A stretch of DNA of 40,399 nucleotides, from contig SVFS01000019.1 of NCBI GenBank assembly GCA_015056725.1, positions 1-40,399 of the forward strand. Reading direction: 5' to 3'. Source of the stretch: Lachnospiraceae bacterium (lineage in GTDB: Bacteria; Bacillota; Clostridia; Lachnospirales; Lachnospiraceae). Numbering within the stretch: the stretch's first letter is position 1; each line of letters opens with the position of its first letter. Of the stretch, positions 1 through 40,399 are shown in pieces. The position numbers and the translations under genes were made by a program. A model generated the notes under the pieces. The model was given only the letters and a program-made list of their open reading frames with translations, was not told the origin of the DNA and ran no database searches.

Positions 1-1377
1 GGGGAAGGCATCGGGAAAGTAGATGGCTTTCCCCTTTTTGTCAAAGATGCTTTGCCGGGAGATGTGGCAGAAGTAAAGATTACAAAGGCGAAGAAAAATT
101 ATGCCTTTGCGAGACTGGAAAAAATCATTACACCATCTGCTGACAGAGTAGAGCCGCCATGCCCATATCACAGACAATGCGGTGGCTGTCAGATTCAGGC
201 ACTGAGCTATGGAAAGCAGCTGGAATTCAAACAGAATAAAGTAAGAAATAATCTGCTTCGTATCGGTGGCTTTGATGCAGAGCTTATCGATAGAGTGATG
301 GAGCCGATTATCGGAATGGACGAGCCTTGGAGATATCGTAATAAGGCACAGTATCCCATGGGATATTCCAAGGATGGAGAACTGATTACCGGATTCTATG
401 CGGGACGGACCCATTCTATCATTGCCAATACAGACTGTCTTCTTGGGGTAAAAGAAAATCAGGAAATATTAGAGATTGTTTTGGATTATATGAAAGCCTG
501 TCAGGTAACGGCATACAATGAAGTTACAGGAAAGGGCTTGGTTCGTCATGTCCTGATTCGTAAGGGATTTACTAGTGGACAGCTGATGGTATGTCTGGTA
601 ATCAATGGTGTCTGGAAAGCTTCCGAAACGCTTCCAAAGCAGAAGGTATTGTTGGACAAGCTGTCAACAGTGGATGGAATGACAAGCGTGTCAGTTAATA
701 TTAACAGAGCAAATACAAATGTAATTTTAGGGGATGAAACCCATGTGATTTGGGGACAGGACAAGATAAACGACAGCATCCGTCTGTGGGATGTGGAAGG
801 TGTGGACTTTGTACCTACGGATACCGTAGTGTCCTATGATATTTCAGCCAGATCCTTCTATCAGGTAAATCCGGTGCAGACAGAGAAACTGTATTCTACA
901 GCCCTTGCCTATGCAGGACTTACCGGGGAAGAAGTAGTTTGGGACTTATACTGCGGTATCGGTACGATTTCCTTATTCCTTGCCCAGAGAGCAAAGCAGG
1001 TATATGGTGTGGAAATCGTAGAGCAGGCTATCCTTGATGCCCGAGAAAATGCAAAACAAAACGGCATTGAAAACGCAGAATTTTTCGTAGGAAAAGCAGA
1101 AGAAGTACTGCCTAGAGAATATGAAAAGCATGGCATCTATGCGGATGTCATCGTAGTAGACCCACCACGTAAGGGGTGCGATGAAATCTGTCTTGATACC
1201 ATTCTTAAAATGCAGCCGAAGAAGGTAGTGTATGTAAGCTGCGATAGTGCAACGCTGGCACGGGATTTGAAAATATTGTGTGATGGCGGATATGAGATTA
1301 AGAAGGTGAGAGCCTGTGATCAGTTCTGCCATAGCACGCATGTGGAGACGGTGGTGCTTTTGTCCCAATTCCATTAA
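1..1377 (+). CDS. rlmD: 23S rRNA (uracil-5-)-methyltransferase, 5' end outside window
   Basis: SAM-dependent enzyme that methylates C5 of a uridine in 23S rRNA (RlmD/RumA/TrmA family). The reading frame is open to base 1 and the first visible residues (GEGIGKVDG) belong to a TRAM domain, so the true start lies upstream; the TTG at 52 is only an internal codon. A cysteine cluster (CPYHRQCGGC, bases about 157-192) is the family's iron-sulfur ligand set. The SAM fold follows (VWDLYCGIGTISLFLA), then the DPPRKG motif and the catalytic-Cys motif VYVSCDSATLARDL. The end CHSTHVETVVLLS is conserved, but the last residues (QFH) differ from the tail SRQKD preserved beside the downstream repeat at 19128. 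I infer that integration of a mobile element replaced the last codons without killing the enzyme. Confidence 0.95.
   Translation, partial: GEGIGKVDGFPLFVKDALPGDVAEVKITKAKKNYAFARLEKIITPSADRVEPPCPYHRQCGGCQIQALSYGKQLEFKQNKVRNNLLRIGGFDAELIDRVMEPIIGMDEPWRYRNKAQYPMGYSKDGELITGFYAGRTHSIIANTDCLLGVKENQEILEIVLDYMKACQVTAYNEVTGKGLVRHVLIRKGFTSGQLMVCLVINGVWKASETLPKQKVLLDKLSTVDGMTSVSVNINRANTNVILGDETHVIWGQDKINDSIRLWDVEGVDFVPTDTVVSYDISARSFYQVNPVQTEKLYSTALAYAGLTGEEVVWDLYCGIGTISLFLAQRAKQVYGVEIVEQAILDARENAKQNGIENAEFFVGKAEEVLPREYEKHGIYADVIVVDPPRKGCDEICLDTILKMQPKKVVYVSCDSATLARDLKILCDGGYEIKKVRACDQFCHSTHVETVVLLSQFH
1337..1362 (+). repeat. Left attachment site in the rlmD 3' end (attL-like)
   Basis: This 26-bp segment encodes the HVETVVLL part of RlmD and is repeated without mismatch at 19128-19153. 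Similarity stops immediately on both sides. Direct repeats at the 3' end of a conserved housekeeping gene, with the coding end restored by the element, are the usual mark of site-specific integration. The rlmD/rumA 3' end is a known target of integrative elements in Firmicutes. Confidence 0.8.
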
Positions 1378-1399
1378 GCAAAGCATTATGTGTAAAGGA

Positions 1400-1648
1400 T
1401 GTCTGACTGGAGACCAAGGTGCTGAAATTTCCGTAGGAGCCAGAAAATTGGCAATCTGCGACAGTATTGATGCAATGACTCCTAATCGTTGTTATCGTAA
1501 GACATTAAGTTTTGAAATCTGTTTCGATGAGATTGAAAAGAATCTTGGAAAGACGTATGACCCAATCATAGGGCGTTATGTGATGGATAATTGGAAAGAA
1601 GTAATCTATGTAGTAAGAAACGAGAATGAGTATACCAAAACAATATAG
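1400..1648 (+). pseudogene. HD-GYP domain remnant (C-terminal fragment)
   Basis: The frame reads VGARKLAICDSIDAMTPNRC and then YRKTL...KTYDPIIGRYVM, which closely matches the last third of HD-GYP cyclic-di-GMP phosphodiesterase domains (the DAMT..R.YR region and the (F/Y)DP segment). The HD and GYP catalytic motifs are absent, there is no start codon or ribosome binding site, and the frame simply runs out of rlmD in another register. It is a stranded fragment lying just inside the left element boundary, ending at TAG 1646-1648 directly before a terminator. It may have come with the element. It is not the end of the HD-GYP gene at 39370, which is intact up to the window edge. Confidence 0.7.
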
Positions 1649-1650
1649 AA

Positions 1651-1703
1651 GGAGACTGTTGCAAAAGTAGAGAATATTCTACCGGAGCAACAGTTTCCTT
1701 TTT
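1651..1703 (+). terminator. Rho-independent terminator
   Basis: Stem arms ggagactgttgc (1651-1662) and gcaacagtttcc (1687-1698) pair over 12 positions with one G-T, and are followed by five T residues. It closes the rlmD/HD-GYP-remnant transcript before the MerR gene. The remaining bases to 1914 are AT-rich and hold no other recognisable gene. Confidence 0.75.
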
Positions 1704-1914
1704 GTACCATAAAAGCGAAAAGCAGGCTCCGAAGGACCTGCCATCGGAAAAAGTATTGAAAAAAAGAAATAAAGATGGCGTAATAAACAGTAAATATTGT
1801 ATAATAAACATAATTTTTATTGGCTTCTTGGACGAGACATTGAGATGATGAAAAAATGTATCGTGGGGGAGTAATGTTTATCAGAAAAGATGTTAAAATT
1901 ATGAAGGTTGAGAT

Positions 1915-2742
1915 ATGTTATTAATTGGTGAGGTTTCTAAGATATCACAGGTATCATTGAGGATGCTACGATATTATGATAAGAACAATATATTTAAGCC
2001 CTGTATCATTAATGAAACTAATGGATATAGATATTATTCGGCGGATCAGCTTGATGAGCTATATAGAATTGTAGAGCTTAGAGATTTGGGGTTTTCAATT
2101 GCGGAGATAAGAAAACTGATACGAGAAGAGAACAAGGAGAAATATCTTACTGCTATTGGAAATAAGAGGATTGAGCTTGAAAAGGAGGCTGAAGAGATTC
2201 GACATAAATTAAGAAGATTGTCTTATCTGGAAGATGAGGTTAGTGTAAATTCGGATGATGGAATGCATAAAGAAATTACGATTGTGATCAAAAGCATTCC
2301 GGATCAAGATGTGATTTCTTTTCGAAAAACAGTTTTCAATTATTTCTGTGAAGGAGATATGTGGGAAGAGTTTTCACAAAGATTGATTTCATCAGGAGTT
2401 TCATTTTCAAATGAAAGTTTTTCATTGTATCATGATACTGATTACAGAGAGAAGAATGTTGATATTGAGCTGTGTGTTGTGACGGATGGAAACTGTGGAG
2501 AAATTCCAAAGGGACTTGTACATAGGCAGGTAATCGGTTGTAAGAATGCAGTTAGTATTTTGGTAAAGGGACCCTATGAGAACATTTCGTATGCTTATCG
2601 TAGGTTTGCTTATTGGTTAGAGAATCATTCTGAATATACCATGGATAGTCCTACCCGCCAGATTTGTCATGTCTCACCGGTTAATACGGATAACCCGGAA
2701 GAGTATATTACAGAAATACTAATTCCGTTGTGTAATGAATAG
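1915..2742 (+). CDS. MerR family regulator with GyrI-like effector domain
   Basis: Transcription activator of the BmrR type, 275 aa. Residues 1-70 form the MerR winged helix (LLIGEVSKISQVSLRMLRYYD, then NGYRYYSADQLDELYRI). A charged dimerisation coiled coil runs through about 75-115, and residues about 125-275 form a GyrI-like/effector-binding beta domain ending EYITEILIPL, where family members use an acidic residue to bind cationic drugs. The ATG at 1915 follows an AAGGTTGAG ribosome binding site. The next gene is reached through a promoter with a 19-bp spacer (2786-2816), the architecture MerR proteins untwist. The likely job is ligand-dependent induction of the TrmO/UvrA-like fusion gene. 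The ligand cannot be read from sequence. Confidence 0.9.
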   Translation: MLLIGEVSKISQVSLRMLRYYDKNNIFKPCIINETNGYRYYSADQLDELYRIVELRDLGFSIAEIRKLIREENKEKYLTAIGNKRIELEKEAEEIRHKLRRLSYLEDEVSVNSDDGMHKEITIVIKSIPDQDVISFRKTVFNYFCEGDMWEEFSQRLISSGVSFSNESFSLYHDTDYREKNVDIELCVVTDGNCGEIPKGLVHRQVIGCKNAVSILVKGPYENISYAYRRFAYWLENHSEYTMDSPTRQICHVSPVNTDNPEEYITEILIPLCNE

Positions 2743-2776
2743 TTCCTAGTCCACAGTGTGGGCTGGAATTTTTTTT
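2743..2776 (+). terminator. Rho-independent terminator after the MerR gene
   Basis: It begins directly after the stop codon. Arms ttcctagtccaca and tgtgggctggaa pair with one bulged base and are followed by a run of eight T. It separates the regulator transcript from the inducible promoter downstream, so the ABC gene depends on its own promoter. Confidence 0.75.
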
Positions 2777-2785
2777 GTTATTTGC

Positions 2786-2816
2786 TTGACCTTAACACCA
2801 TGTCAAGGACTAGAAT
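2786..2816 (+). promoter_or_regulatory. MerR-type promoter with 19-bp spacer and operator dyad
   Basis: The -35 TTGACC (2786-2791) and -10 TAGAAT (2811-2816) are 19 bp apart, 2 bp longer than the sigma-70 optimum. The spacer holds the dyad CCTT-11 bp-AAGG (2790-2808). This spacing and dyad are diagnostic of promoters controlled by MerR-family regulators. The start codon of the downstream gene is 47 bp after the -10. Confidence 0.85.
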
Positions 2817-2863
2817 TGCAATATGGATAAAATCGAATCCGAAAAATGTGGTGAGGAGAGAGT

Positions 2864-5800
2864 ATGATGAAAATTCAAGCAATTGGAAATGTTGAAAAGA
2901 CTGGTAATGAGTATTTTGTACAAATTGATAGGAAGTTTAAGAAAGGACTTAAGTGTCTGGATTATTTTAGTCATGTGCATTTGCTATGTATAACTTCAGA
3001 ACAGAGATTTACTTTTGTTACGGGAAAGATGGAGGACCTTAATGTTCGAGATTGTGAGATAAAGGTGCATGTGAGTGGTAATGAGCGTATTTTGGAGGAT
3101 AATTGTACGCTGACGCTTGTTGATATCAAACCCTATTTGCCAAGTGAAGACAATGCAGAAACAACAGAATCAAATGGTGAAAATCGAGAGATAAGGGTTG
3201 AGAAAAATGAGGAGAATGCATTTGAACTGAATTATCAAGGAGAGATAAGAAATAACAGAGGTGTATATTATCTTCAGTATAATGATGTAGACAAGATGCC
3301 AAGGGCATTTAATGAGTATATTCATGTGCTTTGGTGGTTTGATAAATTTAATGAACCCAAATATAGAAGAGTTCTGCAATGTGAGACTCCTTACGAATCA
3401 CAGGGACACACAGGCGTATTTGCTTGCCGGGCACCGATAAGACCTAATCCAATAGCAATTACCGCAGTCAAAATAAATGGAGTAGATTACGAGAATGGCA
3501 GAGTGTATATAAATGAAATTGAGAGCTTTGATCATACTCCATTTTTAGGCGTAATTGACTATTGTGCACAAACCGATAAGGTTCAAAAGTGTGATTTACA
3601 ACTTCCCCCATGGGCTAAGGAGTGGCCGGATGAAATTATAATCAAGGATAAAGCGGCTATGGAAAAAAGTGTACAGAATGTAATTGAAGAGCTTGACGCA
3701 AATACATACATAATAGAGTTAACAAATCAAGAGGAGGAAAAAGGAAATACAGCGGAGAGGGAAGGAAAGATTATTAATAATGAGAAGCCTACACATATTG
3801 TGGTGAGAGGAGCACGTGAAAATAATTTGAAGGGTTTATCTGTTTCTATTCCATATGGAAAAATCACGGCTGTAGTAGGAGTTAGTGGGAGTGGAAAGTC
3901 CAGTCTGGTTATGGATACGGTATATGCGGAATGCCGGCGAAGGATGGAACAATTAAATGGCGAGAATCTGTCAAGGCAAAGACCGGAGATGGATAGTATG
4001 ACAGGATGCATCCCGGTGGTAATGATTTCACAAAAAGAAATCAGGACAAGTTCAAATTCTACAATAGGAACATTTTCAGGAATTAATCATCATTTGAGAT
4101 CCATTTATGCAGCCATTGGCAAACGTCATTTTATGAACAAGAATGTAATTCAATTTAAATTAACCCCGACTACCTTTAGTTTTCTGGATCCAGAGTGCAG
4201 ATGTGATGCTTGTAATGGAAAAGGTGTCCGTTTTGTTCCGGATATGAAGAAGATTATTACCAATCCTAATATAAGTCTTTTGGATGGAGCTTCTCCTTTT
4301 CTTGGGAAATTGAAGACATTTGTAGAAAATCCCAATGCCAATTGGATGAAGGGACAGGTAGTGGCTTTGGCAGAAAGCTGTGGTGTGGATCTATCAAAAC
4401 CATGGAACGAACTTCCGGAGTCTTTTCAAAATGATATTTTATATGGAGATGAAAATAAACAGATTACTTTTTCGTTTGATAATAAAAAAACTGGAAGAAA
4501 GGGTGAAATCTCAAGGAAATTGGAAGGAATCATGCCTATAATCAATAGGCTGTATATTGAGGATGACAAGGGAGGAATGGCATCCAAATTTATGTCGGAG
4601 TACTCGTGTGATGTATGTAAAGGTGAGAGACTTGCGGCGGAGGGGAGACTGGTAACTGTCTTGGGGATTCGGTTTCCTGTAGCGGCAGCCATGACTTTTT
4701 CAAGTGTCAAGCAGTTTGCATTGTATATGAAAAAAAGTCTGCCGGAGGAAGATAAGCAGTTGGTAAAGGAGCATATTGATGCTGTAATTTTACTTTGCGA
4801 TACAGCTAAGAGATTAGGAATTGAGTATTTAGAAATGAGCAGGGGTGTTTCTATGATATCAGGAGGTGAAGCAAGGAGACTCAAACTTCTGTCTGCTTTC
4901 CAGAATCATATGGCGGGAATGCTTTATATTTTCGACGAGCCATCCAAAAAATTAAGTTCAAAGGAATATAACTACATCATTGAAATGATGAGGGAGCTAA
5001 TAAAAGAGGGAAATACGGTCCTGATGGTTGAGCATAATATGGATATGATAAATATTGCCGATTATGTAATTGAAATAGGACCAAAAGCAGGAAAAAACGG
5101 AGGATATCTTATGACGGAAGGAGCTTTATCAGATGTAATTATTCATAAGAATTCTCTGTTGGGAAAATATGCAGGTAACTATAATGTCTTTAATATGAAA
5201 AAAATAAGAGAGGATTTTTCTTCATGGGTGCAGATAGAAAATGTCACAGCTAATAATCTGGTGAATTTCAGCGTAAGTTTTCCTAAGAAAGCAATGACTT
5301 GTATTACCGGTGTTAGTGGCAGCGGAAAATCTACGCTTTTGTATAAAGGGATCCTGCAACAAACGGAAAAAAGCAGTGATTTTGACTCAGTTATTTTAGT
5401 GGAATCGAGAATATCCGGAGGAACATCAAGGTCAGTGGTTGCAACGTATGTAGGAATTATGGACGATATTCGAACTTTATTCGCGGCAACAGAGGATGCA
5501 GTTGAATTAGGTTATTCCGATAAAGATTTCAGTTTTAATACAGGACGGCTCAAGTGTGAACACTGTAGTGGTGATGGAAGGGTTAAAATTCCATTTACAG
5601 AAGATTCCTATGGGGTGTGTCCTGTATGTCAGGGGAAAAGGTATACAAAAGCTATTAATAATGTTCTGTTTCAAAATAGAACGATAGCGGAAGTGTTAGA
5701 GATGTCTGCCTATGAGGCGAAGGATTTTTTCGGCGAATACTGTCCTTCAATAGCTGAGAAATGCTCATTTCTGATTCGAGTTGGGTTGTCTTATATTTTA

Positions 5801-6058
5801 CTTGGTCAGAGTACGAGCATGCTATCCGGAGGTGAAGCGGCGAGACTTAAGATTGCCTCATGTCTTATGAAGGCGAATATGAAGAATTCATTATTTTTGC
5901 TGGATGAGCCAACGTGTGGCCTACATTTTTCAGATGTTGATAATTTGATCTTGCTTTTGGAGGAAATAATTGACTTAGGGAATACGGTAGTTGTGATTGA
6001 ACATAATAAGAGATTTTTGTCAGCAGCAGACTATACAATAACGTTAGAAAAGAAATAG
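2864..6058 (+). CDS. TrmO-like domains fused to UvrA-like tandem ABC ATPase
   Basis: Protein of 1064 aa with an unusual architecture. Residues about 3-95 resemble a decayed TsaA/TrmO domain (ending TLVDIKPYLPSED). Residues about 120-245 are a fuller TrmO-like domain with the RxPIRPNPI signature at 190-197 and the FDHTPFLGVIDY strand. From about 308 on it is a UvrA-like twin ABC ATPase: Walker A GVSGSGKSS at 339, zinc-module Cys pairs (CDACNGKG, CDVCKGER), SGGEARRLK near 666, a degenerate Walker B/D-loop FDEPSKKL, second Walker A near 816, CEHC...CPVC zinc module, SGGEAARLK near 988 and LLDEPTCGLH. It is about 100 aa longer than ordinary UvrA. UvrA paralogues such as DrrC protect against DNA-binding drugs, so a resistance role is plausible given the MerR promoter, but no substrate is evident. 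RBS GAGGAGAG precedes ATG 2864. Confidence 0.85.
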   Translation: MMKIQAIGNVEKTGNEYFVQIDRKFKKGLKCLDYFSHVHLLCITSEQRFTFVTGKMEDLNVRDCEIKVHVSGNERILEDNCTLTLVDIKPYLPSEDNAETTESNGENREIRVEKNEENAFELNYQGEIRNNRGVYYLQYNDVDKMPRAFNEYIHVLWWFDKFNEPKYRRVLQCETPYESQGHTGVFACRAPIRPNPIAITAVKINGVDYENGRVYINEIESFDHTPFLGVIDYCAQTDKVQKCDLQLPPWAKEWPDEIIIKDKAAMEKSVQNVIEELDANTYIIELTNQEEEKGNTAEREGKIINNEKPTHIVVRGARENNLKGLSVSIPYGKITAVVGVSGSGKSSLVMDTVYAECRRRMEQLNGENLSRQRPEMDSMTGCIPVVMISQKEIRTSSNSTIGTFSGINHHLRSIYAAIGKRHFMNKNVIQFKLTPTTFSFLDPECRCDACNGKGVRFVPDMKKIITNPNISLLDGASPFLGKLKTFVENPNANWMKGQVVALAESCGVDLSKPWNELPESFQNDILYGDENKQITFSFDNKKTGRKGEISRKLEGIMPIINRLYIEDDKGGMASKFMSEYSCDVCKGERLAAEGRLVTVLGIRFPVAAAMTFSSVKQFALYMKKSLPEEDKQLVKEHIDAVILLCDTAKRLGIEYLEMSRGVSMISGGEARRLKLLSAFQNHMAGMLYIFDEPSKKLSSKEYNYIIEMMRELIKEGNTVLMVEHNMDMINIADYVIEIGPKAGKNGGYLMTEGALSDVIIHKNSLLGKYAGNYNVFNMKKIREDFSSWVQIENVTANNLVNFSVSFPKKAMTCITGVSGSGKSTLLYKGILQQTEKSSDFDSVILVESRISGGTSRSVVATYVGIMDDIRTLFAATEDAVELGYSDKDFSFNTGRLKCEHCSGDGRVKIPFTEDSYGVCPVCQGKRYTKAINNVLFQNRTIAEVLEMSAYEAKDFFGEYCPSIAEKCSFLIRVGLSYILLGQSTSMLSGGEAARLKIASCLMKANMKNSLFLLDEPTCGLHFSDVDNLILLLEEIIDLGNTVVVIEHNKRFLSAADYTITLEKK

Positions 6059-6126
6059 CGGCATCATTTTAGAACCAAAACTTGGCGGATAAGTCATGGG
6101 ATGTGCATCATTATTGCCCACTCATG

Positions 6127-6145
6127 GCACGTGGAGACGGTGGTG
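6127..6145 (+). repeat. Imperfect internal copy of the rlmD-tail attachment site
   Basis: Eighteen of 19 bases match the attL/attR repeat (gca-c/t-gtggagacggtggtg). Read in the rlmD frame the neighbourhood gives HVETVVLLTRVN followed by a stop at 6166-6168, which again looks like a complete RlmD C-terminus, though with a different last few residues. It is probably the outer end of a separate element that integrated at the same site, making the island a tandem accretion of 1363-6145 and 6146-19153. Chance similarity is unlikely because the coding sense is kept through to the stop. Confidence 0.65.
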
Positions 6146-6371
6146 TTGCTCACAAGAGTGAACTAATAGAAATCCTTGAATTTACGCACTTTTTCGAGGA
6201 TTTCTCGTTTGATATGACTGATTATTCTGAGCGTGGAAAGCATATGAAAAAGTATATTCGGGTAGTTGTAGCTGTTGAACTCGTGACAGTAGGTGCAAAA
6301 ATAGAGCCTACGTCGTGACAGTAGTGCACCGCTTGAATATGTCTGATATAAACACAATAAGAATCGTCGGA

Positions 6372-6416
6372 AGACGCTTAACTTACAGCATTTCCTGTAG
6401 GTTAGGCGTCTTTTTT
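6372..6416 (+). terminator. Strong Rho-independent terminator
   Basis: Arms AGACGCTTAACTTACAG and CTGTAGGTTAGGCGTCT form a long stem with few mismatches around a short loop, followed by TTTTTT. It would stop read-through from the ABC gene or junction region into the repA remnant. Confidence 0.8.
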
Positions 6417-6450
6417 GTTTTATTCCAAATCTAAGAAAGGAGGAACGCCA

Positions 6451-7167
6451 ATGGATTTTGATTATTTTTATGGCAGAGGGGCAGATTAATTTGCTTTTGA
6501 TCAAATACCCAAGATTTTGATTACGGATGAGAAATTTGCGGGAATAACGATGGAATCAAAAATTCTCTACTCCTTAATGCTGGACAGAGCATCTCTTTCA
6601 GCAAAAAATGGATGGCTTGATGAAGATGGCAAAGTGTTCATTTATTACAAATTGGATCGGATTATGGCAGATATGCACTGTGCTAATCAGAAAGCTACGA
6701 AAATGCTTAAAGAGCTGGAAGCAAAAGCCGGTTTGATAGAAAGACAAAAACAAGGTCAAGGTAAGCCAACAAAAATCTATGTAAAGGACTTTGCTACCGG
6801 ATTGCATGACAATGGACCTGACAGAAGAATAGTTCTGGACTCATGGAAATCATGCACTAATAATACTAATAATAACAATACAGATTTTATTAATACCAAT
6901 CTAATCAATCTATCGGTGGAATCAGCATTTCCGAAGACAAAGGTGGTAAAGGCACAGAAAAAGGAAGATTCGATAAGATTACGAGAACAATATGAGGATT
7001 ATCGTAGAGAAAAATTGGCCATAGATATTATGGTTCAGAGAAATCCAATGGAAGCAGGAAGAATTAATGAGATTTTAGAGCTGATGTTAGATGTTCTATG
7101 CAGTACAGCCAAAACAATCCGAATAGATTCCTTGTTATCTGTGGCAATAAGCAGAATGAAGATGTAA
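6451..7167 (+). pseudogene. repA: Replication initiator RepA (RepA_N family), nonsense-disrupted
   Basis: The conserved N-terminus MDFDYFYGRGAD is broken by TAA at 6487-6489 (codon 13), after which the same frame continues FAFDQIPKILITDEKF, then KILYSLMLDRASLSAKNGWL and FIYYKLDRIMADMHCANQKA, a clear RepA_N winged-helix domain found on ICEs and plasmids of Clostridia. The C-terminal domain is recognisable to LELMLDVLCSTAKTIRI, then ends early at 7165-7167; intact relatives carry a further stretch of some tens of residues. A good ribosome binding site (AAGGAGG, 6436-6442) sits in front of ATG 6451. A restart downstream of the stop is possible but would lack the start of the DNA-binding domain. 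Inferred consequence: the element can no longer replicate autonomously. Confidence 0.85.
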
Positions 7168-7269
7168 AGGATGATATTGCTATTGCAAGAAAAGCAAAGG
7201 TAATTGTGACGACTTTGGATGGTGTAATTGGCTTGTGACTAAAGGGAAACGGAAGGGAGGCGATAGATT

Positions 7270-7404
7270 GTGGTTAATGAGGAACTATCAGACAAATCTA
7301 TTCATTTTGTCGTTGACTATATGTTTAAACCAGCTGCCAGAGACATTGTGAAAGCACTAGAAAAATATCAGCAACATAGACGTGATAAAAAGTACTTTAT
7401 CTGA
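7270..7404 (+). CDS. Small ORF, possible truncated mobile-element protein
   Basis: A 44-residue frame starts with GTG 7270 behind GGGAGG (7254-7259) and reads VVNEELSDKSIHFVVDYMF... to a lysine/arginine-rich end (RRDKKYFI) and TGA at 7402. The opening (NEE.S.K...FVV) is faintly like the start of PcfB-type small proteins of Firmicutes conjugative elements, which are usually much longer. This resemblance is weak and by eye only. It lies between the repA remnant and the recombinase remnant and is probably a leftover rather than a working gene. Confidence 0.3.
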   Translation: MVNEELSDKSIHFVVDYMFKPAARDIVKALEKYQQHRRDKKYFI

Positions 7405-7525
7405 TGTGGGTTCCCTTCTTTTTTTATTTCTGAAGAAATAATCCATAGATGATTTCAGCGATTCGTAAGAATTGCGTAGCCAGGCGATTAGCCTGTTCAA
7501 GGGGATTGGGGATGTGCCCTCAACG

Positions 7526-7564
7526 AGCGAAAAGTAGCTTTTTGTACAAGAAAGCACTGCTCGC
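7526..7564. repeat. Imperfect inverted repeat, possible oriT or regulatory hairpin
   Basis: The segment GAGCGAAAAGTAGCTTT - loop - AAAGCACTGCTCGC folds with a bulge into a stem of roughly 12 pairs. It lies in about 225 gene-free bases (7405-7629) beside mobility-gene debris and just upstream of the recombinase. Hairpins of this kind occur at transfer origins of clostridial elements, but no relaxase gene remains in the island, so this is only a suggestion. Confidence 0.3.
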
Positions 7565-7626
7565 GAATTTGTGAATTTCGATTATTTATTAAAAGCAATA
7601 AAGCTAAAAGAAAGAGAGGAAAATAG

Positions 7627-8246
<620 letters not shown>

Positions 8247-8354
8247 CGCTGGCTCAAAAACAGGAAGGTGTACTTTTTTGTAAAGATAGTTTCTTCTATA
8301 AAATGGAGTTATTTTTGGGTGTAAAGTTGAAAAACTTGTAATACGCATGGCTCC

Positions 8355-8383
8355 TTGAAAATACACGGGAAAAATGATATAAT
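8355..8383 (+). promoter_or_regulatory. Sigma-70-type promoter of the FkbH/ACP/MBOAT operon
   Basis: TTGAAA (8355-8360), a 17-bp spacer and TATAAT (8378-8383) form a near-consensus housekeeping promoter about 90 bp upstream of the proposed fkbH-like start. The stretch from 8247 to 8473 holds no gene. No clear operator is visible, so the operon is probably expressed constitutively or controlled from elsewhere. Confidence 0.7.
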
Positions 8384-8473
8384 TAAAAAAGTTTTGTAGT
8401 GACTGTAAAAAACAGGAAAGTACACATTTTCGCTATTTCTGAAGTGTTTTTTTTAGATATTGGAGGGGATGTT

Positions 8474-10267
8474 TTGAAAGAGCTTGAATACCCATTTGAT
8501 GCAGAGTCGGTTTTAAAAAGAAAGAAGACATTAAAGAAGCAACTATTGTCCGATGATTCTATGAGTTTTATTGGCAAGAAAATTGCAATCCTGGGCGGAG
8601 AGACAACTCAGAACATTAAGATAATGCTTGAGTTGTTTCTCCTTAATTATGGAATTAAACCGGAGTTCTATGAATCTGAATATAACCAATTCTATGAGGA
8701 TGGAATGTTCCCAAATCCAGAATTGGAAGAATTTGCTCCGGATCTTATTTATGTATGTACGTGTATAAGAAACATTGTAGATTTTCCTGATATTTCAGAT
8801 AACAGGGATGTAGTTGAGACTAAAAAGAAGAATGTTGTAAATAAGTTTTATGGATTATGGGACGCTTTGGCTTCAAAGTATCATTGTCCAATCATTCAAA
8901 ATAATTTTGAGTATCCATTCTTTAGACTAATGGGTAATAAGGATGCAAGTGATTATCACGGCAGAGTTAATTTTGTCACAAGGATTAATTGTGATTTCTA
9001 TGAATATGCCCAGAATCATGAAAATTTCTATATCTGTGATGTGAATTATATAGCGGCTTCTTATGGACTCGAAAAATGGTCGGATCCATATTACTGGCAT
9101 ATGTACAAGTATGCTGTGGCTGTTCCTGCAATTCCATATCTGTCTTTTAATGTTGCCAATATCATAAAGTCTGTATATGGAAAAAATAAAAAGGCTTTCA
9201 ATCTGGATTTGGATAATACCATGTGGGGAGGAATTGTTGGAGATGATGGTCCGGAAAATATTGAAATAGGTCAGGAAACTTCTCTTGCTCAAACATACAG
9301 TGAATTTCAAGATTATATAAAACTGCACAAACAACTGGGCGTTCTTTTGACGGTTAATTCTAAGAATGATGAAGCAAATGCTGTGGCTGGATTTGAAAGA
9401 CCAGATAGCGTTCTAAGAAGAGATGACTTTATAAGTTTTAAAGCTAATTGGAATCCAAAGAGTTTGAACCTGTCTGAGACAGCAAGTGAATTAACACTGC
9501 TTCCTGAGAGTTTTGTGTTTGTGGATGATAATCCTGCAGAGCGCGCAATTGTAGAAGATCAATTAAAAGGAGTTGCAGTACCACAGATAGAGGGTGTTGA
9601 ACACTATATTCAAACTATAGATAAATCAGGTTTTTTTGAGATTACCACCTTATCGGGTGATGATCTTAAGAGAAATGAAATGTATCAGGAAAATGCAAAA
9701 CGTCAACAACTTCAGGCATCGTTTTCCAATTATGAGGATTATCTAAAGTCATTGGAAATGAAGGGCGAAATTAAGAGTTTTGTTCCTATGTATATGTCTC
9801 GTATAGCACAGCTGACGAACAAGAGTAATCAGTTTAACCTCACAACAAAAAGATACAGTCAAAGTGAGATTGAAGAGGTTGCGGAGGATCCTAGTCGTAT
9901 TACGTTATATGGAAAACTTGGAGACAAATTTGGCGATAATGGCGTCGTTAGTATCGTAATTGGTAGGATAGATGGAGCAAATAACGATGAGCTCCATATG
10001 GAATTATGGTTAATGAGTTGCAGGGTTTTGAAGCGAGATATGGAGTTTGCCATGATGGATGAACTTGTTGAAAAAGCCAAGTCTTGTGGAATAAGAAAGA
10101 TTGTTGGCTATTATTATCCAACCGCAAAAAACGCTATGGTCAAGGATTTCTATGACCTTCAGGGATTTATCAAAATATCTGAAGAAGAAGATGGAAATAC
10201 TGTATGGGAGTTCTATGTTGATGATTCGTATGAAAAGAAACAACATGTAATTGAGGTAAATAGATAA
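8474..10267 (+). CDS. FkbH-like HAD superfamily protein (glyceryl-ACP type)
   Basis: First gene of the biosynthetic operon, 597 aa from TTG 8474, chosen because GGAGGGG (8462-8468) precedes it and the protein then begins LKELEYPFD like other FkbH proteins; the frame is also open further upstream. Residues about 35-230 are the SGNH-like N-terminal domain (KIAILGGETTQNIKIMLELF). The HADIIIC phosphatase domain has LDLDNTMWGG with D245 and D247, TVNSKN and FVDDNPAER. The C-terminal GNAT-like domain contains the conserved MSCRVL with C516. Characterised FkbH proteins dephosphorylate 1,3-bisphosphoglycerate and load D-glyceryl onto an ACP through such a cysteine. An ACP gene lies in the same operon. 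The glyceryl substrate is inferred, not proven. Confidence 0.88.
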   Translation: MKELEYPFDAESVLKRKKTLKKQLLSDDSMSFIGKKIAILGGETTQNIKIMLELFLLNYGIKPEFYESEYNQFYEDGMFPNPELEEFAPDLIYVCTCIRNIVDFPDISDNRDVVETKKKNVVNKFYGLWDALASKYHCPIIQNNFEYPFFRLMGNKDASDYHGRVNFVTRINCDFYEYAQNHENFYICDVNYIAASYGLEKWSDPYYWHMYKYAVAVPAIPYLSFNVANIIKSVYGKNKKAFNLDLDNTMWGGIVGDDGPENIEIGQETSLAQTYSEFQDYIKLHKQLGVLLTVNSKNDEANAVAGFERPDSVLRRDDFISFKANWNPKSLNLSETASELTLLPESFVFVDDNPAERAIVEDQLKGVAVPQIEGVEHYIQTIDKSGFFEITTLSGDDLKRNEMYQENAKRQQLQASFSNYEDYLKSLEMKGEIKSFVPMYMSRIAQLTNKSNQFNLTTKRYSQSEIEEVAEDPSRITLYGKLGDKFGDNGVVSIVIGRIDGANNDELHMELWLMSCRVLKRDMEFAMMDELVEKAKSCGIRKIVGYYYPTAKNAMVKDFYDLQGFIKISEEEDGNTVWEFYVDDSYEKKQHVIEVNR

Positions 10268-10272
10268 TTAAG

Positions 10273-11118
10273 ATGGAGCATTTTTTACTAAGAAATGAAA
10301 TGACGATTCCTGCAATTGGAATTGGAACTTGGCAGATAACTGACAGGGATATTATGTCAAATGTTGTAAGTGATGCATATGACATCGGATATCGCTTGAT
10401 TGATACAGCAGCGGCTTATAGCAATGAAATTGCAATTTCCAAGGCAATTGCTTCCAAAGGTATAAGTAGAAATGAAATTCTTTTATCCGACAAAGTTTGG
10501 AATACAAGCCGAGGGTATGAAGCTGTTCAGGATGCATGTAAAAAATCACTTAAAAAACTGAAAACAGAATATTTTGATTTCTACCTTATTCACTGGCCTG
10601 CGTCCATGAAATTGTATCCTGACTGGAAGGATATAAATGCAGAAACTTGGAGAGGAATGGAACGGCTATACCAAGATGGTTATGTAAAGGCCATTGGAGT
10701 ATGTAATTTCAGAGAACATCACCTAAGGGAGCTTCAAAAAACTGCTACTATAATGCCGTTTATAAACCAATTTGAGATGCATCCTGGTATGTCTCAAAAG
10801 GCTTTGATTGAATACTGCAAAGAACTTGGGATTGTTGTAGAGGCTAGTAGTCCATTAGGAAATGGGCAGATTTTGAAAAATAAATCCATACTTGCTATTG
10901 CTAGAAAGAAAAACAAGACCTCAGCGCAGATTTGCTTGCGCTGGGCATTGCAGCAAGAGATTGTTGTAATACCTAAAACAGTTAATGCAAATAGGCTCAG
11001 ACAAAATATTGATGTATTTGATTTTGAATTAACTGATGATGAAATGAAAAGCATTGATGATATTCCGTATTGTGGCGGAATTGGCATTGATCCAGATGAG
11101 GTGACACAGTTTGGCTAA
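10273..11118 (+). CDS. Aldo/keto reductase
   Basis: NADPH-dependent carbonyl reductase of the AKR family, 281 aa, which is normal length. The catalytic tetrad is visible as D44 (RLIDTAAAY), Y49, K74 (LSDKVW) and H107 (FYLIHWP). The GIGTW start and the cofactor-site segment VVIPKTVNANRLRQNI are typical. It follows the FkbH-like gene by 5 bp and its end overlaps the next gene by 8 bp, so translational coupling is likely. In this operon it probably reduces a ketone or aldehyde, either in the ACP-bound chain produced with the transketolase pair or in a soluble precursor. Substrate unknown. Confidence 0.92.
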   Translation: MEHFLLRNEMTIPAIGIGTWQITDRDIMSNVVSDAYDIGYRLIDTAAAYSNEIAISKAIASKGISRNEILLSDKVWNTSRGYEAVQDACKKSLKKLKTEYFDFYLIHWPASMKLYPDWKDINAETWRGMERLYQDGYVKAIGVCNFREHHLRELQKTATIMPFINQFEMHPGMSQKALIEYCKELGIVVEASSPLGNGQILKNKSILAIARKKNKTSAQICLRWALQQEIVVIPKTVNANRLRQNIDVFDFELTDDEMKSIDDIPYCGGIGIDPDEVTQFG

Positions 11119-11944
11119 TACAAAAAAAGAGGAGCAGGAGCTTCTTGAATTAAGAAAAAGAATATTTATTACTGGATTTAAGGGAGGCATGGCACATCTC
11201 GCATCTTGTTATTCATGTTTAGAGATGTTGTATGTTTTTTATGTCAAAAGACTCTTAAGGTTTGATCCGCAGAATCCTAAATGGGAAAACAGGGATAGAT
11301 TTATTCTTAGTAAAGGCCATGCCGGTCTTGCGTTATACGGCGTAATGGAAAAAGTCGGTCTTATATCATCTGAACAATACGAATCATATCTGACCAGTGT
11401 TTCGCAAATAGGTGGTGAACCTTGTATGAGGGACTCTGAGTGGATAGAAGCTACAACGGGGTCTCTTGGACATGGATTATCAATGGGACTTGGTATGGCG
11501 ATGGCTTTGAAACAGAACAAAAGCAATTCAAGAGTATACGTAATGTTGGGAGATGGTGAATTGCAGGAAGGAGTTGTTTGGGAAGCAATTATGACAGCGC
11601 CATCTTTTGGTGTTGATAATCTGATAGCTATTTTGGATTGTAATAGAATACAAAAAATGGATTTTGTATGCAAGACAATTGGAGAACCAAAATGGCGAGA
11701 TAAGTTTATCAGTTTTGGATGGGATGTCATTGAAACAGAAGGCCATGATATCGAAGAATTTTCAAAAAGCATATCATGTGAAAACACATCAGGAAAGCCA
11801 CGTTTAATAATTGCTAATACTATTAAAGGAAAAGGCGTATCTATAATGGAAAACAATCCTAACTGGCATTTTAAGCTTCCTGGAAGAAAAGAACTTAAGG
11901 TGTTTAAGGAGGAGTTGGGAATAACAGATGCAGAATTGGAGTAA
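11111..11944 (+). CDS. Transketolase N-terminal (pyrimidine/PP domain) subunit
   Basis: 277 aa, thiamine-diphosphate pyrophosphate-binding half of a split transketolase. Start TTG 11111 overlaps the reductase end; the alternative is a later in-frame codon, but the protein beginning ANTKKEEQELLELRKRI matches family starts. Key motifs: LSKGHAGLALYG, TGSLGHGLSMGLGMA, and the ThDP/metal motif GDGELQEGVVWEA (G147-D148-G149) with the closing asparagine in DCNRI (N178). Must pair with the next gene to be active. Split transketolases are known in both central metabolism and natural-product clusters, where they move a two-carbon ketol unit. Its place between a reductase and an ACP/dehydratase pair argues for a pathway-specific role. 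Confidence 0.93.
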   Translation: MANTKKEEQELLELRKRIFITGFKGGMAHLASCYSCLEMLYVFYVKRLLRFDPQNPKWENRDRFILSKGHAGLALYGVMEKVGLISSEQYESYLTSVSQIGGEPCMRDSEWIEATTGSLGHGLSMGLGMAMALKQNKSNSRVYVMLGDGELQEGVVWEAIMTAPSFGVDNLIAILDCNRIQKMDFVCKTIGEPKWRDKFISFGWDVIETEGHDIEEFSKSISCENTSGKPRLIIANTIKGKGVSIMENNPNWHFKLPGRKELKVFKEELGITDAELE

Positions 11945-11947
11945 CTT

Positions 11948-12871
11948 ATGAATAGTGCATATGTAGGAAAACTCATGGAACTTGCCGAGAAAGATCATGA
12001 TGTAGTACATCTGCTTGCAGATAGTGGTACAGGTTATGATGAGATGTTCCGAAAGAATTTTCCAGATCAAATTTATAACTTTGGTATTGCTGAAGAAAAC
12101 ATGGTAGCTGCAGCTGCAGGTATGGCTACAGTTGGCAAAAAGCCTTTCGTATTTACTGCAGGAGCTTTTTTGGCATATAGGTCACTTGAATTTATCAGAG
12201 ATGATGTATGCTTTCAGAATCTCAATGTAAAAATAGTCGGTATGGGTAGTGGGTTGTCATGGAGTTCTCTTGGACCAACCCATCATACGACTGAGGACTT
12301 AGCAATGCTTAGAGTAATACCTAATCTTATGATATTATCGCCGGCGACACCCAAGCAGGTGGCTGAGTGTGTTCAAGTGGCATATGAGCATGAAGGTCCG
12401 GTCTACATAAGGATTGGTATGAATCATGAACGTGAGTTTTTTGATGACAGATATGCTTTGGATATCGCTAAAAACGATGTAATTAGAGACGGACAAGATG
12501 TATTAGTTTATTCAACAGGAAGTATCCTGGATGAAGTGGATAAGGCGTGTGAATTGCTGGTTCAGGATGGAATAATTCCCAAATTAGTAAACGTTACTTG
12601 TATAAAGCCTTTTAATAAGGATGAACTGTTAAATGATATAGAGTCTTTTGGCAGTATTATTAGTGTTGAAGAACATAATATCAATGGCGGATTAGGAAGC
12701 ATACTATGTGAAACTGCAGTTTATAATGGCAGGAACGTCAAGGTTATCCCTGTTGGTGTTGAAGATAAGTTTGCTGAAGGGTATGGCACTCAGCTAATTG
12801 TAAGAAAGAACAATAAGTTGGATGCAGAAAGCATATATAGACGCATCAAGGAGGCTATCCACGATGAATGA
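11948..12871 (+). CDS. Transketolase C-terminal (pyrimidine-binding) subunit
   Basis: 307 aa, second half of the split transketolase, starting 3 bp after its partner. It contains the catalytic glutamate that activates the thiamine ring (NFGIAEENMVAAAAGMA, E49), the phosphate/substrate loop GLGPTHHTTEDLAMLR, SPATPKQV, and a C-terminal transketolase domain with VNVTCIKPFNKDELL and EEHNINGGLGS. Length and domains fit DXS/TktC-type subunits. Known chemistry is transfer of a glycolaldehyde-like C2 unit from a ketose phosphate to an acceptor. The acceptor here might be glyceryl-ACP or a free aldose; the sequence does not decide. Its stop overlaps the start of the MaoC-like gene by 8 bp. Confidence 0.93.
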   Translation: MNSAYVGKLMELAEKDHDVVHLLADSGTGYDEMFRKNFPDQIYNFGIAEENMVAAAAGMATVGKKPFVFTAGAFLAYRSLEFIRDDVCFQNLNVKIVGMGSGLSWSSLGPTHHTTEDLAMLRVIPNLMILSPATPKQVAECVQVAYEHEGPVYIRIGMNHEREFFDDRYALDIAKNDVIRDGQDVLVYSTGSILDEVDKACELLVQDGIIPKLVNVTCIKPFNKDELLNDIESFGSIISVEEHNINGGLGSILCETAVYNGRNVKVIPVGVEDKFAEGYGTQLIVRKNNKLDAESIYRRIKEAIHDE

Positions 12872-13292
12872 ATATACAATTGCAGAGATTGAAGTTGGAA
12901 TGGAGGCTTCATTTAGCAAGCAAATAACAAAAGAGATGGAAGATTCTTTTAGAATCATTACAGGAGATGAAAATCCTCTTCATAAAGATGATGAGTTTGC
13001 AAGAGAAATCGGTGGGGATAAATTTACCAGACATGCGGCATTTGGAATGCTTACTGCATCACTTTACTCTACAATGGCAGGAATGTATCTTCCTGGGAAG
13101 TATAGCCTGATACATAGTTTTGAAGAAATATCATTTACAAAACCTGTCTTTGTAGGTGACGAACTTACTATCGCAGGGGAAGTAATTGATAAGATAGAGG
13201 ATTTAAGGCTTATAGTGCTAAAGGTTACCATTCGTAATCAGAATAATAAGGTTGTTTCCAGAGCGAGAATGAAGGTTCTGGTAATGAAATAA
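12864..13292 (+). CDS. MaoC-like (R)-specific hydratase/dehydratase
   Basis: 142 aa hot-dog fold protein. ATG 12864 is chosen over the upstream in-frame ATG 12822 because AAGGAGG (12847-12853) is correctly spaced and the preceding gene extends to 12871. The hydratase motif is present as GDENPLHKDDEFA, giving the catalytic pair D35 and H40, followed by R..AFGMLTASLYSTM and the FTKPVFVGDELTIAGEV strands. MaoC-like enzymes hydrate or dehydrate (R)-3-hydroxyacyl thioesters on CoA or ACP. With a reductase and ACP in the operon it most likely acts on the ACP-bound intermediate, but no ketosynthase is present to create a normal fatty 3-ketoacyl substrate. Confidence 0.88.
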   Translation: MNEYTIAEIEVGMEASFSKQITKEMEDSFRIITGDENPLHKDDEFAREIGGDKFTRHAAFGMLTASLYSTMAGMYLPGKYSLIHSFEEISFTKPVFVGDELTIAGEVIDKIEDLRLIVLKVTIRNQNNKVVSRARMKVLVMK

Positions 13293-13316
13293 ATATGTCA
13301 AAAGGAGATAAGAATT

Positions 13317-13559
13317 ATGACAAGAGAAGAAGTATATGAAAGATTAAATAAGGTGTTTAGAGAGATTCTTGATGATGACACAATAGAGCTTTATGATGAA
13401 ACTGTTGCAGATGATATAGATGGTTGGGATTCTTTTGAACATATCAATCTTGTTGTAGGAGTAGAGGAAGAATTTGGTTTTAAGATTCCTATGGGCAAAG
13501 TTGTTACAATGAAGAATGTAGGCGAGATGGTAGATATTATTTTGGAGCTTGGAAAATAA
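13317..13559 (+). CDS. Acyl carrier protein
   Basis: 80 aa, highly acidic, four-helix ACP. The phosphopantetheine attachment motif is GWDSFEHINLV with Ser39. Aggagat at 13303-13309 precedes ATG 13317. The DxWDSfxHxxLv signature and the short helix IPMGKVVTMKNV are closer to carrier proteins that pair with FkbH or DltC-like systems than to the fatty acid AcpP (GADSLDTVEL). It ends exactly where the MBOAT gene starts, so the two are almost certainly co-translated, as for dltB/dltC. No phosphopantetheinyl transferase is present in the window, so a host enzyme must activate it. Confidence 0.92.
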   Translation: MTREEVYERLNKVFREILDDDTIELYDETVADDIDGWDSFEHINLVVGVEEEFGFKIPMGKVVTMKNVGEMVDIILELGK

Positions 13560-15095
13560 ATGTCGATAACATCTTTCTCATTTTTGGTATTGATAACTGT
13601 CGGAACGCTTGTTTATTATATTATTCCTAAAAAGATTCAGTGGATAGAACTACTGGCATTAAGCTTAGTTTTTTACTCATTTTCAGTAGCACCGTATACT
13701 TTTATATATATTGCTTTAGCAACGGCTATTGCATATATATCAACTATGCTTATAAAAAAAGGAAAAAAAGCAGGTCTGATATTTTGTACAGCCATGATAA
13801 GCCTACTGTTAATATGGTTTGTGATTAAGGGCTATGGTTTGTGGTATCCAGTATGTATAAGAGTTATTCCATTAATTAGCACATCTTTGATGAATAAAAT
13901 AGATTCCTTTCAGATAGTAGCTGCAATGGGAATGGGATATTATACATTGCAGATATTAGGGTATATCATAGAGTGCTATTGGGGGAATATCCAACCGCAG
14001 CAAAACCCATTTAAACTATTACTGTTTGTGGCATATTTCCCACAGCTAACTACAGGTCCAATAAGTAGATATGCTGACTTGAAAACAATGTATGATGGTC
14101 GTGCATTTAATTACGACAATATATGTATGGGAGCACAGCGAATTCTATGGGGATTCTTCAAGAAATTAGTTATTGCTGAAAGAGTCGGAATTATTGTTTC
14201 TTCAATAAATGCAGATCCTGGTACATATCATGCATTTTATTCATGGATAGCGCTTTTGTTGTATCCTCTACAAATGTATACTGACTTCTCCGGTTGCATG
14301 GATATCGTAATTGGAGTATCGGAATTATTTGGAATTAGACTTGCCGAAAATTTTAATAATCCGTTTTTTGCAAGATCTTCTCAAGAATTCTGGCAGAGAT
14401 GGCATATAACTTTAGGAACATGGGCAAAAGATTATGTGTTATATCCGCTCCTAAAATCAAAACCAATGATTTCATTTGGTAAATTCACAAGAAATAAGCT
14501 CGGCAGAAAGAAAGGCGCATTTGTAAAGAACCTTATCGGGATGTTTGTTCTTTGGATGGTTATGGGTATATGGCATGGAGGATACAAATATATTGTAGGA
14601 GTAAGCTTGTGGTATTGGATAATTCTTATGCTGGGAAATTTAACTGCAAGCACTTTTGAAAAGATAACTAATATATTTGAGGTGAAGACAACCAGCTTTG
14701 GGTGGCACCTATTTCAGTCAATAAGAACTTATATTATTTATGCAGTAGGAGCTGCTTTCTTCGTATGTGGAACATCTGGCGGTATATATCTTATTGGAGA
14801 TTGCATAAAGGTATTCTACGAGGAAAAATATGCTAATCCTTGGATTTTTTTCGATGGAAGTATTTTGGAACTTGGCGTAGGATATCGTGATATTAATATT
14901 ATATTGATAGGTGTGCTTATTCTCTTTATTGTAGGCATATTAAGAGAAAAATATGGATATGCCAGATTATGGATAAAGAACCAATCGTTTGTATTCAGGT
15001 GGGCTATTTGGTTATTTCTACTGATGATGGTAGTGATTTATGGAAATTACGGCCCTGATTTTAATGCTGCAGATTTTATATATATGGGGTTCTAA
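13560..15095 (+). CDS. MBOAT family O-acyltransferase (AlgI/DltB-like)
   Basis: 511 aa integral membrane protein with many hydrophobic segments over its whole length. MBOAT hallmarks: YFPQLTTGPISRYADL, QMYTDFSGCMDIVIGVSELFGI, SSQEFWQRWHITLGTWAKDYV and the catalytic-histidine segment MVMGIWHGG (H339). Family members (AlgI, DltB, PatA) take an acyl group from a cytoplasmic carrier and pass it through the membrane to an extracellular polymer or SGNH partner. The start codon directly abuts the ACP stop codon. Given an ACP and an SGNH-type partner as immediate neighbours, this is predicted to be the export step for the ACP-bound group. Confidence 0.93.
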   Translation: MSITSFSFLVLITVGTLVYYIIPKKIQWIELLALSLVFYSFSVAPYTFIYIALATAIAYISTMLIKKGKKAGLIFCTAMISLLLIWFVIKGYGLWYPVCIRVIPLISTSLMNKIDSFQIVAAMGMGYYTLQILGYIIECYWGNIQPQQNPFKLLLFVAYFPQLTTGPISRYADLKTMYDGRAFNYDNICMGAQRILWGFFKKLVIAERVGIIVSSINADPGTYHAFYSWIALLLYPLQMYTDFSGCMDIVIGVSELFGIRLAENFNNPFFARSSQEFWQRWHITLGTWAKDYVLYPLLKSKPMISFGKFTRNKLGRKKGAFVKNLIGMFVLWMVMGIWHGGYKYIVGVSLWYWIILMLGNLTASTFEKITNIFEVKTTSFGWHLFQSIRTYIIYAVGAAFFVCGTSGGIYLIGDCIKVFYEEKYANPWIFFDGSILELGVGYRDINIILIGVLILFIVGILREKYGYARLWIKNQSFVFRWAIWLFLLMMVVIYGNYGPDFNAADFIYMGF

Positions 15096-15100
15096 AAATA

Positions 15101-16648
15101 ATGAATGTAAAGAGAATGGAAAAGATCAAAAGAATAGTAGGAGCAGTTCTATTTATAGGAATTGCCATAAGTGCTCTTTTGGGAGCAACATATCTATTTC
15201 GCGGGCATGTTTTTGGCTACAATGACAGGATATCCGTTGTGGGCATAAAAGAGGAAAAGAAAGATTCGCTAGATGTTATTTATATAGGTGGAAGTGCTGC
15301 TTTTGTATATTGGGAGCCTATGAAAGCGTATAAAGATTGTGGCTTTACTTCATATGATTTGGCAACAAACAGTATTCAGGCGGAGAGTATTCTTGCTTAC
15401 ATCAAATATGCTCAAGAGTATCAGAATCCAGATTTATATGTAATAGGTGTAAGGGCTTTTCAATATTATAGTGAGGAAGGTAGTGAAAGCGGATTAAGAT
15501 TGACTTCTGACTCTTTGGATATGGGGATAAATAAATTCAATCTTATACATGAATATTTACAGAATCATACTACTGAGATTGATGAGTTATCACTGTATCT
15601 TGATTTGGTAAAGTATCACACTAATTATGATGCGTTATCAAATGAAACTGCTTGGCATCTGATTGATAACAAAGAGGAATGCGATTACAAAGGTAACTTG
15701 ATTCAATCAGCATGGTGTTATTTAGAGGAACCACAAGATTTTAGGAATGACAACAGAGCAACACTTCTTGAAAATGACGAAAAAGTACTAAATGAATTGC
15801 TAGATTATCTTGATGATAATAACATTAATGCCCTCTTTGTAGTATGTCCATATTCAATAACAAACGAAGATTATTCGAAGTATAACACTATTGGAGATAT
15901 GGTCACCTCACATGGATACAATTTCTTAAATGCCAATGATTATTATTATGAGATGGGGGTTGACTTTTCTACAGACTTTTATAATGTTGCTCATATGAAT
16001 GGGGTGGGGGCAGAGAAGTATACAGATTTCTTAGAAAGATATATTTCTGATAATTACGACTTACCAGATCATAGAGGTGATATGGAATATGCTGATTGGG
16101 ATGAGAAGGCAACTCAATTCGTAGATCAGTCTGAAGCATGTAAGGAACATGTATACAAATTGATTTCGGCTGCAGATGAAGGTGTTAATTTGGGTGAAAG
16201 CATCAGAGCAACAGATGATTTTTTTGCGTGGAGCTCATATGTAAAAGATTATAGGTATAGCTTGTTTATTGTAGGCAATGGTGAGGCATTAGTTACAGAT
16301 TCAGCTATTGATAAAAAGTACTTGGAGTATCTGGGGATTGATTTATATGAATTGTTTGGAACAAATAGTTATATAAAGTTCATTTCTGATGAAATGCACA
16401 CTTCAAATATTACAATTCCCGATGTTGTAGATAATAGCCTAACCGTTCAAGCTGGACAAATTATGGGCAAAAGCAGTGTTACAATCGATGACAAAGATAA
16501 TGCTTGCTCAATAATAGTAGAAGGAACAGAGTATAGTCGCAAGGATAGTGATGGAATAAATATCGTTGTTTTTGATAATTATTATAGAACAGTTATTGAT
16601 AGTGTAACTTTGAAAAAGATTGGAGAAAACATCAGTATAGTAAGGTGA
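15101..16648 (+). CDS. Membrane-anchored SGNH/AlgX-like MBOAT partner with ILEI-like C-terminal domain
   Basis: 515 aa. Residues about 12-34 form one signal-anchor helix, so the rest is extracellular. Residues about 55-325 are an SGNH/DltD-AlgJ-like domain: nucleophile motif YIGGSAAFVYW (S65), an LFVVCPYS strand and the His block NVAHMNGVGAEKYTDFL (H298, with Asn295 where many SGNH enzymes have Asp). Residues about 415-515 resemble ILEI/FAM3-type carbohydrate-binding domains (IIVEGTEYS, GINIVVFDNYYRTVIDSV). The MBOAT-plus-SGNH pairing is the known arrangement for alginate acetylation and teichoic acid D-alanylation, where the SGNH protein performs or assists the final transfer to the acceptor. 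I infer the same role, with the C-terminal domain perhaps holding the glycan. Confidence 0.8.
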   Translation: MNVKRMEKIKRIVGAVLFIGIAISALLGATYLFRGHVFGYNDRISVVGIKEEKKDSLDVIYIGGSAAFVYWEPMKAYKDCGFTSYDLATNSIQAESILAYIKYAQEYQNPDLYVIGVRAFQYYSEEGSESGLRLTSDSLDMGINKFNLIHEYLQNHTTEIDELSLYLDLVKYHTNYDALSNETAWHLIDNKEECDYKGNLIQSAWCYLEEPQDFRNDNRATLLENDEKVLNELLDYLDDNNINALFVVCPYSITNEDYSKYNTIGDMVTSHGYNFLNANDYYYEMGVDFSTDFYNVAHMNGVGAEKYTDFLERYISDNYDLPDHRGDMEYADWDEKATQFVDQSEACKEHVYKLISAADEGVNLGESIRATDDFFAWSSYVKDYRYSLFIVGNGEALVTDSAIDKKYLEYLGIDLYELFGTNSYIKFISDEMHTSNITIPDVVDNSLTVQAGQIMGKSSVTIDDKDNACSIIVEGTEYSRKDSDGINIVVFDNYYRTVIDSVTLKKIGENISIVR

Positions 16649-16661
16649 CCGGAGGGATTAA

Positions 16662-17345
16662 TTGATTTTAATTTTGCCTTGCGCTGGTGGAAGCGCGTCA
16701 AATTTTAACAAATACAAAAAATATTCTAATGATTTTTACATTTATGAGTATTCCGGGCATTGGTCAAGATACGAAGAGCAATTAGAGACTTCGATAGAGC
16801 AGAGTGTCAGGTCGCTAAAAAAAGATATCATTAACTCAAATGTTAAAGAAATTACCTTATTTGGGCATAGCATGGGTGGTTTGATTGCATGGAATCTGGC
16901 GAATGAGGTACTTAAGGAAGGCGTAAATGTGAAGCAACTGTATATTGCTGCGTGCTGCCCTCTAGAAGTAAAGCCAGATTTTTTAGAAAGTATTTGTGAC
17001 GATTTGGATATAAAAGTGTTGTTGCATAATATCAGACAGGTTCAAGATAAGGTATTAAAAAGTGCTTTTTTTAACGAGGATTTGCTTCCTATAATTAAAA
17101 ACGATTTTTCTATGGTAAAGCGTTTTATAAATGAGTATAATCCTGAAGACAATACACCATTATCTGTACCGATAACATGTTTATATGGAGAGGATGATCC
17201 AGTAATAAAGCCTGTAGAAATGGAACTATGGAGAAAATATACGAGCGCTGAATTCAGGTGTATTTCGTTTCCTGGAAACCACTTTTTCTTGTATGAAAAG
17301 GATAATGTAAAAGGAATAGCTGATATTCTTTTGGGAAATAAATAA
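16662..17345 (+). CDS. Type II thioesterase (alpha/beta hydrolase)
   Basis: 227 aa, GrsT/RifR-like thioesterase. Start TTG 16662 follows GGAGGG (16651-16656). Opening LILPCAGGSASNF and nucleophile elbow LFGHSMGG (S70) are typical; the acid is in LYGEDDP (D178 or D179) and the histidine in PGNHFFLYE (H207). Such enzymes clear wrong or stalled acyl groups from carrier-protein phosphopantetheine arms. It is the last gene of the operon, 13 bp after the SGNH gene, and supports the view that ACP-bound chemistry is the core of this cluster. It could instead release the product. Confidence 0.92.
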   Translation: MILILPCAGGSASNFNKYKKYSNDFYIYEYSGHWSRYEEQLETSIEQSVRSLKKDIINSNVKEITLFGHSMGGLIAWNLANEVLKEGVNVKQLYIAACCPLEVKPDFLESICDDLDIKVLLHNIRQVQDKVLKSAFFNEDLLPIIKNDFSMVKRFINEYNPEDNTPLSVPITCLYGEDDPVIKPVEMELWRKYTSAEFRCISFPGNHFFLYEKDNVKGIADILLGNK

Positions 17346-17450
17346 CATAATTGTTTAAGAATACTGATAAGCTAAGCTCCGAACTTCAAGCGGGAATTTC
17401 ACTGAAAAGGATATGGATGTTACGAGGACGGAGAAGAATATATAAATTAT

Positions 17451-17864
17451 GTGACTGAGGCGAAGCTGTTGAAGCTTTGCTTTAGTTTTTTTTTCTCCAA
17501 ATTTCATTTGATAGGTTATGGTGCAACAGGCGAAAGTACTGTCCTTCTGCCGTATATTATGTCAGGGTGTGATGGTACGATGTGTATTTCACAAGTAAAT
17601 GATCATTATAAAGCGGTGAAAAAAATGATTCAACTCATGTTCGCTAATAATACTGACATTATTAACACGGTGTCTCTGACACCTTGTATACCTCAAGCAA
17701 AATATACGATCCTAAATAATTATGATAAGGCTTATACTTTTGCACCGGTATTTAAGGTTATGCTACCAAACGTGGATTTATTTCCGAATTCCCAGAAAAC
17801 TGCTGATAACATACGATGGTGGTCGGACATTAGGAATGACGGACAAAGATGTTTTTATGCTTAA
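17451..17864 (+). CDS. Unrecognised ORF, probably degenerate
   Basis: Frame of 137 codons with no convincing start: the first codon has no ribosome binding site and the opening is a T-rich stretch. The best part, GYGATGESTVLLPYIMSGC then DGTMCISQVNDHYKAVKKM, has a faint feel of dihydrodipicolinate-synthase-like barrels, but I could not convince myself. It runs out of frame into the HsdM-like remnant at 17836. Its position in a stretch of broken genes suggests it is the damaged end or middle of a larger gene. Confidence 0.3.
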   Translation: MTEAKLLKLCFSFFFSKFHLIGYGATGESTVLLPYIMSGCDGTMCISQVNDHYKAVKKMIQLMFANNTDIINTVSLTPCIPQAKYTILNNYDKAYTFAPVFKVMLPNVDLFPNSQKTADNIRWWSDIRNDGQRCFYA

Positions 17865-18177
17865 TCTTGCTAGTAAAGCGTCTAAGGACTTTTTGACCTC
17901 GGAATCCAAGTATGAGTACTGCGATTTTAATGAAATAGATGAAGTGGCAAATATATTTAAGAATCGCAAATCCATAGATGGTATTTCGGATACGGTTTCA
18001 GCAGAAACAATATTTGAACGCGGATTGTGTTTTAATCCGAGCGCATTTATTAGAGATGAAGTTTTAGGAAATACGAGAAACTATAAGGAATTACTATCTG
18101 AACAGAAGCAGCTGGAGAAAGAATTTAAGGAGATAGATTTGGCCTATAAAGATGCAATAAAAAACTTTGTAGAATAG
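17836..18177 (+). pseudogene. HsdM-like type I restriction methylase, C-terminal remnant
   Basis: The frame DVFMLNLASKASKDFL...EIDEVANIFKNRKSIDGISDTVSAETIF...LCFNPSAFI aligns by eye with the end of type I methylase subunits, which read (F/L)FIDAS..F, then I..I.. TYRNRK..DKYS..VS.EEI and NLNIPRYV. It is followed by a helical tail (LLSEQKQLEKEFKEIDLAY) in the place where HsdM has its coiled-coil subunit contact. The methylase catalytic domain (NPPF motif) is missing and no specificity or restriction subunit is nearby. Remnant only. Confidence 0.55.
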
Positions 18178-18818
18178 CATTTAGCTTTACTCCGAATGAG
18201 TATATCTCTATTCATAAAAAATTGTTTACAGGAATTTATGGAAGCGCTTCGGAACTTAGAGCAACGCTTGTTTATGATTTTTCAGAGGAAAAGAAGTTTA
18301 GTTATAAGAATTTGAGCATGGAAGAGATTATTCATCACTTAGCTATCTTTGTATCGAGATTATGGCAGATACATGCATTCGGGGAAGGGAATGCACTGGT
18401 TAGAGCTAACTATAACGATTTGAAAAACGGTGTTCATGAAACAACGGAGTATTTGGAATTATTTTTAAGAAATTTATTGCTGGATGAAAAGAATGAGCTT
18501 CATAATCGTTCTATGCATATCAGTGGAATGGTTGAAGAAACGGACATTAAAATTTCAAAAGCGAACATTGAGAACCTAGAAGCGGACATTCGAAACAGAA
18601 TACTTTCTTTTTCTGACATGATTTCAGAAAAAACAATAAATCATGCTTTAGAAATATTTTTAAAGTGTGGAAAAAATGAGTACTTTGGTAGAACGATTGT
18701 AGAAGATATTACCGGGTTAAAATCAACAAGAGCATCTGAGCTGATAAAATTGTTGCTTGATAGTAAGGTAATTGTACCTGTAAACGGACATGGAAAAGGA
18801 AAATATCGGTTTCAATAA
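18174..18818 (+). pseudogene. Fic/DOC family protein with internal deletion
   Basis: Fic AMP-transferase family features: FSFTPNEYISIHKKLFTGIY, YKNLSMEEIIHHLAIFVSRLWQIHAFGEGN (the HxFxxGN active-site start). Directly after EGN, at about 18392, the sequence jumps to ALVRANYNDLKNG, which in intact homologues lies some 30 residues further on, so the TRT/R part of the catalytic loop and the next helix are missing. The frame is otherwise kept, and the C-terminal winged-helix domain is present to KGKYRFQ. No start codon matches the domain beginning; the frame fuses to the HsdM remnant in a different register. An inactive gene left by an in-frame deletion. Confidence 0.8.
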
Positions 18819-19127
18819 AAATGTTTATTAGGTGATCGATAGGGTGACTGATGGGGTGATTGATAGGGTGTTAATGCCATTCGCAAAACCACCCAATACA
18901 AATCTTCGGATCGATATATCACAATATCCGGCAGCAGTATTTACGATAATTCTGATTTAACAAAGTGTTAAAACTTATCGGCGTACCCGTCACACGTTTG
19001 CAAAGGCAAACGGTCTGTACACCAAATGGAGTAGGCAGCACTGCTTAAACATGTTAAAATAATATAGGGTGTAAAATGCCAGTAATCATGCGGGTTTGCG
19101 ATATGTTGAGTACCTGAAAAATGATGC
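18819..19127. other. Gene-free right end of the island
   Basis: These 309 bases between the Fic remnant and the right attachment repeat hold no credible gene. They contain a short run of 12-bp repeats (18830-18871) and a small inverted repeat around 19006-19016 (cgtttgc/gcaaacg). No integrase gene is found here, although this is where many elements keep it. Confidence 0.5.
18830..18871 (+). repeat. 12-bp tandem repeat, about 3.5 units
   Basis: Consecutive units aggtgatcgata, gggtgactgatg, gggtgattgata and a partial gggtgt fit the consensus GGGTGAYTGATR. The array starts about a dozen bases after the Fic stop codon. It is too short and too regular for a CRISPR. It may be a replication- or recombination-associated iteron or just local slippage. 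Confidence 0.5.
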
Positions 19128-19153
19128 CGCATGTGGAGACGGTGGTGCTTTTG
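19128..19153 (+). repeat. Right attachment site (attR-like) with the lost rlmD tail
   Basis: Exact 26-bp copy of 1337-1362. Reading on in the rlmD frame gives HVETVVLLSRQKD and TGA at 19168-19170, which is the kind of C-terminus RlmD has in this group, so this is where the displaced original 3' end of the gene now sits. Upstream similarity to rlmD stops at the repeat edge. It defines the right boundary of the island. Confidence 0.85.
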
Positions 19154-19218
19154 AGCCGCCAAAAAGACTGATGATTGTGTTAGGTACTTCATATATAGAA
19201 TAATGTTAAAAGTAGGGT

Positions 19219-19262
19219 AGCCTCGGTAAAATATATTTTTTACCGAGGCTCTTTATGTTTTA
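19219..19262 (+). terminator. Probable original rlmD terminator
   Basis: A perfect 12-bp stem (gcctcggtaaaa 19220-19231 with ttttaccgaggc 19238-19249) is followed by tctttatgtttt. It lies 50 bp after the displaced rlmD stop codon, as expected for the native terminator cut off from its gene by the island. Confidence 0.75.
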
Positions 19263-19376
19263 AATAAGAAGCTGTTTGATAAGAAAAATGGAGATGACAA
19301 GGACGATGACGTAACAAATAGATAATGTATTGGTAATTGTGCAACGGCCTGTTGCGTAATTTGTAGGAGAAATGCT

Positions 19377-19802
19377 ATGGCAGAAAATACGGAATTAATG
19401 ACATTGGATAATATATGTAATCGGGTTTACATCATAAGAGCACAGCAGGTTATGCTGGATTATGATTTGGCGGAGATTTATGGGTATGAAGTCAAGGCAC
19501 TGAATCAACAGGTAAAAAGAAATATTGATAGATTCCCAGAGGATTTTATGTTTTAATTAAAAAAAGAAGAAATACCAAAAGAGTTTTCAAAGTCACAAAT
19601 TGTGACTTTGAATGAAAAGGGAGATAAAAGAGGTACCAATATAAAGAAAATGCCATACGCTTTTACTGAGCAAGCGTATCATTGTGGTGCATCCAGTAAG
19701 GATGCAGGAAAGAAATTATGTGCCATAAATAAGATTAAGAATACAGAAATGCTTCGTCTGGTGATAGATAAATTACTATTAGGTTCGGATAAGGTTATTT
19801 GA
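19377..19802 (+). pseudogene. ORF6N-domain protein, nonsense codon plus deletion
   Basis: ATG 19377 follows TAGGAG. The protein opens MAENTELMTLDNICNRVYII and RAQQVMLDYDLAEIYGYEVK, then LNQQVKRNIDRFPEDFMF, a standard ORF6N DNA-binding domain of phage and mobile-element proteins. A TAA at 19554-19556 stands where relatives have Gln (FMFQL). After the stop the frame continues to KKMPYAFTEQ and then skips to AYHCGASSKDAGKKLCAINK, a motif from the far C-terminus of longer relatives, so the middle has been deleted too. It lies just outside the right attachment repeat, so it is older mobile debris or part of a further element. Confidence 0.8.
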
Positions 19803-20039
19803 TTTTCAAGATTGCAATTTGCAACCTTGAATAATATATGGAAGAAGGGCAATTTTATCATTCTTATAAAAATGATAAAATTAAATTTGACAATAATATA
19901 CTTAAAAATATACTTTTGGTGTATTATTGATAAAAAATGATCAAATTTAATTAAAAATGAAAAAGTGGTAGTTTCCGAAATGGAAATAACCATATTGTAT
20001 GGTGCAATACTTAGAAAAATGTATTAAGGAGAAAAGAAA
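19803..20039. other. AT-rich intergenic region with two hairpins
   Basis: It contains an imperfect inverted repeat at 19806-19830 (tcaagattgca/tgcaaccttga) and a 12-bp perfect one, aattttatcatt (19851-19862) with aatgataaaatt (19871-19882), both in very AT-rich surroundings. These may terminate the ORF6N remnant transcript or serve the promoter of the next gene. No gene is visible. Confidence 0.45.
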
Positions 20040-20390
20040 ATGTTATTCATATGTTACCCCAAATGTTCAACTTGTCAGAAGGCAAAAAAATGGTTAGATG
20101 AACATAGTATAGAATACACAGAACGTCACATCGTGGAGGATAATCCGACGTATAACGAGCTAAAAGAATGGTATATAAAGAGTGAACTTCCGCTTAAAAA
20201 GTTCTTTAATACCAGCGGCCTGCTTTACAAAGAAATGCAGCTTAAGGACAAGCTACCTACGATGAGTGAAGAAGAACAATTAAAACTACTGGCAACAAAT
20301 GGAATGCTTGTGAAGCGTCCTATTCTTGTAATGGAAGGCAAGGTGCTGGTCGGCTTTAAGGAAGCTGAATGGAATGAGCAGCAGTATTAA
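20040..20390 (+). CDS. ArsC/Spx-like thioredoxin-fold protein
   Basis: 116 aa, the usual length of this family. The N-terminal redox motif is CYPKCSTCQKAKKWLDEH, with a CxxC pair (C9, C12) and an additional C5, followed by YTERHIVEDNPTYNELKEW and the KRPILVMEGKVLVGF segment that matches the RPI site of ArsC and Spx proteins. The SGLLYKEM and LKDKLPTMSEEE region is characteristic of YffB/Spx-like annotated arsenate reductase family members. True arsenate reduction is uncertain; a Spx-like stress role or a general thiol reductase is equally possible. AGGAGA lies before ATG 20040, and it is a single-gene unit. Confidence 0.88.
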   Translation: MLFICYPKCSTCQKAKKWLDEHSIEYTERHIVEDNPTYNELKEWYIKSELPLKKFFNTSGLLYKEMQLKDKLPTMSEEEQLKLLATNGMLVKRPILVMEGKVLVGFKEAEWNEQQY

Positions 20391-20407
20391 ATTAACTGCT
20401 GCTCATT
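20373..20407. terminator. Bidirectional hairpin overlapping two convergent stop codons
   Basis: A perfect 13-bp inverted repeat aatgagcagcagt (20373-20385) and actgctgctcatt (20395-20407) encloses a 9-base loop that contains the stop codons of both convergent genes (TAA 20388-20390 on + and its complement-frame TAA at 20387-20389 on -). It can act as terminator for both transcripts at minimal length. Confidence 0.7.
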
Positions 20408-21046
20408 TATAATTAGCTTGAACTGTAAGCCCAGTTTTTCGGCAGCCTTACGGCACAGAATCATTCTTGTCATAAATATTTCAAAATAGTCCATGACGGA
20501 ACCGAATTTGGTATCAACTGTGAGCTCTAATGTTACGATGGTTTTTTCTTCGTTGATTTTCAGTGTGGATTTTTCTACAGAGTAGTTTACTCTGTCATGA
20601 ATATCAAATTTTGAGATATCTGAGTTGCGTACACGTGACCTTCTAACATCCGCCTTATCGGCAAGAATCATTGCTGCGGCTACGGTGTTTACGGGGACAC
20701 CGGTTCCTTCGTCATGATTACCGATTGCAGTAACAATCGTTGCTATTTCGGCAGAATCACATCCCATATCATTTAAGATACTCCATGCCATTACGGCTCC
20801 GGATTGTGCGTGATCTTTTCGGTTGACTAAATTGCCAATATCATGTAGATAGCCGGCAATTTTAGCAAGTTCAACGGTTCTGCTATCGTGCCCTAACGTT
20901 TTTAGGATATAGCCTGCAGTTTCTGCCACATGCATGACATGTGCAAAACTATGTTCTGTAAATCCCAATGCCCCAAGAGATTCATCAGCACGGATGATAT
21001 ATGTTTTAATTGCTTCGCTTTGTGTAATTTCATTGTAAGTAATCAC
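20387..21046 (-). CDS. HD-domain phosphohydrolase
   Basis: 219 aa. The start is taken as GTG 21046 (VITYNEITQSEAI), because AGGAGG stands just upstream on the minus strand; an ATG at 21094 would add 16 residues without support. HD-superfamily metal ligands are visible: HVMHVAE, YLHDIGNLVNRKDHAQSG (HD pair), AIGNHDEGTG and ILADKADVRRSRVR. This is the profile of metal-dependent nucleotide or phosphate hydrolases such as YqeK/Hdig-type proteins. The substrate is unknown. It converges with the Spx-like gene and shares its terminator. Confidence 0.88.
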   Translation of the reverse strand: MITYNEITQSEAIKTYIIRADESLGALGFTEHSFAHVMHVAETAGYILKTLGHDSRTVELAKIAGYLHDIGNLVNRKDHAQSGAVMAWSILNDMGCDSAEIATIVTAIGNHDEGTGVPVNTVAAAMILADKADVRRSRVRNSDISKFDIHDRVNYSVEKSTLKINEEKTIVTLELTVDTKFGSVMDYFEIFMTRMILCRKAAEKLGLQFKLIINEQQLI

Positions 21047-21238
21047 AATAATACCTCCTTTTGTAAGATATTCTAATTTGATTATAGAAAGCATACAATA
21101 CTATTTTTACGAAATTAGACTGAAAAATTTGTCTGAATGTGATAGAGTTATTACAAAGTGTGGAACAGATATTAGAAAATGTGAAAAATAAAAATCCACT
21201 ATAGAATATATTATAATAAAAAAGAGGAGATTACAGCT

Positions 21239-21790
21239 ATGAGCAGAATTAATTTTGGAGCAAAACCATTTATATATCCAATGCCTGTATTGATTGTAGG
21301 AACATATGATGAAAACGGTGTACCAAATGCCATGAATGCAGCTTGGGGTACAATTACAGATATGAATGAGATTACGATTAGTATGTCGGAGCATAAAACA
21401 ACAGAAAATCTGATAAAGACGGGGGCATTTACAGTGAGTATCGGAACAGAAGATACGGTGGTGGCATGTGATTATGTTGGGGTAGAGTCCGCCAGCAAGG
21501 TACCAGATAAATTCGAGAAAGCAGGCTTCCATGCTACAAAGAGCGAGTTTGTAAATGCACCATTGATCGACGAGCTTCCAATGGCTCTTGAATGTAAAGT
21601 AAAAAGTTACGAAGATGAAATCCTGATTGGAGAAATTGTGAACGTGACTGCAGATGAAAGTATCCTGACAGATGGTCAGATTGATCCAAAGAAACTGAAA
21701 CCAATCGCTTACGACCCGGTAGGACATACCTATATGGGACTTGGTAAAAAAGTAGGAAATGCGTTTTCGGATGGGATGAAGTTGAGGTAA
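21239..21790 (+). CDS. Flavin reductase-like FMN-binding protein
   Basis: 183 aa of the flavin reductase/NADH:FMN oxidoreductase (DIM6/NTAB) split-barrel family. Features: PMPVLIVGTYDENGVPNAMNAAWG, TISMSEHKTTENLIKTGAFTVSI, then AGFHATKSEFVNAPLIDE and a final PIAYDPVGHTYMGLGKKVG, all standard for these FMN-binding proteins. AGAGGAGA precedes ATG 21239. It lies 7 bp upstream of the next ORF, so the two are likely co-transcribed. The physiological electron acceptor cannot be told. Confidence 0.92.
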   Translation: MSRINFGAKPFIYPMPVLIVGTYDENGVPNAMNAAWGTITDMNEITISMSEHKTTENLIKTGAFTVSIGTEDTVVACDYVGVESASKVPDKFEKAGFHATKSEFVNAPLIDELPMALECKVKSYEDEILIGEIVNVTADESILTDGQIDPKKLKPIAYDPVGHTYMGLGKKVGNAFSDGMKLR

Positions 21791-21797
21791 AAACACT

Positions 21798-22454
21798 ATG
21801 GCCTACGAAAAACTATTAAATGAAATATATGCTGCGTTATCCCTTAAATATTTATGGAAAGAATATAAACCTTTTTTTGTAAAAAGTGAGTCACCGGACT
21901 GGATTAATGCAACGATGAATTTAGGGATGGAAGTAAGCCAGGCACTTTTACCGGATGATGGGCAGATGGAGAGCTTTATCGAAAAGTATTTGGGAATGCC
22001 TAAAGAACAGCTTCCGCCATCGGCAAAGGAACGTTATGGAGACAGATTACATTTCTATAACGGTAGATTTTGGGCGATTCTTCCTGATGAGAGTTTGCCG
22101 GATGAATGCATCAAAAAGGCAAAATACAGGTTTGATAAAAAGCTTGAGAAACTGAATACGAATTATTGCGCACAGAAATATAACAGCCTGTATTTATTTC
22201 TCCATCCGACAGAAGCAGAGAATGTAGATGTGACCGAGTTGTTTGAATATATGAAGAACAAACAGAGTGTAATGCAGGAAAAATTCCATTGGGTATTTTT
22301 AAACTGCACAAAAGTGATATACGTTTGCAATTTTATGGAAGACACGATGGAAGAAATAGTTTTACCACAAAATGCAGAAACTTTTTTAAATACAGAGGCA
22401 GAATATCTTAGATATTCAGGCGAGTGGAATGATGGAGTGTCTTTGGATACATAG
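21798..22454 (+). CDS. Protein of unknown function
   Basis: 218 aa, not recognised. Soluble by composition, with aromatic-rich segments (YLWKEYKPFFV, RLHFYNGRFWAILPDE, EKFHWVFLNCTKVIYVCNF) and a helical middle (CIKKAKYRFDKKLEKLN). No known motif, signal peptide or membrane span. It begins 7 bp after the flavin reductase-like gene and ends at a terminator, so it forms a two-gene unit with it. Coding is supported by a long frame, codon use like its neighbours and position. Confidence 0.75.
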   Translation: MAYEKLLNEIYAALSLKYLWKEYKPFFVKSESPDWINATMNLGMEVSQALLPDDGQMESFIEKYLGMPKEQLPPSAKERYGDRLHFYNGRFWAILPDESLPDECIKKAKYRFDKKLEKLNTNYCAQKYNSLYLFLHPTEAENVDVTELFEYMKNKQSVMQEKFHWVFLNCTKVIYVCNFMEDTMEEIVLPQNAETFLNTEAEYLRYSGEWNDGVSLDT

Positions 22455-22468
22455 TGGAACACGTAAAT

Positions 22469-22500
22469 AGGCTATCTTCTTTGCATAGAAGATAGCCTGT
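22469..22500. terminator. Hairpin terminator between convergent genes
   Basis: A perfect 12-bp stem aggctatcttct (22469-22480) and agaagatagcct (22487-22498) with a 6-base loop, followed by gtatttatt on the plus side. It lies between the unknown-function gene on + and the acyltransferase on -, probably serving both. Confidence 0.7.
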
Positions 22501-22533
22501 ATTTATTAGCGTTTATAAAACGATTTCATTGTT

Positions 22534-23589
22534 CTAGCATATAAATTTTCCAACAAATGGAATGCGTCGAACAATTGCGGCGATAAAAGTACAGAGAATA
22601 AAACAAATAATTGCAAATATCGGAACACCTATTATTATCGGAAAAGATAATGGATGGAAACCATTATTTTTAAAAATTTCCATTAGACCAACGTGCATCA
22701 CATAAACGCCGAGAGTACAAGCAGATAATTCCTGTATAAGTCGGCTGCTTTTGGAAGAAAGCGCAAATTTTTCTTTATGCTCTGTAAAATACAAGTATAT
22801 TGCTACTACAATAATAAAAGTAAAAAATCCATAGCTGTCATAGACATCTGCAACGGGCTCTTGATGTTTTTGTGCTAACAAATTACCAAAAATCACATTG
22901 CATACAGCGGATAAAAATGCACTTATATAAATCAGGCGGTGATATTTTTTATCAATACCTATATAGGAAATATAATAACCCAGGATAAAGTAACCGGCAT
23001 AGCTACAAACCAAAGGAATATTCATCAGTTCGAAAATATAAAGAATTTCCCCCTGAGTTGTAAATGCTTTAAGTGTAAAAATACCAATTTGAAATACAAT
23101 AAAAAGAAGTAAAAAGTATTTTATAACAGAACGCTCTGCATGTTTTACGAAGCAATGTAAAACCGGTACTAAACAGTATAAACAAGCAATCATTGGAAGA
23201 AACCATAAGTGATAACGTCCTAAAATAAATTCCCGAATAAAGTCTTTCGAGGAAAGCGTCTTGAAATCAAATCTTAAACAATCATAAAAACCATATATAC
23301 AACTCCAAAAGATAAATAATATTAATATACGTGCTATGTTATGGGTGAAGAGTTTACGAATATTTGTTTCTTTTTCAGGATTTAGAAACAAAGAACCACT
23401 TATCATGACAAAGATAGGAACACCAAAACGGAAGAGGGCATTATAACTGTTTGTAATAATCCAATTTGTATCTGAAACAGGTAAGTCATACCAAAATTGA
23501 GCAGCACTATGGAGCATTACTACGCTGAATGCAGCGATAATGCGTAAAATGTCAAAATAAAGTAATCGGGTTTCTGATTTCGTATTCAT
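22534..23589 (-). CDS. Acyltransferase 3 family membrane protein
   Basis: 351 aa from ATG 23589, chosen because TAGGAGA precedes it on the minus strand; an upstream in-frame codon has no such site. Family signature RLLYFDILRIIAAFSVVMLHSA with the catalytic-region histidine, FRFGVPIFVMISGSLFLNPEK, and about ten hydrophobic helices. These O-acyltransferases transfer acetyl or succinyl groups to surface polysaccharides, peptidoglycan or lipids (WecH/OafA relatives). No neighbouring glycan genes, so the target is unknown. Confidence 0.9.
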   Translation of the reverse strand: MNTKSETRLLYFDILRIIAAFSVVMLHSAAQFWYDLPVSDTNWIITNSYNALFRFGVPIFVMISGSLFLNPEKETNIRKLFTHNIARILILFIFWSCIYGFYDCLRFDFKTLSSKDFIREFILGRYHLWFLPMIACLYCLVPVLHCFVKHAERSVIKYFLLLFIVFQIGIFTLKAFTTQGEILYIFELMNIPLVCSYAGYFILGYYISYIGIDKKYHRLIYISAFLSAVCNVIFGNLLAQKHQEPVADVYDSYGFFTFIIVVAIYLYFTEHKEKFALSSKSSRLIQELSACTLGVYVMHVGLMEIFKNNGFHPLSFPIIIGVPIFAIICFILCTFIAAIVRRIPFVGKFIC

Positions 23590-23766
23590 GAAGTATCTCC
23601 TATCTGTAGGTACATTATTGCATACCAAATACGGTCTGTCAAAAAGGAATCCGGTATAGAGAAAATGATATATAAAAATTTTAGAAAAATATAAGATGTT
23701 AAAAAATACAAGTTGTATTAAGATATAAGTAATAGATTAATACATCAAAAAAGGTGGAGACAGACC

Positions 23767-24372
23767 ATGCGAAATCATATAAAATCCAATTCATCCATAA
23801 CAGAACGTTTTGAATTCCGCGATATTCACCAAGAGGAGGCGGATCAGGCGGTGGCTATAGAGCAAATATGCTTTCCGCCACATGAGGCATGTTCTGAAAA
23901 ACATATGAAAGCAAGAATTGCGAAAGTGCCGGAGCTGTTTTTGGTGGCAATAGATAAAGAAACCGGAAAGATAGCGGGATTTTTAAATGGACTTGCCACA
24001 AAGGAAACAGCGTTCCGGGATGAATTTTTCATCGACGAAAATTTACATGATGTGCAGGGGTCACATGTTATGTTGTTGGGGCTGGATGTGCTTCCTGAAT
24101 ATAGAGGACAAGGTCTTGCAACAGAAATTGTGTATCAATATATTTGTCGGGAAGCGCAGAACGGTAGAAAAGTACTTGTGCTGACTTGCCTGGAGTCCAA
24201 AGTAGAAATGTATAAAAAGATGGGATTTCAGGATAATGGTCTTGCGAACTCCACGTGGGGTGGCGAGGCATGGCATGAAATGAGCTACGAGATTTCTGGT
24301 AGTACGGATAAGAAGAGAAATATTTCTTACCGGGAAGAAGAAATTGCAAGTTGTGCATGTATATATGGCTAA
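23767..24372 (+). CDS. GNAT family N-acetyltransferase
   Basis: 201 aa. The GNAT fold is clear: FEFRDIHQEEADQAVAIEQ, ICFPPHEACSE, a beta strand GKIAGFLNGLA, the acetyl-CoA binding motif A in LGLDVLPEYRGQGLATEIV, and LTCLESKVEMYKKMGFQDNG as the C-terminal motif. The CFPPxE and TWGGExWHEM segments recall AANAT-like (arylalkylamine) members. The last 30 residues beyond the fold are charged and of no known type. AAAGGTGGAG stands before ATG 23767. The downstream lipid kinase gene begins 24 bp after its stop and is likely co-transcribed. Confidence 0.92.
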   Translation: MRNHIKSNSSITERFEFRDIHQEEADQAVAIEQICFPPHEACSEKHMKARIAKVPELFLVAIDKETGKIAGFLNGLATKETAFRDEFFIDENLHDVQGSHVMLLGLDVLPEYRGQGLATEIVYQYICREAQNGRKVLVLTCLESKVEMYKKMGFQDNGLANSTWGGEAWHEMSYEISGSTDKKRNISYREEEIASCACIYG

Positions 24373-24396
24373 AAGGAAGTTGTGCGGAGGTGTGTG

Positions 24397-25350
24397 ATGA
24401 CTCAATCGGTAGAGAAAAATCAGCCAAAAAGACTCTTTTTTATATACAATCCAAAATCCGGTAAGGGAAAAATCAAAAGCAACCTGATGGATATTATCGA
24501 TGTTTTTGTAAAAGCTGGTTTCGCTGTTACGGTATATCCGACACAAGAAACAGGGGATGCGACGGAGCAGATAAAAAATATTGAGACGGGTTTTTATGAT
24601 TTGGTTGTGTGTAGCGGTGGAGATGGAACATTAGACGAAGTAGTTGCGGGTATGATGCAGAGAGAGGAAAAACTCCCGATTGGCTATATTCCTGCAGGAA
24701 GTACGAATGACTTTGCGAGAAGTCTTGGTATTTCTGATAATATGTCACAGGCAGCAAAAGATATCATGGAAGGAACGGTTTTTCAGTGTGATGTGGGTGG
24801 TTTTAATGGGAAATCATTTGTTTATGTGGCGGCATTCGGACTTTTTACAGAGGTAACTTACGAGACAGACCAACATCTGAAAAATATATTGGGACATACT
24901 GCGTATGTATTGGAAGGAGTAAAGAGTTTATCATCCATAGAGTCTTATGAAATGCGTATAGAGAGTGAAGAAGAGAGCATAGAAGGAGACTTTATTTTTG
25001 GAATGATTACCAATTCTTTGTCGATAGGCGGCTTTAAAAATCTGGCAGCAAGAGATGCAGTGCTTGATGATGGTGTGTTTGAAGCAGTATTTATCAAACG
25101 CCCTACAAATGTGGCGGATTTGAATAGCATTGTTGTTTCACTTGTGACACAAAATTATGATGCGTCCTGCATTAAAGTATTGAAAACCTCTTCTCTAAAG
25201 ATTCAAAGTGAAACGGAAGTAAAGTGGACACTGGACGGCGAATTTGGTGGAAGCATTATGGATGTAGAAATATATAATCATAGAAAGGCACTTTCTATAA
25301 TAGTAAAAGAAAGTGAACAGATAGAAGCAAAAGAGAGCGAAAAAGAATAG
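24397..25350 (+). CDS. Diacylglycerol kinase / lipid kinase family protein
   Basis: 317 aa YegS/DgkB-type kinase. ATG 24397 follows GCGGAGG; an in-frame earlier ATG at 24382 lacks this. The catalytic domain has FFIYNPKSGKGK, the nucleotide loop VVCSGGDGTLDEVVAGM and PIGYIPAGSTNDFARSLG; the second domain ends VEIYNHRKALSIIV. These enzymes phosphorylate diacylglycerol or related lipids, returning lipid headgroups to phospholipid synthesis. The acidic tail (SEQIEAKESEKE) is variable in the family. Confidence 0.93.
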   Translation: MTQSVEKNQPKRLFFIYNPKSGKGKIKSNLMDIIDVFVKAGFAVTVYPTQETGDATEQIKNIETGFYDLVVCSGGDGTLDEVVAGMMQREEKLPIGYIPAGSTNDFARSLGISDNMSQAAKDIMEGTVFQCDVGGFNGKSFVYVAAFGLFTEVTYETDQHLKNILGHTAYVLEGVKSLSSIESYEMRIESEEESIEGDFIFGMITNSLSIGGFKNLAARDAVLDDGVFEAVFIKRPTNVADLNSIVVSLVTQNYDASCIKVLKTSSLKIQSETEVKWTLDGEFGGSIMDVEIYNHRKALSIIVKESEQIEAKESEKE

Positions 25351-25360
25351 AAAGAAAAAG

Positions 25361-25401
25361 GCTGCTACCTTATAGATATTCTGTAAGGTAGCAGCTTTTT
25401 T
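25361..25401. terminator. Bidirectional terminator
   Basis: Perfect 12-bp stem gctgctacctta (25361-25372) and taaggtagcagc (25384-25395), followed by TTTTTT on + and preceded by an A-rich run on the other side. It separates the lipid kinase from the convergent acyltransferase gene. Confidence 0.8.
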
Positions 25402-25404
25402 GAT

Positions 25405-26592
25405 TTACAAATGTACTTTTTTAATAATGCGGTCAATCCATTTTTCGATAATAATATGATAAAGCCATGCCGTTACTAAAGTTAGAACCAATGTAATGAT
25501 AAAAATTACAAATACGGCAAGATGATAATTTTCAAAGGAAGCAAGCAGGGATGGAATGACTTTAACCCCTAACAGTCCGATTATCAGTCCGTGCTGCAAA
25601 TATACACCCATGGATATTTCACCAAGCTTGTCCAAAAGCTTTGAAGATAAAATGGGATGTGCGTTTACTATGAGCAAACCTGCCATTAAGATAAATACGC
25701 TGAGTCCGTGTATCGCTGTCATGCTGCTGGCAGGGAAAAGCTTGCCAAAAACTTTCATGAAGAATATATGAACCGGATTGACGGGTGTAGCTAAGGAAGG
25801 ATAGCTTCCAATAAATAAACCAATAAGAATCAGAATGATTCCAACAACATTTCGGAAAAACTTGCTTTCGCAAAAGCGAAGGTACAGCGTTTTGTGCTTG
25901 AAAAAGTCAAAATACTGTTCCATACGGTTGTGATAATACATATCTGCTAAAATAACACCAAGAATGATGTTGAAATTATGTGGTAAAAGGTATTCTAACG
26001 GAAACGAAACAAACAGATATATAAAAGGCATATACCATCTCTTTTTGGTGCTCCATGTGCCAAGAAAAGCTGCCAAAATGGCACCAAACAGGAAATATTC
26101 CATGGTCCATAAGGTGCCTAGAATATTAGCACTTGGCATAATCCATTGGAAAAACAAAACTTCCAAAATAAGTTGTATAAAGTTCAAATGAAACGGCATT
26201 AACTGTAATCCGGGTACAAGGAGTGCGGCAATGTTATTGATAAGATAGATAGTGATGCCAATAACAGCGACATTGAGCATCAGACGCAGGTAGCGTTTGA
26301 TGCAAATATTTAAAAAATCAATTTCTTTTTCCTGCATATTAAGCTTTATAACTTTTCCTGCAAATAAAAATGCGGAAATAATGAGAAAAAGGCAAACAGG
26401 AACATTACCGTTTACAATAACACCGTAAGGCTGATAAGCCATAGCGGCATCTATACCGGATTCTGTTAGAGAATCTGCGGGGTCTCCTGAAAGAGTGGCT
26501 TTATAAAAAGTAAGAACAAAATGGTGAAAGAAAACCCATATGCAGGCGATTCCTTTTAATCCATTAATCCATTTTATACGTGTAGAATTCAT
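25405..26592 (-). CDS. Acyltransferase 3 family membrane protein (OafA-like)
   Basis: 395 aa. Starts MNSTRIKWINGLKGIACIWVFFHHF, the family opening with the conserved HHF near the catalytic site, then VPVCLFLIISAFLFAGKVI and about ten further hydrophobic helices. ATG 26592 is preceded by AAAGGAGA on the minus strand. Only about 22% shorter or longer variants of this fold exist, so length is normal. Function is O-acylation of an envelope or exported sugar; not the same subfamily as the protein at 22534. Ends at the bidirectional terminator. Confidence 0.9.
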   Translation of the reverse strand: MNSTRIKWINGLKGIACIWVFFHHFVLTFYKATLSGDPADSLTESGIDAAMAYQPYGVIVNGNVPVCLFLIISAFLFAGKVIKLNMQEKEIDFLNICIKRYLRLMLNVAVIGITIYLINNIAALLVPGLQLMPFHLNFIQLILEVLFFQWIMPSANILGTLWTMEYFLFGAILAAFLGTWSTKKRWYMPFIYLFVSFPLEYLLPHNFNIILGVILADMYYHNRMEQYFDFFKHKTLYLRFCESKFFRNVVGIILILIGLFIGSYPSLATPVNPVHIFFMKVFGKLFPASSMTAIHGLSVFILMAGLLIVNAHPILSSKLLDKLGEISMGVYLQHGLIIGLLGVKVIPSLLASFENYHLAVFVIFIITLVLTLVTAWLYHIIIEKWIDRIIKKVHL

Positions 26593-26707
26593 TATGATAG
26601 TCTCCTTTTAATACATGAATTATATCATATTGTAAAAGTGGTGCAACGAATTTTCATGTCAACATTTGAAGCATATCTGAAAACGTTAGGAATATAATAA
26701 TAAAAGA

Positions 26708-26757
26708 GTCGGCATTTGTCCCGAGTCATCGTAGACTAATGACAAATGCCGACATTT
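26708..26757. terminator. Terminator after the AraC regulator
   Basis: Perfect 13-bp stem gtcggcatttgtc (26708-26720) and gacaaatgccgac (26741-26753) with a 20-base loop and a T-rich sequence on the minus-strand exit side. It lies directly after the AraC gene's stop codon. Confidence 0.75.
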
Positions 26758-27603
26758 TTATTCGTTTCCTGAAGCTGATTCTTGAGGTACATTGCGAAAC
26801 TCACTTGGAGATTTGCCAATTTGTTTCTTGAAAGCCTTGGTAAAGGTGAACGGATCGCCGTAGCCGACTTTCATAGCAATCGTCTGGATGCTCATGTTTG
26901 TGTCTAAAAGTAACTTGGAAGCTATTTTCATACGGTAGAAAATCAGATATTCCTGGAGCGAATAGCCGGTGGCAGCTTTAAACAGTCTGGTTAGGTAACT
27001 GCGATTCAGACCACAAACGTAGGCAATGGTTTCGACTTTGATTGGTTCAGCGTATTTAAGCTGTATATAGGAAATCACATTTTTTACGTACAGAAGGGAG
27101 TCGTCAACCGAAGGTTTTATCCGATGCTCCGAGTTGTTGATTAGATAATCACAGAGGGTATATAAGCCTCCGATGCAGTAGTATTCCCGGTCGTAGTGTT
27201 TCAGAATATCAAAAGCTAACGCTTCGATTTCTTCAATGCATCCCATCGGAGTGAAAATTGGATTATCATAATCAAGTCCGGCTTCTTTGAAAATGGAAAC
27301 ATGCTTTGGTCCACCGATATGAAACCATACATATTCCCATGGGTCTTTTTCATCTGCCTGATAAAAAGCATGTGCATTTTCAGGAATCAGGAAAGCCTGA
27401 TGTGCATGAACGGAGTATTCTTTTCCGTCCAAAATAAGCCGACCTTTTCCTCTTACTACAATATGTAGAATGCAACGTTTAACAACGTAATGCTCGTAAG
27501 AATATCCGGGATCACAGGCACATGTGCCTAATTCATACAGATAAAAATCATCTGAATTTTCATAGTTAACAAACTTACAAAAATCACATCCTAATAAAGC
27601 CAT
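26758..27603 (-). CDS. AraC family transcriptional regulator
   Basis: 281 aa. Residues about 20-130 form a cupin-like sugar-sensing domain (LHIVVRGKGRLILDGKEY, AHQAFLIPENAHAFYQ). Residues about 175-275 contain two helix-turn-helices: KVETIAYVCGLNRSYLTRLFKA and QTIAMKVGYGDPFTFTKAFKK, followed by IGKSPSEFR. It is transcribed divergently from the alpha-galactosidase gene and has the length and layout of MsmR/RafR activators of raffinose or melibiose use. Two operator-like direct repeats 21 bp apart lie between the two genes. Predicted to activate the galactosidase and transporter genes in response to an alpha-galactoside. Confidence 0.92.
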   Translation of the reverse strand: MALLGCDFCKFVNYENSDDFYLYELGTCACDPGYSYEHYVVKRCILHIVVRGKGRLILDGKEYSVHAHQAFLIPENAHAFYQADEKDPWEYVWFHIGGPKHVSIFKEAGLDYDNPIFTPMGCIEEIEALAFDILKHYDREYYCIGGLYTLCDYLINNSEHRIKPSVDDSLLYVKNVISYIQLKYAEPIKVETIAYVCGLNRSYLTRLFKAATGYSLQEYLIFYRMKIASKLLLDTNMSIQTIAMKVGYGDPFTFTKAFKKQIGKSPSEFRNVPQESASGNE

Positions 27604-27696
27604 TTCAAATCCTCCGCATCATAAAACATCGGGTTTAATAGTGTTTATGGCAATATTATATTTTAATGTGACTCAAAAGGCAATCACATATGTCAC

Positions 27697-27755
27697 ATTT
27701 AGACATAAAAAAACGAGATTTAGACATGTTTCGAATTATTGTTTTAAGCTATAGT
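27697..27755 (+). promoter_or_regulatory. AraC operator repeats and alpha-galactosidase promoter
   Basis: Two copies of atttagacat (27697-27706 and 27718-27727) are 21 bp apart, so both face the same side of the helix as AraC half-sites do. The likely -10 is TATAGT (27750-27755) with a poor -35 (27727-27732) that the second half-site touches, the layout of an activator-dependent promoter. Downstream leader sequence (to 27865) includes an inverted repeat aatacttg/caagtatt. Confidence 0.6.
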
Positions 27756-27865
27756 GAACATGTAATACTTGCTGACTACAAGTATTGGCATTGCTTTCTG
27801 AGGAGACAAAGCAATGTTGTAAAAGTATAAGATGCAAAATGATTTTGCATAGAAAGGGCGTATAA

Positions 27866-30064
27866 ATGAATATTGTTTGGCATGAAAAAACAAAGCAGTT
27901 TCATTTGTATAATGATACAATCAGTTATATCATGTATGTCCAACCAAACGGTGAAATGGGTCAGTTATATTTTGGCGGCAAAATACGGGACAAAGAAGAT
28001 TTCCTGTATCTGTCCTATCGCAATTTTCGGCCGATGGTACCGGGATGCGGATTTGATGAAACATTTTCCATGGAGCTTAACAGACAGGAATATCCGGGAT
28101 TTGGTACTACAGATCTTGGAACCAGTGCATATCAGATTGAGTGCGAAAATGGTAACAGAGTAAGTGCTTTCAAATATGAATCACATACGATTTATTCAGG
28201 AAAGAAAGCGCTGGACGGACTGCCATCTACTTACGCCGGTGAAGATGATGCGATGAGCCTTGATGTGACACTTTATGACGCGGCTGCAGATGTAAGAATG
28301 GTGTTAACATATACTATTTATAATACATTAGCGGTTGTTACAAGAAGTGTCCGCTTCGTAAATTGCGGTAAGAAACAAGTAGTATTGAATAAAGCACTCA
28401 GTGCCTGTGTGGATCTTCCGGATCAGAATTATGAATGGATGCAGTTTTCCGGAGCATGGGCGAGAGAAAGAAAGCCAATCGTACGTAAGATTGAGTGCGG
28501 CGTAGTATCTATTGAAAGTAAAAGAGGCGGCTCAAGTCCGAATCAGAATCCTTTCATTATAGTTAAAAGACCGAATACAGATGAATTTTCCGGAGAAGCT
28601 ATCGGAATGTCTTTTGTATACAGTGGCAATTTCGTAGCATTGGCTGATGCAGATACATATGGAAGATTAAGACTTCTCATGGGAATCCATCCGGAAACTT
28701 TCAGATGGCCATTACAGGAGAATGAAACCTTTACGACACCGGAAGTGATTATTGCCTATTCCGAAAACGGAATGAACAATCTTAGTCAGACATACCACGA
28801 CTTATATAATAATTATCTGGTACGTGGAAATTGGAAAAAGAGACCAAGGCCTATCCTGTTAAATAACTGGGAAGCAACCTTTATGGATTTTGATGAAGAT
28901 AAGATTGTGAAGATTGCAACCAAAGGAAAAGAAGCCGGTGTTGAATTATTCGTATTGGATGACGGATGGTTTGGTAAGCGTGATGATGATTATGCAGGAC
29001 TTGGTGATTGGGTTGAAAATCCGAAAAAATTACCAAATGGAATGAAAGGTCTTGCAAAGAAAATAAATGAACTTGGATTAGAATTCGGTTTTTGGATTGA
29101 ACCGGAGATGGTGAACCCGGATAGTGACTTATATCGTGAACATCCGGACTGGGCATTTGCAGTTCCTGGAATTGAGCCGGCTCTTGGAAGACACCAGTAT
29201 GTATTGGATTTTTCCAAAGATGAAGTAGTCGATTATATTTACGAAATGCTTTATAAGGTAATTGACGGAGCGAACATTGCTTATATTAAATGGGATATGA
29301 ACAGAACATTAACAGATGTGTTCTCCCATGGAATACCTGGCGAATTGCAGGGATGTGTATATCACAAATATGTGTTGGGAGTATATAAACTCTATACAAA
29401 ACTGATTTCTGCGTTCCCGGATATTTTATTCGAATCCTGTTCCAGTGGTGGTGCCAGATTTGATGCGGGCATGATGTACTACGCACCACAAGCATGGTGT
29501 AGTGACAATACAGATGGTGCTGACCGTGTCAGAATCCAGTATGGTACTTCTTATGGATATCCACTGTCTTCTATCGGAGCACATGTTTCGGCTGTTCCGA
29601 ACCAGCAGACAGGAAGAACAGTATCCATTGATTTCAGGGCAAATGTTGCATGCTTTGGAACATTCGGCTATGAGCTTGATTTGAACCATTTGGATGATCA
29701 GGAATTTGAAAGAGTAAAAGAACAAATTAAGTTTATGAAGGAATACAGAGAATTCCTTCAGTATGGAAAATTCTACAGACTCTTATCTCCATATGAAAGC
29801 GACCTGGCAGCTTGGATGGTGGTATCACCGGATGAGAAAAAAGCGTTGGTTGGTGTATATACAATGCGTTCCATGGTAAATTCTGTGGATGGCAGAATAC
29901 GACTTCAGGGATTGGATGAGAGTGCACTTTATTGCATTGGCGAACAATCTTATTACGGAGATGAGCTGATGAAAGCCGGATTGGTATTAAATGGTAAGAA
30001 CGCACCTAGCTTTACAAAAGAAACAGATTACAGTTCTTGCTTAATCCATCTGATTAAAAAATAG
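27866..30064 (+). CDS. Alpha-galactosidase, GH36 family
   Basis: 732 aa cytoplasmic enzyme (no signal peptide) that removes terminal alpha-1,6-galactose from melibiose, raffinose and stachyose. N-terminal beta-supersandwich domain to about residue 320, then the catalytic barrel: RPILLNNWEATFMDF, LDDGWFGKRDDDY, FGFWIEPEMVNPDSDLY, nucleophile D477 in YIKWDMNR, SCSSGGARFD and acid/base D547 in WCSDNTDGADR. Length and all motifs match AgaA-type enzymes of Firmicutes. AAAGGGCG precedes ATG 27866. It sits between the AraC regulator and the ABC transporter genes, so import and hydrolysis are co-regulated. Confidence 0.96.
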   Translation: MNIVWHEKTKQFHLYNDTISYIMYVQPNGEMGQLYFGGKIRDKEDFLYLSYRNFRPMVPGCGFDETFSMELNRQEYPGFGTTDLGTSAYQIECENGNRVSAFKYESHTIYSGKKALDGLPSTYAGEDDAMSLDVTLYDAAADVRMVLTYTIYNTLAVVTRSVRFVNCGKKQVVLNKALSACVDLPDQNYEWMQFSGAWARERKPIVRKIECGVVSIESKRGGSSPNQNPFIIVKRPNTDEFSGEAIGMSFVYSGNFVALADADTYGRLRLLMGIHPETFRWPLQENETFTTPEVIIAYSENGMNNLSQTYHDLYNNYLVRGNWKKRPRPILLNNWEATFMDFDEDKIVKIATKGKEAGVELFVLDDGWFGKRDDDYAGLGDWVENPKKLPNGMKGLAKKINELGLEFGFWIEPEMVNPDSDLYREHPDWAFAVPGIEPALGRHQYVLDFSKDEVVDYIYEMLYKVIDGANIAYIKWDMNRTLTDVFSHGIPGELQGCVYHKYVLGVYKLYTKLISAFPDILFESCSSGGARFDAGMMYYAPQAWCSDNTDGADRVRIQYGTSYGYPLSSIGAHVSAVPNQQTGRTVSIDFRANVACFGTFGYELDLNHLDDQEFERVKEQIKFMKEYREFLQYGKFYRLLSPYESDLAAWMVVSPDEKKALVGVYTMRSMVNSVDGRIRLQGLDESALYCIGEQSYYGDELMKAGLVLNGKNAPSFTKETDYSSCLIHLIKK

Positions 30065-30071
30065 TACATGT

Positions 30072-30116
30072 CACATATAGACATGAATTGATAACATAAG
30101 CCCATGTCTATATGTG
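30072..30116. promoter_or_regulatory. Operator-like inverted repeat upstream of the transporter operon
   Basis: Perfect 14-bp inverted repeat cacatatagacatg (30072-30085) and catgtctatatgtg (30103-30116) without a T-tail. Its arm matches the AraC direct repeats upstream of the galactosidase gene (cacatttagacat) with one mismatch, so it is more likely a binding site of the same regulator than a terminator. A second small palindrome, agtatac/gtatact, follows at 30150-30173. Confidence 0.55.
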
Positions 30117-30197
30117 CTATGAAAGATTATATTTATGGTGTAGTCAGTGAGTATACACTATAAATTGTATACTAAAAATTCTTTTAGGGAGGGTATC

Positions 30198-31544
30198 ATG
30201 AAAAAGAGAATTATCGCATTATTATTAAGTACTTTAATGGTTACTTCACTCGTTGGATGTGGCGCTACAGAAGAAGCTCCTGCAGCAGCTCCAGCAGCTA
30301 CAGAAGAAGCAGCTCCAGCAGCAGAAGCTGAAGCAGAAGCAGAAGAACCTACAAGCATTGGTTCAAGTGTTGAAGGCGAACTTACAGTAACAATTTGGGA
30401 CGAAGGTCAGAGACCTGGTTTACAGCAGATCGTGGACGAATGGAGTGCACAGTCTGGCGTTAAAGCAACTATTCAGGTAGTTGACTGGAACAGCTATTGG
30501 ACATTACTTGAAGCAGGTGCTACAGGTGGAGAACTTCCAGACGTATTCTGGATGCATTCAAACGTAGCTCAGATGTATATGGAAAACGATATGCTTCTTG
30601 ACCTTACAGATAGAATCAGCGCAAGTGATAAAATCGACCTTGCTAACTACTATGAAGGTATCGTAAATCTTTACCAGTCTGAAGGCAAACAGTACGCAAT
30701 TCCAAAGGATATCGATACAATCGCATTATGGTATAACAAAACTATCTTTGATGAAATGGGCGTAGCTTATCCAGACGAAACATGGACATGGAATGATTTC
30801 GCAGATGCAGCAGCTAAACTTACAAACGACGAACATTGGGGTTATGCAATCCAGCCGGGTAACAACCAGGAAGGTTTCTATAACACAATCTACTCCATGG
30901 GTGGTTCTGTAATTAGCGAAGACAAGAAAACATCCGGATTTGATGATCCTAACACAATTAAAGCTATGGAACTCTTCACAGATATGATCGCAGCAGGAAG
31001 CTGTCCAGACCTTGCAACAGTTTCCGAAACAGCTCCAAACGAACTTCTTTGTGCTGGTAAAGTAGCAATGTCTATCAACGGTTCTTGGATGCTCGCTGGT
31101 TACCGTGATAACGAATACGCAGCAGCTAACTGTGACGTAGCAGTTCTTCCTTATACAAATGATCCTTCTGACCGTGTATCTATCTACAATGGTCTTGGAT
31201 GGGCAGCAGCAGCTAACGGCAAAAACATTGACGCAGCTTGGTCTCTTATCGAACACCTTACATCTAAAGAAGGTCAGTTAAAACAGGCTGAACTTGGTGT
31301 TACAATGTCAGCTTATGAAGGAACAAGTGATGCATGGGTTAACAGTGTAGATTGCTTCGACCTTAACGGACATATGAAGATGCTTGATGCAAAACTTGTA
31401 TTTAGACCATACTCCAGAGTTACTACAGTTTGGGAAGATATGATGACAGAAAAACTGAAAGAAGCTTGGACAGGTGAAAAAGCAACAGCTGATGTTTGTG
31501 CTGATATCGCAGCAGAAATGAATGCAGCTCTTGCAGAAGAATAA
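30198..31544 (+). CDS. ABC transporter sugar-binding lipoprotein (CUT1)
   Basis: 448 aa. ATG 30198 follows GGGAGGG; the earlier in-frame ATG 30147 is in the leader. A lipoprotein signal MKKRIIALLLSTLMVTSLVG ends at the lipobox Cys (LVGC). An Ala/Glu-rich flexible linker of about 30 residues follows, then an SBP type 1 fold: LTVTIWDEGQRPGLQQIVDEW, DVFWMHSNVAQMY, KQYAIPKDIDTIALWYNKT, SINGSWMLAGY. Captures oligosaccharides outside the cell for the two permeases downstream; alpha-galactosides are the likely ligand by context. Codon use is strongly biased (CTT, AAC, GGT), suggesting high expression. Confidence 0.94.
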   Translation: MKKRIIALLLSTLMVTSLVGCGATEEAPAAAPAATEEAAPAAEAEAEAEEPTSIGSSVEGELTVTIWDEGQRPGLQQIVDEWSAQSGVKATIQVVDWNSYWTLLEAGATGGELPDVFWMHSNVAQMYMENDMLLDLTDRISASDKIDLANYYEGIVNLYQSEGKQYAIPKDIDTIALWYNKTIFDEMGVAYPDETWTWNDFADAAAKLTNDEHWGYAIQPGNNQEGFYNTIYSMGGSVISEDKKTSGFDDPNTIKAMELFTDMIAAGSCPDLATVSETAPNELLCAGKVAMSINGSWMLAGYRDNEYAAANCDVAVLPYTNDPSDRVSIYNGLGWAAAANGKNIDAAWSLIEHLTSKEGQLKQAELGVTMSAYEGTSDAWVNSVDCFDLNGHMKMLDAKLVFRPYSRVTTVWEDMMTEKLKEAWTGEKATADVCADIAAEMNAALAEE

Positions 31545-31598
31545 GAATATATCATTTCTTATTGAATAAGATGTAATTTGATGAAATAATAACTTTAG

Positions 31599-31631
31599 GA
31601 AAGTGCAACATAGGTTCTGTGTTGCACTTTC
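31599..31631 (+). promoter_or_regulatory. Intercistronic hairpin between binding-protein and permease genes
   Basis: Perfect 12-bp stem gaaagtgcaaca (31599-31610) and tgttgcactttc (31620-31631) with a 9-base loop and no T-run. Such hairpins often sit after sugar-binding-protein genes and protect the upstream message or reduce read-through, giving excess binding protein over permease. Confidence 0.6.
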
Positions 31632-31668
31632 TATACAAGAAAAAGATTTAGGATATAAGGAGAATATT

Positions 31669-32559
31669 TTGAAAACAACAAAAATGACTCCACGACAAAA
31701 GAATGAGATGCTTTGGGGATGGATCTTTATTGCACCAACCATGCTTGGATTGATTGTGCTTAATATTATTCCTATCTTCCAAACAATACACCAAAGCTTT
31801 TACAAGACAGGAGACTTTGGAAAAGGAAATAAGTTTGTAGGTCTTGCCAACTATCAGAAAGTATTTGGCGATACAGAAGTATGGCAGGCACTTTGGAATA
31901 CGGCAAAGTATGCAATCGTAGAAGTGCCGATTTCTATCGTAATTGCATTAGTACTGGCTGTATTTCTGAATAAAAAGATAAAAGGTCGAAGTGCGTTCAG
32001 AACCATTATGTTCTTGCCGATGATTGTTGCACCGGCAGCAGTTGCCATGGTTTGGAAGTGGATATATAATTCCAACTTTGGTCTCATTAACAATGTTTTT
32101 GGCACAGAAGTGAATTGGATTTCAAATCCTCAGATTGCTATTTACTCCATTGCGGTAATCGGTATTTGGGGAGTTATAGGATATAATATGGTACTTTTCA
32201 TAGCAGGTCTGCAGGAAGTACCAAGAGATTATTATGAAGCTGCTTCGTTGGATGGAGCGAATGGTTTTAATCAGTTTATACATATAACAGTTCCGCTTAT
32301 TTCTCCAACTATTTTCTTCGTACTCGTTACAAGAGTAATTGCAGCTATGCAGGTATTCGACGTAATCTATATGATTATTGATTACAACAATCCGGCACTT
32401 AAGAAAACGGAATCGCTGGTATATCTTTTCTACAAATACTCCTTTGAACAGAGCAAGAAGGGATATGGCGCAACTGTAGTTGTAATTCTTTTGGCAGTAA
32501 TTATGGTGCTTACGGTAATTCAGCTTATTGGCCAGAAGAAATGGGTTCACTATGAATAG
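31669..32559 (+). CDS. ABC transporter permease, MalF/MsmF-like
   Basis: 296 aa integral membrane protein with about six hydrophobic helices. The start is TTG 31669 because AAGGAGA precedes it; the ATG 31603 in the same frame lies inside the intercistronic hairpin. CUT1 permease landmarks: WIFIAPTMLGLIVLNIIPIF, NTAKYAIVEVPISIVIALVL, and the ATPase-contact EAA loop YYEAASLDGANGFNQFIHIT followed by VPLIS. It forms the channel with the next gene. No ABC ATPase is encoded here, so a shared MsmK-type ATPase from elsewhere must power it. Confidence 0.95.
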   Translation: MKTTKMTPRQKNEMLWGWIFIAPTMLGLIVLNIIPIFQTIHQSFYKTGDFGKGNKFVGLANYQKVFGDTEVWQALWNTAKYAIVEVPISIVIALVLAVFLNKKIKGRSAFRTIMFLPMIVAPAAVAMVWKWIYNSNFGLINNVFGTEVNWISNPQIAIYSIAVIGIWGVIGYNMVLFIAGLQEVPRDYYEAASLDGANGFNQFIHITVPLISPTIFFVLVTRVIAAMQVFDVIYMIIDYNNPALKKTESLVYLFYKYSFEQSKKGYGATVVVILLAVIMVLTVIQLIGQKKWVHYE

Positions 32560-32577
32560 TAAGGGATGAGATGATAA

Positions 32578-33405
32578 ATGAAAAAAATAAAAATTAGTAC
32601 AATTGTAATTTATATAATCTTGATTTTCTTTGCTTTTATCATGCTTGCTCCTTTTGTATGGATGCTTCTGACTGCATTTAAGACGACAGCAGAAACCATG
32701 CAGGTAGATCCGTTTGTATTGGTGCCTGAAGTGTGGCAGGTTGAGAATTTTAGTAAAGTTGTCAAGGCTATGGACTTTGTAAAATTGTATATTAACACAA
32801 TTGCTATGATTGCGTTGCGTGTGTTGTGTGCAATTCTTACATCAACAATCGCCGGATACGCATTTGCAAGACTGGAGTTTAAAGGAAAAAACTTTATGTT
32901 TGCTTTAGTTTTGTTACAGATGATGATACCGGTACAGATTTTTATTATTCCGCAGTATGTTATGGTAAGTAAGCTTCATCTTACAAATACTGTATGGGGA
33001 CTTGTATTCCCGGGACTTGTTTCCGCATTTGGTACGTTCCTTTTGAAACAGGCGTATATGGGACTTCCTAGAGATTTAGAAGAAGCAGCAAGATTAGACG
33101 GTTGTAATATACCACAGACATTTTTGCATATTATGGCTCCGCTGACAAAGTCATCTATGGTAGCCTTGGGTATTTTTACCGCCGTGTTTGCATATAAGGA
33201 TCTTATGTGGCCGATGATTGTCTGCCCGGATTCCAAAAAGACTACTCTTGCATCTGCACTTGCAAAGATGAGTGGTCAGTATTCACAAAAGTATCCGGAG
33301 CTCATGATGGCAGCATTGATTTCATGTGTTCCAATGATTATTATTTATATTTTCTTCCAGAAACAGTTTATCGAAGGTATTGCAACTTCCGGAGGAAAAT
33401 TATAA
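32578..33405 (+). CDS. ABC transporter permease, MalG/MsmG-like
   Basis: 275 aa, second CUT1 permease, starting 18 bp after the first. Features: an N-terminal helix with FIMLAPFVWMLLTAFKT, STIAGYAFARLEFKGKN, and the EAA loop LPRDLEEAARLDGCNIPQTF with HIMAPLTKS, then the conserved FFQKQFIEGIATSGGKL end. Partner of the upstream permease. The transporter operon ends at the terminator directly downstream. Confidence 0.95.
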   Translation: MKKIKISTIVIYIILIFFAFIMLAPFVWMLLTAFKTTAETMQVDPFVLVPEVWQVENFSKVVKAMDFVKLYINTIAMIALRVLCAILTSTIAGYAFARLEFKGKNFMFALVLLQMMIPVQIFIIPQYVMVSKLHLTNTVWGLVFPGLVSAFGTFLLKQAYMGLPRDLEEAARLDGCNIPQTFLHIMAPLTKSSMVALGIFTAVFAYKDLMWPMIVCPDSKKTTLASALAKMSGQYSQKYPELMMAALISCVPMIIIYIFFQKQFIEGIATSGGKL

Positions 33406-33417
33406 AATGTGTTTAAC

Positions 33418-33462
33418 AAAAAGCTGTTATGTGAATGTAAAATTCGCATAACAGCTTTTTTA
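33418..33462 (+). terminator. Rho-independent terminator of the transporter operon
   Basis: Stem aaagctgttatg with cataacagcttt around a loop of about 14 bases, followed by TTTTTT. The A-rich left flank also lets it serve the convergent kinase gene on the minus strand. Confidence 0.8.
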
Positions 33463-33505
33463 ATAGTATTAAAAACACAAAAGATACTTTTTATGTATAG
33501 AAATT

Positions 33506-35887
33506 CTAATTTATCCACGTAATAAGCTCCTGTGGAAGCATTCTCGTCAGTAAATCGTCCAGCTTGTCTGCCTGAATTGGTTTTGAGAAATAATCATCAA
33601 AGCCATATCCAAGGTATTGTTCGCGGCATCCGGATATAGCATTTGCAGTAAGTGCGATTACGGTAGCATCATGATTAGGATTAGCCATATCTTTACGCAA
33701 AAGATGAAGCGTTTCCACACCATCCATTTCCGGCATCATGTGATCCATGAAAATGAGATTGTATGTTTTCTCTTTGGTAAGTTCTAAGGCTTTTTTTCCG
33801 CTTGATGCGGTGTCTACATTTACTAAGGTACGTTTGAGAAGGCCTTTCATTAAAGACAGATTTACCATATTATCGTCTACCACTAAAATAGTTGCTTTTT
33901 CGGCGGTAAACTTATTTGCTTTTGCCGCAGTATTTCTGGACTGGGCAAGAGAGGCGTCTATATTTTGAATAGGTGTGGTGTCGATAACTTTTTGAGGAAT
34001 ATATACATTAAAGGTTGATCCCTCTCCATACGTACTCTTTACGGTAATAGTACCGTTCATTAATTCTACAAGCTGCTTGGCAATATTAAGTCCAAGACCG
34101 GAGCCCTGAATAGTTCGGTTTTTGTTCAGATCCAGGCGTTTAAAGCTGTCAAACAATTTTGTCAGGTCTTCTTCTTTAATCCCAATACCGGTATCGGTAA
34201 CAGAAAAGCAAAGCGTTATATATTCTTCATTAATCTGCCTGAAATAAACCTTTAAGGAAACACTTCCCTGTTTTGTATATTTGACAGCATTGGAAAGAAT
34301 ATTTACAAGAATCTGCTTGATGCGGATATCGTCTCCGTAAAGCTTGGAAGGCAGATTTGCGTCAATATCCACTTTGGTGGAAATTGGCTTGCCGCCGGCA
34401 CGGGCTTTGAACAATAAACTTAAATCTTGTAGTAAAGAGGAAAGATTATAGGTATCCTCTGCCAGTTCCAACTGTCCGGATTCGATTTTGGTAAAATCCA
34501 AAATGTCATTAACCAGTCCGAGTAACATATTACTTGCATTTTGGATGTCATGTGCATATCCCTGAATGGATGCATCTTCATTTTCTCGAAGGATCATTTC
34601 ATTCATACCGATGATAACGTTAATCGGAGTACGAATTTCATGTGACATATTTGCAAGGAACTTGGTTTGCGCGTTCTTTGCCATAATGGCTTGTTGTTTG
34701 TTTCTCTCGGAAGTAATTAAGTCTTGTCCGGACTTGATGATTGCCATAATGAGAAGGAAAAGCAATCCGATGGCGAGAACAGTTCCCATAGTCAGATTCG
34801 TGTTCAAATAATAGAGAATCATTTCAAAAACTGCTGTTGCGAGCAATCCGAAAAAGCCGATACCGATAAAAATATATTCGGAAAGATATTTCTTATAAAA
34901 ATCAATAATAATAGTAGCAACAATTGTAACAACACATAGTAATAATCCAATATGGACGAAAATAAGTGTTTGCGTAAACTGCATAATATTAAAAATCTGC
35001 AAAAGTGTTAATACAAAAAATGTAATAGTGGAGTATAGCAACGGGAAAAAGTATAGTTTCCGATAGCGCCCATTTTGAATTTCATCTAAGTAGATAAGCA
35101 TTGGAAATGGAACAAGCATTAAGCTCCAATATGCATACGCCGAAAAGGCCGATAAGTTAGGGAGAATAAGCTGTCGTATTTCTAACTCTGTCAGCATCCA
35201 GAAAGAGCACAGCATAATTGCCAGAGACAGAGAGTGAAGGGATAATTGCTTTTTGTAAATATATTTGAGAATCAAACAAATGAAAACGCAAAATAGGCTT
35301 AGCATAAATAAAAAGCCGGAAACTACGGTTTTTATCGTTGATCCTTCAAACAAATGATACCATATGCTATAACGGTCACCTATTAATACCTGCGACATGG
35401 TTCCGGCATAGCGCACATTGCTGGAAAACTGATAGGAAAGCTCCTTGCCGGCATCTGCACTTTGTAATTCCACAAACAAATAGCGGGTAATACTGCCATT
35501 GCCCATAGGACGGGAGTTTTCTGTGTTGTAATGATAACGAAGAACGCCATCAATATAGACATCGACATCCTGCCATATTGTATAGAAGCATAAATATGTA
35601 CCATCAGAAATTGTTTCGGGAAGAGTTGTAGATAGTGTAACAATTTCTCCGGGTTCAGCCGGGATTTTACTTGGAACATCCACAGGAAGCTGTTCACCGT
35701 TTTCTTTTACCTGCGTCCAGTTAGACTGAAAAACCTGACAATAGGAGGTTTCTATATCGCGTTCATCCGGCAGAAATATTTGAGAAACAAACAAATATGT
35801 CAGTAACAAAAACAGGATTATGGTTATAAGTTGTTTTAAAGGTTCTGTGTAAGTTAATAATAGATTGTTATTGTATTTCTTTTGCAT
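33506..35887 (-). CDS. Hybrid sensor histidine kinase/response regulator
   Basis: 793 aa. Residues about 13-33 are a membrane helix; an extracytoplasmic beta domain resembling 7TMR-DISM sensor domains follows (GTYLCFYTIWQDVDVYIDG), then seven-helix membrane part at about 180-395. HisKA box FLANMSHEIRTPINVIIGM carries H416; the ATPase has N, G1 and G2 boxes (LVNILSNAVKYTKQG, VTDTGIGIKEEDL, GSGLGLNIAKQLVELM). A C-terminal receiver ends the protein (ILVVDDNMVNLSLM, D715 in FMDHMMPEMDG, FSKPI). No HPt domain or partner regulator is visible in the window. It may sense extracellular sugar or cell state and signal elsewhere. Confidence 0.93.
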   Translation of the reverse strand: MQKKYNNNLLLTYTEPLKQLITIILFLLLTYLFVSQIFLPDERDIETSYCQVFQSNWTQVKENGEQLPVDVPSKIPAEPGEIVTLSTTLPETISDGTYLCFYTIWQDVDVYIDGVLRYHYNTENSRPMGNGSITRYLFVELQSADAGKELSYQFSSNVRYAGTMSQVLIGDRYSIWYHLFEGSTIKTVVSGFLFMLSLFCVFICLILKYIYKKQLSLHSLSLAIMLCSFWMLTELEIRQLILPNLSAFSAYAYWSLMLVPFPMLIYLDEIQNGRYRKLYFFPLLYSTITFFVLTLLQIFNIMQFTQTLIFVHIGLLLCVVTIVATIIIDFYKKYLSEYIFIGIGFFGLLATAVFEMILYYLNTNLTMGTVLAIGLLFLLIMAIIKSGQDLITSERNKQQAIMAKNAQTKFLANMSHEIRTPINVIIGMNEMILRENEDASIQGYAHDIQNASNMLLGLVNDILDFTKIESGQLELAEDTYNLSSLLQDLSLLFKARAGGKPISTKVDIDANLPSKLYGDDIRIKQILVNILSNAVKYTKQGSVSLKVYFRQINEEYITLCFSVTDTGIGIKEEDLTKLFDSFKRLDLNKNRTIQGSGLGLNIAKQLVELMNGTITVKSTYGEGSTFNVYIPQKVIDTTPIQNIDASLAQSRNTAAKANKFTAEKATILVVDDNMVNLSLMKGLLKRTLVNVDTASSGKKALELTKEKTYNLIFMDHMMPEMDGVETLHLLRKDMANPNHDATVIALTANAISGCREQYLGYGFDDYFSKPIQADKLDDLLTRMLPQELITWIN

Positions 35888-36086
35888 AAAATATGCTCCT
35901 AATTATGTGCACTAATAAACAGACGATTGTTACAAACAGAAAATAAAAACGAGATATTAATCTATAAAATAACAATATCATGGACGAGATCTTTTCGCAA
36001 TGAAATGAGAGGGCAAAACCGCATAAAATGAATTGAAAATACAATATGTGCATGGTAAGATTAATCAAAAAGGGAGATGAAAGCTT

Positions 36087-37208
36087 ATGAAGAAACGTGC
36101 AATTATTGCGGGACATATTTGTTTGGACATTACACCGGCAATTACCGGAAAGAAATGCAATAAACTGACAGATGTTTTGTCTCCGGGGAAGCTGGTACAA
36201 GTAGGTGATGTAACAGTAAGCACAGGCGGAGCTGTAGCAAATACAGGACTTGCCATGAAAATATTGGGGGCAGATGTTTCACTGATGGGAAAAGTGGGTG
36301 CAGATGCGTTTGGTCAGATTTTGCTCAATATCGTGAATGAATATGATGCTGCGGATGGTATGGTAGTTGACCATGAGGCAGAAAGCTCCTATACCATTGT
36401 TGTTGCTGTGCCCGGAATTGACAGAGTGTTTTTACATAATCCCGGTGCAAATAATTGCTTCTATGCAGCGGATGTGTCAGAAGAAGCGTTAAAGCAGGCA
36501 GATCATTTCCATTTTGGATATCCTACAATCATGGAGTCTATGTTTATAAAGGAAGGCAGTGAATTGGTTGCCTTAATGAAAAAGGTAAAAGAAGCCGGAC
36601 TTACGACTTCGTTGGATTTATCGGCAGTAGATCAGGATTCACCGGCAGGAGCAGCCGATTGGGATGCCATTTTAAAGAAAACTTTACCGTATGTGGACTT
36701 TTTTGTTCCGAGTGCGGAAGAGCTTTGCTATATGCTGGATGAAGAAAAAATGCATACATGGGAAAGCCTTGCAGAGAAAGAAGGAAAAGACATTACGGAA
36801 GTGATAGATATTGATAACGATATTAAGCCGCTTGCAAAAAAATGTATGGAATATGGAGCCAAAGTGCTTATTATCAAGTGTGGCGCGGCAGGAATGTATT
36901 ATTGCAGCGGCTCAAAAGAGGAACTGCAGTATCTGGCAAAGCATCGTATTGACGTAGATGCGTGGGCAGGACGTGATGGCTTTGAGAAAAGCTACGTACC
37001 TGAAAAGGTTCTTTCCGGAACCGGTGCAGGAGATACAAGCATTGCAGCGTTTTTAACAGCGATGCTGGAAGGCTATGGCTTTGAGGATGCAATGCATTTT
37101 GCTACAGCAACAGGCGCATTATGCGTGGCTTGTTATGATTCTTTGTCAGGGATATTACCACTGGAAGAAGTGAAAAAGAAAATCGATGCCGGTTGGGAAA
37201 AGGCATAA
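36087..37208 (+). CDS. PfkB family carbohydrate kinase
   Basis: 373 aa ribokinase-fold sugar kinase. Begins RAIIAGHICLDITPAI, with the sugar-binding loop STGGAVANTGLAMKILGADV and MGKVGADAFGQ; the ATP/catalytic motif near the C-terminus is LSGTGAGDTSIAAFLTAML with D316 as the base (most relatives have GAGDAF or GAGDSF). An insertion around 200-260 is longer than in fructokinases. AAAGGGAG precedes ATG 36087. It probably phosphorylates a sugar released by the neighbouring GH36 enzymes, perhaps fructose, tagatose or a related sugar, but substrate cannot be told. It is 36 bp upstream of the second GH36 gene, so likely one operon. Confidence 0.9.
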   Translation: MKKRAIIAGHICLDITPAITGKKCNKLTDVLSPGKLVQVGDVTVSTGGAVANTGLAMKILGADVSLMGKVGADAFGQILLNIVNEYDAADGMVVDHEAESSYTIVVAVPGIDRVFLHNPGANNCFYAADVSEEALKQADHFHFGYPTIMESMFIKEGSELVALMKKVKEAGLTTSLDLSAVDQDSPAGAADWDAILKKTLPYVDFFVPSAEELCYMLDEEKMHTWESLAEKEGKDITEVIDIDNDIKPLAKKCMEYGAKVLIIKCGAAGMYYCSGSKEELQYLAKHRIDVDAWAGRDGFEKSYVPEKVLSGTGAGDTSIAAFLTAMLEGYGFEDAMHFATATGALCVACYDSLSGILPLEEVKKKIDAGWEKA

Positions 37209-37244
37209 AACAAATTATAGAAAATAGATGTAGAGGGAAATCGT

Positions 37245-39365
37245 ATGAAGGTATGGAAGAATTACAAACTTGGAGATATGCAGGCAATTTATCTGACGGA
37301 AACAGATGCGGTATATCCGGAACGAAAAAATATGGAGCTTCTTCTGCTTCCGGTAGATGTGGATTACAGAGAAGAAGCTATAGAGAAACCGTATGGAGAC
37401 AGTCTCGTTCAGCTTAAAATTGCAGGAGATGCTTATCTTGGCGGTTATATTGGCGGTCGAACCATGCGTCAGGGACAGAGCGTTACCGATTTACAGTTTA
37501 AAGCGCAGACTTGTGGAAAAAGTGGAGAAACTACCGACATTTGCACGACGCTTGTGGATGAAAGAGGTTACGAAGTGTCACATCATCTGCTTTATACAGA
37601 TGGAGATAAAGCGCTTAGAAGTTATACGGTATTTACAAATAATAGTACAGAGTCTGTAAGTCTTGAAATGCTTTCCAGCTTTTCTATGAACAGAATTTCT
37701 CCATTTATGGGAAATGCTACAAATCAGCTTAAGATGCACAGACTTCGTTCGGTTTGGAGTATGGAGGGCCGTTTGGAAAGTATAGATGTGGAAGACTTAC
37801 AGTTAGAGGCTTCATGGGCGGGACATGCGGTTCGCTGTGAACGTTTCGGACAGGCTGGTTCCATGCCGGTAAACGGTTTTTTCCCATACATAGTAATGGA
37901 AGATAAGAAAGAAGATATTTTCTGGGGAGCACAGATTGCACATAATGCATCCTGGCAGATAGAAGTATTCAGACGCGGTACACAGATACAGGTGTCAGGT
38001 GGTTTGGCAGACAGAGAATTTGGCCATTGGATGAAAAATATTTCGGCAGGAGAAAGCTTTGCAACTCCGGAAGCGATTTTGTCAGTATGTCATAGTGGCG
38101 GTGTAGATCGTATTTCCCAGAGATTGACAAGTGCTCTTGAAAGAGAAATGGATAATGGGCCGGAGTGCGAACAGAGCCTGCCGGTTATGTTTAATGAATA
38201 CTGTACCACATGGGGAGATCCATCTCATGCTAATATTTGTAATATTGTAAATGCCATCAAAGACAAAGGCTTTGCGTATTTTGTCATCGATGCGGGCTGG
38301 TATCGCCGGAATGGAATTCCATGGGATTATGATATCGGGGATTATAATGTGTCTCCGGAGCTGTTCCCGGAAGGACTGGATAAAACGGTAGAGGTTATCA
38401 AGGCACATAACATGAAGCCGGGTATCTGGTTTGAAATTGATAATGTGGGTGAAAAGTCAAAGGCTTATCAGATGGAAGAGCATTTACTTCATCGCGACGG
38501 CAAGGTACTTACCACAACGATGCGCCGTTTCCGCGATATGCGTCAGCCTTGGGTGCAGGACTTTTTAACGGAAAAAGTAATCGATATGCTGAAAAAGTAC
38601 GGTTTTGAATATATGAAGATGGATTATAATGAATCTATTGGTATTGGCTGTGATGGTGCAGAATCACTTGGTGAAGGTCTGCGTCAGAATATGGCAGCTT
38701 CGCTTGCTTTTATTGAAAAGGTAAAAGAGGAGATTCCGGAGCTCATTTTAGAAAACTGTTCTTCCGGTGGTCATAAACTGGAACCGCTTATGATGAGTAA
38801 ATGCAGTATGGCATCTTTTTCGGATGCTCATGAGTGTGAAGAAATTCCGATTATAGCACTCAATCTTCACAGAGCTATTTTGCCAAGACAAAGCCAGATT
38901 TGGGCAGTTATCAGAGAAACAGATTCTCTGAAGCGTATTGCATATTCTATGGCAAATACATTCCTTGGAAGATGCTGTGTATCAGGTCATGTTTTAAATC
39001 TTACAGATATGCAGTGGGATGTTCTTGACAGAGGTATTGCATTCTACAAAAAGATTGCAGATATAATAAAGAAGGGTGAGTCCTATCGTTTTGGACCGGA
39101 TATTAAAGCGTACCGCCATGCAGAAGGCTGGCAGGGCCTTGTGCGTGTAGGTGAGAATGGCGATGCTTACGTAGTACTTCATAATTTCTATAATCAGAAG
39201 GAAGACATTGATATTGTGCTTCCAACAGACGACGCTTATGAAATAACAGACGTATATTCTGATACGGATGAAAGAGTTATATTGAATAACGGAGTCCTTT
39301 CCTGGTCTCCGACAGAAGAAATGAAAGCAGTTGCTGTTTATTTAAAAAAGAAGAAAGAGTACTAG
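37245..39365 (+). CDS. Second GH36-type glycosidase (alpha-galactosidase-like)
   Basis: 706 aa, intracellular. Catalytic barrel motifs: VMFNEYCTTWGDPSH, FVIDAGWYRRNGIPWDYD, KPGIWFEIDNVGE, nucleophile D460 in YMKMDYNESIG, ENCSSGGHKLE and acid/base D527 in SFSDAHECEE. Compared with the first GH36 enzyme it has W-E-I-D in place of W-I-E-P and SDAHE in place of SDNTD, so the sugar-binding subsite differs. The N-terminal sandwich domain is shorter. It belongs to a different branch of the family and may act on another alpha-galactoside or an alpha-linked sugar such as N-acetylgalactosamine. It lies in an operon-like row with the PfkB kinase and the HD-GYP gene (4-bp gap). Confidence 0.9.
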   Translation: MKVWKNYKLGDMQAIYLTETDAVYPERKNMELLLLPVDVDYREEAIEKPYGDSLVQLKIAGDAYLGGYIGGRTMRQGQSVTDLQFKAQTCGKSGETTDICTTLVDERGYEVSHHLLYTDGDKALRSYTVFTNNSTESVSLEMLSSFSMNRISPFMGNATNQLKMHRLRSVWSMEGRLESIDVEDLQLEASWAGHAVRCERFGQAGSMPVNGFFPYIVMEDKKEDIFWGAQIAHNASWQIEVFRRGTQIQVSGGLADREFGHWMKNISAGESFATPEAILSVCHSGGVDRISQRLTSALEREMDNGPECEQSLPVMFNEYCTTWGDPSHANICNIVNAIKDKGFAYFVIDAGWYRRNGIPWDYDIGDYNVSPELFPEGLDKTVEVIKAHNMKPGIWFEIDNVGEKSKAYQMEEHLLHRDGKVLTTTMRRFRDMRQPWVQDFLTEKVIDMLKKYGFEYMKMDYNESIGIGCDGAESLGEGLRQNMAASLAFIEKVKEEIPELILENCSSGGHKLEPLMMSKCSMASFSDAHECEEIPIIALNLHRAILPRQSQIWAVIRETDSLKRIAYSMANTFLGRCCVSGHVLNLTDMQWDVLDRGIAFYKKIADIIKKGESYRFGPDIKAYRHAEGWQGLVRVGENGDAYVVLHNFYNQKEDIDIVLPTDDAYEITDVYSDTDERVILNNGVLSWSPTEEMKAVAVYLKKKKEY

Positions 39366-39369
39366 ACAG

Positions 39370-40399
39370 ATGAGTATTATTCGAAGTAAAGATGTCGTTG
39401 ATATTATCTTAAAGACACTGGGGATTGTAGACTCGGATATTTCAAGACATGGTGACATAACGGCATATTTATTATATAAACTTTTAGGAAAAAGTGATAT
39501 TGAATTTACGAAGCAGGAATTGCTTGATTACGTTCTGATAGGGCTTTTGCATGATATCGGATTGTATCAGGGTGATGTGGCGCTTAAGGAGTCTGAATCA
39601 GAAGAGCCGGGACCGCACTCCTTATATGGATATTTATTTGTAAAGTTTTTGTCACCACTTGGAGATAAAGCAGACATTATCAAATACCATCATGTAAACT
39701 TGAACAGATATTCAATGCTCCAGATGGATGAAAAAGACAAAAAGGTGCTAAAGTATTTAAGTGTTGTAGATAAAATGGAACAGTTCCGTTCCGGCATTCT
39801 GCCATCTACTTACTTTAAAGAGAAGCGGGATATTACTTTTTCGGGTCATGTGTTTGACCTATTTATGGAGCTGGAAGCAAAGGAACACGTGCTGGAAAAT
39901 TTGGGAAATGGTTCCTATAAAGAAGAGATGAATCATTTCTGGCAGACAAATCCTATGAACGAGCGTTACAAAGATAAGTTTTTGGAAATGCTTGTATATA
40001 CTATCGATTTCAGAAGCGAAGTTACGGTAATACATACGATGTCTACAGTAAATTTTGCAGAACAGCTTGGTAAACTGCTTCGCTTAAGTCAGGAAGAGAT
40101 TAAACATATCCATTATGGTGCTCTTTTGCATGACCTTGGCAAGATTGCCATTCCGCTTAAAATTTTAGAATCAACAAGCCGTCTTTCCGATAAAGAGATG
40201 GAAGTGATGAAGTCCCATGTAAAGGTAACGGAGTACATTCTGGAAGATTTCATTCATCCGGTTGTATTACAGTTGGCGGTACGCCATCATGAAAAACTGG
40301 ACGGTTCAGGATATCCATATGGTTTGGAAGAAAAAGATTTGACACTTTCGCAGCAGATTATTGCGGTGGCAGATATTTTAAGTGCGTTGTATAGTAAGC
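39370..40399 (+). CDS. Two-HD-domain protein with HD-GYP motif, 3' end outside window
   Basis: 343 codons from ATG 39370, 4 bp after the GH36 stop, running off the window. The first half has an HD-type domain (LIGLLHDIGLYQGD, KYHHVNL, SVVDKMEQFRSG). The second half is an HD-GYP domain: YGALLHDLGKIAIPLKIL, MKSHVKVTEYIL, RHHEKLDGSGYPYGL and VADILSALYS. HD-GYP enzymes hydrolyse cyclic di-GMP. Tandem HD plus HD-GYP layout is seen in several Clostridia. Its coupling to sugar genes may be accidental. The C-terminal DAMT/YR region lies beyond the window. Confidence 0.9.
   Translation, partial: MSIIRSKDVVDIILKTLGIVDSDISRHGDITAYLLYKLLGKSDIEFTKQELLDYVLIGLLHDIGLYQGDVALKESESEEPGPHSLYGYLFVKFLSPLGDKADIIKYHHVNLNRYSMLQMDEKDKKVLKYLSVVDKMEQFRSGILPSTYFKEKRDITFSGHVFDLFMELEAKEHVLENLGNGSYKEEMNHFWQTNPMNERYKDKFLEMLVYTIDFRSEVTVIHTMSTVNFAEQLGKLLRLSQEEIKHIHYGALLHDLGKIAIPLKILESTSRLSDKEMEVMKSHVKVTEYILEDFIHPVVLQLAVRHHEKLDGSGYPYGLEEKDLTLSQQIIAVADILSALYSK

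Follow-up and report, generated by a model that had tools for sequence, protein, structure and literature searches.

Gene organization

The locus described here raises the question of what an FkbH protein, a split transketolase, an acyl carrier protein (ACP) and an MBOAT-SGNH export pair make together in a single operon of a Lachnospiraceae bacterium. The window, i.e. the whole stretch of 40,399 nucleotides that was analysed, contains nine consecutive ORFs on the forward strand (Table 1). The dense arrangement claimed in an earlier note on this DNA, with neighbouring genes between -8 and +24 bp apart, is real when measured between ORF ends: 5 bp for FkbH/AKR, -8 for AKR/TktN, 3 for TktN/TktC, -8 for TktC/MaoC, 24 for MaoC/ACP, 0 for ACP/MBOAT, 5 for MBOAT/SGNH and 13 for SGNH/thioesterase. 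The start of MaoC was set at 12864 according to its 142-aa homologues (12822 in the ORF list), and FkbH has a TTG start with GGAGGGG at 8462-8468. The proposed near-consensus promoter matches 11 of 12 consensus positions and is the top of 50 sites in the 11.1 kb between 7200 and 18300, a total in line with that of shuffled sequences (45.4, sd 8.0).

Table 1. Features of the operon and its borders (positions refer to the window)
Feature	Position	Strand	Basis
RepA_N + DUF6017-like replication-protein remnant, left border	6517..7167	+	RepA_N above cut-off, DUF6017 slightly below
Serine resolvase, N-terminal domain, left border	7630..8085	+	PF00239
Sigma-70-like promoter TTGAAA-17-TATAAT, TG before second hexamer	8355..8383	+	consensus match only
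FkbH, predicted glyceryl transferase onto ACP	8474..10267	+	PF21211, TIGR01686
Aldo-keto reductase (AKR), proposed to reduce extended acyl-ACP	10273..11118	+	PF00248, 173 bits
TktN, TPP-binding subunit, divergent transketolase-family enzyme (Glu103 for His)	11111..11944	+	PF00456, residue alignment
TktC, pyrimidine-binding subunit	11948..12871	+	PF02779, PF02780; alignment to 6yaj and human transketolase
MaoC-like (R)-specific dehydratase/hydratase	12864..13292	+	PF01575
Acyl carrier protein	13317..13559	+	PF00550
MBOAT, DltB fold, His282 + His339, C-terminal FIYMGF acyl-shuttle motif	13560..15095	+	
Membrane-anchored DltD-like SGNH protein + extra C-terminal beta-rich region	15101..16648	+	alignment, model, fold search
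Type II thioesterase-like alpha/beta hydrolase	16662..17345	+	PF00975
Terminator-like stem-loop with T run	17453..17487	+	3 sites, against 5.2 expected from shuffled sequence
Possible remnants of a broken Fic-like gene, right border	17451..18818	+	weak PF02661 in 18222-18815

Domains of the nine proteins were assigned with Pfam and NCBIfam, and neither a ketosynthase nor an AMP-ligase domain was found among them, in agreement with the absence of ketosynthase and adenylation enzyme recognized before. FkbH comprises the FkbH_N and FkbH domains (269 bits), and its initial assignment is corroborated by the motifs DLDNTMWGG and SCRVLKR, corresponding to the HAD motif DxDxT and the conserved Cys region. 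A discrete ACP partner is encoded in the same operon; its PP-binding match (21.5 bits) lies slightly above the cut-off of 20.8. MaoC contains the R-hydratase motif TGDENPLH, with GDxNPLH presumably being the catalytic motif of (R)-specific hydratases (MaoC/PhaJ), and its top PDB match is the (R)-specific enoyl-CoA hydratase 1iq6.

The borders of the operon harbor a replication-protein remnant, the N-terminal domain of a serine resolvase and possible remnants of a Fic-like gene. At the right border, the PF02661 match reaches 20.6 bits (cut-off 24) and the stretch 17451-17861 has no domain match. An empty-site comparison within the genus (nine genomes, including its own) retrieved only distant relatives of the left-flank protein, with 34-38% identity. 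The G+C content of the operon (35.5%) is too near that of the flanks (38.4-38.6%) to indicate a foreign origin from base composition alone.

Conservation of the cassette

A close TktN was found in 17 other loci, of which 16 contain FkbH in the cluster, 16 MaoC and ACP, and 15 MBOAT, arranged in three gene orders; none of the 24 loci fetched for more distant TktN proteins contains these partners. The recurrence in 17 other loci shows that the set is more than chance. The earlier note had proposed a neighbourhood search, with unrelated partners elsewhere speaking against a single pathway; FkbH, TktN/TktC, MaoC, ACP and MBOAT recur together, which supports that they behave as one functional unit. 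MaoC is present in all transketolase loci that can be judged. One locus (L084) has TktN-TktC-MaoC-ACP with no FkbH or MBOAT nearby.

The remaining genes are less constant. A related AKR (45-71% identity) occurs in ten of the 17 loci; it is absent from L082, L083, L086, L088, L089 and L091, with L083 and L086 truncated at a contig end. An SDR takes its place in some loci, and in the complete cassette L082 no AKR match was obtained and no SDR was recognized by eye. Relatives of the thioesterase are missing from both sets of fetched loci (n = 40 and n = 42) and thus from every other locus searched, and we reject it as a core part.

FkbH without the transketolase is commoner than FkbH with it, and in 39 such loci the fetched stretch contains ACP in 36 and MBOAT in 24. 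Counted here are also L043 and L050, whose fetched part includes a canonical split transketolase (37% identity, with His103); in L050 it lies within about 2 kb of FkbH with an opposite-strand MBOAT in between, and an ordinary transketolase can therefore also sit near FkbH. The variants appear modular, from plain FkbH-ACP to sets with VOC, with MaoC and SDR but no transketolase, or with transketolase, MaoC and AKR or SDR. Two sister transketolase pairs (L115, L116) are located in surface-glycan clusters. A single transketolase clade is paired with FkbH proteins from four to five places in the FkbH tree, which has no row for L079 and L084 and in which L032 was counted with the transketolase type, its TktN being cut by a contig end. 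L032, L083, L092, L093, L098, L111 and L112 were excluded by hand from the transketolase tree, and L108 and L110 were dropped for not having both subunits. The ACP identity is 78-92% across 12 other cassettes in window order having an ACP, only 49-61% in L088-L091 and 38-68% in the 36 transketolase-less FkbH loci; the high ACP identity and the linkage to the transketolase might in part stem from a joint transfer of the whole block.

With the TktN alignment as profile, a search of the class matched 305 of 391 genomes at E<=1e-60; beyond the window, the score drops from 519 to 303 bits, and Glu103 was found in none of the 29 other loci fetched from among the higher-ranked matches. At the same threshold the family search retrieved four of 397 genomes, namely the window, one cassette (G363, L114) and two of the sister type (G016, G364); it missed G163 (L032) with its truncated TktN. 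The contig scan was seeded by short exact query peptides and favours close relatives.

The split transketolase

TktN corresponds to Transketolase_N, TktC to Transket_pyr plus Transketolase_C (Pfam). The alignments show that TktN His29, His70 and His253 and TktC Glu49 and His112, which we take to be catalytic residues in TPP chemistry, are kept. His103, presumably a substrate-recognition residue, is replaced by Glu, and the sugar-phosphate residues equivalent to yeast Arg359, His469 and Arg528 are likewise missing; Asn/Gln, Gly, Met and Glu occupy these positions in 18 of 18 cassette pairs, with Glu103 and Met158 both present in all 18. In the window, the recognition positions of TktC are Asn2, Thr28, Gly100, Leu108 and Met158. 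The role of such residues in recognizing the sugar phosphate is described in PMC3352088. Among 24 other transketolases of the class, Gly100 plus Leu108 is found in three, His100 and Asp108 are both absent in eight and Leu occupies position 158 in two, so that no single one of the TktC positions 100, 108 and 158 is diagnostic. The group of other loci to which the 18 cassette pairs were compared leaves aside L032, L111, L112, L092, L115 and L116, and for TktC also L093. The transketolase assignment thus stands with respect to its TPP residues, whereas the lack of sugar-phosphate residues makes an ordinary direct use of phosphorylated ketoses, as assumed at first, doubtful. Judged from residues and gene linkage, we reject an ordinary transketolase role for TktN/TktC; the genome also encodes a canonical transketolase (C55).

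The export pair

The proposed DltB/DltD-like pair is borne out by the fold of both proteins, for the SGNH partner according to its predicted structure. The MBOAT has a DltB-like fold with both histidines, but it is not a plain DltB: it carries its own C-terminal FxYxxF acyl-shuttle motif, of the kind described for MBOATs in PMC12148441. Such an MBOAT lies inside 15 of the 18 cassettes, window included; the exceptions are L084 and the two contig-truncated loci L083 and L086. The eighth gene product matches no family at E<=0.001 and gives only one chance-level match at E<=1. Its predicted structure is that of an SGNH protein, with DltD (3bma, E 1.4e-3) as first Foldseek match, and Ser65 and His298 are invariant across nine aligned rows. 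The beta-rich C-terminal region is modelled with low confidence and has no Pfam match to ILEI at E<=1, leaving the former ILEI-like label unsupported. Alignment rows (A2, A3/A4) were chosen from the loci, with L090 left out of A2; most rows of A3/A4 lack the last residue, and full C-termini were read separately.

Comparison with known systems

The Dlt system (DltA, DltB, DltC, DltX, DltD), as described in PMC12148441, shares with the cassette a carrier-protein thioester as donor (predicted for the cassette), a DltB-fold MBOAT with both histidines and an SGNH partner. It uses the adenylating DltA and a separate DltX, whereas the cassette has FkbH with tailoring enzymes and a shuttle motif fused to the MBOAT. 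Gaps of at most 24 bp leave no room for a separate DltX in the operon; DltA is absent from the nine proteins, and the best match in its own genome, which is 85.6% complete, reaches 60.6 bits, far below the cut-off (559.85). The same incomplete genome has no match to PF00884, and LtaS-made lipoteichoic acid is thus disfavoured as acceptor. PatA/PatB and AlgI-type systems resemble the cassette in the C-terminal FxYxxF of the MBOAT and the separate SGNH protein; their donor is reported to be an acyl-CoA, without a carrier protein, whereas the ACP gene of the cassette abuts that of the MBOAT.

An FkbH homologue with a discrete ACP is also found in the tetronate pairs Tmn16 and AbyA2/AbyA3, where D-1,3-bisphosphoglycerate is converted to glyceryl-S-ACP (PMC3625739); the cassette operon differs in having no ketosynthase or polyketide synthase, and its product is proposed to go to the MBOAT. 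Split TPP/transketolase-type subunits acting with an ACP are known from QncN/QncL/QncM and, by homology, SclQ1-4, which transfer a ketose C2 unit to the ACP as glycolicacyl (PMC6335953). These systems have a lipoyl/acyltransferase part, of which no domain was found in the nine proteins (Pfam/NCBIfam), and an NRPS link, while the cassette is linked to FkbH, MaoC and MBOAT. Rif15 of rifamycin biosynthesis is likewise a split transketolase, with a ketone rather than a sugar as acceptor; its donors are phosphorylated ketoses (and dihydroxyacetone) and its acceptor is a free small molecule (PMC6002545). The cassette enzyme lacks the residues that recognise the phosphate and is encoded together with an ACP. 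Among solved structures, the split transketolase of Carboxydothermus (6yaj/6yak) is nearest in sequence to both subunits; it retains the His, Asp and Arg that are missing from the cassette enzymes in the alignments.

Proposed pathway

The architecture of the cassette is well supported. It is best read as a gene set for surface acylation that is fed by a carrier protein, with an altered TPP enzyme probably lengthening the C3 unit on the ACP. We infer the chemistry, including all substrates, the sequence of the reactions, the source of the C2 unit and the final acceptor. By analogy with its family, FkbH would load glyceryl from 1,3-bisphosphoglycerate onto the ACP, and MaoC may dehydrate glyceryl-ACP to enol-pyruvoyl/pyruvoyl-ACP. 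TktN/TktC would then add a two-carbon acyl-anion unit to the C3 ketone, yielding a branched C5 hydroxy-oxo-acyl-ACP in an acetolactate-like reaction for which Rif15 provides a precedent of a split transketolase attacking a ketone. The new ketone would be reduced by AKR, elsewhere by SDR. Finally, as fold, motif and the Dlt/Pat precedent suggest, the MBOAT may take the acyl group from the ACP and carry it across the membrane on the tyrosine of its own FxYxxF motif. The SGNH protein would receive it there and esterify a glycan or polymer of the cell surface whose synthesis is encoded at another place in the genome. We give about an even chance to a self-contained surface-acylation cassette that moved between genomes and follows these five steps. 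The pathway outlined in the earlier note survives in the single unit, FkbH and the MBOAT/SGNH pair; direct sugar-phosphate use is doubtful, the thioesterase is not a core part and the ILEI label is unsupported.

Other routes have been weighed against this pathway. Oxidation of glyceryl-ACP at C3 to a tartronate-semialdehyde-type aldehyde, followed by ketol addition through the TPP enzyme and dehydration of a linear C5 unit by MaoC, would exploit the aldose acceptors that are normal for transketolases (PMC3352088) and let MaoC act on the usual 3-hydroxyacyl thioester suggested by its motif. However, this route needs a dehydrogenase, the six loci named above have no related AKR (two of them being contig-cut), and the cassettes with MaoC and SDR but no transketolase suggest that MaoC works on the C3 unit itself; we regard it as unlikely. 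The TPP enzyme might also leave the glyceryl unit alone and produce a C2 acyl-ACP of its own, glycolyl or acetyl, in line with the Qnc/Scl transfer, or supply FkbH with a changed precursor. This is quite improbable, with the lipoyl/acyltransferase part of those systems missing from the nine proteins and MaoC and the near-constant FkbH left without a role.

A further candidate product is a plain glyceryl (or lactyl) ester made by FkbH, ACP, MBOAT and SGNH, with TktN/TktC serving separately, for example in synthesis of the acceptor sugar. Such a division of labour accords with the commoner transketolase-less sets and with the sister pairs in surface-glycan clusters, but it, too, seems unlikely: no glycosyltransferase or sugar-nucleotide gene was recognized by eye beside the cassette (window, L082), MaoC accompanies every judgeable transketolase, and ACP identity sets the window-order cassettes apart from the transketolase-less loci. 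Natural-product clusters often contain members of the FkbH, ACP and thioesterase families, and all three are among the domain calls of the nine proteins, so one may think of a secreted small molecule released by the thioesterase instead of a surface ester. The lack of the thioesterase in every other locus searched and the shuttle-motif MBOAT of 15 of the 18 cassettes make this very improbable.

Implications

The literature searched, with most subscription journals outside its reach, yielded no description of such a pathway or combination, and nothing on FkbH in Lachnospiraceae. Tentatively, and with somewhat less than even confidence, we propose that a transketolase-fold TPP enzyme without sugar-phosphate recognition forms a C-C bond to a C3 unit that comes from glycolysis and is bound to the ACP, and that an MBOAT fed by the carrier and equipped with its own acyl shuttle exports the resulting branched acid to decorate the surface of gut bacteria. 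If true, this would join FkbH loading directly from glycolysis, TPP-dependent C-C bond formation on an ACP and carrier-fed MBOAT-SGNH export, and it would represent a new way to elongate carrier-bound acyl groups, a chain extension without ketosynthase or malonyl units. The modular exchange among cassettes makes it a testable kit, for which the six soluble proteins FkbH, ACP, MaoC, TktN, TktC and AKR would suffice at first. For the Lachnospiraceae, it would predict an unknown surface ester on these gut commensals.

Organization and flanking regions of the operon

The nine genes of the operon form a plus-strand series in which neighbors are separated by -8 to +24 bp, and the ORF coordinates agree with the earlier note on this point. 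Its assignments of FkbH, AKR, both transketolase halves (TktN, TktC), MaoC, ACP, MBOAT and thioesterase were recovered with Pfam and NCBIfam, but gene 8, described there as SGNH/ILEI-like, had no family match in either collection. The top promoter-like site in this region, 90 bp upstream of the first start codon, and a terminator-like stem 107 bp downstream of the last stop both match the consensus and are no commoner than in shuffled sequences. The window is an entire contig (C40) of a 2.57-Mb genome that is 85.6% complete. The RepA_N remnant and serine resolvase to the left of the operon and the possible Fic-like remnants to its right (see table) suggest an inserted island. The window and the FkbH locus L046 have similar serine resolvases directly 5' of FkbH, a hint at the way in which such cassettes move.

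Coordinates of the operon, its flanking features and additional observations in related loci
Feature	Sequence	Position	Remark
Nine-gene operon	window	8474-17345	plus strand
RepA_N remnant	window		left of operon
Serine resolvase	window	7630-8085	left of operon
Possible Fic-like remnants	window		right of operon
TrmO_N domain fused to UvrA-like ABC parts	window	2864-6058	1064 aa; same-genus matches just 34-38% identical
Two acyltransferase-3-like membrane proteins	window	22534-23628 and 25405-26592 (- strand)	5-9 kb 3' of operon; judged by eye
Acyltransferase-3-like membrane protein	L077	9058-10029	inside or beside cassette; by eye
Acyltransferase-3-like membrane protein	L032	2208-3266	inside or beside cassette; by eye
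AMP-binding ligase, carrier, MBOAT with FMYAQF, weakly GDSL-like protein	L085	14071-18663	directly 3' of FkbH/transketolase cassette
Sister split-transketolase pair	L115	9824-11562	within surface-glycan cluster
Sister split-transketolase pair	L116	9414-11164	within surface-glycan cluster

Conservation of the cassette

A search for TktN at E<=1e-60 in 397 genomes of the family retrieved only four, including the window's own; of the remaining three, one (G363, locus L114) harbors the cassette. A scan of 84,980 species, each represented by one genome, returned 38 loci, and the closest TktN among named records are nearly all from Lachnospiraceae. Pooling both searches provided 17 further loci whose TktN shows >=48% identity. 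TktC is present within the cluster in all 17, FkbH in 16 (exception L084), MaoC together with ACP in 16 (L083 is cut short by its contig end) and MBOAT in 15 (exceptions L083 and L084). In contrast, FkbH, MaoC, ACP and MBOAT were each found in 0/22 control loci from that scan, whose TktN is <=45% identical, within fetched stretches of which some are short. The gene-neighborhood comparison proposed in the earlier note thus documents a set conserved as a unit, and the observation is confirmed in a stronger form than had been claimed. A counter-case is L050, which was fetched for its FkbH and has a canonical transketolase pair about 2 kb away; L043 has one at a greater distance.

The reductase varies among the loci. 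A related AKR occurs in 10 of the 17 loci, the AKR of L084 is of a different type (24% identity), and no AKR or SDR was recognized in the complete locus L082. L088, L089 and L091 have an SDR 3' of the SGNH gene in place of the AKR (domain-tested in L088, with the other two being its BLAST relatives). These three loci share the order TktN-TktC-FkbH-ACP-MaoC-MBOAT-SGNH, and L090 exhibits FkbH-ACP-MaoC-MBOAT-SGNH-AKR-TktN-TktC; with that of the window, three gene orders exist in all. In several genomes (e.g., L082, L086, L089) the neighbors of the cassette are unrelated genes that look like housekeeping genes by eye, and this suggests movement of the cassette as a block.

Phylogeny of the transketolase and FkbH

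Both trees are quick reconstructions with SH-aLRT as the only support. In the TktN-TktC tree of 37 rows, the 17 cassette rows form a single clade with a support of 100. Closest to it are L115 and L116, two loci situated in surface-glycan clusters. Like the control loci, these two show no FkbH, MaoC, ACP or MBOAT within the stretch that was fetched. Their clusters contain NeuB/NeuC-like, radical-SAM and GmhA/RfaE-like genes (named by eye), and their transketolases retain His103 and Arg2, but TktC 158 is Thr.

The FkbH proteins accompanied by the transketolase are scattered over the 56-row FkbH tree (a main group of 10 rows; L085 with L086; L087; L090; L088/L089/L091). The transketolase label requires five changes, at least four of them forced by well-supported branches, compared with 14.8 in shuffles. 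FkbH proteins of several lineages have therefore become associated with a single transketolase clade, and this argues for a functional coupling of the two.

Residue replacements in the cassette transketolase

TktN position 103 is Glu in 18/18 cassette enzymes and His in 21/21 other transketolases; 29 further members of the class have His (28) or Asn (1) and never Glu. In TktC, the cassette enzymes have Asn/Gln at position 2 (Arg in 16/16 others with a letter there), Thr at 28 (Ser in 14/18, Ala in 4/18), Gly at 100 (His in 11/18), Leu at 108 (Asp in 11/18) and Met at 158 (Arg in 17/18). The residues of the TPP chemistry, TktN His29, His70 and His253 and TktC Glu49 and His112, are all kept. TktC 28, 100, 108 and 158 align with human Ser345, His416, Asp424 and Arg474, which we take to be yeast Ser386, His469, Asp477 and Arg528; position 2 precedes the aligned part by two residues, at the expected place of Arg318 (yeast Arg359). 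Phosphate recognition is ascribed to the equivalents Arg378, Arg552 and His491 in PMC3352088.

Because positions 100, 108 and 158 also vary elsewhere (8/24 other class transketolases are without both His and Asp at 100/108, and 2/24 have Leu at 158), the combination of Glu103, Met158 and Asn/Gln2 is the diagnostic signature. A second split transketolase of the same genome (contig C55) has the canonical residues. We infer that the cassette enzyme has lost the usual handling of phosphorylated sugars and uses another substrate. The constant presence of ACP and MaoC beside the transketolase makes an ACP-bound acyl group the obvious candidate. Class transketolases without His and Asp at TktC 100/108 that keep Arg158 (L138, L140, L156; also L141-L143, L147, L150) possibly represent further groups of altered specificity.

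FkbH, MaoC and the carrier protein

The DLDNTxWGG motif of FkbH is present in 54 of 56 rows (exceptions L046 and the cut L114), and SCRV in every one of the 56. Of all cassette parts the ACP changes most slowly, with 78-92% identity in the 12 other cassettes of window gene order that include an ACP, 49-61% in the four loci with other gene orders and 38-68% in 36 FkbH loci lacking the transketolase pair. The MaoC of the window carries the GDxNPLH motif of R-specific hydratases, and its best solved relative is 1iq6. MaoC occurs in 17/17 judgeable transketolase loci, including the window, but also in 10/39 FkbH loci without the pair, six of them with an adjacent SDR; this distribution fits a MaoC step ahead of the TPP enzyme. 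Several other loci without the pair have a small VOC protein beside FkbH-ACP (L035, L036, L042, L050, L053, L054; that of L036 is Glyoxalase_4); this protein may act as an epimerase on the ACP-bound acyl group.

A proposed route to surface acylation

In the most economical route, FkbH would form glyceryl-ACP, MaoC would dehydrate it to pyruvoyl-ACP, TktN/TktC would add a two-carbon acyl-anion to the ketone, AKR or SDR would reduce the product, and MBOAT with SGNH would export and esterify it. In bryostatin loading, glyceryl is converted to lactyl by a dehydratase and a reductase. Published precedents exist for the formation of glyceryl-S-ACP from D-1,3-bisphosphoglycerate (PMC3625739), for a split transketolase, Rif15, attacking the ketone of a non-sugar (PMC6002545) and for transketolase-like subunits working with an ACP (PMC6335953). 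With the phosphate and His103 contacts gone, a 2-oxo acid or an unphosphorylated ketol could serve as C2 donor. The interpretation in the earlier note is partly supported: the conservation of the unit favors its single pathway, but the TktN/TktC residues make an ordinary use of phosphorylated sugars doubtful. As to the acceptor, the window genome (85.6% complete) shows no DltA above cut-off and no LtaS-type match, and the cassette encodes no glycosyltransferase. We regard the system as a carrier-based form of surface acylation whose chain-extension step is probably new.
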